Positions 1-64,000 of a DNA stretch of 64,000 nucleotides are shown piece after piece; position 1 is the stretch's first letter; every line of letters begins with the position of its first letter. The stretch covers positions 1 through 64,000 of the forward strand of contig JAGCNV010000055.1 of the NCBI GenBank assembly GCA_017645765.1, read 5' to 3'. Source of the stretch: a bacterium (lineage in GTDB: Bacteria > UBP6 > UBA1177). The notes beneath the pieces were generated by a model. It saw only the letters and a program-made list of their open reading frames with translations, had not been told where the DNA came from and ran no database searches. Position numbers and translations under genes: made by a program.

Positions 1-1941
1 ACGGAAGCGGCTGAAGCGGCAATCAAAGCGGCGAAAGAGACAAAAACCCTGCCGCAGCATTCTTTCTCAGGTCCGGTCGAACACGCAATCGCCCACATCG
101 AAGAAGCAGTCGTTCACGGCATGCCGGAAGAACAGCAGAGATGGTATGCGATCAAAGTTTTCGAGCGTGACGACAAAGTCCTTGAAATGCTCAAAATCGA
201 AAAAAGTCTTCTCGACCACATCGAAGCGGACATCAAGGCTGCCGAAAAAGAACTTGACGACGACGCGGAAAGCATCATCACGAACGAACGTTACATCTAC
301 ATCGCCGAAATTCTGAAATCGGGCTACAAAAAGGCGAATGCAGGCGAGATCTCCAATTCTGACAAAATCGATAAAATCGTGACGAACCGCTGGTTAGGCC
401 TTCCGATCTTCGCGATCGTCATGTTCCTTATCTATTACATTTCAATGGTAACGGTCGGCGCGGACGCGACTGACTGGGCAAACGACTGCCTTTTCGGCGA
501 CGGCTGGCACATGTTCGGGATAGGAAGCGCAGAGTTTGAGGACGCCGAAGAAGAATTCGGTGACACACCGGCAATTCTCGAAGCACTGGAAAAAGGAGAA
601 AAAACTTACGTCTCCGTTGACGAAGAGACTCTTGAAACTTCAGAACCGATCGAAATAACAGAAGAAATCGCCAACAATGCCAAAGCGATGAAAGAAAAAT
701 ACGGCGAAGAAGGTCCCGATCCCGCCGATTACGGCGCATGGATCCCGGGCGTTCCCGTCCTTGTTGAAAAAATCCTTGATGCGATCGGATGCGCAGAATG
801 GCTCAAAGGACTCATCCTTGACGGTATCGTTGCCGGTGTCGGCGCGGTCCTCGGATTTGTTCCGCAGATGCTCGTCCTCTTCTTCCTGCTCGCATTTGTC
901 GAAGCGTGCGGATATATGGCGCGTATCGCATTCGTTCTTGACAGGATCTTCAGAAAATTCGGACTTTCAGGCAAATCGTTCATTCCGATGCTCGTAGGAA
1001 CAGGCTGCGGCATCCCCGGCGTCATGGCAAGCAGAACTATAGAAAACGAGCGCGACCGCCGTATGACGATCATGACGACGACTTTCATCCCGTGCGGCGC
1101 GAAAGTTCCTTTCATCGCAATGGTCGCAGGGGCTATTTTCGGCGGCTCGGCATGGGTTGCGACCTCGGCTTACTTTGTCGGAATGGCGGCGATCATCATT
1201 TCCGGCATCATGCTCAAAAAAACAAAAATGTTCGCAGGAAACCCTGCTCCTTTCGTAATGGAACTCCCTTCCTACCACATGCCGACACTCGGAAACGTTC
1301 TCCGTTCGATGTGGGAGCGCGGCTGGTCGTTCATCAAAAAAGCGGGAACGATAATCCTTGTTTCGACGATCCTCGTATGGTTCACCTCATTCTTCGGATG
1401 GACTGACGAAGGTTTCGGAATGCTTGCTGAAGACCAGCTCGATTCTTCGATCCTCGCCTACATCGGCAAAGGCATCGCATGGATATTCGCTCCGCTCGGC
1501 TGGGGAAGCTGGCAGGCGGCTGTCGCGTCGGTCACCGGACTTGTCGCAAAAGAAAACATCGTCGGCACGATGGGCATTCTCTACGGAGCTGGCGATATGA
1601 CGGCTTGGGAAGCTATGGCTCAGGCATTCACGGGAATCACCGGATATTCGTTCCTGGTCTTCAACCTTCTCTGCGCTCCGTGTTTTGCTGCGATCGGTGC
1701 TATCAAGCGTGAAATGAACAACACGAAATGGACATGGTTTGCAATCGGCTACCAGTGCGGTTTCGCTTATGCCGTAGCACTTATGATCAACCAGTTCGGC
1801 AATCTGTTCACAGGCAACTTCTCTCTCTTCAATGTAATATTCATGATAGCCGCTTTCGCTTGCCTTGCAGGAATGATCTACATGCTTTTCTTCAAGCAAT
1901 ACAGCGAAGCGACAAAACTTTCAGTTACGGCAGGTAAATAA
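1..1941 (+). CDS. feoB: Ferrous iron transport protein B, 5' end outside window
   Basis: The frame is open from base 1, so the gene begins upstream; 646 residues are visible. The N-terminal GTPase domain is missing from view and the visible part starts in the helical spacer. The membrane part shows the FeoB gate motif GTGCGIPGVMASRTI, the following ENERDRRMTIM segment, and about eight to ten hydrophobic segments. FeoB imports Fe(II) through the inner membrane. An acidic stretch of roughly 70 residues (about bases 525-735) lies between the first and second membrane segments; it is longer than in E. coli FeoB as I recall it. The stop shares one base with the next start (TAATG), so the two genes are probably translationally coupled. 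Confidence 0.95.
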   Translation, partial: TEAAEAAIKAAKETKTLPQHSFSGPVEHAIAHIEEAVVHGMPEEQQRWYAIKVFERDDKVLEMLKIEKSLLDHIEADIKAAEKELDDDAESIITNERYIYIAEILKSGYKKANAGEISNSDKIDKIVTNRWLGLPIFAIVMFLIYYISMVTVGADATDWANDCLFGDGWHMFGIGSAEFEDAEEEFGDTPAILEALEKGEKTYVSVDEETLETSEPIEITEEIANNAKAMKEKYGEEGPDPADYGAWIPGVPVLVEKILDAIGCAEWLKGLILDGIVAGVGAVLGFVPQMLVLFFLLAFVEACGYMARIAFVLDRIFRKFGLSGKSFIPMLVGTGCGIPGVMASRTIENERDRRMTIMTTTFIPCGAKVPFIAMVAGAIFGGSAWVATSAYFVGMAAIIISGIMLKKTKMFAGNPAPFVMELPSYHMPTLGNVLRSMWERGWSFIKKAGTIILVSTILVWFTSFFGWTDEGFGMLAEDQLDSSILAYIGKGIAWIFAPLGWGSWQAAVASVTGLVAKENIVGTMGILYGAGDMTAWEAMAQAFTGITGYSFLVFNLLCAPCFAAIGAIKREMNNTKWTWFAIGYQCGFAYAVALMINQFGNLFTGNFSLFNVIFMIAAFACLAGMIYMLFFKQYSEATKLSVTAGK

Positions 1942-2303
1942 TGGGAACAATCCTTGTGCTGGCAATATTGATGGCGGTGGTTGCCGCCATCATCCTCAAT
2001 CTTGTAAAAAACAAGAAACAGGGAAAATCCTCATGCGGATGCAACTGCGGCTGCTGTCCGATGTCAGGAAGCTGCCACACTTCAAAACACCTGACAGTCC
2101 TTGAAATCGAAGGAATGATGTGTCCGATGTGCGAAAGCCATGTCAATGACGCGATCCGCAACAATTTCAAGGTAAAAGAAGTCAAATCGTCGCACAAAAC
2201 AGGTCTTACGCAGATAACAAGCGACGAACCGCTCGACGAGGAAGAACTGAGGAAAGTAATCAAAAGCACAGGATACGGAATAAAGAGCATTGCAAAACGT
2301 TGA
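1941..2303 (+). CDS. FeoB-associated Cys-rich membrane protein fused to a heavy-metal-associated domain
   Basis: 120 residues. Residues 1-22 form one membrane helix, followed by a basic patch and the Cys cluster CGCNCGCCPMSGSC that is typical of the small FeoB-associated Cys-rich proteins. From about residue 52 a second domain follows with the copper/heavy-metal binding pattern MMCPMCESHV and a beta-alpha-beta-like layout ending STGYGIKSI, as in HMA (CopZ/MerP-like) domains. The start overlaps the feoB stop. Role inferred: metal handling next to the FeoB channel, or a check on metal selectivity. The fusion of the two modules is the unusual point. Family call is firm; function is not established. 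Confidence 0.85.
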   Translation: MGTILVLAILMAVVAAIILNLVKNKKQGKSSCGCNCGCCPMSGSCHTSKHLTVLEIEGMMCPMCESHVNDAIRNNFKVKEVKSSHKTGLTQITSDEPLDEEELRKVIKSTGYGIKSIAKR

Positions 2304-2349
2304 AAAAGTTCATTTACAAAGTGACTAACAACTCCTCCGTGTAATAAAA

Positions 2350-2415
2350 AAGGGAAAGAACTTTTCGGACAAATAAACCGCACAGTCCCTCTTGATTCTT
2401 TCCCTTCGTTTTTTT
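2350..2415 (+). terminator. Stem with long loop and T-run after the feo operon
   Basis: An exact 11-bp inverted repeat (AAGGGAAAGAA at 2350-2360, TTCTTTCCCTT at 2396-2406) is followed two bases later by seven T. The 35-base loop is long for a simple terminator, so it could also be an attenuator-like element before the methyltransferase gene. Confidence 0.55.
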
Positions 2416-2441
2416 GAACTGCTCTTTTAAAATTTCATGAC

Positions 2442-3251
2442 ATGGAAACAAAGATGAATTTGCAGTTAGGCGACGTTCAGACAACCGCACTTATTCCGCT
2501 GGCGGTAAAGGCAAGTGAAAGCAGGCGTGAAAATCCGCGTGTAATCGACAAAAAAGCTGTGGAAATCGTTGAAGCTCTCGGCATCGATATTTCAAAGTAT
2601 GACAAGTTCATGTCACACGAAGGTGTCATTGCCCGCACGATCATGCTCGACAGGCAGCTTAAGGAAATCATCATAAAAACTCCCGAAACAGTGGTCATCA
2701 ATCTCGGTGCTGGATTCGACGACCGGTTCTCCCGCGTTGACAACGGAAAGATCCTCTGGTTCGACCTGGATCTGCCAGATGTGATCACTGCAAGAAAAAA
2801 GGCTTTCCCTGAAAAAGAAAGAGTGACTATGATTGCCGGGAACATATTGGATTCAGACTGGTGCAAACCCGTTCAGGAAGCCCTTTCAGAGAAAAAAACA
2901 AAGCCAGTATTCCTGGCTGAAGGCCTTTTCATGTATCTCACAATGGAACAGATCCAGAGTTTTCTGAATGTCCTGAAGGATAATTTCCCCGGCGGAGGAA
3001 CTCTTATCGCAGAGCAGAACAATAAACTCATGGTAAAAAACGAGAAATTTCACGATACCGTAAAAAACACGAACGCCCATTTTGTCTCAGGCACCGATTC
3101 CGGTCAGGAGATAGCCGATCTCGTCAAAGGATTCCGCCTTGTCGAGGAACACAGCTTCAATGAAGAAATGAAAAAACACAGCATACGCGGAAAACTCTTC
3201 GCATTGCTGCTGCCCAAAATGAATGACCGCTGGGCGACATTCGAGTGGTAA
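2442..3251 (+). CDS. Class I SAM-dependent methyltransferase, leucine carboxyl methyltransferase family
   Basis: 269 residues, a normal length for this family (PF04072, related to PPM1/LCMT and to polyketide O-methyltransferases). Seen: a SAM-binding motif VVINLGAGFDDRF, an acidic motif WFDLDLPDVI ending the second strand, and FLAEGLFMYL, all diagnostic of the family. Substrate cannot be told; bacterial members usually methylate small carboxylates or hydroxyls. No strong ribosome site precedes either in-frame ATG (2442 or 2454). It is separated from the feo genes by a terminator-like stem, so it is probably its own unit. Confidence 0.8.
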   Translation: METKMNLQLGDVQTTALIPLAVKASESRRENPRVIDKKAVEIVEALGIDISKYDKFMSHEGVIARTIMLDRQLKEIIIKTPETVVINLGAGFDDRFSRVDNGKILWFDLDLPDVITARKKAFPEKERVTMIAGNILDSDWCKPVQEALSEKKTKPVFLAEGLFMYLTMEQIQSFLNVLKDNFPGGGTLIAEQNNKLMVKNEKFHDTVKNTNAHFVSGTDSGQEIADLVKGFRLVEEHSFNEEMKKHSIRGKLFALLLPKMNDRWATFEW

Positions 3252-3341
3252 GGAATTCCAAAGTTTTATATTAGTAAAATCCAAAGTCTTCACTGTTATC
3301 ATGCTTATTTTATTGCAAGAACTAATAAGAACGAAGATTTT

Positions 3342-4197
3342 TTATTTTCTGACTTCTTTTTCTATTTCTTTTCGAAGCCATTCTGTCAACTTCTCTTCAG
3401 AAGGAAGATTAAGTTTGTATTTTTGGATAAAAAGGTTCGCATCAATACCGTCAGTAGCATAAATAATTTGTCTGAATCTGTCGTTTCAATTCACGCACAG
3501 ACCATGTGCCTTTGATTATTTCAAGTTCGTAAAAAACTCTTGCAAGAGGATTTTCTACGCTCAAAATCAACGAAAAGTGTGAAAACGAAAGATGTGAAAA
3601 GAGTTTTTCCGGCGGAATTTGAAGCTTGTCATCAGATTGGGCAATCAGTGATTGCCCAATTGGTGCTTGAATTTGGCAGACACTGTTTGCCAAATTACTT
3701 TCAGCGAGATCATTTTTTAATTGTGCAGACACTGTTTGCACAATTTGGCAATCACCGATTGCCAAATTACTTTCAACGAGTTCCTGTTTTGATTGGGCAG
3801 ACGCTGTCTGCCCAATTGTGCAATCACTGATTGCACAATTTACCAGGCTCGGCTCTATTGTTGGAATCAGCCTTTCATCTGCTTCGAACTCGTTAAGGAC
3901 ATAGTCAAAAATTGGTTTTTTAAGAGTTCTGAAGTCCAGAAAAAATTGACGATAAAGGCGTAAATTTCTGTATGAAAGAGATTTTTTGTTCAAATCTTCC
4001 GCGAGTTTTTGGAGAGTTCTTTCTCCATATTTAGCCCTGTCTTTGCCGTTCTGCTCGTAGTTTACGATATAAAAGCCGATGAGCCAGTTCCGCGCTGTGA
4101 CATTTCTGTTTATCGCTTTCGCAGTGTTCTCTTCAAAAACAATGTTGAGAGAATTTATCGAATTTTCAAGTTGATTGAAATCAATATTTTTTGTCAT
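3342..4197 (-). pseudogene. Broken DUF1016/YhcG-family nuclease gene: catalytic core deleted, frame lost
   Basis: The ATG at 4197 has GAGG eight bases upstream. Residues 1 to about 80 match the DUF1016 N-terminal domain (NYEQNGKDRAKYGERTLQKL, then NLRLYRQFFLDF). A tandem-repeat insert of about 75 residues follows, then the conserved LSFSHFSLILSVENPLAR...WSVRELKRQI block. The reading frame then stops at 3451. In another frame, immediately downstream, bases 3474-3342 encode IYATDGIDANLFIQKYKLNL and PSEEKLTEWLRKE, which is the usual C-terminal tail of YhcG proteins. So the PDDEXK catalytic domain (about 100-120 codons) has been deleted and the junction is out of frame. The family acts as a nuclease-like accessory or defence protein; this copy should be inactive. 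Confidence 0.8.
3636..3840. repeat. Six in-frame palindromic repeats with compensatory stem changes
   Basis: Six hairpins lie inside the DUF1016 pseudogene at 3636-3660, 3670-3696, 3719-3745, 3742-3768, 3792-3816 and 3814-3840. Each has an 11-12-bp stem and a 1-3-base loop. Stem bases differ between copies (GGGC/GCCC, TGGC/GCCA, GTGC/GCAC) but always on both arms, so pairing is kept. Two copies form pairs that share 3-4 bases, and the paired unit recurs every 72 bases, giving a 24-residue protein repeat of the type AIxDCxIxQTxSAQ...ESNL. A related copy occurs at 14291-14315. Confidence 0.9.
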
Positions 4198-4783
4198 CGC
4201 TGACCTCAATCACACAATTTTTCTTCAAATTTTTTATATCAAAAACTATCCCCTCGCAGAAGGGCTCTCCTTCATGAGTCATATAAAAAGTTGTGTGAGG
4301 AATATCCGTTTCATAAGACCACGGAATGATTTCCCAATCATCGGTGATTTTGCTTTTTTCATACCATTTTGCCGAAATATTGTTACAGTTGCCGAGTCCT
4401 TCTTTAAGAATCCAATGACCGTCTTCTTGTTCCAAATGGAAATCACCTCCGTTAAAGCAGTCTCCTTCCGCAAATATGGCACCATAGAAATCAATCACAT
4501 CATCAGAATGCCCGCATACAATGACAAGATCGTTCCTCTCCGCGCACTTTCTTTCAAATTCGCAAAAACCATCCTCATCGTCACGATTATTTAGACAAAA
4601 AGCCATTGATTTTGCGGTAAATTTTTCTGTTCGCAAAAGAAGCAAATAATCAACAAGCTTTGAATAATTCCTCCCGAATTTTTCCTTTGCTTTTTCTGCA
4701 ATAAGTTTGTTGTCATCGCAAACACTTGAGGCTCCTTCGATAAAAAGTTCGATCCATTTAACGATTTGATTCAGATTACTCAT
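4181..4783 (-). CDS. Hypothetical protein, 200 residues, phage-protein-like motif
   Basis: The ATG at 4783 is chosen because GGAG lies eight bases upstream; the longer open frame to 4897 has a membrane-like low-complexity N-terminus and no ribosome site. I cannot name the family. The segment NDLVIVCGHSDDVIDFYGAI followed by FNGGDFHL recalls a motif in hypothetical phage and mobile-element proteins (VIVFGASDD...DFxGAI...GG). No membrane segment or signal peptide. Its end overlaps the start of the broken DUF1016 gene by 17 bases, so the two were one operon in an accessory region. Confidence 0.6.
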   Translation of the reverse strand: MSNLNQIVKWIELFIEGASSVCDDNKLIAEKAKEKFGRNYSKLVDYLLLLRTEKFTAKSMAFCLNNRDDEDGFCEFERKCAERNDLVIVCGHSDDVIDFYGAIFAEGDCFNGGDFHLEQEDGHWILKEGLGNCNNISAKWYEKSKITDDWEIIPWSYETDIPHTTFYMTHEGEPFCEGIVFDIKNLKKNCVIEVSDDKKY

Positions 4784-5327
4784 TTTAGCACTCCAAAAAT
4801 AAAAACTAATATTATTGCGAATGATCTTAAATTTTCCACATTTAAACAAACAATAATTTTTTACTACAAAATATAAAACACAGCAAAAAAACCACACAAT
4901 GCAATATTGAATTTCAGCATAAAAGTCAAATTATTTTTAGATTTTTGTTATAATACAATTTTAAGATTTTTGTCTGAGGATTTGCAATCCTTACAGACCC
5001 CTCAGCCGCTTGCGGCAGCTCCCCTGAAATCAGGGGCGCCGAGAATCGGTAGAGCCGTTTCCTGACACGTCTCGCGAAATCAGAAAAAAACAGGGCTTCG
5101 TCTAAGATTCCAGTTTGGAATCTTGAACGAAAATGGGAATTATTTTGGTGAGTTATCTGTTTTTTTCCGCTGGCAGTTGGAACTGAAAGGGGGGTGACAA
5201 TTTGTCTCCACCCTTCGGAAAAAGCAGTATCACATTGGCGCATTTTCTTAATGATGAAATTTTTTGTTGATATATATTAGAAAATTAATATTCTTAATTT
5301 GAAAAAACTGTTCAATTGGATAATGAT
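4784..5327. other. Gene-free stretch of dispersed repeats
   Basis: No convincing gene. 4784-4925 is AT-rich and probably holds the promoter of the leftward gene. 4998-5040 is a hairpin element (CCCCTGA/TCAGGGG stem) related to 26494-26537. 5035-5156 is copy 1 of a repeat whose second copy lies beyond the RhuM gene (6197-6354). Inside copy 1, 5104-5124 is a further hairpin (AAGATTCCA, 3-base loop, TGGAATCTT). The 105-codon leftward frame across this stretch looks like chance reading of repeats. Confidence 0.7.
5035..5156. repeat. Dispersed repeat, copy 1, left of RhuM gene
   Basis: Shares with 6197-6354 the blocks GGCGCCGA-AATCGGTAGAG, the hairpin around GTTTCCTGA-ACGTCTC, AAATCAGAAAAAAACAGG, and TCTTGAACG-AAATGGGAA leading to GAGTTAT. 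Between the last two blocks copy 1 has a 21-base palindrome where copy 2 has an unrelated insert of about 55 bases. Confidence 0.85.
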
Positions 5328-6188
5328 ATGCAAAACGACATGACTAATCAACTTGATTTCAAAGAAAACGAAATAGTTTTGTATCAGCCGAATGATACCA
5401 TCCATTTGGAAGTCAGAATGGCGGACGAAACCGTCTGGCTCACACAGGCTCAAATTGCTCTGCTTTTTGGCACACAACGCCCGGCTATCACAAAACACCT
5501 GCGTAACATTTTTAAATCTGGAGAGCTTGAGGAATCTTCAGTTAGTTCCATTTTGGAACATACTGCTGCCGACGGGAAAGTTTACCGGACTCAGTTCTAC
5601 AATTTAGATGCCATTCTTTCTGTCGGATACCGCATAAACAGTATTAATGCTACGATGTTCCGCAAATGGGCAACCAGCGTTCTGAAAGACTATCTCCTTA
5701 AAGGTTATGCTGTGAATCAAAGGATTGAACGCCTGGAAAACCGTGTAAGCAAGACAGAAGAAAAAATAGATTTTTTTGTCCGCACCTCGTTGCCGCCAGT
5801 GGAAGGTGTTTTCTTCCAAGGTCAGATTTTTGATGCCTACGCGAAGTTTGAATCGTTCATTCAAAGTGCTGAACAAGAAATCATTCTTATTGACAATTAC
5901 ATTGATATTTCGGTTTTGGAACGCTTTTCAAAAAAGCAAAAAGATGTGAAAGTCACGATTTATACCGATCCTAAAACAAAATTAAGCGAGCAGGATATTC
6001 AAAAATTCAATGAACAATATCCACAACTTATAATAGAACACACCTCAAAAGCACACGACCGTTTTCTGATAATTGATAATAAAATCCTTTATCACATTGG
6101 TGCATCGTTAAAAGATCTCGGCAAAAAATGTTTCGCTTTTGAGATCATGGATTCAGCTTGGATAAAAGAGATCCTGAAGAATTTGTGA
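5328..6188 (+). CDS. RhuM-family protein with C-terminal HDRFLIID domain
   Basis: About 286 residues from the ATG at 5328; a TTG at 5316 and an ATG at 5340 are alternatives and no site has a strong ribosome signal. The N-terminal half is the virulence RhuM domain (ETVWLTQAQIALLFGTQRPA, ITKHLRNIFKSGEL, FYNLDAILSVGYRINS, FRKWATSVLKDYLLKGY), thought to bind DNA. The C-terminal third, from about residue 165, carries HDRFLIID and YHIGASLKDLGKKCFAF, which resembles phospholipase-D-like folds and is usual in longer RhuM proteins. Such genes are frequent in defence and mobile regions; the biochemical role is unknown. Repeat copies lie on both sides, which suggests gain or loss as a cassette. Confidence 0.85.
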   Translation: MQNDMTNQLDFKENEIVLYQPNDTIHLEVRMADETVWLTQAQIALLFGTQRPAITKHLRNIFKSGELEESSVSSILEHTAADGKVYRTQFYNLDAILSVGYRINSINATMFRKWATSVLKDYLLKGYAVNQRIERLENRVSKTEEKIDFFVRTSLPPVEGVFFQGQIFDAYAKFESFIQSAEQEIILIDNYIDISVLERFSKKQKDVKVTIYTDPKTKLSEQDIQKFNEQYPQLIIEHTSKAHDRFLIIDNKILYHIGASLKDLGKKCFAFEIMDSAWIKEILKNL

Positions 6189-6196
6189 AAATTCTA

Positions 6197-6354
6197 GGCG
6201 CCGAAAATCGGTAGAGGCGTTTCCTGAAACGTCTCATTAAATCAGAAAAAAACAGGTCTTCGATGTCGGAGCGTATGTGGCATTTCGTCATGTTGAGGCC
6301 AAGCCGAAACATCTATGATCTTGAACGGAAATGGGAATTATTTTGGGGAGTTAT
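6197..6354. repeat. Dispersed repeat, copy 2, right of RhuM gene
   Basis: Second copy of the 5035-5156 element in the same orientation, starting nine bases after the RhuM stop. It contains the hairpin AGGCGTTTCCTGAAACGTCT and, in place of copy 1's small palindrome, a block with ATGTTGAGGCCAAGCCGAAA-type sequence that can fold with upstream bases. No gene is seen here. Confidence 0.85.
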
Positions 6355-6366
6355 ATGCTCCGGTTT

Positions 6367-6891
6367 CTATGATTTAGTGTTGTATTCCTTGCTCTTTTCT
6401 TCAAGAAGTTTGAAATCGCAGCAGATTGCAGTCAAAAACCCGTAACGGCAGGAATTTTTATCGTATCGCTCCAAATAAATCGATAGCGATTTGTCTGTTA
6501 TCTCGACCCAATGTTTTCTTAAGTATCGGTATTCGTTCATTAAATAGGTGTCTTTTAAAGGATCGATAATGATTTTTTCCGTCATATTTCGCGGAACAGG
6601 AATCATGTTGTTGTGAAGCAGGTTCGAGATTTCTTCGCCGGAAGCTGTGATGAAAGTCGTTGTAAGCGGATTTCTTTTTTTAAGTCCTTTTTTCCGGCGT
6701 TCCGATGTGGTTTGGGAACTCAGCGGAATAACATACATTTTATTGTTGATGCGAACAGCCAAACCTACATAAGGTCTCCCTTTTTTCAGGCGGACGCGAC
6801 TATCAAAATTGTGAAGATACGAAAGATATTCGCTGTCAACTTTCACTATTATCGGGGAAGTTTGTTTAATATCGGAATCCAATAATTTCAT
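6367..6891 (-). CDS. toxN: Type III toxin-antitoxin toxin, ToxN/AbiQ family (full length)
   Basis: 174 residues, the usual ToxN length (PF13958). Seen: VKVDSEYLSYLHNFDSRV, GRPYVGLAVRINNKMYVIPL-SSQ in the N-terminal half, then NNMIPVP, and the final helix FLTAICCDFKLLEEKSKEY. ToxN proteins are RNases held inactive by a small repeat RNA. The ATG at 6891 has a weak AGG site eight bases upstream. Directly upstream are a terminator, a short RNA body and a promoter, the usual order of a type III locus. Defence role (abortive infection) is known for the family and inferred here. Confidence 0.9.
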   Translation of the reverse strand: MKLLDSDIKQTSPIIVKVDSEYLSYLHNFDSRVRLKKGRPYVGLAVRINNKMYVIPLSSQTTSERRKKGLKKRNPLTTTFITASGEEISNLLHNNMIPVPRNMTEKIIIDPLKDTYLMNEYRYLRKHWVEITDKSLSIYLERYDKNSCRYGFLTAICCDFKLLEEKSKEYNTKS

Positions 6892-6902
6892 AAAAACTAC
6901 CT

Positions 6903-7001
6903 AAAAAAAAAGGCTTTCCGAAGAAAGCCTCATTTTGAATCGTCCACTGAGCAGGACCACTCTTTAGTTCGGTAATATACTCAAGAATATTGTTTTGTCA
7001 A
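6903..7001 (-). ncRNA. toxI: ToxI-like antitoxin RNA 1 with its promoter and terminator
   Basis: Leftward reading: -35 TTGACA (7001-6996), 16-base spacer, -10 TATATT (6979-6974), short RNA body, then terminator hairpin AGGCTTTC-TTCG-GAAAGCCT (6930-6911) with eight T. The toxin start follows 11 bases later. The body (about 6967-6931) has only one unit, with a GTCCTGC...AGTGGAC...TTCAAAA pattern that matches the three units of toxI2 (14620-14720) at the same landmarks. Most known type III antitoxins have about two or more units, so this is unusually short. Confidence 0.7.
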
Positions 7002-7027
7002 TACTAATTTAGAAAAATTTTTAAAAA

Positions 7028-7180
7028 TTATTTTATTGTGTCTTGTTTTGACCGAGCACGGGCTTGCCAAAAATTGAGTTGTTGCAAAATTTGCAACAAC
7101 CACTCGACATGCATTTGTCGGAGCGCGGGCGGCTCGCCTGCAGGTTTTTGAGGTTCAGCTTGCGACCACAAAAAGGACTT
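7028..7180 (-). ncRNA. Candidate structured transcript beyond the CRISPR array (unproven)
   Basis: Lies directly downstream, leftward, of promoter copy A, with predicted start near 7174. Leftward it contains a GC-rich GAGC/GCTC stem, a CGACA/TGTCG hairpin (near 7102-7117) and an 11-bp near-perfect palindrome GTTGTTGCAAA/TTTGCAACAAC (7100-7078) followed by CAATTTTT, which may end transcription near 7068. If transcription continues, a 28-codon frame starts at 7114 (MHVEWLLQILQQ, ending at 7028) but it has no ribosome site. Existence of an RNA is inferred only from promoter similarity and structure. Confidence 0.35.
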
Positions 7181-7215
7181 ATTTTACTCACCTACTCAGG
7201 CATATAGCGCCTGAG
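7181..7215 (-). promoter_or_regulatory. Shared palindrome promoter, copy A, pointing away from the array
   Basis: Palindrome at 7195-7215: CTCAGGC, 7-base centre, GCCTGAG. Reading leftward, eight bases (TAGGTGAG) separate it from a TAAAAT hexamer (7186-7181). Same geometry as copies B, C and D. The bases at the -35 position are inside the palindrome and are non-consensus (CGCTAT), so activation by a bound protein, or repression through it, is likely. It matches copy B over about 38 bases and lies 30 bases from the far end of the array. Confidence 0.7.
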
Positions 7216-7244
7216 TCGAGAAAATCCGCGTTTTTTTAGTAAGT

Positions 7245-8160
7245 TTTGAGAATAGTAGAAATTTTAACGGTTTAGCAGCCGTATCGAGTACATTATTTCT
7301 CAGAATCTATCTACAATAGTAGAAATTTTAACGGTTTAGCAGCCAATAGGAGGTTAGACAATGACACTTTCAGATCTACAATAGTAGAAATTTTAACGGT
7401 TTAGCAGCCAGATTCTTAATGGAGAACTTCATACTAATCTACAATAGTAGAAATTTTAACGGTTTAGCAGCTACAGAAAGGGGTGTAAGTAGAAGGAAAT
7501 CTACAATAGTAGAAATTTTAACGGTTTAGCAGCCGGTTACTCCGTCATTTCTAAACTATGATCTACAATAGTAGAAATTTTAACGGTTTAGCAGCAATTA
7601 AACGGAGGTATCATGAACAAAACATCTACAATAGTAGAAATTTTAACGGTTTAGCAGCAACAAACCGAAATCAAAGCGATTATCGCCATCTACAATAGTA
7701 GAAATTTTAACGGTTTAGCAGCGTGTACTTGCAACATTAGATATATTGCTATCTACAATAGTAGAAATTTTAACGGTTTAGCAGCGTAGATGACATGGTC
7801 ACCATGATAGCATCTACAATAGTAGAAATTTTAACGGTTTAGCAGCCGGGCGGTTTTATCGCAGCTTTTGGCGTATCTACAATAGTAGAAATTTTAACGG
7901 TTTAGCAGCATGTTTTTTATAACACAGTATGGAGCCTATCTACAATAGTAGAAATTTTAACGGTTTAGCAGCTATAAGAACACATAAAGAAGAATACAAA
8001 AATCTACAATAGTAGAAATTTTAACGGTTTAGCAGCCTTATGCCGGAACCGGCGCGAAAGAACATCTACAATAGTAGAAATTTTAACGGTTTAGCAGCGC
8101 AGCTTGCCCTTTATATCCCGGATGTATCTACAATAGTAGAAATTTTAACGGTTTAGCAGC
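7245..8160 (-). CRISPR. Type V-A CRISPR array, 15 repeats and 14 spacers
   Basis: Repeat of 35 bases. In crRNA sense (minus strand) it begins GCTGCTAAACCGTTAAAA and ends TTTCTACTATTGTAGAT; the TCTAC/GTAGA stem with TATT loop is the Cas12a handle. Repeats (plus coordinates) start at 7245, 7309, 7374, 7437, 7499, 7561, 7624, 7688, 7751, 7812, 7875, 7938, 8002, 8064 and 8126. Spacers are 26-30 bases and all differ. Fourteen repeats are identical; the one at 7245 has lost the handle stem and is therefore the oldest, trailer-end copy. Transcription should run leftward from the cas2 side. Spacers 7344-7373 and 7596-7623 contain, on the plus strand, GGAGGT followed by ATG, as at a gene start. Confidence 0.98.
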
Positions 8161-8435
8161 CCTTGTTTTCAAAATGCGCTATAAACACATAATAAAATCA
8201 AGATGTTGCAGAACCAAATTTTGGATATCTTTTAGGGGGATATCCCCGTGAAAGATCAAAAAAATCGTGCTAAACCCTTTGCTGAAGCGGGTTTGAGCAA
8301 GAACCCACTTCTTTGGGAAGACTGAGGTTTGCTAAAAACCTAACTATTCTCAGTTGTGAATGAACCGTCAATTTTTACTACTAAACCGCGAGACCGAAAC
8401 TACATATTTTATGAAGCGAAGTCAAGACTTCATCA
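8161..8435 (-). promoter_or_regulatory. CRISPR leader between cas2 and the array
   Basis: 275 gene-free bases at the conserved-repeat end of the array, the expected place of the leader. The side next to the first repeat is AT-rich. A hairpin with GGATATC (8223-8229) and GATATCC (8239-8245) and another with AAACCC/GGGTTT (8272-8293) are present. On the plus strand, opposite to the array, three motifs recall the first bases of the repeat: TGCTAAACC (8268), TGCTAAAAACC (8330) and ACTACTAAACCG (8377). No clear consensus promoter was found. Confidence 0.7.
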
Positions 8436-8708
8436 TCACAAATACACGATATCCTGATCTCGATGAATAGCGTTTCCGTATTTTTTCAGTTTCACCTCGG
8501 AAACATCAAAAATAATAACGCTGTCACCGCCTCCGAATTTTCTGGAGTATTCGTTTTCAATTTTAAGAATGAGGTTGTCTATGACTCTGTTGGAGTTATT
8601 TACCTCATAAACAGAATATTGAAGGCGTATCGCACCGTTTTTTGTCAGCATTTTGGCAAATCTGCTGCGGAGTTTGTCATCGCTTATGTCGTAACTTATT
8701 ACTAACAT
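8436..8708 (-). CDS. cas2: CRISPR-associated endoribonuclease/integration protein Cas2
   Basis: 90 residues, normal for Cas2. It starts MLVISYDISDDKLRSRFAKM, with the conserved first-strand Asp (YDIS), then IRLQYSVYEV and a ferredoxin-like pattern ending IHRDQDIVYL. Cas2 forms the Cas1-Cas2 integrase that inserts new spacers at the leader end. Start ATG at 8708 coincides with the last base of cas1, so it is coupled to cas1. Last gene of the cas operon, next to the leader. Confidence 0.97.
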   Translation of the reverse strand: MLVISYDISDDKLRSRFAKMLTKNGAIRLQYSVYEVNNSNRVIDNLILKIENEYSRKFGGGDSVIIFDVSEVKLKKYGNAIHRDQDIVYL

Positions 8709-9688
8709 CAGGCAGTAAATTTAGGATAGTTTGTGACCGATTTTTTTTGCATGAAACAGCGATAATAATCCTGCACATACCTGAAAACTTCCATTTTATA
8801 AGGAATCAGCGCATCGAAAAAGACGCGGTAATAATCCTGGTTCTTTTCCAATTTCAAGAAATATTCACCCTTGCGGCAGTTAAAATCTTTTTCTGAGAAT
8901 TGCTTGCGGTTAAAGGCAGTTCGCACGGCTTTATCAACAATGCAGCGAAACGGTTCCATGATATCGCAGACAAGCGATTTTCGCTTAAACCAAGTTCTGT
9001 GAAAAATGCCGACATAAAGATCAAAACCGAACATTCTTAAAAACGATTCAAGGTAATTGAAAAGTATCGTGTAACCGATATCAAGTGTAACATTTATGAT
9101 ATCGCACTTTGTTCTCGGTCTTCTCGCAATCCAGTTCTGATTTTGAAAGTATGCAGAGAAATAGAGTTTTGAAGCCATTCCTTCAGCACCCATTAACTCG
9201 GAATAATCTTCAATATTTTCAATTGTTTTCATAATTGTCAACAACTGCGGCTTTGCCTTTTCGGTAAGCTCGTCCTTTTTTCTAGTATCCTGCAGGTTCT
9301 TGAGTTGATTTGCTATCTTGTTTGCAACGATTATTTTTGCGATAGAGATGTCGTTTTTATCAAATTGATACTGTTTCTGGTGAAGCAAGAAATTGGCTTC
9401 GGCATAGTTTGCCCAAAAGAAAACAGGTCTTAAATTCGGTTTCATGACAACCAGCGCAACCCCGTGTTTCTGGCATTTTTCGATCAAAGGCGTGGTTATG
9501 TGTATATGACCAACAACAAAGAGAGCCAGAATTTTCTGGAACGGCATTTTTGTTAAAGTTTTGGTTTCTTCGGAATTTTCCTTCTCTTCCTCAAGCAGCA
9601 GTTCTCCGTTGGAAACCCGCAAGTTGCGTTTGTTTACGCAGTTAATAACAAAAATTGTTCTGTATTCCAGATCTTTATGAGTAAACAT
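8708..9688 (-). CDS. cas1: CRISPR-associated integrase Cas1 (type V-A)
   Basis: 326 residues from the ATG at 9688 (MFTHKDLEYRTIFVINC); the longer open frame reads into cas4 and is not used. Seen: FVVGHIHITTPLIEKCQKHG-type N-terminal beta domain, then the helical catalytic domain with the metal-binding Glu in LMGAEGMASKLYFSAYF, and the His and acidic residues in GIFHRTWFKRKSLVCDIMEP. This is the DNA integrase of spacer acquisition. It overlaps the end of cas4 by 14 bases, so the genes are co-translated. Length fits the V-A Cas1 group. Confidence 0.97.
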   Translation of the reverse strand: MFTHKDLEYRTIFVINCVNKRNLRVSNGELLLEEEKENSEETKTLTKMPFQKILALFVVGHIHITTPLIEKCQKHGVALVVMKPNLRPVFFWANYAEANFLLHQKQYQFDKNDISIAKIIVANKIANQLKNLQDTRKKDELTEKAKPQLLTIMKTIENIEDYSELMGAEGMASKLYFSAYFQNQNWIARRPRTKCDIINVTLDIGYTILFNYLESFLRMFGFDLYVGIFHRTWFKRKSLVCDIMEPFRCIVDKAVRTAFNRKQFSEKDFNCRKGEYFLKLEKNQDYYRVFFDALIPYKMEVFRYVQDYYRCFMQKKSVTNYPKFTA

Positions 9689-10241
9689 TTTCCGTTTCCG
9701 TTTTGTCGCAAAGGTTACAATAAATACAGTGTTCGCATTTGTTTGGATTCGGCGTGAAATTCTCTGCCGGATCATAGTTTCTGAAGCGGGCAATAAACCC
9801 TTCAAACTCTTTTTCGTCCTCAGAATTTGGCATATCGACAGGAATCATTTTATTCGTGGATATTTCATAAAATGCAATACTTTCAACAGGAAATCCCATT
9901 TCACGCATACAAAACATCTGTGCCCAAAGTTGATAAATCTGTCCGCGGAATATCTTTTTTAACTGGTATTTGCGCTCTATCAGCTTCTTTCCTTTTACCT
10001 TGTACTGATCTATTTTTCCCATGATCCCGAAGCGTTCAGAGTAAACAGGCAGCGAGAGGAGAATGTCTGAACGGTTGGTTGAAGTCTTATTGTCCGTAGC
10101 CTCGTGAACCAGTTTTCCTCTTGTCTGAGGTGTGGCGTGATACATTGTTTCATCCGTATCCATATAAACATTGTGGAGATAGATGGAATATGGGCAAAAG
10201 ATGAAGTCGTTAAGTGTCGATATGGCGATGTAGTCGTCCAT
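9675..10241 (-). CDS. cas4: CRISPR-associated exonuclease Cas4
   Basis: 188 residues from the ATG at 10241, which overlaps the cas12a stop by one base (TAATG). Four iron-sulphur cysteines are visible: one in FIFCPYSIYL and three in NKCEHCIYCNLC near the C-terminus. The RecB-type nuclease core shows GKLVHEATD, GKIDQY and IERKYQ. Cas4 trims prespacers and helps choose spacers next to a correct PAM in systems with Cas1 and Cas2. Its presence implies that the locus can acquire spacers. Confidence 0.96.
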   Translation of the reverse strand: MDDYIAISTLNDFIFCPYSIYLHNVYMDTDETMYHATPQTRGKLVHEATDNKTSTNRSDILLSLPVYSERFGIMGKIDQYKVKGKKLIERKYQLKKIFRGQIYQLWAQMFCMREMGFPVESIAFYEISTNKMIPVDMPNSEDEKEFEGFIARFRNYDPAENFTPNPNKCEHCIYCNLCDKTETENVYS

Positions 10242-13200
10242 TAATCCAATCCTTGAGCATATCTCAACCACTCTTTATTGCTGATCGCCAGTTTGATTTT
10301 TGTCAAATCGTCGGCGTGCTTTATCTGCTCAACAACCCACAAGCCTTTACGGGCAATGTTGTAAGCACCGTTAGCATCGGCATTTTTAGGCAGGTTATTA
10401 CCACATGTACAACTGTCGTAGAACTCGCCTTGTGCGTTTTGCACGGGCGAAATCAGATAGTCGGTATCCGTGCCAGTGATGCTGTTTCGCATTTGCAGTG
10501 TCAGATGTAACAAGTGCAACATTTCCCTATAGAATGAAGCATCGCTTTGGTTGCAAATCTGTTCCTTAATATTACCATTCACGTCAATCTGATACTTCGC
10601 AAACAACTTCTTGATTCTTTCGGTCAAGTCAAACTCAACGCTGTCGAACTCATTGTTTTTCTCTGGATTGCGCTTTGTTTCAATGCGTGTTCCGTAGGTA
10701 CAGAGTGTCCATTTGGTCTGTGTGCCTTCGGCTTTGGTTGTGAAATTATCGTAGTCAAAAGCGAACTCAAACCAGCCTTTTGCCGAGTTTAAGCGTATGG
10801 TATCGAATTTCCCGAAGAACGCTTTTGCTTTCTCCATATTCTCGTACCGCGTATTGAATAAGTTCACAAAACCAGTTGTCGGGTCCATTTTGCTGGTATT
10901 CCACGCAGGAATGTAGAACAGGAATCCGTTTTGTTTGCCCATTTTCTGAAAACTTTCAAACTTGTTGGTCAACTGATATGCATTCAGCACTCCGCCCGTT
11001 GCGCCTGCGTCGAGTTTCTTATCCACAAGGTAGTTCAACTTGTCAATCAGCATTTTTTCAAACTTCTGATAAACCTGTTTCTCAACCTTTTGCCGTCCAC
11101 GCATAAAGCCAATATTCAAATCTTCAAGCACCACAATGGCGTTGTATTTCACCATCAGTTCGGCAATTTTGTGAACCACTTGGCTCATATAGCCTTCTTT
11201 CAGGTCCTTAATGTTCTCAATGGTCTGCCAACTGCGGCGGGCTTCGTCGCGCTGCTTCTCCTTGGCATCCAGCAAATCATGATAATTGGTGCAATAGGTG
11301 TTGCCATTATATTCGTTAACAATTTCGTTCAGAGAATATTGCTCAACGATATTGCCCTTCATATCGATGAGCGACAGGTAGAGCAAATGCCTTTCGCCGC
11401 GGTCGATACCGATGATGTGCGTGGCATTCGATTCCTTCAGATAGGCGTTCACCAGCGAGTTGATATTGTTGATTCCCGCCGCCTTGAAATTCATTGTAAT
11501 TGGCACGTGTAATTGGAATTTATCAACCATATAGCGACTGTCTTTTATCAAGTCGTAGGCAAACGTGCTTTCCTTTTTCTTGTTTTGAATGTTTTTGTTT
11601 GCAATCGCTTGGTTTGCAGGGTGCGTCGGCTTGTCAGCCCTCAAACTGTGCTTGCGGAAGAACACTTCTGCCTCGCCGTTCAGTTTGTACACCACATCAG
11701 CAAGATTTTTTTCGTCAAACAACGCCTTCCAATAAAGTGTGTGCATATTGGGCGTTCCCTTGCTGAAAGGCGAAAAATCCTTGTTGTAAATTTGGAACAG
11801 ATAGATTTTACCTTCGTCAACTAATTGGAATAATTGTTCTTTTGAAATCGGATCAAATTTAACTTGATAAGCTTGTTGATTAATGTGGTCTGTAAACTCC
11901 ACAAAAGATTTATATTCCGATGGATTTTTGAAACTAAACTGATAATCAGAATAGTATTCTCTTACTAAATGTATATAAAACTCAATATACAGTGCCAAAT
12001 CTTTTTTATTAAATGACGGACTTGATGTAAGATAAGACTGTTTTAATCTAATGTCATTGATTTCTCTTGGAAGATATGTGTTTTTCGCATTTTCCAACCT
12101 AACATTTTGTCCAACCAATGCACCTTCTTTTTCTTTTCGTCCATTAACTTTTCTTGTAATACCATCTATTCTCATAAGGTTTTGAACATTCTTCCCCATA
12201 TCACCGCCTTGAAGATACTTCATTATTGCCATTTCACTTCTTTCAGCAGGACATGACTCCAACTCATTCAAGCAAGTTCGATACATGGAATCAAGAATCG
12301 CCAAATAGTATAGTCCTTTATCATCTTTTAGAATAGCTCCCGAGTTTGCTTGTGCGTCAGGCCAACCATTCAATAATGTCGGTGTATCAAAGTTAAGTTT
12401 GATTTTCTCGTCCGAATACAGTTTTTTGGTCATACGGTTTCGCACCATATTATATAATGGCGTAATTTGGTCGAGTGTTTCCCATAACGGCGTGAATTCA
12501 CCATAGAATCGGCCATCTTTTTCACTTTCAGTACCGCAGTCAAGCAAAGGCTTTACAAAATGCTGCAAATCCTTGATGGCATCGAGCAAATTCTTGATTT
12601 TCTCAACATTAGTCTTGTCTTGCGAAAGATTTTTGTCTTCGGGATATTTAGTGTTGAGTAAGGTTTTAATCTCCGTGAAAGCGTTCTCAATCCGCGCGAA
12701 ATGGTTCAGTTTCTGACCATTATCATTGTCCTCTGCCCCCATTCCCACAAAATAATCTTCAATAGGTTTGAAATCTTCCACTTTCCCTTGCATTATGCCG
12801 TTAAGATAGGCGATGGAATAACTATCATGCAATTTTGTCATCCTTTTTTCGTACTCCTCGGCATCTTCATTTCTCTTTTGAGGATTGCTGGCTTTTAGGT
12901 CTTCCACAACTGCATTTCTAATGACCGACCAACTGCCAAAATGCTTTTGCGCAATATCAGTCAGTTGCAAATCATTGGGCAGGTAGATGTGTTCAAGGTC
13001 GAAGTCTTTGATGTTTCCCAACAAAGTTTTCAATGGATCAAAAACTTGCTCTTTCAAGTCTTGATAACATTTTCTGATGCTTTGCAGCATTTCATTATCG
13101 CTTTCAAACTCATCGGGCAACCACGAAATGGAATTGCGTTCGCTCAATATTTGCTTGAAAAGTGGCTTCAACTTGGGGAGTTTGTTACTCTTATCCTTTT

Positions 13201-14059
13201 GTTGATGCTGATTGTATAGATTTGTATGCTTATTCAACTCCCCAATAATGGCGTTATATACATCTATCTGTTTTTGGGCTAGTACTATTGAGAAATAATC
13301 CAATTGAAACATTTCCCCAACGGCGTTCACATTTAGTTCAAATGCCTTGTACACTTCATTAAAATGTGATGCCACCTCGCTTGCTGCAATTCTTTCAAAC
13401 ACATCCATGTTGTCAACAAACTTAGGCAAATTTTCGTCAATCATCCTGTGGGCAATGGAGGTTGCCTTGTCGTCTGCCACATACATATTCTTTCGGTTAT
13501 CATAAAAACCCACAAAATACGTTGTGAAATCATCAAATTGAGCAATGTCTTTTTGTATGTTTTCTTGAATCTGTTTAACAGCCTCATCTGTCAGGCTTTC
13601 ATTCCCTGGCATTTCACGAATTACATTCTCGTATTGAGGCATTTTGACAAATTTGGCCAAATCTTCCCTGATTAGTTCTTTTCCGAACAGCCGTTTGTAT
13701 TGTTCGCTCTTGGTAAACCTTTCCGAAATCTGTTTGCGCATCTCATCCTGCACTTTTGCCATAGCTTTCTTTTTCTTTTCTTTTCCGCTTGCATCGTTAG
13801 GATTGAGATTGTATTGCCTATAGAACTCATGTAATTTTTCAAAGTCCAATTTAAAGTTATTCAACATCTGATCGATGAAAGCCTTATGGTATTCATCAAT
13901 CACCTTTTTGACAGCTTTGTACGCAATGGCGCGCTCGTTATCACGCTCGATGATGCCATTTTTCTCAATGTTTTCTTTGGTTTTCCCAACAGGTTTAAGC
14001 TCAAACCTAAGAGTCTTGCTAAGCGAAAAAAGCCCCGTAAAATCAGAAAAATTACTCAT
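10241..14059 (-). CDS. cas12a: CRISPR effector nuclease Cas12a (Cpf1), type V-A
   Basis: 1272 residues from the ATG at 14059, which has GGAGG six bases upstream; a TTG four codons earlier is rejected. The N-terminus FTGLFSLSKTLRFELKPVGK is typical of Cas12a. The PAM-side WED/PI region is about residues 550-700, followed by YLFQIYNKDFSPFSKGTPN and LNGEAEVFFRKHSL. The RuvC catalytic residues are all present: Asp886 in GIDRGERHLLYL, Glu979 in VVLEDLNIGF, and Asp1228 in ADANGAYNIARKG. It should process its own crRNA and cut DNA beside a T-rich PAM. The 5' flank carries promoter copy B. Bases of about 11820-12400 (residues about 553-746) are clearly more AT-rich than the rest, which suggests a mosaic gene. 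Confidence 0.98.
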   Translation of the reverse strand: MSNFSDFTGLFSLSKTLRFELKPVGKTKENIEKNGIIERDNERAIAYKAVKKVIDEYHKAFIDQMLNNFKLDFEKLHEFYRQYNLNPNDASGKEKKKKAMAKVQDEMRKQISERFTKSEQYKRLFGKELIREDLAKFVKMPQYENVIREMPGNESLTDEAVKQIQENIQKDIAQFDDFTTYFVGFYDNRKNMYVADDKATSIAHRMIDENLPKFVDNMDVFERIAASEVASHFNEVYKAFELNVNAVGEMFQLDYFSIVLAQKQIDVYNAIIGELNKHTNLYNQHQQKDKSNKLPKLKPLFKQILSERNSISWLPDEFESDNEMLQSIRKCYQDLKEQVFDPLKTLLGNIKDFDLEHIYLPNDLQLTDIAQKHFGSWSVIRNAVVEDLKASNPQKRNEDAEEYEKRMTKLHDSYSIAYLNGIMQGKVEDFKPIEDYFVGMGAEDNDNGQKLNHFARIENAFTEIKTLLNTKYPEDKNLSQDKTNVEKIKNLLDAIKDLQHFVKPLLDCGTESEKDGRFYGEFTPLWETLDQITPLYNMVRNRMTKKLYSDEKIKLNFDTPTLLNGWPDAQANSGAILKDDKGLYYLAILDSMYRTCLNELESCPAERSEMAIMKYLQGGDMGKNVQNLMRIDGITRKVNGRKEKEGALVGQNVRLENAKNTYLPREINDIRLKQSYLTSSPSFNKKDLALYIEFYIHLVREYYSDYQFSFKNPSEYKSFVEFTDHINQQAYQVKFDPISKEQLFQLVDEGKIYLFQIYNKDFSPFSKGTPNMHTLYWKALFDEKNLADVVYKLNGEAEVFFRKHSLRADKPTHPANQAIANKNIQNKKKESTFAYDLIKDSRYMVDKFQLHVPITMNFKAAGINNINSLVNAYLKESNATHIIGIDRGERHLLYLSLIDMKGNIVEQYSLNEIVNEYNGNTYCTNYHDLLDAKEKQRDEARRSWQTIENIKDLKEGYMSQVVHKIAELMVKYNAIVVLEDLNIGFMRGRQKVEKQVYQKFEKMLIDKLNYLVDKKLDAGATGGVLNAYQLTNKFESFQKMGKQNGFLFYIPAWNTSKMDPTTGFVNLFNTRYENMEKAKAFFGKFDTIRLNSAKGWFEFAFDYDNFTTKAEGTQTKWTLCTYGTRIETKRNPEKNNEFDSVEFDLTERIKKLFAKYQIDVNGNIKEQICNQSDASFYREMLHLLHLTLQMRNSITGTDTDYLISPVQNAQGEFYDSCTCGNNLPKNADANGAYNIARKGLWVVEQIKHADDLTKIKLAISNKEWLRYAQGLD

Positions 14060-14084
14060 TTTTTCCTCCAAAGATGTTATATGT

Positions 14085-14113
14085 TTAATATTTTACAACC
14101 AATCTAAACTCAA
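14085..14113 (-). promoter_or_regulatory. cas12a: Second possible cas12a promoter
   Basis: Leftward TTGAGT (14113-14108), 17-base spacer, TATTAA (14090-14085), about 26 bases before the cas12a ATG. It may be a weak basal promoter inside the leader of the copy B transcript. Consensus match is moderate. Confidence 0.35.
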
Positions 14114-14135
14114 ATAACCCAACAAAAGACTTTTA

Positions 14136-14170
14136 ATTTTACTCATCAACTCCGGCATATAGTGCCTGAG
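14136..14170 (-). promoter_or_regulatory. Shared palindrome promoter, copy B, upstream of cas12a
   Basis: Palindrome at 14150-14170 (leftward CTCAGGC, centre ACTATAT, GCCGGAG; one mismatch to the consensus), then eight bases (TTGATGAG), then TAAAAT (14141-14136). The transcript would begin near 14129 and carry about 70 untranslated bases before cas12a. The -35 position falls in the palindrome and is not a consensus hexamer. Copy A is nearly the same sequence over about 38 bases. Confidence 0.75.
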
Positions 14171-14259
14171 ATGAAATTTTTGTTCATATTTTGAACCAAA
14201 ACGACAAAAAAACCGAAAAATTATAGGGAAAAGCTGGTATGATGCAAGTTAACCACCGC

Positions 14260-14577
14260 TCAGATGCAAATAATCAGAGGATTTTTCTGAATTAGGCAAT
14301 CAGTTATTGCCCAATTAGATTCTAGTCTTATTTTCCGACAATTTTTCCAAAACTCTTTCAAGTTATCAACATCGTTGTTCTGTGTTTTGTGCTTCTCTTT
14401 TGCCGAATCCAACGGCACGCAGTATTTATGTTCGTCGCAAATGACAATAATACCCACAAACGGACGATTTTCTTTATGAATCTGCGGTGAAACCGACTGC
14501 ACTTTGTCGTCGGCATTATGCAGATAGCGGACATATTTCATGTCCAAAAAGTAGAGATTTAATCTTTCCTGCTTCAT
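14260..14577 (-). CDS. Truncated ToxN-family toxin with a palindromic repeat at its end
   Basis: 105 residues against about 170 for full ToxN. The N-terminal half is clear: LNLYFLDMKYVRYLHNADDKV, then ENRPFVGIIVICDEHKYCVPL and DSAKEKHKTQNN. The C-terminal half is missing. The last residues, LESNWAITDCLI, are encoded by a palindrome (14291-14315) of the family found in the DUF1016 gene (VESNLAIGDCQI there). ATG at 14577 with TAGGT upstream. The toxin is probably inactive because conserved C-terminal parts are gone. The antitoxin RNA upstream looks complete. Confidence 0.8.
   Translation of the reverse strand: MKQERLNLYFLDMKYVRYLHNADDKVQSVSPQIHKENRPFVGIIVICDEHKYCVPLDSAKEKHKTQNNDVDNLKEFWKNCRKIRLESNWAITDCLIQKNPLIICI
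14291..14315. repeat. Palindromic coding repeat in toxN2
   Basis: ATTAGGCAAT...ATTGCCCAAT, differing at only two of 25 positions from the copy at 3636-3660. It is translated in the same frame as in the DUF1016 gene (ESNxAIxDCxI), although the host proteins are unrelated. Confidence 0.8.
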
Positions 14578-14587
14578 TTTTACCTAC

Positions 14588-14756
14588 AAAAAAAGCCGTA
14601 TCAGTAAAAACCAATACGGCTCGAAATTTCCACTTCCGGTAGGACTCACCGCTTTTAAAGTTCCCACTCACAGTAGGGTTCACTGCTTTTAAAGACTCCA
14701 CTTAACGGTAGGACTCACTGATGGATGCAATATAATCATTCGCGAAGAAATGTCAA
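14588..14756 (-). ncRNA. toxI: ToxI antitoxin RNA 2: promoter, three repeats, terminator
   Basis: Leftward: -35 TTGACA (14756-14751), 16-base spacer, -10 TATATT (14734-14729); transcription from about 14722. Three tandem repeats of 35, 34 and 32 bases follow (14720-14686, 14685-14652, 14651-14620), each with GTGAGTCCTAC..., AGTGG and TTTAAAA or a variant. Then a terminator AGCCGTAT/ATACGGCT (14621-14594) with a T-run. This is the classic ToxI layout before toxN. The promoter has the same hexamers and spacing as toxI1. Confidence 0.85.
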
Positions 14757-14894
14757 ATTATTTTTTAGATTTTTTTCAATTTCATTTTGATTTTTAGAAA
14801 TTCGACCTTCATATCAGTATCTAACAGCTCCATTCCGACACAAACAACAACTGATTTTTGAAAAAATCACCGAAAAAAGTATGGTTTTTCTCAA

Positions 14895-14929
14895 CTCAGG
14901 CGGTATATGCCTGACTTCGCGAGTATGAT
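14895..14929 (+). promoter_or_regulatory. Shared palindrome promoter, copy C, upstream of the WYL regulator
   Basis: Palindrome at 14895-14915 (CTCAGGC, centre GGTATAT, GCCTGAC), eight bases (TTCGCGAG), then TATGAT (14924-14929), 33 bases before the WYL gene start. This position suggests autoregulation. The rest of 14757-14962 shows no gene. Confidence 0.75.
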
Positions 14930-14962
14930 AACTCCGATTATTTTGTTTTGGGAGGCGGTGAG

Positions 14963-15928
14963 ATGGCAAATCTTGAAAGAGTGGCGTTCATAAACCACAT
15001 GATCAAAGTCAAGGGTTTCGTGACGAGAAAAGAGGTGGCGGATCATTTTGAAGTTCATATCGACACGGTTATGCGCGATATCGAATATATGCGGACTTTC
15101 CTTTCCGCGCCGCTGAAATACAAAAAAGGCAAAGGCGGCTATGTTTACGAAACGCCTTTCGAGATGATTTTTGATTCGTTTGACGATGCAGTTTTCTACT
15201 ATATTTTCGTAAAGCGTTTTTCCGATTCCTTCAAGCTCAACGGAATCCCTTATGTGCCGATAATTTCAGGAGAAATTTTATCAAAAATATCGAGTTACAT
15301 TCCGGAGGAGTTCGACGCTCTGCTGGATAAGATAACCTACGATTCTTCCGATACCGACATTCTCGAACTCAAGGATTTCAGGAACATTCTTGAATCTTTC
15401 GTAATGAAAAAGTGCGTTCACATCACCTATCTCGATGCAAAAGGCGATGAAACCACGAGAACGATAGAACCGATAAGGCTCATAAATTATTTCGGAAAGT
15501 GGTATCTTTTGGCTTTCTGCCGCAAAAGAAACGAACTGCGCATATTCCTTGTTTCGCGTTTCGTTGAAAGTGAATTGCTCAAGGAAAACTGCGAACAGAT
15601 ATTCACAAAATCGGAGATCGACAGCTATGTCGAAAGCTGCTTCGGAATGTTCAAATCGGCCAGTTCGGAACTCGCCGTTATCCGCGTTTACGAGCCGGCA
15701 TACTACCATGTCGTAAAGCAGAAATGGCATAAAAGCCAGATCACGAAAGAACTCGTCATCGACGGCAGAAAATGCCTCGAGATAACGCTGCCGGTAGGAG
15801 AACGCCACAATGAGATAATCGCCCGCGTCATGGCCCATTCTCCGGACTGCGAGATCGTTTCTCCAGTTGAACTGCGCGAACAGTGGCTCCAGAACATCAG
15901 AAAACTCCACGAAAAATTCTGTAAATAA
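14963..15928 (+). CDS. WYL-domain transcriptional regulator, likely controller of the Cas12a locus
   Basis: 321 residues from the ATG at 14963, with GGGAGG eight bases upstream; the earlier TTG is rejected. N-terminal winged helix-turn-helix of DeoR type (VTRKEVADHFEVHIDTVMRD, then IEYMRTFLSAPLKY). Central WYL domain with VHITYLDAKGDE, RTIEPIRLINYFGKWYLLAF and a C-terminal WCX-like extension (RVYEPAYYHVVKQKWH, RVMAHSPDCEIVSPVELREQW). Domain order and size match BrxR/CapW-type regulators that sit beside phage-defence systems and bind palindromes in their own promoters. Its own promoter carries palindrome copy C and cas12a carries copy B, so it is the prime candidate to bind them. Whether it activates or represses is not known. 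Confidence 0.88.
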   Translation: MANLERVAFINHMIKVKGFVTRKEVADHFEVHIDTVMRDIEYMRTFLSAPLKYKKGKGGYVYETPFEMIFDSFDDAVFYYIFVKRFSDSFKLNGIPYVPIISGEILSKISSYIPEEFDALLDKITYDSSDTDILELKDFRNILESFVMKKCVHITYLDAKGDETTRTIEPIRLINYFGKWYLLAFCRKRNELRIFLVSRFVESELLKENCEQIFTKSEIDSYVESCFGMFKSASSELAVIRVYEPAYYHVVKQKWHKSQITKELVIDGRKCLEITLPVGERHNEIIARVMAHSPDCEIVSPVELREQWLQNIRKLHEKFCK

Positions 15929-15945
15929 TTTTCATTTTTTTTCAT

Positions 15946-15980
15946 CTTCGGCAGTATGTGCCTGATATGACGGGTATAAT
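15946..15980 (+). promoter_or_regulatory. Shared palindrome promoter, copy D, upstream of the exported protein
   Basis: Palindrome at 15946-15966 (CTTCGGC, centre AGTATGT, GCCTGAT; the most diverged copy), eight bases (ATGACGGG), then a perfect TATAAT (15975-15980), 38 bases before the ATG at 16019. Lies 17 bases after the WYL stop. Confidence 0.65.
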
Positions 15981-16018
15981 CCTCCATGCTTTAGTTTTTT
16001 TACTTTTTGGAGGAGAGA

Positions 16019-16585
16019 ATGAAAAAGTTTTTTGTGTTTGTCGCCGTATTGTTTGCGGCAGCAAGTGTTTTTGCAGAAACTTCCGAAGATGTGCGGGACC
16101 AGCAGGCGTGCGAGTATGCGAGAAGAGCCGAAAACCCGGAAGTCTGGCAAAATTATCTCGAAAAATTTCCGAACGGAATCTGCAGTTTTGAAGCTGAAAA
16201 CGAGATCGCAAATTTGAAAAACGGAGTCCGGAAACAAAAATCCGAAAAATCAGATAACCCCAGTGTTGTTGTAATAAATAACGAGCCTGTGCGTTACTAC
16301 AGACCGTACAAAGGTTCCGGCACGGCATTGCTCGTTATCGGGCTGTTGGCAGATCTTGTAGTGGCAGATACCTTGATAATCTTGGGTGTTACCAATGATA
16401 GCGACAAGGCTCTCGCAGCAGGAATAGTAACCGGTATCGTTGCCCTTCCTATATGGATCACCGGTGCCTCTTTGGTGGCACAGAAAAGACCCGTTCCAAA
16501 TCAAAATCAGAAGATCGAACTGAGCAGTTTATCGCTATCTCCGACCAAAGGCGGAATGTTCACATCGGTCGGATTCAGATTCTAA
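16019..16585 (+). CDS. Exported protein of unknown function with two hydrophobic segments
   Basis: 188 residues from the ATG at 16019 (GGAGG six bases upstream). Signal peptide MKKFFVFVAVLFAAASVFAE with likely cleavage after VFA. Residues about 35-60 (NPEVWQNYLEKFPNGICSFE) look like a half-TPR segment found in envelope proteins. Two hydrophobic stretches follow near residues 100-118 and 128-145, and the end MFTSVGFRF resembles an outer-membrane beta-strand end. No family recognised. It shares promoter type with cas12a and the WYL gene, which is the only clue to role. Confidence 0.7.
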   Translation: MKKFFVFVAVLFAAASVFAETSEDVRDQQACEYARRAENPEVWQNYLEKFPNGICSFEAENEIANLKNGVRKQKSEKSDNPSVVVINNEPVRYYRPYKGSGTALLVIGLLADLVVADTLIILGVTNDSDKALAAGIVTGIVALPIWITGASLVAQKRPVPNQNQKIELSSLSLSPTKGGMFTSVGFRF

Positions 16586-16668
16586 AGGTAAAAAAGCATC
16601 TGATTCTGCCAAATCATTAGATATATCTCAAACAAATTAGATAAAGCTAAAAAAATCCCCACACCCTC

Positions 16669-16721
16669 TTGACAAAACTTTTTTAACAAGTAATGATTAG
16701 TTGTTCATTTGTTCAACTAAT
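16669..16721 (+). promoter_or_regulatory. Promoter and operator of the metal-efflux operon
   Basis: TTGACA (16669-16674), 16-base spacer, TAATGA (16691-16696). An inverted repeat, ATTAGTTG...CAACTAAT (16696-16721) with inner GTTCATTTGTTC, overlaps the end of the -10 and the start site. That is the classic place and form for an ArsR/SmtB repressor site. Confidence 0.75.
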
Positions 16722-16738
16722 AAAAGAGGAGGTCTCAA

Positions 16739-17122
16739 ATGGTAGATTCGGAGTCTTCGTGCACTTGCAATGTGATACACGAAAACATTGTTGATGATGT
16801 CAGGTCAAAAATGGTATCTGATGATGAATACCTGAACCTGGCGGATCTGATGCAGCTTTTCGGCGACTATACGCGAGTTAAGATCCTGCATGCTCTCGAA
16901 CAGAGCGAAATGTGCGTATGCGACATCGCCGTGCTGTTAGGGCTCACAAAATCGGCGGTTTCGCACCAGCTCAAGGCTTTGCGTCTTGCGGGACTCGTGA
17001 AATTCCGGCGCGAGGCGCAGATCGTCTACTACTCGCTGGCTGACGAGCATGTCAAAAAAATTATCGACACGGGATTCGAGCATCTCGAAGAACTGATGCC
17101 GGACTACCGGGAAACGCATTGA
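16739..17122 (+). CDS. ArsR/SmtB-family metal-sensing repressor (CadC-like)
   Basis: 127 residues. N-terminal CTCNVIHE and the helix-alpha3 motif SEMCVCDIAVLLGL give the cysteines that CadC-type sensors use for Cd/Pb/Zn. Helix-turn-helix: GLTKSAVSHQLKALRLAGLV, then the wing KFRREAQIVYYSL. The C-terminal helix has DEHVKKIIDTGFEHLEE, which could hold the alpha5 zinc site. An operator-like palindrome lies 17 bases upstream and the efflux ATPase starts 14 bases downstream, so this is a repressor released by metal. ATG 16739 follows GAGG. Confidence 0.92.
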   Translation: MVDSESSCTCNVIHENIVDDVRSKMVSDDEYLNLADLMQLFGDYTRVKILHALEQSEMCVCDIAVLLGLTKSAVSHQLKALRLAGLVKFRREAQIVYYSLADEHVKKIIDTGFEHLEELMPDYRETH

Positions 17123-17135
17123 TCAGGAGGCAGTT

Positions 17136-19073
17136 ATGGCACACGAACATCACGAACACGAATGTCACGAACACGGATGCCGCTGCTGTCACGCCTGTGA
17201 ACATCATCACGAGCATGAACATTCAGGCGGCAGAAAACTGATCTTACGCCTCTCTATCGGAGCTTTTGTCTATCTTGCAGGGCTTGTGCTAACTTTTGCG
17301 GCAGATGTCCCGCTGCACATCGAACTGGGTTTCCTGATTGCGGCATACATCATTCTCGGTTACGATGTCGTCATTGAAGCAGTTGAAAATATCGCTCACG
17401 GACAAGTCTTCGATGAAAATTTTCTGATGACGATCTCCACTGTCGGAGCTTTTGTCATCGGCGAATATCCCGAAGCTGTCGCGGTAATGCTTTTTTACCA
17501 GATAGGAGAATTTTTCCAGTCGCTCGCAGTGAAACACTCGAAAGAATCGATTTCCGATCTCATGGATATACGCCCAGACCACGCTACAGTGCTGCGAAAC
17601 GGCATTCCTGAGACTGTTTCTCCCGAAAGTGTCGCTTTAGGAGAGACGATTATCGTGAAACCGGGCGAAAAGATCCCTCTCGACGGAATCGTGACCAACG
17701 GAAACTCGATGCTTGACACTAAGGCTCTGACCGGTGAATCGGTCCCGAAAAGTGTCCGCGAAGGCGGTGAAGTTCTCTCGGGATGCGTAAACCAGAGTGG
17801 TACGCTGACGATCAGAACGACTAAAAATTACGGTGAATCGACAGTTTCCAAAATAATCAACCTCGTTGAAAACACTTCTGAAAGAAAAGCGAAAACAGAA
17901 AATTTCATAACAAAATTTGCTGGATACTACACACCCGTTGTCGTCATTCTCGCAGCACTCTTAGCTATCCTTCCTCCCCTTCTTCTTGGAGGTGAATGGA
18001 CAGACTGGATCCACAGAGGATTTGTTTTTCTTGTTGTATCATGTCCCTGCGCGCTTGTGATTTCGATCCCGCTCACATTTTTCGGAGGCATCGGGGCCGC
18101 TTCAAAACACGGCGTGCTTGTGAAAGGAAGCAACTACCTCGAAGCGCTCGACAACCTGGGGACCGTTGTTTTCGACAAAACCGGAACTCTCACCAAAGGA
18201 GTCTTCAATGTCACGGAAATCATTCCGGCTGACGGCTTTACCAAAGAAAAAGTGCTTGAATACGCCTCCGCTGCCGAATATTTTTCCAACCATCCTATCG
18301 CGAAATCAATTTCTGCGGCTTACGGAAAAGAAATCGGAAACGGCCTTGTTTCCAGTCATGTCGAAATCCCGGGACGCGGTATAAGCGCTGTATTTAGCGG
18401 TGAAAAAGTCCTCGCCGGGAACTCAGAACTTATGAAAAGTGAAAATATCGCTTTCCAGCCGTGTGACGAAACGGGAACAAAAGTCTATGTCGCAACGAAC
18501 GGACGCTATGCCGGCTGCATCCTGATAAGCGATGAAATCAAGGAAGACAGCTTCAAAGCGGTATCGGGGCTGAAAGAACTCGGTGTAAAAAATATCGCAA
18601 TGCTCACGGGCGACGACGAAAAAATCGCGCAAGCCGTAGCGGAGAAACTGAAAATCGACGAATACTATTCGCAGCTTCTTCCCGGAGAAAAAGTCGGAAA
18701 AATCGAGATTTTAGAGAAAAATAGCGATGGTTCGGGAAAGCTCGCATTCGTCGGCGACGGAATAAACGACGCACCGGTCCTGGCAAGAGCCGATGTCGGT
18801 ATCGCCATGGGAGGTCTCGGCTCCGACGCTGCAATAGAAGCCGCCGATGTAGTACTCATGACAGACGAACCGTCAAAACTTCTCGAAGCTATAGATGTTG
18901 CAAAAGCGACAAAAAGCATCGTCATCCAGAATATCGCGCTGGCTCTCGGAATAAAAGGAGTTTTCCTCGTTCTCGGGGCTTTGGGAATAGCCGGAATGTG
19001 GGAAGCTGTTTTCGGTGATGTCGGAGTAACCGTGATAGCGGTTCTCAACGCGATGAGGATCCTCAAAAAATAA
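17136..19073 (+). CDS. zntA: Heavy-metal P1B-type ATPase, Zn/Cd/Pb export
   Basis: 645 residues. The N-terminal 35 residues are rich in His and Cys (EHHEHECHEHGCRCCHAC), a likely metal-binding tail in place of an HMA domain. Then eight membrane helices with CPC in SCPCALVIS, the phosphorylation motif DKTGTLTKG, the HP motif SNHPIAKS, and the hinge GDGINDAPVLARADVGIAMG. CPC with a His-rich tail and a CadC-like neighbour fits zinc/cadmium rather than copper export. GGAGG six bases upstream. The SmtB-type regulator and this pump form one unit. Confidence 0.95.
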   Translation: MAHEHHEHECHEHGCRCCHACEHHHEHEHSGGRKLILRLSIGAFVYLAGLVLTFAADVPLHIELGFLIAAYIILGYDVVIEAVENIAHGQVFDENFLMTISTVGAFVIGEYPEAVAVMLFYQIGEFFQSLAVKHSKESISDLMDIRPDHATVLRNGIPETVSPESVALGETIIVKPGEKIPLDGIVTNGNSMLDTKALTGESVPKSVREGGEVLSGCVNQSGTLTIRTTKNYGESTVSKIINLVENTSERKAKTENFITKFAGYYTPVVVILAALLAILPPLLLGGEWTDWIHRGFVFLVVSCPCALVISIPLTFFGGIGAASKHGVLVKGSNYLEALDNLGTVVFDKTGTLTKGVFNVTEIIPADGFTKEKVLEYASAAEYFSNHPIAKSISAAYGKEIGNGLVSSHVEIPGRGISAVFSGEKVLAGNSELMKSENIAFQPCDETGTKVYVATNGRYAGCILISDEIKEDSFKAVSGLKELGVKNIAMLTGDDEKIAQAVAEKLKIDEYYSQLLPGEKVGKIEILEKNSDGSGKLAFVGDGINDAPVLARADVGIAMGGLGSDAAIEAADVVLMTDEPSKLLEAIDVAKATKSIVIQNIALALGIKGVFLVLGALGIAGMWEAVFGDVGVTVIAVLNAMRILKK

Positions 19074-19106
19074 AAGGCGCTGGGCTGAGTGACAAACTGA
19101 TTTTAC

Positions 19107-21230
19107 CTAACTCGCCCGTAATCTGTTGAAGCGTTCCGCAAAAAAGAGCTCGAAAATTCTGTTACAGAATTTTATATATTCATCATCACCTGATGCAAGG
19201 ATATTTTTCGTGAAAATCCTCGCCTTTTCGACAAGTTCGCCGTGACGGACTGCCAGCATGAAATAGGCATCGTTCTTAAATCCGCTCTGCTCAAGACCGG
19301 TCAGAGCTCCGGGTCCGCGCGTTTTGAGATCGTACTCCGCGATTTTGAAGCCGTTTTCGGTTTTTGAGAGGAAATCAAGGCGGTTGAAAGCCTTTTCGCT
19401 GATGTCGCTTCCTGCGATAAGTGCGCAGAAAGATTTGTCTTTTCCTCTACCTACCCTGCCACGTAACTGGTGAAGCTGTGCCAGCCCGAACCTTTCGGCG
19501 TTTTCTATCACCATGAAAACCGCATCGGGGACATCAACGCCTACTTCAACAACGATTGTCGAAACTAGAAGATTGATCTCTCCGTTTTTGAGCCTCTCTA
19601 TTATTACGCGCTTTTCCTCGCCTTTCATCCTGCCGTGCAGAAGAGCAGCTTTGTCACCCAGCACTTTAGAAAATTCCTCATAAACACCTTCGACGTGCTT
19701 CATTTCGGATTTCATTTCTTCGTTTTCGCTCTCTTCGACAAGCGGGCATACCCAATATCCTTTCTTGTTCTGATTTTTTATGATTTCAGTAACAAAATCA
19801 AACACTTTAACTCTTTTTTCAGCCGGAACGAGCCTCGTTGTGACAGGAATTCTTCCGGGAGGCATTTCGTCAATAACGCTTATTTCAGTCGAGCCATAAA
19901 CCGTAAGTGCCAGAGTACGCGGAATCGGGGTCGCACTTACGACAAGAACATCGGGATGAGTCGATTTAGACTGGAGTTTCATCCGCTGCGAAACGCCGAA
20001 ACGGTGCTGCTCGTCGATTATTATGAGCCCGATATCCTCCATGAATTCCATATTTTCAAAAAGAGCGTGAGTACCGATCAGAAAATCGGCTTTTTTCGCG
20101 TTTTCAAGCCGCTCGGCTTTCTTCTTTTTGCCGGTGAGACTGCCTAAAAAAAGTTCGATTTTTATGTTTTCGGGGACCATCTGCGAAATTGTTTTGTAAT
20201 GCTGCGCCGCTAAAATTTCAGTCGGAGCCATTATCACGCTTTTGTAGCCGCTCGCGATCACATCAAGGCTCGCAAGCACCATGACAGCCGTTTTTCCGCT
20301 TCCGACATCACCTTGCAGAAGTCTGTTCATCGGATAAATCGAAGAGAGATCGCCGCGTATTTCGCCAAGCACCCGTTTTTGCGCCTTTGTCAGCTCGAAA
20401 GTCATGTTTTTCTCGACACTTATACTTAAATCAGATTCGGTTTTTATGCGTCGCTTTTTGTCGGTGCGCATACCGATTGCCGAAAACTGAGCGCCGAACT
20501 GGAAAAAGAAAAGCTGGTCGAAGGCAATACGTTTGTGCCAGCGCGTTTTGAAGTCGTTCAGTTCGTCAATATTTGCGCTCAAATGCGGAAAATGAAGGTT
20601 CATCAGCGATTCAACGAAATCGGGAAAGTTAAATTCTTTTTTCAGGTTTTCCGGGAACCATTCTCCGCGGTGCTCCGCAAGAGTGTTAACAAGCATTTTC
20701 GCCGTCCGAAGCATAAAAAGATGCGAAACGCCGACAATATTTTTGTAAACCGGAATGTAGCCGCTGAGAAGCGTTTTCCAACCTTCATCGAACTTAAAAA
20801 TTTCGGGATTTACAAGGTTTATCGCGTATGATTTCGGGCTCACTTCACCTGAAACTAGAACTTCATCCCCTTCTTTGTAAAGATTGCAGTAGATCATTCC
20901 GAGTTTGCCGAAAAAAGTGATCGTAACCAGAGAACCCGCAAGATCTACTTTCAAATAAGACGGAATTTTGCCGAAGCCGCGTTTTACCGAGACAACCTTT
21001 GCTTTGAAGGTCGCCATCTTACCGCGTTCAAAGTCCGAAAATTTCGTAACAAGAAAACGCGTTTCGTAGCCTTCCGGCAGATTTCCGATCAGAAAATCAA
21101 AAACTTTCCCGCCTAAAGCTGCAACAATTTTTTTAAGTTGTGTTTTTGAAAGATCCACCGCCGATTCAAGCGGCTGACTCAGAAAAGAAAATAGTTTGGA
21201 TATATCGGAATTTTCCGAAGGATTAAACAT
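19107..21230 (-). CDS. recG: ATP-dependent DNA helicase RecG
   Basis: 707 residues from the ATG at 21230, which overlaps the end of greA by eight bases; the longer frame inside greA is rejected. Seen: wedge-domain OB fold, Walker A LLQGDVGSGKTAVM, DEQH box IIDEQHRFGVSQR, motif III VSATPIPRTLAL, and motif VI QLHQLRGRVGRG. RecG remodels stalled replication forks and Holliday junctions. The overlap with greA makes this the last gene of a leftward run: lipoprotein, HIT, DUF2520, greA, recG. Confidence 0.97.
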   Translation of the reverse strand: MFNPSENSDISKLFSFLSQPLESAVDLSKTQLKKIVAALGGKVFDFLIGNLPEGYETRFLVTKFSDFERGKMATFKAKVVSVKRGFGKIPSYLKVDLAGSLVTITFFGKLGMIYCNLYKEGDEVLVSGEVSPKSYAINLVNPEIFKFDEGWKTLLSGYIPVYKNIVGVSHLFMLRTAKMLVNTLAEHRGEWFPENLKKEFNFPDFVESLMNLHFPHLSANIDELNDFKTRWHKRIAFDQLFFFQFGAQFSAIGMRTDKKRRIKTESDLSISVEKNMTFELTKAQKRVLGEIRGDLSSIYPMNRLLQGDVGSGKTAVMVLASLDVIASGYKSVIMAPTEILAAQHYKTISQMVPENIKIELFLGSLTGKKKKAERLENAKKADFLIGTHALFENMEFMEDIGLIIIDEQHRFGVSQRMKLQSKSTHPDVLVVSATPIPRTLALTVYGSTEISVIDEMPPGRIPVTTRLVPAEKRVKVFDFVTEIIKNQNKKGYWVCPLVEESENEEMKSEMKHVEGVYEEFSKVLGDKAALLHGRMKGEEKRVIIERLKNGEINLLVSTIVVEVGVDVPDAVFMVIENAERFGLAQLHQLRGRVGRGKDKSFCALIAGSDISEKAFNRLDFLSKTENGFKIAEYDLKTRGPGALTGLEQSGFKNDAYFMLAVRHGELVEKARIFTKNILASGDDEYIKFCNRIFELFFAERFNRLRAS

Positions 21231-21693
21231 ACTTGACTTCGAGAATCTCGTATTCTCTCGCACCGGCAGGAGTCTGAACGGTAACATCGTCGCCGAGCAT
21301 TTTGCCGATAAGAGCGTGACCTTTCGGGCTTGCAATCGAAATTTTGCCGTGTTCCGGATCGCTTTCGACTTCACCGACAAGTGTGTAAACAACTTCTTCG
21401 TCAGTATCGTTGTCAAGAAGTTTTACAGTTGCTCCGAAAAGGACTTTGTCACCGCTGAGTTTCGTTACGTCAATGACTTCTGCATCGGCAATAACACCGT
21501 CTAAATATTCGATTCTTCCTTCGATAAAGCTCTGTTTTTCTCGTGCTGCGTGATATTCAGCATTCTCACTGAGATCGCCGTGGCTTCTCGCTTCAGCTAT
21601 TTTTGCAATTATTGCAGGACGCTCGACTTTTTTAAGCTGTCTTGCCTCTTCAAGTATTTTTTCGTAACCGCCTTTTGTAATGGGAATAGACAT
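21223..21693 (-). CDS. greA: Transcription elongation factor GreA
   Basis: 156 residues, the usual length. N-terminal coiled coil with RSHGDLSENAEYHAAREKQ (acidic tip DLSEN) and the C-terminal FKBP-like domain with SPKGHALIGKMLGDDVTVQTP. It rescues backtracked RNA polymerase. AGGAGG lies eight bases upstream of the ATG. The recG start is inside the last codons. Confidence 0.97.
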   Translation of the reverse strand: MSIPITKGGYEKILEEARQLKKVERPAIIAKIAEARSHGDLSENAEYHAAREKQSFIEGRIEYLDGVIADAEVIDVTKLSGDKVLFGATVKLLDNDTDEEVVYTLVGEVESDPEHGKISIASPKGHALIGKMLGDDVTVQTPAGAREYEILEVKYV

Positions 21694-21749
21694 AATAAAA
21701 CCTCCTAAAAAACTAAAAGCGGAATATTATAGCGATAAAACATTTAGAA

Positions 21750-22460
21750 TCAAGTTTTATCTGTTTTAACAGCTTCCGCAAACGACTCCGAAATGGCTTC
21801 ATTTACAGCTTTGAAAAGTTCTGCAAATTCTTTGTCTTTTTCAGACAACGCATTGATTTCATTAATCAAAACCTCTTTTTCTCCGCGAGCGGCAGGCCCT
21901 GTGATCCCTTTGATTCCGTCACGGAAAATGTTGTCGAGAGACGAATTTACAAGCTGTCGGATAAGTTTTTCAGCGACTTCTTTTGAAAAACCGGAAGACT
22001 GGAGAATTTGTAACGCCTTTAAAGCAAAAAACTGAGTGAAATTTCCGCTCATTACAGCCGAAGCATGATAAAGCGGACCGGGACTTTTGCCGCAATAAAC
22101 AAAGTCCAGCCCAGTTTTTTTCAGCATCTCTTCAAAAGCAGGGTTCTTTTCGCCCCAAAGAGTAAAAAGTATCTGATTTAACTCAGTTTTTTTATTTATT
22201 GAAGAATAAGGGTGAAGCAGAAAAACGCGGTTGTCTTCAAAATGGGTCGCCGCCGAAAAGTGAACCGCAAAAATTTCAGGATTTTTCCGCAAAGTCTCTT
22301 CAAGAAGCGGCTTAACGGCAGAATCGGAGACTGCCAGAAACAGAATTCCGTTCTTTTCTTCAGGCACTTTTTCAAGAATTTCATAAGTAATTCCGCGTGC
22401 TTGCAGAAAATTTGAGAGAGCAGTTCCAACGTTGCCCTGCCCGATCAGAAAAACATTCAT
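21750..22460 (-). CDS. Rossmann-fold protein with DUF2520 domain
   Basis: 236 residues. N-terminal Rossmann dinucleotide-binding motif MNVFLIGQGNVGTALSNFL, strands LFLAVSDSAVKPLL and HFSAATHF, then a helical C-terminal domain with SGNFTQFFALKAL and GIKGITGPAARGE, the DUF2520 signature. The arrangement resembles a pyrroline-5-carboxylate reductase-like dehydrogenase, but the substrate is unknown. It lies nine bases after the HIT gene and 56 bases before greA in the same leftward run. Confidence 0.85.
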   Translation of the reverse strand: MNVFLIGQGNVGTALSNFLQARGITYEILEKVPEEKNGILFLAVSDSAVKPLLEETLRKNPEIFAVHFSAATHFEDNRVFLLHPYSSINKKTELNQILFTLWGEKNPAFEEMLKKTGLDFVYCGKSPGPLYHASAVMSGNFTQFFALKALQILQSSGFSKEVAEKLIRQLVNSSLDNIFRDGIKGITGPAARGEKEVLINEINALSEKDKEFAELFKAVNEAISESFAEAVKTDKT

Positions 22461-22469
22461 TTTTTAGGA

Positions 22470-22820
22470 TTACATTCCCTGAAGTTTGCCTTTGAGATCT
22501 TCGCCGCCCAGAACATGAGCATGGAAGTGAGGAACAGCCTGACCGGAATCCTTTCCCGAATTTACGACTACGCGGTAGCCGCTTTCAGCCATGTTTTCCA
22601 TAGCCGCAATCTTTTTTGCAACCGTGAAAAGCGATGCAAAAATCTTTTCGTCATCTTTTTCGATCTCGTTCACCGATTTGATGTGCTTTTTCGTGATGAT
22701 GAGATCGTGAACTTTGCAAAGCGGGTTGATGTCGCGGATAACGATGAAATTCTCGTCTTCGTAAAGGCGGGGCGATGGGATGTCGCCTTTCACAATTTTA
22801 CAGAAAATGCAGTCACACAT
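22470..22820 (-). CDS. HIT-family nucleotide hydrolase (HINT-like)
   Basis: 116 residues from the ATG at 22820 (AAGGAG upstream). CxxC zinc pair in MCDCIFCKIVKGDIPS and the histidine triad HFHAHVLGG near the C-terminus. HINT proteins hydrolyse AMP-linked phosphoramidates. The gene begins 16 bases after the lipoprotein stop, so it may be co-transcribed with it. Confidence 0.93.
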   Translation of the reverse strand: MCDCIFCKIVKGDIPSPRLYEDENFIVIRDINPLCKVHDLIITKKHIKSVNEIEKDDEKIFASLFTVAKKIAAMENMAESGYRVVVNSGKDSGQAVPHFHAHVLGGEDLKGKLQGM

Positions 22821-22836
22821 TTTTAACTCCTTAGAA

Positions 22837-24390
22837 TTATTGTTGTTGTTTAGGATCAAGAGTGGTTATTTCAAACTCTTTTGTGCCCATCCATTTATAA
22901 GTTCCGGCACAATCTGCGGGAAGATCACCTATAAAAACAGCCGCGCTGTGGGTTCCGATACCCAGAATTTCAGCAATTTCCACATCAAGCGGGACTTCGA
23001 AACCGTGGTTGTATGTTTCGCCGCACTGTGTTGTAAGATCGGTTCTTTCCGATTCGGCATCAATACTGCGTTCAGCCGCAACAACTGATTCGTCTTTGTT
23101 TTTGTAGTATCTGATTTTGACGGGAACTTTTTCCGAATATTCGTCAGGATCACATGCCCAGCCTGTGATTTTGCCGTTTTCAGCCGATTCGAATTCACCT
23201 TTCGGCTCGTTTTTGGTCGCAGCGTAAATCGTCAGATCGTCAACTACGAGACCGGGACCAGGAACTCCTGATGAACTCCTAAATCTCAAAGCAAACACAA
23301 ACTGATCCGTCTTGCATGTTTCAGGAATCGTCCATTCCAAATCTTTCCAAGCTACTGCAGAATATTGGTTACTGTTAGCCTTTGCTTTGAAAAAATCCAA
23401 ATCGTCTTTCACCCACGGCGATTCAGGCGGGATTGTCCACTGACTCCAAGTGGTGACTGTTTTGTCAACAGGCGTCGTATTGCCTTCACCGTTGCATGTC
23501 GGATGCAGGAAAGTCTGAGCCTCGCAGTTACCGTTGCAAATTTTTCCTTTTACATAAAAAGCAGCCTTAACCGTACACTGAGCGCATTGAGACAAATCGG
23601 TAGCAGTTGAAAGAGGAGATATCTGATCTTTGTTAACAGTATATTGAGAATATCTGCCGAAACTGTAATTTCCACTTCTTGCCGGAAGAACCGAAGATTC
23701 GACAAGATCCCAGTATGTATTGGTCAAAAATCCCTGAGTCGTGCCGTCATCCCAGTCGTATTTTCCGCCGTGCGGCAGTGCCGCTATCGCAGCTGCACAA
23801 GCTGCCGGTTCAGTCGGAAGTTCAACATCCTGATCGGCATCATTATCAACGTCTGCATCCGCATCATTGTTAGCGTCTTCGTCTTCGTTTTCATTATCGG
23901 CATCTTCATCGCCTGAGTTTTCCTCGTCATTCAAGGAAGGATCTGATTCGCCGTTTTCCGAGTCAGCATCAGCATCGCCCGAATTCTCCCCTTCTCCGTT
24001 TTCAGCATCGGCATCAGTTACATTTTCATTGTCCTCGTCATTTGTCTGAGAAGCGGTATCGGAATCATTCTGATTTTCATCACTGTCATTTACAACAGGA
24101 TCAGGCTGATCTGAATCATCTTTGTCTTTATTGTTTTCTCCGGTATCAGTGTCTGTATCCCCGCCGTCATTCTGACCACCGTCAGGAAGCGTGTCGTCAG
24201 AAGTCGTGTCGCTGCCCGAATCTGTCGGATCAACTATTGAGTCGGCATGAACGCAAAAACCGTCTAAGCAGGAATATGAAGAATCAGGACAATCAACAAC
24301 AGTAATACAAGGAATCAGCGGAGTATCTCCGTTAGAACATGAAATAATGAATAAAAACGCCAGCAAAACAAACAAATAACTTTTTCTCAT
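22837..24390 (-). CDS. Secreted lipoprotein with acidic low-complexity linker and beta-sandwich-like domain
   Basis: 517 residues. Signal peptide and lipobox FLFIISC with Cys19 as the lipid anchor. A short Cys-rich segment (VDCPDSSYSCLDGFC) is followed by about 130 residues of Asp/Glu/Asn/Gly-rich linker, then a C-terminal region from about residue 195 (KYDWDDGTTQGF, RSGNYSFGRY, VDDLTIYAA) like MAM or carbohydrate-binding jelly-roll folds, with paired cysteines. This style of lipoprotein recurs at 58048. The function is not known; surface display is likely. Confidence 0.75.
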   Translation of the reverse strand: MRKSYLFVLLAFLFIISCSNGDTPLIPCITVVDCPDSSYSCLDGFCVHADSIVDPTDSGSDTTSDDTLPDGGQNDGGDTDTDTGENNKDKDDSDQPDPVVNDSDENQNDSDTASQTNDEDNENVTDADAENGEGENSGDADADSENGESDPSLNDEENSGDEDADNENEDEDANNDADADVDNDADQDVELPTEPAACAAAIAALPHGGKYDWDDGTTQGFLTNTYWDLVESSVLPARSGNYSFGRYSQYTVNKDQISPLSTATDLSQCAQCTVKAAFYVKGKICNGNCEAQTFLHPTCNGEGNTTPVDKTVTTWSQWTIPPESPWVKDDLDFFKAKANSNQYSAVAWKDLEWTIPETCKTDQFVFALRFRSSSGVPGPGLVVDDLTIYAATKNEPKGEFESAENGKITGWACDPDEYSEKVPVKIRYYKNKDESVVAAERSIDAESERTDLTTQCGETYNHGFEVPLDVEIAEILGIGTHSAAVFIGDLPADCAGTYKWMGTKEFEITTLDPKQQQ

Positions 24391-24528
24391 ATCAACACCT
24401 CCAAAAAAAGCGCTATATTTTACTCACGCGGCAGATTTTTACAAAAAAATAGTTTTTTTGCATAACCTTTAAATCCGATTATATTACTTTGTTTTTTTAG
24501 CCGCGAGGCATTTTGAAATGAGGATCTT

Positions 24529-25053
24529 ATGAAAATCGCGAAAATAAACTGGAAAAATTCGATATATCTTCTGACAGTCACCCTTCCGGTCTTTCTCATC
24601 GATTTTTTCACCAAAAACTGGGCTCTGACGCTTAAAGGAAAGGAAGGAATCGTCGTTTTCGAGAGCTGGTGGAACTTCATCTACGTTGAGAACAAAGGAG
24701 CTCTGTGGGGACTCGGTGCAAACTTTCCCGATTCAGTAAGACAGCTGATTTTCTTAGGTTTTTCGACACTTGTCACACTTCTTGTGCTTTATCTTCTGCT
24801 TGCTTTCGCCGAAACTAAATTCATGAAAATAATTTACGGGCTCATCATCGCCGGAGCGTTCGGAAACCTTTACGACCGCTTCTTCAGAGGTTTTGCCGTA
24901 ATCGACTTCATCGACTGGCACGCAGGCGAGATATACCACTGGCCGACATTCAACATTGCCGATGTCGCAATCGTCGTTGCGATTTTCCTTCTTGCAATCG
25001 AAATACTTTTCCTGCAGCCGAAACGCCAGAAAGCCAAAAAAGAGGCAAAATAA
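24529..25053 (+). CDS. lspA: Lipoprotein signal peptidase II
   Basis: 174 residues with four membrane helices. Catalytic aspartates are in GNLYDRFFRGFAVIDFIDW and FNIADVAI, the two conserved LspA blocks. It removes signal peptides from prolipoproteins in the inner membrane. The next gene, lgt, begins inside its stop codon (TAATG), so the two lipoprotein maturation enzymes are translated together. Confidence 0.96.
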   Translation: MKIAKINWKNSIYLLTVTLPVFLIDFFTKNWALTLKGKEGIVVFESWWNFIYVENKGALWGLGANFPDSVRQLIFLGFSTLVTLLVLYLLLAFAETKFMKIIYGLIIAGAFGNLYDRFFRGFAVIDFIDWHAGEIYHWPTFNIADVAIVVAIFLLAIEILFLQPKRQKAKKEAK

Positions 25054-25901
25054 TGCATCCGACCATATCAATCGGAGATTTTTCTTTTTCATCCTTCTAT
25101 TTTGTAGTCATAATCTGTGTCATCGTCGGAAATTTTCTCACCTGGTGGGAAATCAGACGCAATAAACTTGATATAAAAATGGCATTCAAAGGTGCTGTAA
25201 TCACTACGACAATGGGTTATGTCGGCGCAAGAGCAATGCATGTGGTTTTTGACGGATTTCTGGAAATTTACATCCAAAAACCGCTTGCGATTTTCGCAGT
25301 CTGGAAAGGCGGGCTTGCATTTTACGGAACAGTTATTTTCGGTCTTCCAACAGCAGTCTGGTGGTTCACGAAACACAAAGCGCCGCTTATGAAATACCTC
25401 GACTGCTATATTTTAGGTCTTGCTTTCGGACTCGGGCTCGGCCGGTTCGCATGCTATCTCAACGGCTGCTGCTTCGGCGAAATCTCGTCTTCGCCTTTTG
25501 CCGAAATATTCCTCAGATACGGGCTCAGTGCAAAAAACCAGTTTGCAAGAGATATCCTGCTCAATTTGAAAGATCTTCCACTTCCCGTTCTCCCGACGCA
25601 GTTAGTCTCGACTTTCGTGACCTCGTCAATTTTCCTCGTTCTCTGGTTCTACTTCCGCAAACACAAGAAAAAAGACGGCGAACTTATCGGGCTCTGGCTC
25701 ACGATGTACGGCACTTTCCGCTTCATAATCGAATTTTTCAGAGCCGACGACCGCGGACTTTTCTTCAACAACATGCTTTCGACTTCGCAGCTCGTCGCGA
25801 TCATCACTTTTACGATCGGAATGTGCATCCTGATCCTCCCGTCAGAAGAGACTTTGAAAGAAAAAAAGAACAATGATCGAACAGTTCAAGACAATTTTTA
25901 A
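25053..25901 (+). CDS. lgt: Prolipoprotein diacylglyceryl transferase
   Basis: 282 residues, seven or so membrane helices. Signature motifs: AVWKGGLAFYGTVIFG, the LGRFACYLNGCCFGE block, and MYGTFRFIIEFFRADDRG. It attaches diacylglycerol to the lipobox Cys before LspA acts. Start overlaps lspA; the end overlaps the next gene by 29 bases. Confidence 0.96.
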   Translation: MHPTISIGDFSFSSFYFVVIICVIVGNFLTWWEIRRNKLDIKMAFKGAVITTTMGYVGARAMHVVFDGFLEIYIQKPLAIFAVWKGGLAFYGTVIFGLPTAVWWFTKHKAPLMKYLDCYILGLAFGLGLGRFACYLNGCCFGEISSSPFAEIFLRYGLSAKNQFARDILLNLKDLPLPVLPTQLVSTFVTSSIFLVLWFYFRKHKKKDGELIGLWLTMYGTFRFIIEFFRADDRGLFFNNMLSTSQLVAIITFTIGMCILILPSEETLKEKKNNDRTVQDNF

Positions 25902-26493
25902 ATCAACTCAACCCATTGAAATAAAAGAGAAAAACAGCCGTTTTATTTCGCAGTGTTTTCCTATTCCGACAAAAGAAGAAGCCGAAGAAACCGTCAAAAA
26001 ACTCTGGAAAATCCACTACGACTGCACGCACATCTGCTTTGCCTATCTTTTAGGTGAAGGAGAAATCACAGCTTTCCGTTACAGCGATGACGGCGAACCT
26101 TCCGGCACGGCAGGACTTCCGATTTACAACGAGATTTTAAGAAAAGAACTTTTCAATGTTCTGGTCACAAGTGTCCGTTATTACGGCGGAATCAAGCTCG
26201 GAACGGGCGGACTCACCAGAACTTACGGTGCTTCGGCGAGAGCGGCGCTTGATTCATGCGAAGTCGAAACCGTCATCATCAAAAAGGAACTTTCCGTAGA
26301 GATCCCTTTCGATTTCACCGGAATCGCAATGAGCTACATCGGCAGATTTGAAGGTTTGGAAATAAAATCAACAACTTACAATGAAAAAGGAAGTTCTGTA
26401 AATGTCCGAATCCCGATTGCTTCAGTCGAAAAATTCATCGCTGAAATGATTGAAAAAACAGGCGGAAAAATCAAACCGGAAATCGTAAATTAG
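25873..26493 (+). CDS. YigZ/IMPACT-family protein
   Basis: 206 residues, normal for the family. The UPF0029 N-terminal domain carries FRYSDDGEPSGTAGLPI, SVRYYGGIKLGTGGLTRTYG and a C-terminal ferredoxin-like domain. The role is uncertain; the eukaryotic relative IMPACT affects translation control. It starts inside lgt, so expression is probably coupled. Confidence 0.92.
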   Translation: MIEQFKTIFKSTQPIEIKEKNSRFISQCFPIPTKEEAEETVKKLWKIHYDCTHICFAYLLGEGEITAFRYSDDGEPSGTAGLPIYNEILRKELFNVLVTSVRYYGGIKLGTGGLTRTYGASARAALDSCEVETVIIKKELSVEIPFDFTGIAMSYIGRFEGLEIKSTTYNEKGSSVNVRIPIASVEKFIAEMIEKTGGKIKPEIVN

Positions 26494-26537
26494 ACCCTTC
26501 AGTCGCTTCGCGCCAACTTCCCTGCCTCAGGGACGCC
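26494..26537. repeat. Small hairpin repeat between convergent genes
   Basis: ACCCTTCAGTCGCTTCGCG followed by the hairpin TCCCTG-CCT-CAGGGA. Related to 4998-5040 (CCCTCAGCCGCTTGCGG and CCCCTGA/TCAGGGG). It lies between the YigZ and ABC-permease stops, so it may end transcription from both sides. Confidence 0.6.
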
Positions 26538-27349
26538 TAACGGGATAATTTTGAACAAAGAAGCGCGACGGCATAAACTGCACCTGAAACAAGGGTGATC
26601 ACCGCGCCTGTCGGCAGATTCCAAGTGTATGAAACATACAAACCGCTCATGCTGAAAACAAAGCTCAGAATTATCGAAAGAATGATTATTCCGCCCACTT
26701 TCCTCTGGAAAATCGCGGCAGTAGCTGCCGGAAGAGTCATAAATGCGATTACTAAAATGAGTCCGACAACTTTCATCAGAACAACAACTGTAAGAGCTAT
26801 GACCGAAAGCATGAGGATATAGACGAACGAGGCTTTGACACCGTGCAAAGTTGCGTTTTCCTCATCAAAACTGACTGCTTTGAACTGCCTGAAAAAGAGC
26901 ACGCTCACCAGGATCACAAGCGCTGCAAGCACCGAAAGAGCCGTTATATCACTTTTCGAAACAAGGAGAATGTTTCCGAAAAGGTAGTTATTGAGATTTA
27001 CGGCGTAACCCGGCGTAAGATAGATAAAAATTATGCCGGCAGACATTCCGCAGGCCCACATCGCGCCGATGACAGTGTCTTCGTGCTGCGTCGCCTTTAG
27101 CCTGATTATACCAAGCAGAACCGCAAAAATAAGTGCCGTGACTATGGCCCCTGCAAAAGGCGGAAAACCGAAAAAGACAGCCGCTCCTACTCCGCCCAAA
27201 ACCGCGTGAGCGATTCCGCCCGCAATAAAAGTTATCCGGTTTATGTGAACGAAAGTGCCCGAAATCCCGCATGAAAGCGCAGCCAAAAGTGCCGCGATCA
27301 CAGCATTCTGCAAAAATGAATATGTAGAGAGTGCATTAAAAAAGTTCAT
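26537..27349 (-). CDS. znuB: Metal ABC transporter permease, ZnuB/ABC-3 family
   Basis: 270 residues, eight or nine membrane helices. Seen: FVHINRITFIAGGIAHAVLGGVGAA, the family signature region near the second helix, and VGLILVIAFMTLPAATA. ABC-3 permeases import Zn, Mn or Fe with a periplasmic binding protein. The start directly abuts the stop of the ATPase gene. No binding-protein gene is present nearby. Confidence 0.9.
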   Translation of the reverse strand: MNFFNALSTYSFLQNAVIAALLAALSCGISGTFVHINRITFIAGGIAHAVLGGVGAAVFFGFPPFAGAIVTALIFAVLLGIIRLKATQHEDTVIGAMWACGMSAGIIFIYLTPGYAVNLNNYLFGNILLVSKSDITALSVLAALVILVSVLFFRQFKAVSFDEENATLHGVKASFVYILMLSVIALTVVVLMKVVGLILVIAFMTLPAATAAIFQRKVGGIIILSIILSFVFSMSGLYVSYTWNLPTGAVITLVSGAVYAVALLCSKLSR

Positions 27350-28090
27350 TTAAATCCCGCACTTATGATGAATCATCGTTGTCTTTCCGCTGTATGCGTG
27401 ATGCTCCTCAAGGCAGCACATCTCATCCTTCGAATTATGCTCGACGAAAATCTTGTTCACACAGCCGATTTTATTCACAAAACTCGAAACAAAACCGATA
27501 TCGTGCGACACCATGACGATAGTGATCTTTTTGTTCATATCGAGAAGCATCTCGTAAATATCCTTTTCGACCGAACTGTCGACACTCGCGACCGGCTCGT
27601 CAAGAAGAAGGATCTCAGGATCGCTCACGATCGCCCTCGCAATCAGAGTGCGCTGTTTCAAACCGCCCGACAAATCGCCGAAACGGGCTCCTGCACGGTC
27701 TGAAATCCCGAGTTTTTTCATCGCATCTGCTGCCTTTTCTTTCTCGTTTTTAGTGTAAAAAGGAAGAAAAGAAGTCGATTTGACCAGACCCTGAAGGACA
27801 ACTTCTTCAACAGTTATCGGAAAAAGCCTGTCGTGGGAGGAAAACTGCGGAACAGAGGCAATTTTCGTGAAATTTTTTCCCGGTTCCTCGCCGAAAACCG
27901 TTATTTTCCCGCTTGTCGGCTTGATAAATCCGAGCATAAGCCTGAGAATCGTAGTCTTGCCTCCGCCGTTCGGACCGATTATCGCAAAGAAATCCTCTTT
28001 CTTTACTGAAAAAGTGACATCTCGCAAAATCTCGTTCTTACCGTAAAAAAACGAAACCTTGTCGAAATTTATGACTTCCGGTTTGTCCAA
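27350..28090 (-). CDS. znuC: Metal ABC transporter ATP-binding protein, ZnuC-like
   Basis: 246 residues. Walker A GPNGGGKTTILRL, signature LSGGLKQRTLIARA, Walker B EILLLDEPVASVD, and the switch His in MVSHDIGF. The start is a TTG at 28090 with GAGG six bases upstream. The C-terminal tail EEHHAYSGKTTMIHHKCGI is rich in His and Cys and may bind metal. It forms the transporter with the abutting permease gene. Confidence 0.9.
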   Translation of the reverse strand: MDKPEVINFDKVSFFYGKNEILRDVTFSVKKEDFFAIIGPNGGGKTTILRLMLGFIKPTSGKITVFGEEPGKNFTKIASVPQFSSHDRLFPITVEEVVLQGLVKSTSFLPFYTKNEKEKAADAMKKLGISDRAGARFGDLSGGLKQRTLIARAIVSDPEILLLDEPVASVDSSVEKDIYEMLLDMNKKITIVMVSHDIGFVSSFVNKIGCVNKIFVEHNSKDEMCCLEEHHAYSGKTTMIHHKCGI

Positions 28091-28127
28091 AACATCCTCT
28101 CTTTTTTATCTCCGCCGCCAATTCTTT

Positions 28128-28186
28128 GTCGATATTTCGAAATTTCGACATTTCGAGGCGGCGACAAAAACCGGCGCATCATACTC
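28128..28186 (-). promoter_or_regulatory. TTTCGAAA-type palindromes upstream of the metal transporter
   Basis: A 22-base near-perfect palindrome at 28128-28149 (GTCGATATTTC/GAAATTTCGAC, one mismatched pair) and a second CGAAATTTCG at 28175-28184, 38-63 bases or more upstream of znuC. Two related palindromes in an intergenic region suggest a repressor site. The binding protein is unknown; a Zur-like factor or the neighbouring HTH protein are candidates. Confidence 0.5.
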
Positions 28187-28271
28187 GAAATTTCGGGAAA
28201 ATCCACACGGAAAACCGGCGGCGACCCTCTTTTTACGGATCACCGCCATTTTGTGTCGAAAAATCTCTAAA

Positions 28272-28835
28272 TTACAACTTTCTTATGATCCATACTGCCC
28301 TCCCCAAACATTTTATAGAACTGTTCATGATAATGTCGTTATTTTTCTGCATCGGCTTGTCATTGGTCAGCTTCCCGAACTCTCCATCAATAAAGCGCTT
28401 GAGCACGGTTTTTGATTCGATTTCGAAAAGATAGACTCCCAAATTTTTCAGTTGAGTGTCCGAGACATCGACCAGAACTTCGTCGCCGATAAGGAAACAA
28501 GGTTCCATATTGTCAGTTGTCACGTTGAAAAGAAGCAGTTTCCCTTCGCCGACCAGAGAGCCGATTTCGCCTATAAATGAAGCGATATAGCGTTCTCTTT
28601 TTTCAGAAACGACAGGCTGTTTTCCGGTAAAAATATCACCTGCTCCTTCAGCCAGCCACTCAGTTTTTACGCCGAAAATCTTTTCTAGCCCGAAAATAAC
28701 TTTTACATTTGCCTGCATCTTTCCCGATTCGATAGCACAAAGATAAGACTGCGAAATTCCTAAACTTTCAGCCATTTCTTTTTGTGTAATTCTTAATTTT
28801 TCACGTACTGTTCTTATTTTTTCACCGTAATTCAT
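28272..28835 (-). CDS. XRE-family regulator with S24-like domain lacking the catalytic serine
   Basis: 187 residues from the ATG at 28835 (AGGAG upstream). N-terminal helix-turn-helix: RITQKEMAESLGISQSYLCA. The C-terminal domain resembles S24 (LexA/CI) peptidases, with DNMEPCFLIGDEVLVD and TVLKRFIDG. In active members the first motif reads D-S-MEP; here the Ser is Asn, while the Lys is kept, so self-cleavage should be lost. It lies upstream of znuCB in the same direction, with a palindrome region between. It may be a regulator that is switched by another signal. Confidence 0.85.
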   Translation of the reverse strand: MNYGEKIRTVREKLRITQKEMAESLGISQSYLCAIESGKMQANVKVIFGLEKIFGVKTEWLAEGAGDIFTGKQPVVSEKRERYIASFIGEIGSLVGEGKLLLFNVTTDNMEPCFLIGDEVLVDVSDTQLKNLGVYLFEIESKTVLKRFIDGEFGKLTNDKPMQKNNDIIMNSSIKCLGRAVWIIRKL

Positions 28836-28978
28836 TATAAAATCTCCTAAAAAATTAAATGTAAAAAATAAAATATGAACAGCAGCGCCGCTATCGTTTC
28901 CGCAAGATATAAATGTCACAAATACAAATCAAGATATTTTAAAAACAGGATATTTGGGGTTGTGTGGATTATAAGAAA

Positions 28979-30442
28979 CTACTTCTGAAGGAGCTCTATT
29001 CCTTTGTCGATTCTTCTGAGTGAATCCTCTTTGCCGATTATCGCAGCGATATCGCTTCCGCCGCCGGGAGTGAGTTCTTTTCCGCTGAGTGCGACGCGCA
29101 TCGACCAGAGGAGGACTTTTTTGTTGATCCCCGCTTTCTCAGCGATATCGACAACTTTGTAGTAAAGTTTTTCGTGGTCCCAATCCTCGAATTTTTCAAG
29201 TTCAGGTTTCAAAAGAAGCAGTGCCTGAAGCGAATTTTCCTTGTCGGTTTTCATCTTTTTGTTGATGTAGAGATCAGCCGAGTATTCAGGGAGTTCGTCA
29301 ATGAAATCAAGCTGCGGGATCACATCGCTGAAGTATTCCGTTCTCTTGTGAAGACCAGCAGCGATAACGTCGAAGTTAACGTCTTCGCGTTTTACAGCCT
29401 GTTTGATAAATGGCATCGCGTGTTTCAAAAATTCGTCCTGGGACATTGCGCGGATGTATTCGCTGTTGAGCCATCTGAGCTTTACTTCGTCGAAAATAGC
29501 GGGCGATTTGCCTATTCCGCTGATGTCGAAAGCCTCGATAAGTTCAGGCAGAGTGAAGATTTCGCGGTCGTTTCCCGGGTTCCAGCCAAGAAGCGCGACA
29601 TAATTCAGAAGTGCGTCTTTCAAGCAGCCTTTGTTGATGAAATCGGCGTAGCTTGCATCTCCGTCACGCTTCGAAAGTTTGCGCTGAGCGTCTCTCATAA
29701 CGGGCGAAACATGGACGTAATGCGGTTTTTCCCAGCCGAAAGCATCGTAAAGCAGATTGTATTTCGGAGTCGAGATCAAATATTCGCTTCCGCGGACGAC
29801 GTGAGTGATTCCCATAAGGTGGTCGTCAACTACGTTTGCAAAGTTGTAAGTCGGATAACCGTCTGATTTTATTAAGATAAGGTCGTCCATCGTCGAGTTT
29901 TCGACTTCGATGTCGCCGTAAACTTCATCGTGGAATGAAGTCGTTCCCGAATCAGGCATTTTCTGTCTGATGACATAAGGGATCCCTGCATCGAGATTTT
30001 TCTGGATCTCCTCTTTCGAAAGGCTGAGGCAGTGTCTGTCGTATTTCGTCTGCTCGTGGTTTTCCTCGCAGTGTTTGCGAAGGTCGTCAAGACGCTCTTT
30101 CGTGCAGAAACAGCGGTAAGCGTAGCCTTTTTCAATAAGCTCTTCAGCATATTTCATATAAATTCCGGCAGCCATTCTTTCACTCTGGACGTACGGACCG
30201 AAATCACCGCCTACATCGGGACCTTCGTCATGGTCAAGCCCCGTTTCCTCCAAAGTTCTGTAGATCAGATCAACTGCTCCTTCGATTTTTCTTTCCTGAT
30301 CGGTATCTTCAATTCTGAGAACGAAAGTTCCGTGATTTTTTCTCGCAATAAGCCACGCATAAAGAGCCGTTCTGAGATTTCCGACGTGCATATAACCGGT
30401 CGGACTCGGCGCGAATCTTGTTCTTACCTTTTCACTGCTCAT
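28979..30442 (-). CDS. gltX: Glutamyl-tRNA synthetase
   Basis: 487 residues. Class I signatures: RFAPSPTGYMHVGNLRTALY (HIGH motif as HVGN) and KLSKRDGD (KMSKS). ERS-type ALLGWNPGND and a C-terminal anticodon-binding helix bundle follow. Charges tRNA-Glu, and tRNA-Gln where the amidotransferase path is used. AGGAG lies eight bases upstream of the start. Confidence 0.97.
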   Translation of the reverse strand: MSSEKVRTRFAPSPTGYMHVGNLRTALYAWLIARKNHGTFVLRIEDTDQERKIEGAVDLIYRTLEETGLDHDEGPDVGGDFGPYVQSERMAAGIYMKYAEELIEKGYAYRCFCTKERLDDLRKHCEENHEQTKYDRHCLSLSKEEIQKNLDAGIPYVIRQKMPDSGTTSFHDEVYGDIEVENSTMDDLILIKSDGYPTYNFANVVDDHLMGITHVVRGSEYLISTPKYNLLYDAFGWEKPHYVHVSPVMRDAQRKLSKRDGDASYADFINKGCLKDALLNYVALLGWNPGNDREIFTLPELIEAFDISGIGKSPAIFDEVKLRWLNSEYIRAMSQDEFLKHAMPFIKQAVKREDVNFDVIAAGLHKRTEYFSDVIPQLDFIDELPEYSADLYINKKMKTDKENSLQALLLLKPELEKFEDWDHEKLYYKVVDIAEKAGINKKVLLWSMRVALSGKELTPGGGSDIAAIIGKEDSLRRIDKGIELLQK

Positions 30443-30577
30443 GAATTTCTCCTAAAAAATCAAACAGTTATCAAACGAGAGTGCATAAACTCTCAAAAAA
30501 CAGTCATGGATATTACTTATTTTTTCAGAAAAATGTAAAAAAGTTGGAAAATAAAAGATTTTTATCGGAATTTTATA

Positions 30578-32098
30578 TTAAAAAAGCTCTTTTCCGGTCA
30601 TTTCGGCAGGAATTTCAAGCCCCATTATTTTGAGTATCGTCGGCGCGATGTCGGCAAGGATTCCGTTGTGAAGTTCGACATTTTTGTAATTGTAGATCGC
30701 GAACGGAACTGGGTTTGTGGTGTGAGCTGTGTGAGGAGCTTTCGTTGTTTCGTCGAACATCTGCTCGCTGTTGCCGTGATCTGCCGTAAGAATTAGCACG
30801 CGTCCTTCTTTTTCGACTTTCGCCATGATCTTTCCGACGCACTCGTCGATCGCTTCTATTGCTTTTACCGCTGCTTCCATGACACCGGTGTGACCGACCA
30901 TATCGGGATTTGCGAAATTGAGGATAACCAAATCAAATTTTTCAATGTTTTCAAGAAGCTGTTCTGTTACTTCGTAAGCGCTCATTTCGGGTTTAAGGTC
31001 ATAAGTCTGGACTTTCGGCGAAGGAACGAGAATACGCTCTTCACCGTCAAAAACGGTCTCTTTTCCGCCGTTGAAAAAGAATGTGACGTGGGCGTATTTC
31101 TCGGTTTCGGCGATCCTGAGCTGCGTTTTTCCTGCCTTTGAAACGACTTCACCGAGAATGTTTTTGAGTTCTTCGTGCTCAAAAAGTACCGGAAACGGGA
31201 AATCGGCGCGGTAGCGTGTCATCGTTGCATACTGGCTGAAAGCGACTCTCTGCTTTCTCATAAATCCGTTGAAGTCGTCGAAGTTGAGCGCCATCGAGAT
31301 TTCGCGTGCTCTGTCGGCTCTGAAATTGAAGAAAATGACGGCGTCTTCATCACGCATGACCCCTTTCGGGAAACCGCAGTCGTTCATGATTATCGTCGGA
31401 CGGACAAATTCGTCGTATTCACCTCTCGCGTATGAGTTGAGGATCGCGTCAACCGGAGTTTCGGCGCGCAGCCCCAATCCCAGCGTGAGTGCATCGTAAG
31501 CCTGTTCTACCCTTTCCCAGCGGTTGTCTCTGTCCATCGCATAAAATCTTCCCATTACTGTCGCGATTTCGCCAAGTCCTTCTCTTTTCATCTTTTCGTC
31601 GAGCTCTTTCACATAGTTTATCGCGCTCTGGGGCGGCGTGTCGCGGCCGTCAAGGAAGCAGTGAACAACAACTTCGAGTTTGTTTCTCTTACCGAATTCA
31701 AGCAGAGCGTAAAGGTGATCCATCGAGCTGTGTACTCCGCCGGGAGAAACCAGACCCATGAGATGAAGCGTTCCGCCGTGGATCTTGAGCTCCTTGACAG
31801 TCTTCTTTAACACCGGATTTTCAAAAAAACTGCCGTCTTCTATCGCTTTGTCGATCTTGGTCAGATCCTGATAAACGACTCTTCCGGCACCGATATTCGT
31901 ATGCCCGACTTCGCTGTTTCCCATCTGTCCTTTCGGAAGTCCGACGTCAAGGCCGCTCGCGGAGAGCTGACACTTCGGCGAAGAAGCAAGAAGCTTGTCG
32001 ATATTCGGCGTTTTTGCCGTTTTAACCGCATTGAAATCACTGCTTTCCCTGATCCCGAACCCGTCGAGGATCATGAGCATAACTTTTTTGTTTTCCAT
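30578..32098 (-). CDS. gpmI: 2,3-bisphosphoglycerate-independent phosphoglycerate mutase
   Basis: 506 residues. MLMILDGFGI with the metal-binding Asp, the active-site Ser in GNSEVGHTNIGAGR, HCFLDGRDTPP, and the C-terminal DHGNSEQM metal block. Interconverts 3- and 2-phosphoglycerate in glycolysis, using Mn. GAGGTGG precedes the ATG at 32098. It starts ten bases after the SpoIID-like gene, in the same direction, so the two may be co-transcribed. Confidence 0.97.
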   Translation of the reverse strand: MENKKVMLMILDGFGIRESSDFNAVKTAKTPNIDKLLASSPKCQLSASGLDVGLPKGQMGNSEVGHTNIGAGRVVYQDLTKIDKAIEDGSFFENPVLKKTVKELKIHGGTLHLMGLVSPGGVHSSMDHLYALLEFGKRNKLEVVVHCFLDGRDTPPQSAINYVKELDEKMKREGLGEIATVMGRFYAMDRDNRWERVEQAYDALTLGLGLRAETPVDAILNSYARGEYDEFVRPTIIMNDCGFPKGVMRDEDAVIFFNFRADRAREISMALNFDDFNGFMRKQRVAFSQYATMTRYRADFPFPVLFEHEELKNILGEVVSKAGKTQLRIAETEKYAHVTFFFNGGKETVFDGEERILVPSPKVQTYDLKPEMSAYEVTEQLLENIEKFDLVILNFANPDMVGHTGVMEAAVKAIEAIDECVGKIMAKVEKEGRVLILTADHGNSEQMFDETTKAPHTAHTTNPVPFAIYNYKNVELHNGILADIAPTILKIMGLEIPAEMTGKELF

Positions 32099-32107
32099 AA
32101 TCCACCT

Positions 32108-33646
32108 CTAATAAATTTTTGATATATCAGTTTTCGGATAGTATCTCTTCAGAATAAAGCGGAAGTCGCGCCCTTTTTTACCGAGTGAAACGGCTCCCAT
32201 CTGGCTCATTCCGACTCCGTGTCCCCAGCCCGCTCCTTCAAAAATCCAGTTTTCGTCTTCTTTGCGAACAAGGAAAGCGGAACTGTATAAATTGTCCAAT
32301 AATTTTCTAATATTAAGTTCGCCGTAAACAACAAGCGAAGATAGTGTGCCGACAAATTCAGCTTTGTAGATCCTGCCGGAGACTCCGCGCTGCAGAGCCT
32401 TGATTTCCTTAAGTTTTCCGATTTTTTTGCGTGAATTGAGCAACTCGTCGATTTTTTCCTGCGGAAATTCTACTTTCCAGCGGTGGCGCTTGTTCATTTT
32501 CAGGTTGTCTTCGCCGTAGTCGCTTTCAAGAAATTTTTTGAGGTCGGCCTCTTTGGAAAGGTTTAAATTAAGCGGCTCGTCGCCGTCCCAGACGCCGGTC
32601 AGATAAGGTTTTTCGGCGGTGAACCAGACATTCCTGATGTCTTCCGTCCTGCCGCCCGCACTTGAACAGTAAGGCGCTCTCGCCACATGAGACCCGTTGA
32701 AAAGAAGCACTTCGCCTTCAGTTTCCTTCACTGCCTGAACGAATTTGGAGTCGATTTTTCCGTTCCAGATCACCTTCTGACAGTGGACTTCGCTACAGAT
32801 GTGCCATATTTCCGAAACGTGACGCTTGCCAAGCTGCATGAAAATGTCAGTTCTCGCCGCAACAGCCTGAGCTTTGAGGGTTTCAAGCGGAGCCGAAAGG
32901 AACATCTCGCCCGGAAGAATACGCTGAAGGATGTTTTCGACAGAATCTTCTATCACAAGTTCCCCTTTTGAGCCAGAGAGCGGAGTTATAAAATAATTTC
33001 TGTCTCCCGGATATGAATCGTTTCCGGCCATAAAACCGGCTTTCGGATGAATCAGTATTAAATTCGGGCACTTATAGCTTTTTCCCTCATCAGTTCTTAC
33101 CTTTATTTCAGATTTTGCATTCGCTTCGTGCACCGGAATCGAAACGATATTGTGATCTGGAAACATCTCTCTGAATTTATTGAGCAATTCTTCAGCTCTC
33201 GACTTTTCGAAGAGCTCTTTTGAAACAATGAAATACTCGCGGTTGTCAACAGTGGATTTGTTTATTGAAAATATCGCGCCGTGGACAAAAATCTCAGTTT
33301 CCATACCGGTTTTCAGACTCCACAGCTTCGACTTTTCGGCATGACTTTTAAGTTCATTATGCGCAAGTTCCTGAAAAGCTATTTTGTATTTTACGACTGC
33401 CGGAGTGAAATTCGCGACCGAAAAAGTTAACGATTTCGCCTCAATCTCACTATTTCCGCAATCAAAGCTTTTTATATTCTCAATTTTTGTGCCGTTTTCA
33501 TAACTTTTTACGTGGACTCTGATGTAAGGAATGCTGTTCCTGAATGAAAATGATGCGCTGTGAAGAAAGTCAAATTCCTGCGATATGTCGGCTGAAATGC
33601 TGAAAATAAAAAAAATCAGAAAGGAAAAGACAACAAATTTATGCAC
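32108..33646 (-). CDS. SpoIID/LytB-domain protein, exported
   Basis: 512 residues from a GTG at 33646 with GAGGT five bases upstream; this start gives a clear signal peptide (VHKFVVFSFLIFFIFSISA). The C-terminal half has SAPLETLKAQAVAARTDIF, APYCSSAGGRTEDI and GWGHGVGMSQMGA, the SpoIID core including catalytic and substrate residues. SpoIID enzymes are lytic transglycosylases on denuded glycan. In a cell with no spore genes in view, it more likely works in division or envelope remodelling, as in other Gram-negative LytB-like proteins. Confidence 0.88.
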   Translation of the reverse strand: MHKFVVFSFLIFFIFSISADISQEFDFLHSASFSFRNSIPYIRVHVKSYENGTKIENIKSFDCGNSEIEAKSLTFSVANFTPAVVKYKIAFQELAHNELKSHAEKSKLWSLKTGMETEIFVHGAIFSINKSTVDNREYFIVSKELFEKSRAEELLNKFREMFPDHNIVSIPVHEANAKSEIKVRTDEGKSYKCPNLILIHPKAGFMAGNDSYPGDRNYFITPLSGSKGELVIEDSVENILQRILPGEMFLSAPLETLKAQAVAARTDIFMQLGKRHVSEIWHICSEVHCQKVIWNGKIDSKFVQAVKETEGEVLLFNGSHVARAPYCSSAGGRTEDIRNVWFTAEKPYLTGVWDGDEPLNLNLSKEADLKKFLESDYGEDNLKMNKRHRWKVEFPQEKIDELLNSRKKIGKLKEIKALQRGVSGRIYKAEFVGTLSSLVVYGELNIRKLLDNLYSSAFLVRKEDENWIFEGAGWGHGVGMSQMGAVSLGKKGRDFRFILKRYYPKTDISKIY

Positions 33647-33741
33647 GATGACCTCAACAAACAAAAAACCGCGGCAAAATAGCACAAACAGAACGCACTT
33701 TCAAATGAAATCGCCAATACTGAAACCTTGCCGATAAATTT

Positions 33742-34491
33742 CTACTTAATCCCCATAAATTTCGCGGCATTGTTGTAGAAAACATCTTCAAGCTGCGAAT
33801 CGCTGAGGCCGCATGACATGACGCGCTGGATTTCGACTGTCGGATGGTGGAACGGCGAATCAATACCGAACATGACGCGTCCGCTGCCGACTGTTTCGTA
33901 GGCGTTTTTGATCTGGCAACCCATCGGCATTCCGGAACATTCAAGCATGAGGTTGTCGAACTTTTTCGCCATCGTGATCGAGCCGTCGATATAGACTCCG
34001 TGACCGTGCCCCATGTGGATCATTACGACCTGAACCTGCGGATGGCGCTCGGCGAGAAGACCTATCTGCCACGGAAGCGAGAACGGCGGATGACCGCAGT
34101 GGATAAATACCGGTTTGTCGTATTTTTTCGCGATCTCCATGATCGGATCGACCATAGGCGAATCGGCTGTGAAGGCGTCGAAAAGAGGCTGCATCTTGAC
34201 ACCTGCGAACTTCTCGTCGCGCAGATAGTGCTCAAGCATGTCGTAAGCTTCGTTACCGAAATTTGCGTTGACCCAGCAGAGCGGGATTATCTTGTCCGGC
34301 ATCTTTTTGAAAGCGTCGTTGAGCTCTTCATTCAGCGTGCACGCCGCCGGACATAAGATCGTTTTTTCAATGTTGTAGTCCGACATCTGTTTTTCCAGCA
34401 TGCCGGCATCGAAATTGACATTGAACGGGCTTCCGAAAAAGCCGATGTGAGAGTGTGCGTCGATTTTTTTGAATTTTGCGAAATCGTTCAT
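33742..34491 (-). CDS. Amidohydrolase-2 family TIM-barrel hydrolase
   Basis: 249 residues from the ATG at 34491 (AGGAG upstream). Metal motif KIDAHSHIGFFG, then FAGVKMQPLFDAF, VFIHCGHPPFSLPW, MIHMGHGHG and VMFGIDSPFHHPT. These match the decarboxylase/amidohydrolase group of PF04909. Substrate unknown. It lies 22 bases after tyrS. Confidence 0.88.
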   Translation of the reverse strand: MNDFAKFKKIDAHSHIGFFGSPFNVNFDAGMLEKQMSDYNIEKTILCPAACTLNEELNDAFKKMPDKIIPLCWVNANFGNEAYDMLEHYLRDEKFAGVKMQPLFDAFTADSPMVDPIMEIAKKYDKPVFIHCGHPPFSLPWQIGLLAERHPQVQVVMIHMGHGHGVYIDGSITMAKKFDNLMLECSGMPMGCQIKNAYETVGSGRVMFGIDSPFHHPTVEIQRVMSCGLSDSQLEDVFYNNAAKFMGIK

Positions 34492-34513
34492 TTCAATCTC
34501 CTGAATTTCAATC

Positions 34514-35791
34514 CTACCCTTTCGTAACGAGGTGATAATTCTTTTTTCCGCAGCGGATGACAAGCATCGATCCGTGCAGAAGATCCGTTGTTTTCAGCAT
34601 CATGTCGGCATTGTCGGCCTTTTCGTTGTTGATATAGCAGCCGCCCTGCGCGATCATTGCTCTCGCCTTGCCTTTCGAAGGCTGCATTTTGGTGAGAACG
34701 AGAAGATCTGTAAGGTTTACACCCGCTTCGAGGTCGCTTGCCGGAACTGTGGTCGAGGGAACATCCTTGAAGATGCTGAGAAGGTCTTTTTCGCTGAGTC
34801 CGTGGAGATCGCCGCCGAAAAGTGCCGCGCTTGCAGCCTGTGCGCTTCTGAGCCCTTCTTCGCCGTGCATGATTCTTGTCGCTTCAGTCGCCAGAAGGAT
34901 CTGAGCTTTTCTCAAATGCGGCTCCTTTTTGTGCTCTTCGACGACTTTTTCGATCTCGTCAACATCAAGAAACGTGAATATTTTCAACATCTTTTCGACA
35001 TCTTCGTCGGTGACGTTGATCCAGTACTGGTAGTATTGGTAAGGCGAAGTCTTTTCCGCGTCGAGCCATACCGCGTTTCCTGCGCTTTTGCCGAATTTTT
35101 CGCCGGTCGAAGTCGTCATCAGCGGGAAAGTCATGCCGAAAGCCTTGCCTGCGTCGTCGGGATTCATCCTTCTGATGAGCTCGAGACCCGCAGTGATGTT
35201 GCCCCACTGGTCGTTGCCGCCGAACTGGACAGAGCAGCCTTTTTCCTTGAAAAGATGAAGGAAATCATGAGCCTGCAAAGTCATGTAACTGAATTCTGTG
35301 AAGGAGATACCGTTTTCCGAAGCGATCCTCGTTTTGACCGAATCTTTAGTCAGCATGTAGTTGATCGTGAAGAATTTGCCGACTTCACGCAGCCAGTCGA
35401 GGATCGACATGTTCGCCGTCCAGTCGTAGTTGTTGACGATCTCAGCCGGATTTTCGCCGTCGAATTTAAGAACGGTTCCCATCTGCTTCTTTATCGCTTC
35501 AACGTTTTCTCTAACCTTTTCAATAGTTTGCAGATTTCTTTCGGTCGATCTTCCGCTCGGATCCCCTATCATTCCGGTCGCACCGCCGACAAGTGCCAGA
35601 ACTTTGTTTCCGCACCTCTGGAAATGCGCCAGACCCATGATCGGAACGAGGTTTCCGATGTGAAGGCTGTTTGCCGTCGGGTCGAAACCGCAATAGACCG
35701 TGACTTTGTTATTTTTCAAGTGTTCGATAATACCTTCATCAGTGACCTGCGCGATAAAACCGCGTCTTTTAAGTTCGTCGAAAACAGACAT
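34514..35791 (-). CDS. tyrS: Tyrosyl-tRNA synthetase
   Basis: 425 residues from the ATG at 35791, with GGAGG six bases upstream; the earlier TTG is rejected. HIGH motif in TANSLHIGNLVP, tyrosine-binding YMTLQAHDF and GGNDQWGNI, KMSKS as KFGKSAGN, and a C-terminal S4 RNA-binding domain (ARAMIAQGGCYINNEK). Charges tRNA-Tyr. Confidence 0.97.
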   Translation of the reverse strand: MSVFDELKRRGFIAQVTDEGIIEHLKNNKVTVYCGFDPTANSLHIGNLVPIMGLAHFQRCGNKVLALVGGATGMIGDPSGRSTERNLQTIEKVRENVEAIKKQMGTVLKFDGENPAEIVNNYDWTANMSILDWLREVGKFFTINYMLTKDSVKTRIASENGISFTEFSYMTLQAHDFLHLFKEKGCSVQFGGNDQWGNITAGLELIRRMNPDDAGKAFGMTFPLMTTSTGEKFGKSAGNAVWLDAEKTSPYQYYQYWINVTDEDVEKMLKIFTFLDVDEIEKVVEEHKKEPHLRKAQILLATEATRIMHGEEGLRSAQAASAALFGGDLHGLSEKDLLSIFKDVPSTTVPASDLEAGVNLTDLLVLTKMQPSKGKARAMIAQGGCYINNEKADNADMMLKTTDLLHGSMLVIRCGKKNYHLVTKG

Positions 35792-35855
35792 TTTTTCCTC
35801 CAAAAATCAAAAAACGGGGAATATTACTTATGAATATTAAAAAAGCAAAAATGAT

Positions 35856-38093
35856 CTACTTCTTTTCCAGGAATTTCGGTCTGAAAATTATGCAGATGGA
35901 AGGAAGAAGAATGATCGAGCCGACAAGACAGACAGCGATACTGAGAACGATAAGAGCGCCGAAATAACGTATCGGAAGGAACGAGCTGAAAAGAAGGATG
36001 ACAAAGCCTACCATTACGCTGACAGCGTTGAAAATGATTCCGCGCCCCGTTGTCTGCAGGGTGTGGCGGACTGCTTCAGTCGTGTCATTGTGCTTCTGCA
36101 TTTCGATTTTGTAGCGCCACAGAAAGTGGATCGTGTAGTCAACGCCGACTCCGATTACAATCGACGAAATAAGCGCCGTCGCGATATCGAGCGTGACTCC
36201 TGTAAATCCCATGACTCCGAACATTAAAACGAGCGAAACTCCGAGCGGAATGCCCGCGATAAGCCCTGCAACTATCGATTTAAAGAGGATCATTACAAGG
36301 ATCGAAACCGAAATGAAGGAAAGGAGAAGCGAAATGATCTGCCCGTCGATGACACTGTCGATGAGGTCTTTGAACATGACGCCTGAGCCGGTTATTTCAG
36401 AGAAAATCGGCTCGTTTTCGATCAGTTTTTCTGTTTCGAGAACGACTCTTTTTATCGTTTCGCTGCTTTCGCTGTTGAGCTGAACTATTATCTGAGCCTG
36501 CGTGAAATCGGCGTTGACAAGTTTCGTGAGCTCGTCCGGATCAGCCATTTCATTATATTTAGTAAGGAAGAAATCTACCGCGTTTTTCGTTTCGGGAATT
36601 TCACCGAACCCTTTTTCGCCAGGCTGGTAAGCTCCTTTCGTGACCAGTTTTATAAGTTTTGCGATCGAAAGAGTGTTTCCGACATTCGGATTTTTGCTGA
36701 TGGTCTGCTCGACTTCATCGATCTTTTTAAGCACTTTCGGATCTTTGATGTCGGCTCTGATGTTGACGCTTATTATCTGCGAACCGCCGAAATTGTCGTT
36801 GATAAGCTGGGATGCGATCTGCGCCGGATGCCCTTTCGGATAGTAGCTCGCAAGGTTTGAATCAACAACGATTTTCGGAATCCCGAATGCCATTGCAGCC
36901 GTTAAAACAATGCTGGAAACAAGAAGCGCCTTCGGATGTTTCGAGACAAATTCCGCAATATTTACAAGGAGTTTTTCCGTCGCCGGACGTTTTTCCCTGT
37001 TTATCACTGGAGTCGGGACCTTCATCATCGAAAGAACCGCCGGAATAAAGAAAATACTTGCCGCGAGCGCGAATGTGATTCCTATCGAAGAGAGAATACC
37101 GAGCTGAGCCGCAGGAACGACCGTGTGGGTCATAAGACAGAGCATGCCGGCGATCGTCGTGACACCGGTGAGAAGTACCGGAACCGACATATCGGCATAG
37201 ACCTCTTTCGCAAGTTCTTCCGCACTTTTTTTGCCCTGAGCCTCCATGTTGTGAAGTTGATAACGGCTGATTATGTGGATTCCGTAACCGTTTGCGATCG
37301 CGATCAGAATTACGGGCAGGATTATCGTTACAGTCGTCATTTTCCAGCCGAGAAGCGGAACGAGCCCCATTGAAACGACTATCGACATTATGACGACGGA
37401 AAACGGCAGGATGACACCGCGGAGCTGCTTGAAACTTACGAAAAGTATGCCGAGCATGATAAGAAGTCCGAGCTGCATGAAGACCATCATGTCTTTCGGA
37501 ACATCTTCCGAAATGTGCTCCTTGATCACGGGAAGACCACCCAGAGTGACTTTGCCGGGGCCTTCGACTTTTGCGACTGCTTTACGAATATTTTCAGTAA
37601 TTTCAAGACCTTTTCCGTTGTTTTTCATTCTGACAAGGACTGTCGCCGCGGTAAAATCGTCGTTTATAAGAGTGCGCATGACCATGTCGTTTCCTTTGAG
37701 CATAGTCCGCAGCTCCTCTCTCTGCGCGAGCTCTTCCGGAGTTCCCTCTTTCGGCTTTTCGTCGGCGAAAGGATCGTCGTCGACCATCGGGATAGAATTT
37801 ATTTTTTCAATATCCGGAACCTCTTTCAGTACCGAAGCGATCGCGTTTATCTGCTCGAGAACAGCAGGACGAAGCACATCCTTGTCCTCGACAACGACGA
37901 AAACGATCTCCATTCCGCCGAACTTCTCTTCAAGCTCCTTGAGGTGGACCCTGAGATGGTCAGGCAGCATGTTTTCGACATCGGGATCGACGGCACTGTC
38001 TTTCAGCGGAATCGCCATTATCAAAGTTACGACAATAAAAATTGCGATGATCAGACCGCGGAACTTTATAAGCCCTTCAGCAAAATTTTTCAT
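35856..38093 (-). CDS. RND superfamily (MMPL/patched-like) transporter
   Basis: 745 residues. Two repeats of one helix, a large periplasmic domain (about 30-215 and 415-580) and five helices each. Typical sequences: VILIAIANGYGIHIISRYQ and ATALISSIVIGVGVDYTIHFLWRY, with the intramembrane acidic and polar residues of RND pumps. Such proteins export lipids, hopanoids or other hydrophobic compounds; no partner genes are present to name the substrate. Single gene, leftward, upstream of a divergent TPR gene. Confidence 0.9.
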   Translation of the reverse strand: MKNFAEGLIKFRGLIIAIFIVVTLIMAIPLKDSAVDPDVENMLPDHLRVHLKELEEKFGGMEIVFVVVEDKDVLRPAVLEQINAIASVLKEVPDIEKINSIPMVDDDPFADEKPKEGTPEELAQREELRTMLKGNDMVMRTLINDDFTAATVLVRMKNNGKGLEITENIRKAVAKVEGPGKVTLGGLPVIKEHISEDVPKDMMVFMQLGLLIMLGILFVSFKQLRGVILPFSVVIMSIVVSMGLVPLLGWKMTTVTIILPVILIAIANGYGIHIISRYQLHNMEAQGKKSAEELAKEVYADMSVPVLLTGVTTIAGMLCLMTHTVVPAAQLGILSSIGITFALAASIFFIPAVLSMMKVPTPVINREKRPATEKLLVNIAEFVSKHPKALLVSSIVLTAAMAFGIPKIVVDSNLASYYPKGHPAQIASQLINDNFGGSQIISVNIRADIKDPKVLKKIDEVEQTISKNPNVGNTLSIAKLIKLVTKGAYQPGEKGFGEIPETKNAVDFFLTKYNEMADPDELTKLVNADFTQAQIIVQLNSESSETIKRVVLETEKLIENEPIFSEITGSGVMFKDLIDSVIDGQIISLLLSFISVSILVMILFKSIVAGLIAGIPLGVSLVLMFGVMGFTGVTLDIATALISSIVIGVGVDYTIHFLWRYKIEMQKHNDTTEAVRHTLQTTGRGIIFNAVSVMVGFVILLFSSFLPIRYFGALIVLSIAVCLVGSIILLPSICIIFRPKFLEKK

Positions 38094-38235
38094 AAAAACC
38101 TCTGTTTAAAGTAACAACAACTCTTTTCGGACGCTTTTTACCGAAGCTCAGTTACAAATTCAAGTAAATCTTGCATAACTGAAGAAGTTTAATATTATTT
38201 TGCGGCGAAGATAAAAATTGTATGCGGAGGGTTTC

Positions 38236-41200
38236 ATGGAAAAGATCATTATCGCAAACGATTCGACTCTCGAAAACGTGCGTCTGAATTTCAGGCACAT
38301 CCTGCCGAAAAGCGGGGAAATCGAGGCGAAACGCGGCAATTTCAAACCGCTCGAAAGTTTATCCGGACACACGCCGGAGAATTTCTTTCCCGCTGCTCTC
38401 ACTTCGATGTCGGCGGCAGAAGCTCTTGAAACACTGAACGGAAACGACGAACTCGAACTTTTTTTCACACTCCTTCTTTCTGATCCTTCCGAATACGGAC
38501 TTTTTGAAAAACTCAAAAGCGCATCTTCGTCGATAAGCAAAGAGAACTATCTGAATTTATTGATATTTATGTTGATAAAAACAGGCTTTGCGAATGAAGA
38601 CGTCATTGATGAAATAAAGAAAAATATAACCGAATCAGATCCTGTCACCGATCTCATTCTCTCTTTTTACGACAAATCTCCGCACGAAATCACCGATACA
38701 AATTCAATGGAATCGCTCTGCGCATCGTTTTTTGAAGCGGTCAAAGCTGAAAAGGCGGGAGATTACGGCAAAGCGTTCACTCTGATGCTCAAGGTTTTTG
38801 AAGAATCCGATCTTCACCCGTTCATTTTCGAGATTCTGAAATTCTACATCATGCAGTACAACGGCATTTCCTCCGAAGATATCGCCGCATTCACCAAAAA
38901 AGTAACCGAAAGCTCGCTTGCAGTTTCGTTCACGACAGTAAAATTCGTCGAATTCTGCTACTACTATAAAAACAATATCGAAGACAAACTCGAAGAAACG
39001 GTCTCGGTACTCGCCGAAAACACAGATTCAGTCTTCATTTTAAACATAATCGCCCCGGTCCTCTACAAATATAAAAAATGGCATCTTGTCGGAAAATTCT
39101 ACAAACTCTCTTCAAAAAAAGCGATCGGCGCAGAAAAAACAATGTATCTGGAACTTCTCGCCGATCTCTATGAAAGCAAACTGGAACTACCTGATTTTGC
39201 TGCCGAAATATACCGAACCATTGCCGAAGAAGACCCGGTAAACTGCACATTTTCGCTTTCAAAGGCAGCCGCAATATACGAAGAAAACGGATCATGGGAC
39301 AAACTGGCTTCGCTCTACTCGATGCTTGCCGACAGAGAAAACAACACTGCAAATCAGGCGTTATTCTTTTATAAAACCGGCGAAATATTCAAAAACAGAC
39401 TGAACGACCACGATAAAGCCGTCGAATATTTTGAAAGAAGCATTGCAGCACGCTATTCGTTAGAAGCTGCAAGAGCTCTGGCGGAACTCTCCTTCGCAGC
39501 AAAAAATTACGACCGCTACATGGAACTTCTCGAATACGAGCTCAAAAGCGCTTTCGAAGATGCGGAGCAGATAAAATTACTCGAAAAACTTACAGACTGC
39601 TGCCTTAACTTCACGCACGACCTCGGAAAAGCAGAAACCTACCTGCTGCAGATCATTGAAATTGCTCCGAAAAATCTCGATGCAATAAAAAAACTCGGAA
39701 AAATATATTACAAAACGAAAAACTGGGAAAAACTCACAGAAATCAACTTCAAAGAGATAGATATTTCAAAGGATATTGCCGAAATCGCAAACCTTTACTA
39801 CAAAAACGGCGTAATTTTTTATGAAAATATCAAAGACATGACCCGTGCAGCCGAGTGTTTCAGAGAACTTCTCGAAATCGAACCGGAACATCTGCCGACT
39901 CTTTTCTACCTCGAGAAAATTTTTGCAAAGACAAAGGATGCTGCCGGAGCCAACCTTGTAGTCTCCCAGATCGCAGAGATGACTAAATCGGCAAAATCGA
40001 GGATATCCCTTTCATACCTGACCAAGCTTGCGATGATCCTTAGAGAATCAGGCAAAACAAAAAAAGCAAACGAAATATTCTCAGAAATAATCAAACTCTA
40101 CCCTGAAAACATAACCGCAAAAGAAAATTTAAGGATGTCTGAAGGAAAGGCAGACTTTACCAACATTGAAACAAAACTGGTTGATTATAACGAATATAAC
40201 TTTGAATTGTTTATTGAATATATAAAACAAAGTAATTCATCTTTCATGACAGATGAGATACTTAAGCACGAAGGTTCGTCATTCTGGAAGGAACTTTACT
40301 TTTTATACAAAGAAGGAACTTCAGAAAAATCAGAAATACCTTACAGCGACAAGGAAAAATTTGTTCTCTCACTTCTCGAAAAAGATTTCTCAATTGAGAT
40401 TTTAACCAAAAATTCCACAAAGAAAACAGCTTTGATGTTCTTAGTCGGCGAATACATAAAGGCAGGATTTTTTGAAGGAATTTCGATTATATTGGACTAC
40501 TACCTGAAATTCGAACCAAAAAATAAGCGAAAAATCTGGTCTTTATTCTTCAAAGGCTGCGAAAATCCGACTCTTCAGGATGATCTTGAAGAGCTGCTTA
40601 CGACAGCTGAAGAGACTGAAACTTACAATATCGCAAGAGATATTTTGGAACATATCTATATCAAAAACAAAGATTTCAACACTCTTCTTTTCATCAGGAA
40701 TATCACTCTCCAGAAAATTGAAGATAACAAAGAAAAATGCCGTTTTATCGATGAAACGATCTCTCTTGCAGGAGAAAATATATCTCCTGACAAGCTAATG
40801 CATTTATATCGTAACCGTATCAATTTTACAGATTATGAAAATCTGGATGATTTCTTAAAAATTTATGAATCCTCTCTTTCCGAAATAGGAGCAAATTCGA
40901 TTCTGATTCCTATTTATGAGAAAAAATGGAATAAAGAAAAAGAAATCGTTTCAGGCGAAAAACTTCTTAATATCTATACAGCAAAAAAGGACTGGAAAAA
41001 TGCCGGAGCAATCGCTGAAGAGCTTTTCAAGATGGATAAGAATACCACATCTCTTGAACGTTATGTCTCTATTTTGAAAGAATCCGGCGATAATGAAACA
41101 GCACTGAAAACAATGAAAACGGAACTTTCGGCAGCTAAGGACGAAGCGCAGAAAAACAGAATTAAAGAGATGCTTTTCGAAATCCTGACAGAAACCGGAA

Positions 41201-42201
41201 ATATGGAAGAAGCTGCTGAATTTTTTGCAGATTCTCCGGAAGAAAGAGCAAAAACCGAAGAAAAAATCCGTGAATATATTGCTGCAGAAAACTTTGAGGC
41301 TGCGGAAAAGGCAACAAATGTTTTCATTACGGAAAACTTGAAAAAACAAGTGCTCTTATCCCTTTCAGCTAAAGGAAGAAACGATGCGGAAAAAGAAAAC
41401 GAACTCCTGAAACCGGTCATTTTTGAAGCCGTTACAAAAAAAGATCCCTATCCTCTGAAACGTCTTGCAGAACTTAATCAGGACAAAAGACAGTTCACGC
41501 TTTTCCTTAACAAAGCACTGGATTTTATTGGAGAAAACAATGAGAAATCGATAGAACACTTTCCCAACTTCTTCGCTCTTGAAAAAGAGAAGCTGTTCGA
41601 ATTTGCAGGTTTCAGCGAAAAAGAGGGATATTTAAGGGAATTTGTCCAGATTATTTCTTCAATACCGAACAAGACAAAAATCAAGGCAAAACCGCTACAC
41701 ACCAACAACCACCGCATTTTAACGCAACTCATTGAATACATTAAACTTTCATGCAATTTCGATGAGCTTGAAGGTTTGTGGGATGAAGAAGGCACACAGC
41801 CATGCAAAGCAGTTCTGTCACAGATTCCGTATATCGTTTTCGGACCCGATTCATTAAAAACCGACTTTGAAAAACTAAAATTCATGACTCTCAGAGAATC
41901 TTTCCTTCTTGCCTGCGGACTTGACAACACCTCACCTGAAACAGCGGAAAAAATCTTATCAGTGCTTGAGTATGCAGGAAAAGAGAAAATAAAATTCGCA
42001 AGAAGCATACGTCAGACATTCCAGAACAGAGCGCTTGAGCTTATTAAACTAATTGAAAACACTGACATTTCCGAAATAAATTCGTATCTTGACAAATTAA
42101 ATGAAGCTTCGCTCTGGCATGCTTTTTACATTGATCCCGATATCGCTGAAATAAAAGACAACCCGAAAACCGAGGATTTCATAAGCCGTTATTTCCTGTG
42201 A
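38236..42201 (+). CDS. Very large TPR-repeat protein
   Basis: 1321 residues from the ATG at 38236 (GGAGG upstream). No signal peptide or membrane segment. Repeated helix pairs with TPR pattern run through the protein (for example DHDKAVEYFERSIAARYS, DMTRAAECFRELLEIEPEH). The N-terminal about 120 residues and the C-terminal about 300 are less repetitive. It should be a cytoplasmic scaffold or adaptor. AT content rises in the middle third (about 40140-41000). No named family. Confidence 0.8.
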   Translation: MEKIIIANDSTLENVRLNFRHILPKSGEIEAKRGNFKPLESLSGHTPENFFPAALTSMSAAEALETLNGNDELELFFTLLLSDPSEYGLFEKLKSASSSISKENYLNLLIFMLIKTGFANEDVIDEIKKNITESDPVTDLILSFYDKSPHEITDTNSMESLCASFFEAVKAEKAGDYGKAFTLMLKVFEESDLHPFIFEILKFYIMQYNGISSEDIAAFTKKVTESSLAVSFTTVKFVEFCYYYKNNIEDKLEETVSVLAENTDSVFILNIIAPVLYKYKKWHLVGKFYKLSSKKAIGAEKTMYLELLADLYESKLELPDFAAEIYRTIAEEDPVNCTFSLSKAAAIYEENGSWDKLASLYSMLADRENNTANQALFFYKTGEIFKNRLNDHDKAVEYFERSIAARYSLEAARALAELSFAAKNYDRYMELLEYELKSAFEDAEQIKLLEKLTDCCLNFTHDLGKAETYLLQIIEIAPKNLDAIKKLGKIYYKTKNWEKLTEINFKEIDISKDIAEIANLYYKNGVIFYENIKDMTRAAECFRELLEIEPEHLPTLFYLEKIFAKTKDAAGANLVVSQIAEMTKSAKSRISLSYLTKLAMILRESGKTKKANEIFSEIIKLYPENITAKENLRMSEGKADFTNIETKLVDYNEYNFELFIEYIKQSNSSFMTDEILKHEGSSFWKELYFLYKEGTSEKSEIPYSDKEKFVLSLLEKDFSIEILTKNSTKKTALMFLVGEYIKAGFFEGISIILDYYLKFEPKNKRKIWSLFFKGCENPTLQDDLEELLTTAEETETYNIARDILEHIYIKNKDFNTLLFIRNITLQKIEDNKEKCRFIDETISLAGENISPDKLMHLYRNRINFTDYENLDDFLKIYESSLSEIGANSILIPIYEKKWNKEKEIVSGEKLLNIYTAKKDWKNAGAIAEELFKMDKNTTSLERYVSILKESGDNETALKTMKTELSAAKDEAQKNRIKEMLFEILTETGNMEEAAEFFADSPEERAKTEEKIREYIAAENFEAAEKATNVFITENLKKQVLLSLSAKGRNDAEKENELLKPVIFEAVTKKDPYPLKRLAELNQDKRQFTLFLNKALDFIGENNEKSIEHFPNFFALEKEKLFEFAGFSEKEGYLREFVQIISSIPNKTKIKAKPLHTNNHRILTQLIEYIKLSCNFDELEGLWDEEGTQPCKAVLSQIPYIVFGPDSLKTDFEKLKFMTLRESFLLACGLDNTSPETAEKILSVLEYAGKEKIKFARSIRQTFQNRALELIKLIENTDISEINSYLDKLNEASLWHAFYIDPDIAEIKDNPKTEDFISRYFL

Positions 42202-42222
42202 TTATTTATTATATCTATTTTT

Positions 42223-42250
42223 TTGACTATCGCCTTTCAGTCGTTAGAAT
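42223..42250 (+). promoter_or_regulatory. Promoter of rlmB-rnc
   Basis: TTGACT (42223-42228), 16-base spacer, TAGAAT (42245-42250), 33 bases before the rlmB-like start. Confidence 0.5.
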
Positions 42251-42283
42251 CGCCCGAAAAAAGTTTTTTTAGGAAGGTTTTTT

Positions 42284-43013
42284 ATGGCAAAATCGTCTAT
42301 TGAATATGTCTACGGCATAAATTCGTGCTTTGAAGTTATCCGCGGCGGCAAAAGAAAAATCTATCAGGCTTATCTGAATGAAAAATCCTCGAATAATCCG
42401 CGAATCAAAAAACTTGCTGAATTTATTGAGAAAAAAGAGATAAAACTTGAGTGGGTTTCGCGTGAAAGACTTAATCAGCTTTCGGGCTCGACCGACAATC
42501 AGGGAGCAGTCATCAGGGCTTCGGTCTACAAATACGCAGAACTTGAAGAAATAATCGGAAAAAAACGGATACTCCTTTTCGACAACGTTGAAGACCCGCA
42601 CAATGTCGGCGCAATTCTCAGAAGTGCCGAGATTTTCGGCTTTGATTCGATCCTCATGCCGGTGCGCGGCGTTCCCGAAATTTATCCTTCGGTAATCAAA
42701 GTAAGTGCCGGAGCGAGTGAACACCTGAACATCGTAAGAGAATCAAGCTCGAATGTCTATGTCAAAAATCTTCAGGAAAAACACGGATATACTGTAATCG
42801 CTCTCGACGGAGCCGGTAAAAGTTCGTTTGAAGATGTTGCCGCAGTCAATCCGGAAAAAATACTTCTCGTTATCGGCGGCGAAGACAAATCTGTCGGTCA
42901 GTATATTTTAAACTGCGCCGATTTCGTCGTTTCGATAAAGCAGTTCGGCAAAATAAATTCGCTCAACGCTTCAGTTGCCGCAAGTATCGCCATGTATGCT
43001 TTAGGGGGAGAGA

Positions 43014-43030
<17 letters not shown>
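42284..43030 (+). CDS. rlmB: SpoU-family 23S rRNA 2'-O-methyltransferase (RlmB-like)
   Basis: 248 residues. N-terminal substrate-binding domain (YGINSCFEVIRGGKRKIYQA) and a C-terminal SPOUT trefoil knot with DNVEDPHNVGAILRSAEIFG, LLVIGGEDKS and FGKINSLNASVAASIAMY. RlmB methylates G2251 of 23S rRNA; assignment within the SpoU family is by overall length and order. The end overlaps rnc by 17 bases, so two rRNA-processing enzymes are coupled. Confidence 0.88.
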
Positions 43031-46423
<3,393 letters not shown>

Positions 46424-46479
46424 AAAAAATCCCTCCTAAAAAAACAGCGGCGCATTATATTAAAAATAGAGTTCAGAGC

Positions 46480-46507
46480 AAAAAAAACGGGGAGCCGAAG
46501 CTCCCCG
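46480..46507 (-). terminator. Rho-independent terminator of gdhA
   Basis: Leftward hairpin CGGGGAGC-TTCG-GCTCCCCG (46507-46488) followed by eight T (46487-46480). Perfect 8-bp GC-rich stem with a UUCG loop, 24 bases after the gdhA stop. Confidence 0.9.
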
Positions 46508-46531
46508 AAAAAAACCGAAAAACAGGTTCGA

Positions 46532-47881
46532 TTAGAAGAGTCCCTGTTCCATCATAGCGGTTGCAACTTTCTCGAATCCAGCGATGTTTGCACCTGCAAC
46601 GAGGTCATAGCCAAGGCCGTATTTTTCAGCTGCTGCTGCGGAATTGTCGTGGATGTTCTTCATCATCTGTTTAAGTTTCTCGTCAACTTCTTCAGCTGTC
46701 CAGACAAGTCTTTCGCTGTTCTGTGACATTTCGAGTGCGGAAACACCTACGCCGCCTGCGTTAACTGCTTTCGACGGAGCAACGATGAGGTTCTTCTGCT
46801 CACGAAGGAAGTTGAGTGCATCGTTCGTGGTCGGCATATTTGCAACTTCGATGTAGTATTTTGCACCGCATGCTGCGATCTTCTTAGCCTGTTCCATGTT
46901 AACGTCGTTCTGCATTGCTGACGGCATAACGACATCACATTTTACGCCCCAGGGTTTCTCGCCTGCAACGAATTTGCAGCCGAATTTGTCAGCGTAAGGT
47001 TTAACGTGCATCGGGTCTGTAGCTCTCATGGTAAGAAGGTAATCAACCTTTTCCGGAGTTGCTACGCCTTCTTCGTCAAGGATGTATCCGTCAGGACCCG
47101 AAAGGGTGATGACTTTTGCGCCAAGCTGCATAGCTTTCTTGCAGATACCCCATGTAACGTTGCCGAAACCAGCTGCTGCAATTTTCTTTCCTTCGATTTT
47201 GTCGCCTTCGTGTTTGAGGACGTTCTCAAGGTAGTAAACTGCGCCGTAACCGGTAGCTTCAGGACGAATGAGCGATCCGCCGTAGGTAAGACCTTTGCCG
47301 GTAAGAACGCCGTTTTCCCAAACGCCTTTAAGTCTTCTGTACTGACCATAGAGGTAGCCGATTTCTCTTCCGCCTACACCCATGTCACCGGCAGGAACGT
47401 CGATGTCCGGGCTGATGTAACGGTAAAGAGCTGTCATGAAGCTCTGGCAGAAACGCATAACTTCTGCATCAGATTTGCCGGCAGGATCGAAGTCCGAGCC
47501 GCCTTTTGCGCCGCCGATAGGAAGACCGGTAAGCGAGTTTTTGAAGGTCTGCTCGAAGCCGAGGAACTTAATGATTCCTTCGTAAACGTTCTTCTGGAAA
47601 CGAAGTCCGCCTTTGTACGGTCCGATTGCGCCGTTGAACTGGCATCTCCAGCCGCGGTTGGTGTGGGTGTTGCCCTGATCGTCAGTCCATACAACTCTGA
47701 ATGTGAACATTCTTTCCGGCTCAGTCATACGATTGAGAAGGTCAGCCTTTTCATACTCAGGATGAGCATCAACAACAGGTGAAAGAGAAGAAAGAACTTC
47801 TTCTACAGTCTGAACGAATTCGGGTTCGTTAGCGTGTTTTGCTTTTACGTTAGCGATAACGCTTTCTACATACTTGTTCAT
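46532..47881 (-). CDS. gdhA: Glutamate dehydrogenase, hexameric family
   Basis: 449 residues from the ATG at 47881 (GGAGG upstream); the upstream in-frame extension is rejected. GLPIGGAKGGSDFDP with the catalytic Lys, PAGDMGVGGREIGYLYGQY, TGKGLTYGGSLIRPEATGYG, and a Rossmann domain starting AAAGFGNVTWG. Length and sequence fit the small bacterial hexameric enzymes, often NADP-linked. Makes or breaks glutamate from 2-oxoglutarate and ammonia. It has its own promoter and a strong terminator, so it is a single-gene unit. Confidence 0.96.
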   Translation of the reverse strand: MNKYVESVIANVKAKHANEPEFVQTVEEVLSSLSPVVDAHPEYEKADLLNRMTEPERMFTFRVVWTDDQGNTHTNRGWRCQFNGAIGPYKGGLRFQKNVYEGIIKFLGFEQTFKNSLTGLPIGGAKGGSDFDPAGKSDAEVMRFCQSFMTALYRYISPDIDVPAGDMGVGGREIGYLYGQYRRLKGVWENGVLTGKGLTYGGSLIRPEATGYGAVYYLENVLKHEGDKIEGKKIAAAGFGNVTWGICKKAMQLGAKVITLSGPDGYILDEEGVATPEKVDYLLTMRATDPMHVKPYADKFGCKFVAGEKPWGVKCDVVMPSAMQNDVNMEQAKKIAACGAKYYIEVANMPTTNDALNFLREQKNLIVAPSKAVNAGGVGVSALEMSQNSERLVWTAEEVDEKLKQMMKNIHDNSAAAAEKYGLGYDLVAGANIAGFEKVATAMMEQGLF

Positions 47882-47940
47882 ATAAACCTCCATAAAAAAA
47901 AGGATTAAAAAAACAAACCCCAATGAACATAAATCGATGC

Positions 47941-47969
47941 CTTATAAGTAATAAAAATTACTTAGTCAA
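47941..47969 (-). promoter_or_regulatory. gdhA promoter with a palindrome filling the spacer
   Basis: Leftward TTGACT (47969-47964), 17-base spacer, TATAAG (47946-47941). AAGTAAT-TTTT-ATTACTT (47963-47946) covers the spacer, so a repressor could sit between the two promoter boxes. Confidence 0.6.
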
Positions 47970-48059
47970 ATAAAAACAAAAAAATTTTTTTATTCCTTAA
48001 AATTTGCACATTCCCCTTTTCCGTGCTAACTTCCGCGGTTTTTTGTTTTTGGTGGTCTT

Positions 48060-49388
48060 ATGAAGAAAAACATCACTGAAGGTTCGATCCCGAAAATCCT
48101 GCTGGACATGGCTCTGGGCATGCTCATCGGCCACATCGCGATGACGGCTTTCAATCTGACCGACACATATTTCGTTTCCAAACTGGGGACGCTCGAACTT
48201 GCAGCAATGAGCTACACATTCCCCGTCGTCATGCTCGTCAATCACTTTCTTTTCGGCATAGGACTAGGCACGAGCGCCGTCATTTCCCGTGCGATCGGTC
48301 AGAAAAATTTTCCTGAAGTCAAACGGATTTCGACCGACAGCCTTTTCCTCATAATCTGCCTCGGAACTTTTTTCGGTATCGCAGGACTTCTCACGATAAG
48401 GCCGATTTTCAGCGCACTCGGCGCAAAAGGCGAAACGCTTGAACTCGTTCTCAGATACATGAAGATCTGCTGCTACGGAATGCCGGTCGGAGCCGTTCCC
48501 GCCGTCATAGACAATGAGATCAGAGCCACTGGAGACACGAAAACACCGGGTCTCATCATGCTGACAGTCGTAGTGATAAACGTCATTCTTGACCCGCTTC
48601 TCATTTTCGGAGTCTGGATTTTTCCGCGAATGGGAATTGAAGGCGCAGCTTTGGCCACAATGATAGCAAAGATCGTGAGTGCCGCTCTTGTTGTAAGTTT
48701 CATGCAGTTCAGAATGAAAATGTTCGATTTTTCGGAACTTAAACTTCCTGTAATTTTCGGTTCTTGGAAAAAAGTCCTCTGGCTCGGCATTCCGACATCG
48801 CTTTCACTCATGCTAATGCCGATTTCAAACGCAATAGTTACAAGAATTACGGCAGGTTACGGCGATGAAGCAGTAGCTTCTCTCGGAGCCGGAATCAAAA
48901 TCGATTCGCTTCTTCTCGTGGGCGTTTTCTCGCTTTCGAGCGTCCTCCTTCCCTTCACCGGGCAGAATTACGGCGCGGCAAGGATCGACCGTATCAGAAA
49001 AGCGCTCAAAATTTCCGAACTTTTCTCATTATTCTGGGGCTCGTTCATGATGCTTATTTTTATTCTCTTCCGCCGGAATATCGCCTCGATGTTCACAGAA
49101 GATCCGGTCGTCCTCAAATACATAATGGAATACATGCTCATCATCGGACTTTCCTTTCCGGCGATCGGATCCTCGATCATGTGTGTCAACGTAATCAACG
49201 GACTTCATAAACCCGTCCGTTCGACAATGCTCAACTTCATGAGAACGATCGTCATGCTGATCCCGGCAGTCTGGCTCGGCGGCCGGATTGCGGATGTCAC
49301 CGGCATTTTCGCCGCGATCTCAGCAACAAACATTATTGCGTTTTTCATCTATCACGCGACTGTTAAAATAACTATTGAAAAGATTTGA
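48060..49388 (+). CDS. MATE-family multidrug/toxin exporter
   Basis: 442 residues with twelve membrane helices in two similar halves. MATE features: ALGMLIGHIAMTAFNLTDTYFV, IGLGTSAVISRAIG, DNEIRATGDTKTPG, LPFTGQNYGAARIDRI. Cation-coupled exporter; substrate unknown. Related in type to the gene at 59971. Its own transcription unit, convergent with argF. Confidence 0.92.
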   Translation: MKKNITEGSIPKILLDMALGMLIGHIAMTAFNLTDTYFVSKLGTLELAAMSYTFPVVMLVNHFLFGIGLGTSAVISRAIGQKNFPEVKRISTDSLFLIICLGTFFGIAGLLTIRPIFSALGAKGETLELVLRYMKICCYGMPVGAVPAVIDNEIRATGDTKTPGLIMLTVVVINVILDPLLIFGVWIFPRMGIEGAALATMIAKIVSAALVVSFMQFRMKMFDFSELKLPVIFGSWKKVLWLGIPTSLSLMLMPISNAIVTRITAGYGDEAVASLGAGIKIDSLLLVGVFSLSSVLLPFTGQNYGAARIDRIRKALKISELFSLFWGSFMMLIFILFRRNIASMFTEDPVVLKYIMEYMLIIGLSFPAIGSSIMCVNVINGLHKPVRSTMLNFMRTIVMLIPAVWLGGRIADVTGIFAAISATNIIAFFIYHATVKITIEKI

Positions 49389-49452
49389 CGTAACGTAGAA
49401 ACATCGTAACGTCGTCACGAAGAAACGTAACGACGAAACGACGTAACGATAT
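49386..49452. repeat. Iterated CGTAACG motif between convergent genes
   Basis: Four CGTAACG motifs in about 65 bases (GACGTAACGTAG, ATCGTAACGTCG, AAACGTAACGACG, GACGTAACGAT), with ACGAAGAAACG pieces between them. No obvious T-run terminator. It fills nearly all the space between the MATE and argF stops. Confidence 0.7.
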
Positions 49453-49458
49453 TTTGAT

Positions 49459-50457
49459 TTATTTTCCGATCGTTGCGCACATAACCGCTTTGATTGTGTG
49501 CATTCTGTTTTCTGCTTCGTCGAAAACTTTGGAGTATCTGCTTCTGAAGACTTCGTCGGTAACTTCCATCTCTTTGATGCCGAACTTGTCGAAAATCTCT
49601 TTGCCGACTTTCGTGTTGAGGTCGTGGAAGCTCGGAAGGCAGTGAAGGAAAATGACGTCCGGATTTCCGGTAGCCTTTATCATCTTCATGTTTACCTGAT
49701 AAGCCTTGAGCTGTTTGATTCTCTGCTCGAAAAGAGCTTCTTCGCCCATAGATACCCAAACGTCGGTGTAGATGACGTCTGCGTCTTTTACAGCTTTCAT
49801 CGGATCTTCTGAGAACTCGATCACAGCGCCGGTCTCTTTAGCGACTTCCTTCATCTCTTTTACGAGATTTTTGTCGGGCCAGAGAGCTTTCGGAGCGCAT
49901 GAAACGAAGTGCATTCCCATTTTTGCCGCACCGATCATAAGGCTGTTGCCCATGTTGTTTCTTGCGTCGCCGCAGTAAACGAATTTAACTTTGTTGAGGG
50001 GTTTCGCAACGTGCTCTTCAATTGTGAGGAAATCAGCGAGTATCTGTGTCGGGTGGTAAAGGTCGGTAAGACCGTTCCAAACCGGAACGCCTGCGTATTT
50101 TGCGAGAGTTTCAACTGTTTCCTGTTTGAAACCGCGGAATTCGATACCGTCGAACATTCTGCCGAGAACTTTTGCGGTGTCTTCGATCGACTCTTTTTTG
50201 CCCATCTGGCTGTCGTTCGAGCCAAGGAATGTTACGCCTGCGCCTTCATCCATTGCGCCTACTTCAAAAGCGCAGCGGGTTCTGGTCGAGGTTTTTTCGA
50301 AAAGAAGTACGATGTTTTTTCCTTCAAGCAGATCGCCTTTGATGCCTGCTCTTTTCTTTGCTTTAAGGTTGTGTGCAAGGTCAAGAAGATAACGGATCTC
50401 TTCCGGTGTAAAGTCTTTGAGTGTCAGGAAGTTTCTTCCTTTAAGATTAACAGCCAT
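49459..50457 (-). CDS. argF: Ornithine carbamoyltransferase
   Basis: 332 residues from the ATG at 50457 (GGAGG six bases upstream). Carbamoyl-phosphate motif [14 protein letters not shown], ornithine-side HCLPSFHD, and [20 protein letters not shown]. Makes citrulline in arginine synthesis; a catabolic role cannot be excluded because no other arg gene is near. Confidence 0.95.
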
Positions 50458-50595
50458 TTTTTCCTCCAAAAAAAACATGGTTAAACAAAAAACGGCGAAT
50501 TATAGGAAGGCTGAATAAAAAAGCAACATAGCGAGGTAAAATAAAATTGATAAGATTTTTTTATTATGTATATTTATGCGGATTTTGGAGGGATG

Positions 50596-52353
50596 ATGAA
50601 AAAAATAGTGCTGATTTTTCTCTTTTTTCTTTCTTTTTTCTCCCTTTCGGCAGAAACGCTCCACGTAAATGCGTTCAGTAACAGAGATTTCGTAACAGAC
50701 ATAAACAGTGCACTTATAAGCGAATCGCCTGAAATTCTCGTCAAAGCGGCTTCCCCCTATCTTTCCAAAATGCACGAACTAAACATTCCCGACTGCTTCG
50801 GATGCTCTCTTTATCTCATCAAAACAACCGAAAACGCTGCACCGGAAATGCAGCTTGCCGCCGCAGATCTTGCCGTAAAATTTTCCGATGATCTTCCCGA
50901 GGTACACCATCACTATCTCACTCGTCTTTTTCATTTTGCTCCAAGCAGACCGGACAAAATAGTCATGCACTTTTTCAAGGCGGCCGACAGGTCACTCCGT
51001 TTTGCATTCGCTGATTCGGTAATTTATCTGTTTATTGGCAAGTTGTCAGCTATATGCCTAATATTTTTCACACTTTTCATCATAATAATGTTTATGAAAT
51101 ACACCAGTCTTGTTGTTCATAAATACAGACATATCGTTGGTTTCTCAAAATTCTACGGAATAGGCATTCTGATTACTTTTTGTGTTTCGATGTGGCTTGT
51201 CGGCAAAAACTTCAACAACATGGTTTTTCTGCTTATACCTTTCCTGATATTTTTCGGAGACTTGGGAACACGCTCAGAAAAAGCGGCTCTTCATATCACG
51301 ATTTTACTTTTCATATTGACATCCGCTGTCTCAATGACTGCCGAAAAAAGCAAACCGAGCCTATACAATCAGGATATTGCATACAACCATCTTCTTGCCG
51401 TCATATCTCCTGATCTTCTGCCGGAAGAGAATATAGACCTCTCCCAGCCTGGAGCTTACATGGCTAAAGGTTTCATTTTTCTTTACAACGGAAATTTCAG
51501 CCGCGCTGCCTTCAACCTGAAAAAAGAACTCTCCTCAGTAAAAATTCCTGAAATAAAAACAATGCTTTCTAACGCTTTGGGGGTTACTCTCGCTTCAAAC
51601 GGAAAACACAAAGAGGCTATTCCCTATTTAAGAGAGGCTTACGAAAATTCAGGAGATCCGAAAATAGGCTACAATCTTTCAAAAGTTTTAGATGAAACCG
51701 GATTCAAGGAAGAGAGCACAAAACTTGAAAAACAACTGATTTATTCAGCCTCACCAGAATCATTCTCTTATCCGTCACTCTACATCCCCGACACTTCTGA
51801 AATATGGCGCTATCTCTGTTACGAAAACGATGCTTCAAGCAACATAAACAAAGTAAATTCAGCAGTTTATATTATTATGGCACTTTTTTTCTACATTTTT
51901 ATCATTCTGCTGAAATATACATATTTAGGTTCGTTCAAACTTTCAAGATGCCTGGAATGCGGCAACATAATGTGCTCAAAATGCAATGTAGGCGGAAACG
52001 ATGTCTGTGCTGTATGCAAACTCATGAAAGCTGATTATACCTTGTTTAAACGCGGTGAACGGGAAATCTACGAAGCCAGAAGAGAAAACTTTTTCAGACG
52101 GCGTTCGATAATTATGAATATATTAACCTTTACGATCCCTGGCGGAGGTCTGCTCTTCATTGACAAAACTTTTGAAGGTGCACTCTACCTTGCCGTTCCG
52201 TTAACAATAACTCTTGTATATTTCATGAATACGATGGGGCTCGTTGTCGACAAATCAGACAGTCTTCTGATGAAAATAATAATAATTTCAGCGGATTTAT
52301 TTATTTATTGTGTCTCTGTCATCAGAGCTCTGTTTGCCGTCAGGAGAGATTGA
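50596..52353 (+). CDS. Membrane protein with signal peptide, TPR-like region and zinc-ribbon-like Cys cluster
   Basis: 585 or so residues; two ATGs in a row (50593, 50596) follow GGAGG. Signal peptide (IVLIFLFFLSFFSLSAE), a helical outer domain, about three membrane helices around residues 150-245, a TPR-like stretch (GNFSRAAFNLKKELSS, GKHKEAIPYLREAYENSG), another helix, then CLECGNIMCSKCNVGGNDVCAVC which should bind zinc, and two or three final helices. No family recognised. It overlaps the next gene by one base (TGATG). Confidence 0.7.
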   Translation: MKKIVLIFLFFLSFFSLSAETLHVNAFSNRDFVTDINSALISESPEILVKAASPYLSKMHELNIPDCFGCSLYLIKTTENAAPEMQLAAADLAVKFSDDLPEVHHHYLTRLFHFAPSRPDKIVMHFFKAADRSLRFAFADSVIYLFIGKLSAICLIFFTLFIIIMFMKYTSLVVHKYRHIVGFSKFYGIGILITFCVSMWLVGKNFNNMVFLLIPFLIFFGDLGTRSEKAALHITILLFILTSAVSMTAEKSKPSLYNQDIAYNHLLAVISPDLLPEENIDLSQPGAYMAKGFIFLYNGNFSRAAFNLKKELSSVKIPEIKTMLSNALGVTLASNGKHKEAIPYLREAYENSGDPKIGYNLSKVLDETGFKEESTKLEKQLIYSASPESFSYPSLYIPDTSEIWRYLCYENDASSNINKVNSAVYIIMALFFYIFIILLKYTYLGSFKLSRCLECGNIMCSKCNVGGNDVCAVCKLMKADYTLFKRGEREIYEARRENFFRRRSIIMNILTFTIPGGGLLFIDKTFEGALYLAVPLTITLVYFMNTMGLVVDKSDSLLMKIIIISADLFIYCVSVIRALFAVRRD

Positions 52354-53330
52354 TGCCGGTAGCTATAATTCAAAAATCAACAGCAAAAATCGCGTTTGCC
52401 GGAGAGATCCGTGATAAAAAACTGATCGATGCCTTCACTGAAGCATCTATTTCAGGGCTTACCGGAATTCTGAAACTGAAAGTATCGCGTAACGAATACT
52501 ATTTCTATTTTGTAAAAGGCTCACTAATCTACTCTTCCAACATGAAAAAAACGATGGATCAGACAGTTCTTGAAATCATAAAGTATTCAGGATTCATCTC
52601 CAGAGAAAAACTGCTCAAATGCGAAAAAGAAAAGAGCAAGGCGATGAAAACTATTCTCGAAATGCTGATTGACGAAGGTTTTGTCTCGATGCTGCTCTAC
52701 TCCAAAGTCATAAGCCTTGCAATGCGGATAAACATTATAAATGCAATGCTCGAAAACGATGGAAGCTACAGTTTTGAAATAAAGGCAAAAATCGAATCTG
52801 TTCAAGGAGTAAAACCTGTTTCCGTCACACAACTCAAACCTATCAGCACCCTTATCGAAGAGAACCGTGCCGCAGTTAAAGAAGTAACGGACTCGCTCTA
52901 CTCCGAAATAGACAAATGTGCCGGTGCCGCTTATCTCAAGCAAAATCAATCCTTCATTCACAACGCTATTACCGCCGAATCCGATTATCTTAAATTCTTT
53001 TCGACCGCCGTTACCGACTTCATTGACAAAAAATGGTCGTTTCCAAGCTTTTTCCTCAAAGACAAACTTCTCAACTCCATAGCAGTCTATACTTTCAGAA
53101 CTCTTATCATAATCGGTATCTGCATTTTTCTCTACCTCGCCTTAATGACCACTACTTTCGATCTTAAAAATGAAGAAATCAGCGGAAAAGACTTCTACTT
53201 TATACGTGAAAAAATCACAAAATCACTTCAGGACTTTCAGACTGCCGAGAAAAAACAAAGCAACCCTAAAGCTGCCGAACCCAAAGATAACGGCGTAAAA
53301 AGCACCAAATCAAAAAACATAAAAAAATAA
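52353..53330 (+). CDS. DUF4388 (PATAN-like) protein with C-terminal membrane helix
   Basis: 325 residues from the ATG at 52353. The N-terminal segment SGLTGILKLKVSRNEYYFYFVKGSLIYSS has the DUF4388 pattern (small beta domain with F-V-x-G-x-L-I). A helical region follows (ISREKLLKCEKEKSKAM), then a membrane helix near residues 245-265 and a Lys/Pro-rich tail. DUF4388 proteins occur with signalling and gliding genes in deltaproteobacteria. It is coupled to the gene before it; joint role unknown. Confidence 0.65.
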   Translation: MPVAIIQKSTAKIAFAGEIRDKKLIDAFTEASISGLTGILKLKVSRNEYYFYFVKGSLIYSSNMKKTMDQTVLEIIKYSGFISREKLLKCEKEKSKAMKTILEMLIDEGFVSMLLYSKVISLAMRINIINAMLENDGSYSFEIKAKIESVQGVKPVSVTQLKPISTLIEENRAAVKEVTDSLYSEIDKCAGAAYLKQNQSFIHNAITAESDYLKFFSTAVTDFIDKKWSFPSFFLKDKLLNSIAVYTFRTLIIIGICIFLYLALMTTTFDLKNEEISGKDFYFIREKITKSLQDFQTAEKKQSNPKAAEPKDNGVKSTKSKNIKK

Positions 53331-53340
53331 TTTATTATAT

Positions 53341-53368
53341 TTGATATTTTCATAATTTTTATTATGAT
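53341..53368 (+). promoter_or_regulatory. Promoter of the 53415 gene
   Basis: TTGATA (53341-53346), 16-base spacer, TATGAT (53363-53368), 46 bases before the start. Confidence 0.45.
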
Positions 53369-53414
53369 CCAGCGTTTTTTTTGAATTTGTCTGACAATTT
53401 AGGGAGATTAAAAG

Positions 53415-55169
53415 ATGAGTACAGTAGATTTCATTGAAGCCGGAACAAGAAAAAATGTTTCCGAAATTCAGGCTTTGGCTCTTACGATCATGAACGCGCC
53501 GGCAACTTCGGCTGTTTCAGTAAAAGATCTTTATACAGCGGCAATGCAGCAGACAAGCGCCGTTTTTTCAAACCAGACTATGCCGAAGATCGATGAAAGT
53601 TTTCCGGAAAATGCAAATGTTATCTCGAATTTCACAGGCGAAGACACCTGCGAAACCGACTGGTTCGTAAAAATAGTTCCGACATCGGAAGAAGCTGTTG
53701 CAAATCCCGATTCTGCTGAAGAAAGAGAGGAACTTCTCGACATAATCAGAAGAGCTTCCTACGACCTTATCCAGCGCGAAATGTTCATTCATTCCGTTTA
53801 CCTTACCGACAATCCTGATTTCAACTGCAGGATAGACATCGCTGCTCCGGTCCAGTTCCCTAAACTGCTCCTTGACGCTGCGATCCACTACTACCCGATC
53901 GATGACAAGACCTCGAAAAATTATGCGAAAAGCCGCAAACTCGACATGCCGTCGATAAGAATCGTCTGCTACCCGGAATGGGAAAACGAAGAGTGGCTCT
54001 ACTGGAAATCAAAAGCACACAACGAGACCGAAGACGAACCCGAAAGACTTATGATGATCTATGACACCGAAACAAATACCGCTTTCCTGCTCGGTGCAAA
54101 GAATTTCTCAGAAATCAGAAAGGCTGTAAAAGTTCTGGCTTGGAACACTTCGGTTGAAGCTGCAAACGGCGAATTCCTTCCTGTAAACGGAACAGCTAAA
54201 ACCATATCGATCAAAAAGACCGTCAACAAAAAAAGCGATACTTCTTCCACAACATTCCTGACCGTTTCCTGCTGCGAAGACGAAAGAAGTTTCTTCGGTC
54301 TTAACGTTCATGCTTCGGAAACTCCGGCTAAAGGCGAAGAAATTTCGGTTACGACAAGCGGCGACTCCGGACTTCTTCTGATCGCTTCAACTCAGAACAA
54401 AAAGAAATTCCTCGTAAACTTCGGAAGAAACGGTTTCGGCTCGATCGACAGCGTAATCGCCGGATCTAAAGAGGCTCCGCAGATCATTTCGGCTGAGAAT
54501 CTCGCTCTCGTAAAGACTGCAGAAGACAAAAAAGAATTCATTCTCAATCCGATGCTCTCTCCGAATGCAAAAATCCACACTCAAATTACGCAGGAAGACA
54601 AAGATTTCCCGATGCCGGAATACGTAGTTCTCATGGTAAACGACGGTGCGCTTCCTCCGGTAACGATGATAAAAGATACCGACCTTATGACTTCAATGTG
54701 GTTCTCATACACCACCGAATGCGACTGCTGCTCAGATTCCGAAGTAATCCCGAGCGGAAATTCAGATGCAACTTGGGAAGTCAACAAAGAAATCGAAATT
54801 TTCAACAAAATCGCAAAAAGAGGCAAATTCAAACTTATCGTTGTAAATACAGCACCCTACAGCGACAGCACACGTGATGCTCTTGCGGACGAACTCATTC
54901 TTTCGGTCTACACAAAAATTGCAAGAAACGAAATCACATGGAAAGAATGGAAAGCTCTTCCGGGCTTCAACCTTCCCGACAAAGGAACCTTCAAGAACAT
55001 CAAAAAGGATTTTGACACTGTTTACGACACTCTGAAGTTCTCGGCTGATCCGATATACAAAGATCTGCTTCGCGATTCACTTGAAATGAAGATAGAGTAT
55101 CTCAGAACGATCGACGCTCCGCAGACTCTCATAGCTCCCTTCTATAAAATACTCGCAAAACTTGTTTAG
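53415..55169 (+). CDS. Hypothetical cytoplasmic protein, 584 residues
   Basis: Not recognised. No signal peptide, membrane helix or clear motif. It has an Asp/Glu-rich middle, a Cys pair in TECDCCSDSE, and ends with a helical domain (YKDLLRDSLEMKIEYLRT). Uniform codon use with neighbours and a good ribosome site (GGGAG eight bases upstream) support a real, well-expressed gene. It leads a run of four rightward genes to 57976. Confidence 0.75.
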   Translation: MSTVDFIEAGTRKNVSEIQALALTIMNAPATSAVSVKDLYTAAMQQTSAVFSNQTMPKIDESFPENANVISNFTGEDTCETDWFVKIVPTSEEAVANPDSAEEREELLDIIRRASYDLIQREMFIHSVYLTDNPDFNCRIDIAAPVQFPKLLLDAAIHYYPIDDKTSKNYAKSRKLDMPSIRIVCYPEWENEEWLYWKSKAHNETEDEPERLMMIYDTETNTAFLLGAKNFSEIRKAVKVLAWNTSVEAANGEFLPVNGTAKTISIKKTVNKKSDTSSTTFLTVSCCEDERSFFGLNVHASETPAKGEEISVTTSGDSGLLLIASTQNKKKFLVNFGRNGFGSIDSVIAGSKEAPQIISAENLALVKTAEDKKEFILNPMLSPNAKIHTQITQEDKDFPMPEYVVLMVNDGALPPVTMIKDTDLMTSMWFSYTTECDCCSDSEVIPSGNSDATWEVNKEIEIFNKIAKRGKFKLIVVNTAPYSDSTRDALADELILSVYTKIARNEITWKEWKALPGFNLPDKGTFKNIKKDFDTVYDTLKFSADPIYKDLLRDSLEMKIEYLRTIDAPQTLIAPFYKILAKLV

Positions 55170-55212
55170 TTCCCAAGTATCTTATTTTATTCAATAAACC
55201 GAGGAATTTTTC

Positions 55213-56061
55213 ATGAAAGACATTTCACTTTTAGAGAAAATTTTAAGCAAATTTCTCTCACACGAACAAATTGCAGCCCTGACTGAAGAAATCTCGAAAG
55301 GAGTATCTCTTGTCAACAGCATCATGGATAAAAACGAAAAAGTAAAGGCTACAAAAGAGCTTGTCATAGAGACATTCAAATCGGTCGACAGAATGATCGC
55401 CCAGTCAAACAAAATTCCCGCGACCTTCAAACTTTTTTACGACACGGCAAAAGTCAAAATCCATGATCTCATTGAACCGATAATCACCGGAATGGTTATA
55501 GAAAACGACTTTTCCAATCTTGATGATATTCCTGATGTAAAAAAATCAGACAATGCTCCGAAACAGGAAAACAACGAAAAACACCAGGAAAACCCGAACA
55601 ACAGTCAGCAGCAGAACGGCGGTGAACAGAGCGGCAGACGCAGAAGACGCAGACACGGACGCAACAGAAACAATAACCACAACGTAGAGACGTTTCCTGA
55701 AACGTCTCAGGCAAAACCGATGCCGCAACCGGAACCCAAACCTGCACCCAAACCGGAATCAAAACCGCAACCTAAACCTGTAGAGACGTCACCTGAGACG
55801 TCTCCTGCTAAACCGGTTTCAAAACCTACACCTAAACCCGAACCGAAACCTGTACAGACGTCACCTGAAACATCTCCTGTAAAACCCGAACCGGAATCCA
55901 AACCAAAACCGGCGAGACGCGGCAGAACTCCGAAAAAAAACATTGAAACACCGGCACCTAAACCGGAACCAAAACCCGTAGAGACGTCACCAGAAACGTC
56001 TCCTGCTAAACCAGCAAGAAGAGGCAGAACACCCAGAAAACCGAAAGAGACAAATGAATAA
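55213..56061 (+). CDS. Helical domain plus Arg-rich and Pro/Lys-rich repeat tail
   Basis: 282 residues. Residues 1-95 are helical and unlike any family I know. Then an Asn/Gln-rich part, the strongly basic SGRRRRRRHGRNRNNNH which could bind nucleic acid, and a tail of PKPEPKP units broken by four VETSPETSPAKP-like units. The latter are encoded by GAGACGT palindromes (55684-56002). GAGG precedes the ATG. The end overlaps the dacB start by eight bases. Confidence 0.7.
   Translation: MKDISLLEKILSKFLSHEQIAALTEEISKGVSLVNSIMDKNEKVKATKELVIETFKSVDRMIAQSNKIPATFKLFYDTAKVKIHDLIEPIITGMVIENDFSNLDDIPDVKKSDNAPKQENNEKHQENPNNSQQQNGGEQSGRRRRRRHGRNRNNNHNVETFPETSQAKPMPQPEPKPAPKPESKPQPKPVETSPETSPAKPVSKPTPKPEPKPVQTSPETSPVKPEPESKPKPARRGRTPKKNIETPAPKPEPKPVETSPETSPAKPARRGRTPRKPKETNE
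55684..56002. repeat. Four GAGACGT palindromes inside a coding region
   Basis: Copies at 55687-55708 (GAGACGTTTC-CT-GAAACGTCTC, perfect), 55783-55804, 55855-55876 (decayed) and 55981-56002. All read in the same frame as ETFPETS or ETSPETS. The same palindrome core occurs between genes at about 5050-5075 and 6213-6235. Confidence 0.85.
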
Positions 56062-57433
56062 GATGAAAAATCTCTTTTTTGTTTTTTTAGCTCTTTTTTA
56101 TTCTATCGCCTACGCCGAGGAAAATCCTGTTTTTGATTTTTCACCCGTTTCGGAAGAAAATATTTCGCTTGTTCTCTACGACACCGAAACACACAAAAAT
56201 GTGCTCAGTATAAACGCCGACAAACCGTTTTTATACGCTTCGAACCTCAAACTTTTAACTTCTGCAGTAGCTTTGAAACATTTAGGCGGCGGTTTTAAAT
56301 TTCTGACCCTCTTTTCGTTCGATAAAGAAAGCGGAACACTCTACATCAAGGCCGGCGGTGATCCTGAAATGGTCATCGAAAAACTTTGGGTTGTCGCATC
56401 AGACCTCAAAAGACTCGGCATAAAAGGGATAAAAAAAGTAGCTGTCGATGATTTTTTATACGGAAAAAAGAGTGCGCTGACGGCAGAAAGCGGTGACAAA
56501 GGCGACAACGGATACCTTGCTTTCATCTCGCCTCTCAGCCTGAATTACAACGCCGTCGCAATATTCGTCAAAGCGCGCGAAGCAACCCAGCCGGTCGAAA
56601 TTACACTTTCGGCACCGAGCTCATACTTTTCGATAAAAAATACAGCCACCGGCACTTCAGACGGCAACAACCAGCTTGTAGTCGGAGCGCAGAAGGCAGG
56701 GAATCAGACTGAAATCGTCGTAAAAGGCTCGCTCGGAGCGGCAAGAACAAAACACGAAGCCGTATTCAAAAGAGTCGCCGATCCGACACGCTACTACATC
56801 GTGACGCTGCTAAATCTCATGGGTGAAAACGAGGAGACTCCGATCGAACGCGCGCAGCTTGAAGATTCGTTTTTTACTGCGAAAGAGCGGATAAATTTCA
56901 CCTACAAAAGCAATCCCCTGCGTGACATAATCCGTACGATGAATCTCTATTCTTCAAATTTCATCGCCGACAGTCTTCAGTTTTACCTTGGAGCGACTCT
57001 CCGCGGAGACACAAAACAAGGTGTTGAAATTCTTAAAGAATTTTCTCAAAAAGAGCTTAACGAGACAATTGACATCGTAAACGGCAGCGGTCTCGGCAAC
57101 GATAAAAACTATCTTACCGGAAATTTTTACATCAAACTGCTTCAAAATGTTTTTTCCGATTACTACGGCAGCATCGACTTCTTCTCCTCCCTTCCGGTTA
57201 TGGGCGAAGACGGAACTTTGAAACGCGCAAATACAAGCAGTGAAAATTCAGGTTTCATCCGCGGCAAAACAGGTTCCCTCACAGGTGTTGCGGCGCTTTC
57301 AGGCGTTATGAAGGCAAAAAGCGGAAAACTTTACCTCTTCGCATTCGCGATAAACGGATTTCCTTCAAAAAGTTTCAAACCGATGTGGGCGCTTCGTGAC
57401 AGAGTCATGAACGAAATCTGGGAGAAATATTAA
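56054..57433 (+). CDS. dacB: D-alanyl-D-alanine carboxypeptidase/endopeptidase, peptidase S13 (PBP4-type)
   Basis: 459 residues with signal peptide (NLFFVFLALFYSIAYA). Active-site motifs: SxxK as ASNLKLLTSA, SxN as YSSNFIADSL, and KTG as IRGKTGSLTG. Order and spacing fit S13 enzymes, which trim or cut peptidoglycan in the periplasm. The start overlaps the previous gene; an ATG at 56063 is an alternative. Confidence 0.93.
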   Translation: MNKMKNLFFVFLALFYSIAYAEENPVFDFSPVSEENISLVLYDTETHKNVLSINADKPFLYASNLKLLTSAVALKHLGGGFKFLTLFSFDKESGTLYIKAGGDPEMVIEKLWVVASDLKRLGIKGIKKVAVDDFLYGKKSALTAESGDKGDNGYLAFISPLSLNYNAVAIFVKAREATQPVEITLSAPSSYFSIKNTATGTSDGNNQLVVGAQKAGNQTEIVVKGSLGAARTKHEAVFKRVADPTRYYIVTLLNLMGENEETPIERAQLEDSFFTAKERINFTYKSNPLRDIIRTMNLYSSNFIADSLQFYLGATLRGDTKQGVEILKEFSQKELNETIDIVNGSGLGNDKNYLTGNFYIKLLQNVFSDYYGSIDFFSSLPVMGEDGTLKRANTSSENSGFIRGKTGSLTGVAALSGVMKAKSGKLYLFAFAINGFPSKSFKPMWALRDRVMNEIWEKY

Positions 57434-57436
57434 AAT

Positions 57437-57976
57437 ATGCTGATACATTCAGCTCAGCACATCACCTATTTGGGAAGACACCTTAAAATCAACTCACCTT
57501 CCGAATTTTCAAGCGATTCGACAATACTAGTCCTGACAAAAAACATAAAAATTCCGTTCAACATCAAAGAAAAAACTAGAATAACGTCTGAAGAGATCGC
57601 AAAATCAACAGGACTCAGAAAATTTCTCAAACTTTCTGAAGGAACAGCTGTAAAAGTCGGCAGTTTCGAAATCAGAATGGCAGAAATAACCGAGGACAAA
57701 AGCAGATTCAATTTCTTTATCAACAACGAATTTTATTTCATGACATTTGTTCCCGAAATATACTTTCCTTTTCCGGAAAACTTAACACTGCTGATTCAGA
57801 CCGATTCAGATTATTTTTCGGAAGACGATTTCGGAAAAATTCAGGATTTTATTCTTAAAAGCCAGCCTTTAAAAACCATAATTTCCGGAAATTATTCAGA
57901 AAAATGGTTTAGCACTCTTAAAAACAGAAAAAATATCGAAATCCGCAACGAAATATCGCAGCAGAGCATATTCTGA
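57437..57976 (+). CDS. Hypothetical protein, 179 residues
   Basis: Not recognised. It begins three bases after dacB, so it is co-transcribed. No signal peptide. The N-terminal [20 protein letters not shown] and mixed alpha/beta pattern recall a degraded metallo-hydrolase-like fold, but no metal motif is present. Left unnamed. Confidence 0.65.
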
Positions 57977-57985
57977 TTTTCCTTA

Positions 57986-58013
57986 TTGATTTTAAATTGT
58001 TGATCTATATAAT
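57986..58013 (+). promoter_or_regulatory. Promoter of the VWA lipoprotein gene
   Basis: TTGATT (57986-57991), 16-base spacer, TATAAT (58008-58013), 34 bases before the ATG at 58048. Confidence 0.6.
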
Positions 58014-58047
58014 TGTACGGTTTTATTTTGGTTTCACGGAGGTTCAC

Positions 58048-59811
58048 ATGAAAAAGTTCTCAATTTGCCTTGTTTGCATTTTCTTATTATTCGGATTTGT
58101 TTCCTGCGGCTCGGATGAAGACGAAACAGATACCGCGGTTTCAGGCGACACTGACAAACCGGACACTTCTGACACCGGTTCGGGAGACACTGATTCAGCC
58201 GACAGCGGCAAACCTGACACAACCGACACGGCTGACGACACCAATCCAACCGATACTGTCGATGATCCGGAAGATCCTGAAGATCCTTATACCGACTGCG
58301 GCTGCGGTCCGGCAGATCAGGACTATGACGGTGACGGAATACCGAACGGCATTGAAACCTGTGACGATTTTGACGGCGATTCTCTGCCGAATTGCATGGA
58401 TTCCGACAGCGACGGTGACGGTATTTCAGATAATGTTGAGTGCCCCTCTGTTCCGTGCAGAGACACCGACGGCGACGATATATTTGATTTTTTGGACAGG
58501 GACAGCGACAATGACGGTCTTTCTGACAAGAAAGAAAAGGAATACAGCACGGATCCGTGCAAAGTCGATACCGACAATGACGGTGATGACGATATGGCGG
58601 AAATCGCTTTCAACACCGATCCGCTTGACGACAGCAGTCACGTTCCCGCAGGCAGTATCTACGTTGTTCTTCCTTACAATGCAAACTGGAATGCAAGCAG
58701 AAAATGGGAGTTCGATACCGACATTTCAAAAATAGACATTGCATTCATGCTTGACCTTTCGGGCTCGATGGGTGAAGAACAGGCAAACCTCAAAGATAAA
58801 ATCAAAACTGATGTTGTCGAGAAAATCGCAACTTTGAATGAAGGAACGCTTGATGCTGCATACGCTTTCGTCCATTTCATGGATTTCGGTAACGACATGG
58901 ACAAGGTTTACAAAGTCGACGCGCTTGTAACCACCGATATTGATGAGCTTAAAGCAGCTATCGACAGCACTCCGACTCCTAATGGCGGCACAGAATGTGA
59001 CTGGCTTGTCCTTTATGCCGCAACCATAAGCGAGGATATTATCGGACAGTGTTCGACTCCGCCGACAATGGAATGGATGCCGGTTGATGCAGAAAAAGCA
59101 AACTGCAACATTCCGCTTCCTGACTGCACCGGACGCGTCGGAAACCGTGCAGGACTCTGCTTCCGTGAAAAGGCGATGCCGATTCTCATCATAATCACCG
59201 ATGAAGCTCCGACAGACACATATATGCCACCTGTCAACGAAAAAGCATCCGATCTGGCTATTCAGACAATGGCTGCACAGAATGCCAAATTCATCGGAAT
59301 CGACTCTTCAAGCACCAGCGGCGACAAGAATATTTCCAACTTTTTTGAATCTGTTTCAAGTGCTACAGGAACTCTTGACGCAAACGGCAAATCTTTCAAC
59401 TTTACAGTCGGAAGCGATGCCGTTGCAGCTGACGGAAAGGAAATGAGCGAAAAAATAGGCGAAGCGATAGAATCACTCACCTCTTTCGTTCAGATGGACG
59501 TATGGGTTGCCGGAAACTCGAACGAGCTCTGTAACGGAACAGATCAGAGCGTCGCAAACTTCATTCTCGGAGGAATTCCCGTTAAAGCCGAACCGCCGGA
59601 AGGAGCTTCAATAGACGAGGCAAACATGAAGTTCCGCGATGTAAATCCTGGAACTATCGTAACCTTCGACGTTCAGTTCCACAATGACTTCTGTCCGAAT
59701 AATACTGGTTCCCCGGTTCTCTACAAAGCTGAAGCTATGGTTCTTGGTGAAGGTGCATACCTTTCAAAGAAAGAAGTTCAGATAATCGTTCCTGAAACCG
59801 AGAGCAAATAA
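58048..59811 (+). CDS. Lipoprotein with Asp/Thr linker, calcium-binding repeats and VWA domain
   Basis: 587 residues from the ATG at 58048 (GGAGG upstream). Lipobox FGFVSC (Cys18). A 60-residue Ser/Asp/Thr linker, then thrombospondin-3-like Asp repeats ([45 protein letters not shown]) that should bind calcium, then a von Willebrand A domain with MIDAS motif [10 protein letters not shown] and later DEAP, and a C-terminal beta domain. Surface adhesion or sensing is likely. Its own promoter lies upstream; tRNA-Ala follows. Confidence 0.85.
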
Positions 59812-59862
59812 GTCAAAAATTACTTGCAAAACGGAATTTTTCTCTTATATTAGCCGCCGCGT

Positions 59863-59938
59863 GGGGCAATAGCTCAGCTGGGAGAGCGCGTGCTTCGCAT
59901 GTACGAGGTCGCCGGTTCGAATCCGGTTTGCTCCACCA
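59863..59938 (+). tRNA. tRNA-Ala, anticodon CGC
   Basis: Acceptor GGGGCAA pairs with TTGCTCC (one G-T pair). D-arm GCTC...GAGC, anticodon stem CGTGC/GTACG with loop TTCGCAT giving CGC, T-arm CCGG-TTCGAAT-CCGG, and an encoded CCA end. Reads GCG codons. Confidence 0.97.
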
Positions 59939-59970
59939 TTCTTTTGTTTTCCCGCAATTTTGGAGAGTTT

Positions 59971-61311
59971 ATGACGAAAACAGCGGTTGATTTGCTTAAA
60001 GACAAGCCGTCAAAGGCGATTCTTTCGCTCTCCATCCCTATAATCCTGCTCAACATTCTGAAAGGCGGCTTCAACATCGTCGATATGTTCTGGCTAGGCA
60101 GACTCGGCAAGGAATTTTTAGCCGGAGTAAGCGCGTCAGTATTCATGGTCTGGGCTGTAAACGGCCTCACCTCGCTCGTTACAGTCGGAATCGTCGCAGG
60201 AGTTTCGCGGAATATCGGCGAAGGCCGTATTGAAACGGCAAAAAGCAACTGCATGAGGTCACTTGAACTCACATTTCTTCTCGGTGCGGCGTGTTCGATC
60301 TTTCTTTTTCCACTCATAAATCCACTTGTAGACATGATAAAACTTGAATCGACAGCCAGAACCGCCGGAATCGAGTATCTCCAAATAATGATCGGAACTT
60401 CGTTTGTCGCCTTCATAATGTTTTCACTCCACTCGATACTCATCGCGTGGGGAGACACAAAAACGCCGGTAATCGTTGAAATCATTACATTTATTTTTAA
60501 CATCGTGCTAAGTCCGCTCCTCATGTTCGGCTACGGACCGATACCAAGACTGGAGACTCAGGGCGCCGCTATCGCGACGATAATATGCTATCTGATCGCC
60601 TCCCTACTCTACCTTGGTATAATCGTCAGAAACAGATGGATACGCCTTGCAAGGACTGGTGACGAGATAAAATTCACACGCTACATAACGCTCGGCTGCC
60701 CGGTCGCGCTTTCGAGCATGTTTTTCTCATTCATCTACTTTTTCATAGCCAAAGTTACCGCAAATTTCGGTTCCGGGGCTATCGGAGCAATGGGGATCGG
60801 GCACAAAATCGAATCTTTCACCTACTTCATCGCACACGGTTTCGCATCGGGTCTTTCGACTTTTGTCGGCAGGAACATCGGTGCAAAACTGGAAGAACGG
60901 ACTTTCGAAGCTTCTGTTTTCGCATTCAAGAGCGTCTGCCTCATAACCGCCCTTTTTTCGCTTATCTCTATTGTTTTCGCGAAAGAATTTGTCGGATTCT
61001 TCAACACCGACCCGGATCTTCTTTACCACGGAATGCGCTATCTCTGGTTCGTAATGCCGGCTGAAATAATCCAGTGCGGAGGAATTGTCTTTGAAAACGG
61101 CACTTTCGCAGGCTCAGGCTACACAAAACCGTCGTTTTACGTCGCCATGCCGATAATTTTCGCCCGCATCCCCCTTTCGTGGTTTCTTGCGGTCAAACTC
61201 GGGCTCGGCGCAAACGGAGTCTGGCTCACAATCGCCCTTACCATGCTGCTTACAAACGGGATTTTCTGCGTTTTGTACAGACAGAAAAAATGGATTAAAA
61301 CGAAAATCTGA
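59971..61311 (+). CDS. MATE-family exporter
   Basis: 446 residues from the ATG at 59971 (GGAG upstream); the open frame through the tRNA is not used. Twelve helices, with LNILKGGFNIVDMFWLGRLG, VTVGIVAGVSRNIGEGR, AWGDTKTPVIVEI, GMGIGHKIESFTYFIA and VGRNIGAKLEERT. Drug or metabolite/cation antiporter; substrate unknown. It begins 32 bases after the tRNA and may be read from the same transcript. Confidence 0.92.
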   Translation: MTKTAVDLLKDKPSKAILSLSIPIILLNILKGGFNIVDMFWLGRLGKEFLAGVSASVFMVWAVNGLTSLVTVGIVAGVSRNIGEGRIETAKSNCMRSLELTFLLGAACSIFLFPLINPLVDMIKLESTARTAGIEYLQIMIGTSFVAFIMFSLHSILIAWGDTKTPVIVEIITFIFNIVLSPLLMFGYGPIPRLETQGAAIATIICYLIASLLYLGIIVRNRWIRLARTGDEIKFTRYITLGCPVALSSMFFSFIYFFIAKVTANFGSGAIGAMGIGHKIESFTYFIAHGFASGLSTFVGRNIGAKLEERTFEASVFAFKSVCLITALFSLISIVFAKEFVGFFNTDPDLLYHGMRYLWFVMPAEIIQCGGIVFENGTFAGSGYTKPSFYVAMPIIFARIPLSWFLAVKLGLGANGVWLTIALTMLLTNGIFCVLYRQKKWIKTKI

Positions 61312-61320
61312 TTCGATCGG

Positions 61321-62135
61321 CTATTTCGATTCCTCATCTTCGTCAAAAACCGAAGCTTTTGTGTCGATAAGTCGGTCGTTGCTTAGTGCATTTGAAGGAG
61401 AAACGATTTTTTTGCCGGTCTTTTTCTCAAGTTCCGTTCTTGCATTTTTAGCGATAGTTGCACCGTCAACAGCGTTTTGGATGTGATCTTTAAAGTTATG
61501 GGGATCTCTTGATTCCGAGATTTCTTTTGTTGAAAGTTCGGCAAGCATGTTCAGAACAAGTTCCTGATTTGTCATGTTGTCGCGCAGGTTTTCTTTCTTC
61601 AATCCTTTGAATTCTTTATATTCTTTGGCGGTTTTGCCTGCCCATGTCTTGTAAATTATGTCGGTCAGGGTCGCGAACTGGATCCCGTCCTGCAATCCGT
61701 GCTTTTTCCATTCGTCGGTCAGGTCTTTGCGGATTTCCATGCTTTTCAGCCGCTGGTTTATCCAGCTTTCGGAATATCCGAGCTGACGGTAGTTGAACAG
61801 TGCGCGGTTGATTGAAATTTCCGGATCTTTGATTTCGTCAAGCCGTTCTCTCGCGACCTGCGCCATCCAAAGCTTGAAAGGTTCCGCTTTCGGTGACGGA
61901 ACGGACTGAATCAGGCGGAAAAGCTGTTCAGTTGTCATGCAGTTGGTAGGTCGCATTTTTCCGTCTGCGGCCATCATTTTGAACTGGTTACAATTTGTAA
62001 CCACTTGACTTCCTTCGTCCTCAAGAAGCCGATGCTTCAGAACTTTCCAATAATTTCGCGGATTCGGGCTGTCTGTCAAAACGGCGATGACATCAACCAC
62101 TGAAAAATATCATTCTTCTTTCTCTTTGTCCCAGG
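61321..62135 (-). pseudogene. Bro-N phage antirepressor-type gene, 5' end lost at an IS110 remnant
   Basis: The open frame from GTG 62100 gives 260 residues with VVDVIAVLTDSPNPRNYWK, KMMAADGKMRP, LFRLIQSVPSPKAEPFKLWM, and the C-terminal QFATLTDIIYKTWAGKT, KEYKEFKGLKKENLRDNMT and ARTELEKKTGKK, all of one common Bro-N family. The same frame upstream reads WDKEKEE, a TGA (62112-62110), then YFSVVDV; relatives have Trp at the stop, so a TGG to TGA change is likely. Homology ends near 62135 where the transposase remnant begins. A shortened protein from GTG 62100 is possible. Confidence 0.75.
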
Positions 62136-62879
62136 GTTGCCGCCAAAATCAGACTGAAACAGTTGGTGACAACAACATTCCCTGAACTGGTAAAAGAACA
62201 CGATATTTTTACCGTTTCAATGATTACTTTGCTTGAAGAGTTCCCTTCTGCCGAAGCAATACGCAAGGCAAGCCTTAAAAAGATCGAAAAAGTCCTGAAC
62301 TCAAGAAACAAAGGACTGGCTTTGAAACTGAATGCTGAACAAATCAAAGCACTTGCGGCAAAATCCGTCGGTGTTTGCAAGCCCATGCTTGAGAAAACGG
62401 TTCTGCACATAATCAGGGAACTTAACTTCCTTACGGAAGAGCTGAAGAAATGTGACAAGGAACTCATTGAAGCCGTCAGCGTTTATTCACACGAGGACTT
62501 TGAAATCCTTACAAGTATTCCCGGGATCGGCAAACTTACAGCTGCGCAGGTCCTCGCGGAAATAGGTGACATCAACCGCTTTGAAACAGTGAAACAACTG
62601 ACCGCTTATGCCGGAACTGATCCGGGAATAAGCCAGTCCGGTAACTCCCTGGTTCAGAAAAGAATCTCCAAAAGAGGCAACTCATCAGTGCGTAGGATCG
62701 GTTTCCTGACAGCACTACATTTAATCAGTATGAACAAGGTTTTTAAGGAATATTACGACAAAAAAATACGAGAGAACATGAATGGGAAAAAGGCCGTAAT
62801 TGCTGTTTTCAATAAGTTTTTAAGGTGTGTCTTTTCGATGCTGAAAAATAAAAAGACTTTTTCTTTTAACTATAGTTGA
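62135..62879 (+). pseudogene. IS110-family transposase, C-terminal fragment
   Basis: The frame is readable from about 62135 (IRLKQLVTTTFPEL) to the stop at 62879. It has the Transposase_20 domain: IPGIGKLTAAQVLAEIGD, KQLTAYAGTDPGISQSG and the conserved Ser region QKRISKRGNSSVRR. The N-terminal RuvC-like DEDD domain and start are absent, so it cannot be active alone. It lies against the cut 5' end of the Bro-N gene. Confidence 0.85.
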
Positions 62880-62894
62880 CTACGGAATGTCCAT

Positions 62895-64000
62895 TTATTC
62901 CGCGTTTCTGACGCAGCGAACATAATAGCCGTTGTATGACGTATCTCCCAACTCACTAGATTTTGTTTTATTTTTAATGTTTATATGTCCCCCTTGGAAG
63001 TCAACGAGCCATGCCCTGCTTGTATCCTTTACTGTGGTAGAGGATGACCAGTAATAATGCCCATTTGAAATCATAAACGGCGGAAAGTCTGATGCAGGAT
63101 TGGATTTCCCGTAATTTACAAGCGAGACAAGTTCATTTTTGTTTGGAAGCCGCCAGTCTGAATATCCGGCGTAAGTCAGGCCTTCGCAGTAGGAAAGAGC
63201 CTCTGTCCAAGTTTTGTCATAAACACAAGTTTTTTGCCAAACCAAGCCGGTTTTACTGTCTGTAACAATAACTTCTCCATTCACGGTCAAGGAATTGAAC
63301 GTGCTGGTAGGTAATAAATTTGTTCCCCTTACACAACGTACATAATAGGAACTGTCTGGATAGTCGAAGCTCGTGTAGCCATAGTTGAAATTCACGAGGC
63401 CGGCATAATAGTTGCTACCGGTACCGTGAGTAGAGGAAGACCAGAACTCATTGCCTGGTGTGTCTGGAAAATATGTCGTGTCAATCGCAGGGTTATATTT
63501 GCTGTTGTCAACAATAGCCTGAAGTTCCTGTGGAGTCGGCAAACGCCAGTCGCTGTATCCTGCGTATGTTAAACCGTCGCAGTATGACATAGCATCTTCC
63601 CAAGTGTAAGTCGAAGTCGGGATCGTCTGCTGCCACATGAGACCGGTGTTGCTGTCAAGAACAACATTCTGGCTTGAAAGGGTCTGAACATTGAAACTTT
63701 GCGGTGTGCATTTTCTAAGGCTCGCATAATATGCATCTTGACCGAAGTAAGATTCACTTTCGGAAGTCGGACAGGCAATTTGGTCAGATTCGTCGTAGCA
63801 TTGCGTCTGACCGGTGCAGATTTCTCCGAGCGATTTTTTGTCTGTGCAGCCTGTTTCTGGACCCCACCAGTGATATCCGCTCTCACAGCCGCATCTATAT
63901 TCGTTCCATGTTAAAGCGGTGCAGACTTTTGTTGAATTTGCAACTTCATCACACGGGTTCGGGTTACACGGGTTTAAACATTGATTAGAATACGAATTAA
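62895..64000 (-). CDS. Exported protein with Cys-rich part and two DUF1566 domains, 5' end outside window
   Basis: The frame is open to the window edge, so the start lies beyond 64000; 368 codons are visible. First a Cys-rich stretch (CNPNPCDEVANSTKVCT, CGCESGYHWWGPETGC, EICTGQTQCYDESD), then two DUF1566 domains, each with TGLxWQ, YCxGLTYAGYSDWRLP, WSSST and YYVRCVR. DUF1566 is common in exported proteins of deltaproteobacteria and Fibrobacter-like bacteria. Function unknown; surface location is likely. Confidence 0.9.
   Translation of the reverse strand, partial: NSYSNQCLNPCNPNPCDEVANSTKVCTALTWNEYRCGCESGYHWWGPETGCTDKKSLGEICTGQTQCYDESDQIACPTSESESYFGQDAYYASLRKCTPQSFNVQTLSSQNVVLDSNTGLMWQQTIPTSTYTWEDAMSYCDGLTYAGYSDWRLPTPQELQAIVDNSKYNPAIDTTYFPDTPGNEFWSSSTHGTGSNYYAGLVNFNYGYTSFDYPDSSYYVRCVRGTNLLPTSTFNSLTVNGEVIVTDSKTGLVWQKTCVYDKTWTEALSYCEGLTYAGYSDWRLPNKNELVSLVNYGKSNPASDFPPFMISNGHYYWSSSTTVKDTSRAWLVDFQGGHINIKNKTKSSELGDTSYNGYYVRCVRNAE

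Follow-up and report, generated by a model that had tools for sequence, protein, structure and literature searches.

A ToxIN-like locus with a probably functional antitoxin RNA of a single unit

Can a toxin of the ToxN family be controlled by an antitoxin RNA that contains only one unit? The question is raised by the toxI1-toxN1 locus, which lies in a 64,000-nucleotide stretch of a bacterial contig (hereafter, the window). The initial annotation left two alternatives: either a one-unit RNA works with toxN1, or units have been lost and protection is supplied in trans by toxI2, a three-unit antitoxin in the same window. In the present analysis, the first alternative was supported, and the second, as a recent unit loss compensated by toxI2, was not. 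Judging from sequence comparison, toxI1-toxN1 is probably a working type III (ToxIN-like) module of which the antitoxin RNA naturally consists of one unit. The elements of the locus are as follows.

6367-6891, minus strand: toxN1, 174 aa, toxin of the ToxN/AbiQ family (matches to PF13958, AbiQ and PDB 4ato/4glk)
6910-6931, minus strand: intrinsic terminator between toxI1 and toxN1 (9-pair stem and T-run)
6933-6965, minus strand: toxI1, single antitoxin unit of 33 nt, AAAGAGUGGUCCUGCUCAGUGGACGAUUCAAAA (landmark and core searches; length taken from the two tandem period-33 units of L086)
6933-6937, minus strand: CAAAA, 3'-terminal bases of the unit and probable site of cleavage (from the unit boundary in the two-unit L086)
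6974-7001, minus strand: toxI1 promoter (-35 TTGACA, 7001-6996; 16-nt spacer; -10 TATATT, 6979-6974; 11 of 12 consensus matches)
7077-7101, minus strand: hairpin with T-run, upstream of the toxI1 promoter (hairpin and T-run call)

The promoter and the terminator sit where the initial annotation had placed them, and the order of promoter, RNA antitoxin, intrinsic terminator and toxin, as given by consensus matches, is that of ToxIN. The distance from the -10 box to the terminator stem was 43 nt by an automated measure, and with a transcription start assumed 6-7 nt downstream of the -10 box, about 37 nt would remain for the RNA. Because 0.7 promoter-like matches are expected per shuffled region, the promoter match is weak by itself; TTGACA and a TATATT-like box are recognisable in the Treponema copies (see below), the flanks of which have diverged. 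As for the hairpin at 7077-7101, the sequence differs in the genomes G003 and G006 and the pairing is kept (by eye), so that it may block transcripts arriving from the CRISPR array.

The landmark pattern GTG-N(1-4)-CCT-N(3-14)-AGTGG (with an optional extra C), which was composed after the units had been seen, occurs four times on both strands of the 64 kb, namely at 14718, 14683 and 14649 in toxI2 and at 6960 in toxI1, in agreement with the single copy against three that had initially been annotated. When up to three mismatches were allowed, the window contained a single copy of the 28-nt core of the unit (0.00 expected). In the local alignment of toxI1 with the toxI2 units, the best observed score was reached by 29 of 2,000 dinucleotide shuffles of toxI1. 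Nothing in the sequence pointed to a longer antitoxin RNA containing additional units. In L086 (Treponema genome G172), two tandem units with a period of 33 (28 of 28 bases matching in the best stretch) are joined directly after CAAAA; the segment in toxI1, which likewise ends in CAAAA, thus corresponds to one complete unit. Since the tandem array of the ToxIN family is absent and one unit only is present, toxI1-toxN1 should be regarded as a variant rather than as a plain ToxIN member. In the Rfam search, only a tRNA reached the gathering score in the window, and no ToxI match to E 10 was obtained at toxI1 or at the three-unit toxI2; therefore, Rfam cannot separate the two. A match of RAGATH-22 on the plus strand at toxI1 (26.4 bits; cut-off, 120.3; E 0.0089) was judged to be due to chance.

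Neighbouring regions of the window also have to be considered.

7251-14071, minus strand: type V-A CRISPR array (array, 7251-8161) with cas2, cas1, cas4 and cas12a; a neighbour outside the module
14260-14577, minus strand: toxN2, truncated broken copy of 105 aa (PF13958 positions 2-67 only)
14619-14720, minus strand: toxI2, three units of another antitoxin class (landmarks at 14718, 14683 and 14649)

Modules of the CreTA type, with an antitoxin built on a CRISPR repeat, are known (PMC8501985), and toxI1 is located directly downstream of the Cas12a array; toxI1 might then be a CRISPR-derived (CreA-like) antitoxin that uses the adjoining Cas12a. With up to three mismatches allowed, the end of the repeat, AATTTCTACTNTTGTAGAT, has 14 matches in the window, all of which fall within the array and none in toxI1, and we consider such an origin vanishingly improbable. 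By eye, a palindrome close to CTCAGGCGCTATATGCCTGAG was seen flanking the cas12a cassette on either side (about 7195-7217 and 14150-14171) and again upstream of toxI2 (about 14894-14916); these palindromes are possibly cassette borders.

The toxin belongs to the ToxN/AbiQ family. It matches PF13958 over the full length (105 bits; cut-off, 25; E 5e-30), AbiQ (E 1.6e-29), PDB 4ato (E 4.9e-18) and PDB 4glk (E 2.8e-15), and no NCBIfam family was found at E 0.001. In an alignment of four rows, Ser58-Ser59 of ToxN1 were invariant (the correspondence to residues 52-53 was assigned by eye); the active-site residues considered for the family are Lys/Arg33, Thr52, Ser53 and Lys55. Whether the toxin is active is less evident from its residues. 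In the E. coli ToxN, toxicity is abolished when Lys55, located two places after Ser53, is changed to Ala (PMC8860590); the ToxN1 clade has Thr in place of Lys55, with Q-T after Ser59. An AlphaFold model of ToxN1 (from four rows; pLDDT 64, and below 50 at residues 60-78) was too poor to place an alternative lysine. Together with the toxN genes deleted or broken in several relatives, these features would fit an inactive toxN1 in a decaying relic, of which the number of units would be uninformative. However, the S/T-S-Q-T-T motif is common to all of the full-length homologues L081, L082 and L083, and the aligned segment of the Bacillus thuringiensis ToxN, which is described as an endoribonuclease (PMC5086642), likewise has no lysine at this position. 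Moreover, the substitutions in toxN1 (next paragraph) argue for function of the protein, and a relic is quite improbable in our estimation.

Conservation was examined in the 15 genomes of the window's genus and in 200 genomes of Treponema (the genus of G061, which holds L014). The toxI1 unit is identical at 33 of 33 positions in six of the 15 genomes. Two of them, G000 and G001, have a full-length toxN1 with 100% protein identity, and the two base differences between these genes are both synonymous. Full-length ToxN1 homologues (69-72% identity) were found in three of the 200 Treponema genomes, i.e., L081 (G248), L082 (G236) and L083 (G135), all of which carry the N1-type single unit. The unit pattern itself was found in seven Treponema genomes, once in six and twice in G172, whose toxin (L086) shows 44-45% identity; the six one-unit copies share 31-32 of 33 bases with toxI1 (counted by eye). 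In the comparison of N1 with L081, L082 and L083, pS was 0.77-0.86 (dS saturated) and pN was 0.19-0.21; between L081 and L083, dS was 1.43 and dN/dS was 0.046. These values are those of a toxin under strong purifying selection. Between the two genera, the terminator and the greater part of the promoter region have diverged, and the unit differs at only one or two of 33 positions (by eye). Selection on the 33-nt unit is indicated because it has remained nearly unchanged while the synonymous sites have become saturated; for the same reason, and because of the identity in six of the 15 genomes, the one-unit state of toxI1 is, on these comparisons, not recent damage. An older loss of units, before the diversification of the N1 clade, is possible, since two units are present in the nearest outgroup. 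In L081, L082, L083 and L084 (Treponema N1-type), an additional hairpin, about AAGACUGGAGACAGUCUU, lies between the unit and the terminator.

In total, 13 N1-type loci were found via the unit (six in the window's genus and seven in Treponema), and 12 of them have one unit. The toxin is full-length in five of the 12 (G000, G001, G135, G236 and G248); the remainder comprises four loci with a toxN1 deletion, a broken frame in G061, an internal deletion in G218 and a gene cut near the contig end in G232. For the toxin fragment L088 (G115), no unit was found upstream within the stretch read. The frequency of such losses (toxN1 deleted in four of the six genomes of the genus with toxI1, and broken or cut in three of the six one-unit Treponema copies) counts against a working module. 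Viral contigs contained no ToxN1 relative (by a search that reaches close relatives) and no exact copy of the unit, and plasmid and phage records contained only distant ToxN (best 32% and 27% among the matches listed).

The four genomes with a toxN1 deletion (G002, G003, G006 and G013; loci L072, L071, L069 and L068, in this order) have a solo toxI1, with the promoter, the unit (33 of 33 bases) and the terminator kept. The deletion runs from just behind the terminator to the last 48 bases of toxN1 and has the same junction in all four (three of the genomes lack 485 bases; the fourth lacks 486, with one T fewer in the T-run), which looks like one deletion event. Among the four copies, no change was seen in 132 bases of the unit, and 11 changes were seen in 240 bases of the promoter, eight of them in one genome; this difference is too weak to show selection on the unit after the loss of the toxin. 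The solo copies may be harmless remnants, or they may give protection if ToxN1 arrives again.

With these data, the role proposed for toxI2 can be evaluated. According to this explanation, units were lost recently, toxI1 is a remnant, and toxN1 is checked in trans by the three-unit toxI2 RNA. The toxN2 gene is broken after about codon 76 (its relatives have open frames of 178-208 aa, and the similarity of toxN2 ends there), yet its three-unit antitoxin toxI2 is intact; toxI2 RNA would thus be free, and one Treponema genome, G135, also holds both kinds of antitoxin. Units like those of toxI2 were sought with up to three mismatches and were found in five of the 15 genomes of the genus, and in only one (G135) of the eight genomes with N1-type loci that were searched, i.e., those other than G000 and the four solo-toxI1 genomes. 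Full-length toxins of the one-unit N1 type thus coexist with toxI2-like units in G000 and G135; in the other three genomes that have such a toxin, G001, G236 and G248, this pattern search detected none (completeness was given for G001 only, 93%). Because three of the five genomes are without toxI2-like units, rescue by toxI2 is not generally needed, and toxI2 as a general protector against ToxN1 is unlikely. In addition, toxI1 is of a different antitoxin class from toxI2, and the CptI antitoxins tested did not rescue cells from non-cognate CptN toxins 35-44% identical to their own (PMC4627078). Taken with the one-unit state of 12 of the 13 N1-type loci and the conservation of the single unit over a large distance, these results make protection in trans after a recent loss very improbable. 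The single unit as the functional form is supported, since unit and toxin are both conserved past synonymous saturation, and one unit can suffice according to published tests of CptI and ToxI.

Those tests and the repeat numbers reported for related systems are not uniform. A single repeat of CptI was fully antitoxic (Rao 2015, PMC4627078). CptIN of Eubacterium rectale is thus similar to toxI1 in that one repeat can suffice when tested, and it is different in that the natural cptI has two 45-nt repeats and its toxin belongs to another family than toxN1 (PF13958, ToxN). ToxN is repressed by 1-1.5 ToxI repeats according to one review, in which about 90% of toxIN transcripts are stated to end at the terminator (PMC4147584). 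According to another, the Pectobacterium ToxI (ToxIPa) needs 2.5 repeats and antiQ needs at least 1.8, with 0.8 being inviable (PMC5086642); in the passages concerned, the two reviews disagree on ToxIPa. These minima, together with the weak pseudoknot and hairpin fold of the lone unit and the absent Lys55, count against the function of one unit. In comparison with the known ToxIN systems, toxI1-toxN1 has the same kind of toxin fold (PF13958; PDB 4ato and 4glk), the promoter, the antitoxin RNA upstream, the terminator between the genes, and a unit of about 33-36 nt with an A-rich end. The differences are that toxI1 has a single unit where those systems have about 2.8 to 5.6, that Thr takes the place of Lys55, and that a very stable alternative hairpin is predicted. 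Structured RNAs upstream of ToxN have been described from human microbiomes (HMP2_14852, 38 bp; HMP2_5421, 68 bp; HMP2_3156, 106 bp; PMC8040213). Like toxI1, they are short and directly upstream of toxN, and the 38-bp HMP2_14852 may be one unit long; unlike toxI1, they are from Clostridiales and Leptotrichia, and the passages of PMC8040213 that describe them do not discuss the number of units. The pseudo-ToxI of phage PhiTE is also a short ToxI-like element (1.5 DNA repeats), but it has no correctly phased unit and its locus was not antitoxic on over-expression (PMC3475682), whereas toxI1 has one full unit. Among the papers listed by text searches of open-access articles (main text), none was seen to describe a type III antitoxin that naturally has one unit.

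The initial annotation had suggested comparing the fold of the RNA with the known ToxI pseudoknots. Two folds were obtained for the unit.

6942-6962, minus strand: proposed H-type pseudoknot (S1, GAGU 6962-6959 with GCUC 6952-6949; S2, GUCC 6957-6954 with GGAC 6945-6942)
within the toxI1 unit, minus strand: rival nested hairpin (S2 kept; 6962-6959 paired with AUUC 6940-6937)

One additional G-U pair is possible inside S1. Depending on the limits, the pseudoknot score of toxI1 was equalled by 10 of 200, 289 of 3,000 (tight limits) or 351 of 3,000 (wide limits) shuffles, and the predicted pseudoknot of toxI1 is not convincing by itself. It does fit toxI1, and it is supported jointly with 24 other units: over the 25 units, which were chosen and trimmed by eye from several classes, the scores summed to 519, against 299 for the shuffles (sd 30; maximum of 200, 382). 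As this exceeds the highest shuffle, the modelled pseudoknot has support at the level of the whole family. On the other hand, the nested minimum-energy fold of toxI1 (calculated with ViennaRNA, in which pseudoknots are outside the model) was a hairpin of -11.8 kcal/mol that includes S2 and excludes S1, with a stability reached by none of 200 shuffles. Its z lay between -3.1 and -3.3 for the three folded one-unit variants of the N1 type, and z lay between 0.3 and -2.0 for the 13 other units folded; S1 alone is worth -3.4 kcal/mol. The active form of the unit might therefore be a stable nested hairpin and not a ToxI pseudoknot, which would be compatible with a naturally one-unit antitoxin. Against this, S2 and the landmarks are common to units that fit the pseudoknot, and the hairpin falls to -7.0 kcal/mol in L086, where S1 has the same score with partly different pairs. 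S1 of the third toxI2 unit, compared with that of toxI1, is changed on both sides at two pairs with the pairing kept (by eye). Since S2 is common to both folds, the protein could tip the balance. We regard the hairpin as the active form as doubtful, though well within consideration.

Is the one-unit antitoxin confined to N1? PF13958 was found in 16 of the 61 genomes searched, 15 of which are those of the window's genus. The genome G000 (2.65 Mb) has seven ToxN places, on the contigs C1, C94, C67, C73, C78 and C65, with several antitoxin classes. By eye, six antitoxin classes were distinguished in the genus: C1 (three units), N2 (three), C94 (two), C73 (one, with an extra internal hairpin in the unit), the L027-type (one) and N1 (one). 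The distance between promoter and terminator was 40-43 nt in the L027-type, 43 nt in the N1 of the window, 48-64 nt in the Treponema N1-type (with the extra hairpin after the unit) and 58-62 nt in C73; it was 74 nt in L086, 75-79 nt in C94, 106-107 nt in N2, 112 nt in L096 and 114 nt in C1 (L001 and L020). In this measure of 53 rows, the promoter or the terminator was not called in eight, the calls for L088 and L098 were false, and L015, L017, L022 and L090 gave long distances (132-170). The distances agree with the numbers of units assigned per class.

A tree of toxN was reconstructed from 42 distinct rows, each with an open frame of 155-217 aa, after removal of the 11 rows (of 53) that were cut, broken or contained a stop; sampling was focused on the window's genus and on Treponema and does not amount to a survey. 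The numbers of units were assigned on this tree by eye. One-unit antitoxins were present in 23 of the 42 rows, and three changes were needed on the tree, three being forced by the starred branches; long branches meet, and the deeper joins are unsure. The N1 clade was sister to the two-unit L086 (100/98), and the L027-type clade was sister to the two-unit C94 clade (99/98). By these assignments, one-unit antitoxins are in three separate ToxN clades. The C73-type toxN, with one unit of about 58-62 nt and an extra hairpin with a changing loop, is common in the genus (L004, L005, L016, L031-L034, L038-L041, L049 and L050). The other one-unit class, AAGGAU.UCGCGCCUUUGA..GCGA, which is sister to a two-unit class, was seen in L027, L028 and L030, and in L089, L091, L092, L093 and L095 of Treponema. 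Tentatively, these loci could represent a type III subclass that dropped the repeat array at least three times, with one unit per transcript and with array processing dispensable; the N1 unit would have its own hairpin and persist solo.

The following mode of action can be proposed for the one-unit module. From the promoter, a short RNA would be transcribed that begins at the unit or immediately ahead of it. Most of this RNA would end at the strong terminator, and a few transcripts would read through into toxN1; this ratio would produce an excess of the antitoxin despite one unit per transcript. ToxN1 would trim the RNA at the CAAAA end, a putative cleavage site, or merely bind it there, and one folded unit per toxin chain would keep the presumably toxic ToxN1 inactive.

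The toxin and the layout of the locus are those of ToxIN, and the natural one-unit antitoxin is new relative to the published definitions, since these require tandem repeats. A tandem array is demanded in PMC5086642 and PMC8860590, with five E. coli clusters having 3 to 5.6 repeats, and the generated sequences in PMC12804078 were filtered for tandem repeats; one-unit systems would be missed by published type III searches of this kind (PMC5086642, PMC8860590, PMC12804078). The solo toxI1 copies permit a test of antitoxin-only protection. A natural one-unit antitoxin would be the minimal system in which to study the inactivation of ToxN, and it can be used to test the need for array processing, for the number of units and for a closed ring of toxin and RNA.

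Follow-up and report, generated by a model that had tools for sequence, protein, structure and literature searches.

A functional-looking, putatively WYL-regulated operator-promoter at the trailer end of a type V-A CRISPR array, probably a displaced relic

The CRISPR locus and its three promoter copies

The window analysed here is the whole 64,000-nt stretch of DNA (positions 1-64,000), and the features relevant to this study are collected in Table 1. On the minus strand, the order is cas12a, cas4, cas1, cas2, the leader, the CRISPR array, a promoter copy (copy A), a terminator stem and a toxIN cassette. Past cas12a, on the plus strand, lies the gene for a WYL regulator, with the fragments of a second toxIN cassette between these two genes. 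The orientation of the Cas12a repeats, read from the sequence, puts transcription of the array on the minus strand, which places copy A beyond the last (truncated) repeat, on the trailer side of the array.

Table 1. Positions of the features in the 64,000-nt window
Feature	Position	Strand	Remark
toxN, ToxN/AbiQ family type III toxin-antitoxin toxin	6367-6891	-	
Promoter of the toxIN cassette, sigma-70 type, TTGACA-16-TATATT	6974-7001	-	
28-codon frame	7028-7114	-	
Intrinsic terminator, upstream flank of the toxIN cassette	7077-7101	-	
Dispersed repeat TGTCGGAGCGCGGGCGGCTCGCCTGCA	7116-7142	no strand	
Copy A -10 element TAAAAT	7181-7186	-	distance from the palindrome as at other sites; no -35
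Copy A operator, perfect palindrome ACTCAGGC-gctatat-GCCTGAGT	7194-7216 (palindrome match 7195-7215)	-	
Left remnant of A-type element, CTCAAAACTTACTAAAAAAACGCGGATTTTCTCG, joined to the truncated last CRISPR repeat	7217-7251	-	
Last CRISPR repeat, without the GTAGAT end required for the Cas12a handle stem	7252-7279	-	
Type V-A CRISPR array	7280-8160	- (transcribed strand)	
cas2	8439-8708	-	
cas1	8711-9805	-	
cas4	9678-10271	-	
cas12a	10244-14059	-	
Copy B operator, cas12a promoter	14150-14170	-	-10 TAAAAT at 14136-14141
Copy C operator, WYL regulator promoter	14895-14915	+	-10 TATGAT at 14924-14929
WYL regulator (HTH-WYL-WCX, 321 aa), with copies A, B and C as its proposed targets	14963-15925	+	
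Weaker site of the same WYL-site model (E 6e-12)	15911-15981	+	precedes the 192-aa protein gene
Exported-type 192-aa protein gene, no Pfam match	16007-16582		

Copy A resembles the cas12a promoter (copy B), as the original prediction had noted; the two are 89 % identical over 35 ungapped nt or 83 % identical over 47 nt with gaps. The palindrome pattern returned three matches in the window, against 0.02 expected, and none of 100 shuffles reached three. The third match, absent from the original prediction, is located upstream of the WYL regulator gene (copy C), and copy A is 78 % identical to this promoter over 63 nt. Copy A is a real operator-promoter copy, and a chance match is excluded. The idea that it is a regulated promoter under joint control with cas12a is supported, as the operator and -10 element are common to copy A, cas12a and the adjacent WYL gene and recur in the relatives as a genus-wide regulon.

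The DNA ahead of copy A had been described as gene-free, which is correct as far as approximately 7001; beyond this point, however, lie the promoter of the toxIN cassette and the ToxN gene, on the same strand. This promoter is strong (11 of 12 sigma-70 matches), ToxN is intact (match 5e-30) and the cassette has its own promoter plus a terminator before toxN. No tandem toxI repeat was found by eye before position 6891 at the intact toxN. The truncated toxN between the WYL gene and cas12a (14263-14730) is accompanied by two tandem 34-nt toxI-like repeats and a third partial copy. The V-A locus is flanked on both sides by type III toxin-antitoxin loci (6367-6891 and 14263-14730). The stretch from a methyltransferase gene (2442-3251) to the WYL and cation-ATPase genes (window 2442-17136) looks like a defence hot spot, at which the related loci L141, L143 and L147 carry helicase or AbiTii operons in place of cas12a. 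The exported-type 192-aa protein gene is kept beside the WYL gene in several genomes and may belong to the WYL locus as its third component.

A genus-specific set of sites and its putative WYL regulator

The operator is a 21-bp palindrome, CTCAGGC-N7-GCCTGAG, whose spacing to a TANNAT -10 element is the same in all aligned sites. TANNAT begins 19 nt from the dyad centre, the palindrome ends 8 nt upstream of the hexamer and the operator spans about -41 to -21. No -35 element was detected at the sites, where the best hexamers matched 2.1 of 6 positions compared with 2.5 in shuffles.

Genome-wide statements made here rest on pattern and model searches of the genome collection. The pattern including the -10 element was matched in 12 of the 15 same-genus genomes and in 0 of 131 other genomes. 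A sequence model of the sites returned hits in 14/15 genus genomes at E <= 0.01, the weakest of which include the operators of a paralogous WYL protein. The 2.65-Mb genome of the window contains one further site with at most one mismatch; it adjoins a cas9 locus of type II-A (Csn2 identified), and copy A matches it at 87 % over 78 nt. The sites are followed by the WYL gene, by cas12a (divergent alleles included), by the gene for the exported-type protein that adjoins WYL and, in relatives, by genes for UvrD helicases of GajB-like type, an AbiTii-containing operon and an SNF2/PLD-type helicase. Copy A appears to be one site of a genus-specific WYL regulon of anti-phage systems, with sites, spacing and distribution all being read directly from the genomes.

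Two observations were made on the CRISPR loci themselves. Cas12a of the two other V-A loci in the genus (L136 of G008 and L138 of G014) is only 27 and 50 % identical to that of the window, and the adjoining Cas4/Cas1/Cas2 are 91-95 % identical; the Cas12a alleles appear to have been swapped over a conserved adaptation module in these genomes. A tracrRNA-like sequence (anti-repeat and terminator) was detected at 6610-6730 of L008 (G000:C21) in the genome of the window, divergent from cas9 in its type II-A locus with Csn2.

The WYL regulator carries a WYL domain over the Pfam cutoff, with HTH_11 and WCX just under theirs, and is recognized by the PADLOC models for CRISPR-associated WYL proteins (4e-31). 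A Foldseek search with a structural model of modest confidence (mean pLDDT 64) returned PafBC, BrxR, DriD and CapW at E values of 1e-13 to 1e-9, PafBC being the best match to this model and DriD a strong one too; three of these proteins match the regulator by sequence as well. The palindrome sits in the WYL gene's own promoter (copy C), and likewise in the orthologs examined. A paralog, ~65 % identical and with changed residues in the HTH region, has TTGGGC-N7-GCCCAA in its own promoter at the same spacing from a TATAAT element, and this second palindrome forms a separate site set of 36 matches in 12/15 genus genomes (loci L231-L260). We assigned the first palindrome to the WYL protein encoded in the window, as its putative operator, because it occurs in the own promoter of the orthologs examined, was not found outside the genus and is replaced by a different palindrome at the paralog. 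A survey of 80 Cas12a loci for WYL genes alongside cas12a in other taxa turned up nothing beyond weak, distant homologs near two of them.

The position of the operator offers a clue to the mode of regulation. Sites of the activator DriD cover a weak -35 and keep a constant spacing to the -10; that of the activator SiwR is a 19-bp palindrome just upstream of the -10 (PMC12340889, PMC10693628). Sites of the repressor CapW, on the other hand, overlap the -10, and the inverted repeat of BrxR lies downstream of it (PMC9122601, PMC9122588). As the operator described here is located over the -35 position, like those of DriD and SiwR and unlike those of CapW and BrxR, activation is favoured, and we consider it reasonably likely on promoter geometry alone. 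Most likely, a dimer of the WYL regulator would bind the 21-bp palindrome in place of the missing -35 and recruit RNA polymerase to the TANNAT -10 element. The protein would then be an activator of the DriD/SiwR/PafBC type, turning on itself, cas12a and other defence operons.

Origin of copy A and the sequence downstream of it

Copy A belongs to a set of eight outward-facing elements of about 170 bp each (A-type elements). Others are located at the edges of three type II-A loci in three genomes, beyond the tracrRNA terminator, and at the edge of one type I-B locus (Cas6, Cas8b, Cas7 and Cas5 identified); the remainder adjoin a RhuM gene and two genes that we named ORF6N and DUF1016 on the basis of sequence. 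Mean pairwise identity among the eight is 0.90 in the operator and 0.96 in the -10, and then falls to 0.67 across the following 30 nt, where six of the elements reach 0.83, and to 0.28 beyond +36. In copy A, the left half of the element is missing, and the truncated last CRISPR repeat runs directly into it.

The other two V-A arrays of the genus also end in parts of this element. At the array end of G014, the left remnant and the right flank are present and the operator is gone, and at that of G008, the right hairpin alone remains; of the three V-A loci, one retains an operator at its array trailer. Because both arrays end in remnants of the same element, an A-type element was probably already at the array end in the ancestor of the three V-A lines and was eroded in two of them, and it is this erosion that makes a relic the best reading of copy A. 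The alternative in the original prediction of a duplicated promoter that was left behind, here understood as the outcome of a locus rearrangement, is the best fit, given the two arrays that end in operator-less remnants.

Copy A had been proposed to drive an unknown RNA or a small toxin. Both features on which this proposal drew are present: a stem of 11 pairs (7101-7077, tail CAATTTTTGG) and a frame of 28 codons that begins at 7114. However, the sequence below 7100 belongs to the toxIN cassette as its upstream flank, and this flank is 91-96 % identical in three other genomes without copy A at that place. Covariation, which the original prediction had suggested looking for in the hairpins of related genomes, was found in this stem (7077-7101; 6 of 10 pairs across four genomes), but it concerns a stem that belongs to the toxIN flank and is present without copy A. 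Such covariation is to be expected of a working terminator. Nor is the frame conserved, as its ATG is kept in L141 and absent in L143 and L147. With the stem assigned to the toxIN flank, the frame not conserved and identity down to 0.28 beyond +36, the proposed product was not borne out.

Three candidate products were rejected: the 28-codon frame as a conserved peptide, on account of its start codon being lost in two of three relatives; a 52-aa frame downstream of copy A, which has no Pfam family and whose conservation at the DNA level stems from the toxIN flank; and a conserved small-RNA body, as identity among the A-type elements is lost beyond +36. An Rfam scan of the window returned a tRNA only, and the transcript region of copy A had no exact stretch of at least 9 nt in common with, or complementary to, the array or the cas12a leader. 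The sequence TGTCGGAGCGCGGGCGGCTCGCCTGCA, found at window positions 7116-7142 and at many other loci, is a genus-wide dispersed intergenic repeat, often situated between defence-type genes.

Several other explanations were weighed. The A-type elements may be divergent control regions in which the WYL site acts on the defence gene lying across the element (cas9, cas6, RhuM, DUF1016) and outward transcription is incidental; copy A would then once have controlled a partner gene whose place the array has taken. Indeed, a cas or candidate defence gene on the far side starts divergently from the site in 7/7 other A-type cases, the left half AATAATCAACAATTTTTCC is common to the II-A and I-B elements, and CapW represses both directions of transcription from one site. 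We nevertheless regard this explanation as unlikely, since no part is more strongly conserved than the rightward -10 and a consensus leftward promoter was not found in the left half of the A-type elements. It is quite unlikely that a functional small RNA of ~100 nt, induced by WYL and ending at 7077, is made from copy A and acts on the CRISPR or toxIN system or together with it. Such an RNA would agree with the intact operator and -10, the strong terminator about 100 nt downstream, the folding of the stretch, which is better than that of shuffles (z -2.5), and the first ~30 nt common to six of the eight A-type elements. Yet these elements show no conservation beyond +36, the transcript body is pieced together from the dispersed repeat and the flank of the toxIN cassette, the terminator stem also occurs where copy A is absent, the 5′ hairpin, broken here, is found elsewhere as a free-standing repeat, and the Rfam scan gave no match to the stretch.

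A CreR/CreTA-like element, in which the identity between copies A and B would reflect a crRNA-like guide to the cas12a promoter, is extremely improbable. It was suggested by the match of copy A to the cas12a promoter and by its place adjoining the array, and CreR has been reported for type V-A. However, a Cas12a handle was not found on either strand of 6900-7315, the last repeat being without GTAGAT, and the lack of a handle near copy A excludes a crRNA-like guide. The same match also recurs at the WYL, cas9-edge and helicase promoters with conserved spacing to the -10, as would an operator. The comparison with CreTA or CreR made in the original prediction is accordingly set aside, there being no crRNA handle near copy A, no crRNA-like antitoxin and no conservation of the 28-codon frame. 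We also give little credence to a more far-reaching scheme, in which one WYL activator would coordinately induce V-A, II-A and I-B CRISPR-Cas together with the GajB-like helicase and abortive-infection operons, and the A-type border promoters, copy A included, would make short inducible RNAs in that response.

The best explanation as a whole, to which we attach a probability of roughly 0.6, is that copy A represents a WYL operator-promoter of the activator type and a displaced relic with no conserved product. Most likely, it is a WYL-dependent promoter of functional appearance that has been stranded at the end of the array and has no product of its own; the A-type element was cut off on its left by the V-A array end and is now probably a relic. 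If it fires, copy A would give a read-out of at most ~100 nt, stopping at 7077 in the terminator of the toxIN cassette and yielding neither a conserved RNA nor a conserved peptide. The perfect palindrome and intact -10 element count against a relic, being unexpected in an old one. Against the explanation as a whole count the ~30 nt after the -10 that are common to six of the eight A-type elements and include a hairpin with a compensatory change in one genome. These shared nucleotides could reflect conservation of a short 5′ end of an RNA; the hairpin, however, also occurs free-standing without the promoter and is broken in copy A.

Comparison with known systems

The joint switching-on of different bacterial defence systems is poorly known, and the notion of one sensor for many defences is directly testable by mapping the binding sites of one protein. 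As for the 'unknown RNA' at the array end, it is most likely a stranded switch and not a new gene. Copy A is like CreR/CreTA in its position near the cas genes and the array and unlike them in having neither a crRNA handle nor a toxin RNA, the shared sequence being a promoter-operator and not a guide.

The predicted regulator is reminiscent of DriD, SiwR and PafBC, which are likewise HTH-WYL-WCX proteins with a 19-21-bp palindrome that covers a poor or missing -35 and lies upstream of the -10. Those proteins respond to DNA damage or oxidative stress, whereas the regulon predicted here consists of CRISPR-Cas and other anti-phage operons. With the repressors BrxR (BREX) and CapW (CBASS), it shares the domain order, autoregulation (here predicted) and palindromic operators in a defence island. 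Its operator differs from that of CapW in not overlapping the -10, lying upstream over the -35 position, and from that of BrxR, whose repeat is downstream of the -10, in lying upstream of it.

Members of the BrxR/CapW family are found beside many defence systems (PMC9122601, PMC9122588), and Sll7009 has been reported, as cited in PMC9122601, as a WYL repressor of one type I-D CRISPR locus. The protein described here resembles Sll7009 in being a WYL protein tied to a CRISPR locus and differs in the CRISPR types concerned, V-A among them, as against I-D at a single locus. WYL regulators beside defence systems, CRISPR included, are already known (PMC9122601, PMC9122588; see also PMC4012209). Unlike BrxR and CapW, however, the single regulator described here appears to have sites in trans at three CRISPR types and other systems. 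What appears less usual is the presence of a single putative operator at V-A, II-A and I-B loci and at several defence operons across one genus, alongside a paralog with a separate operator of its own.
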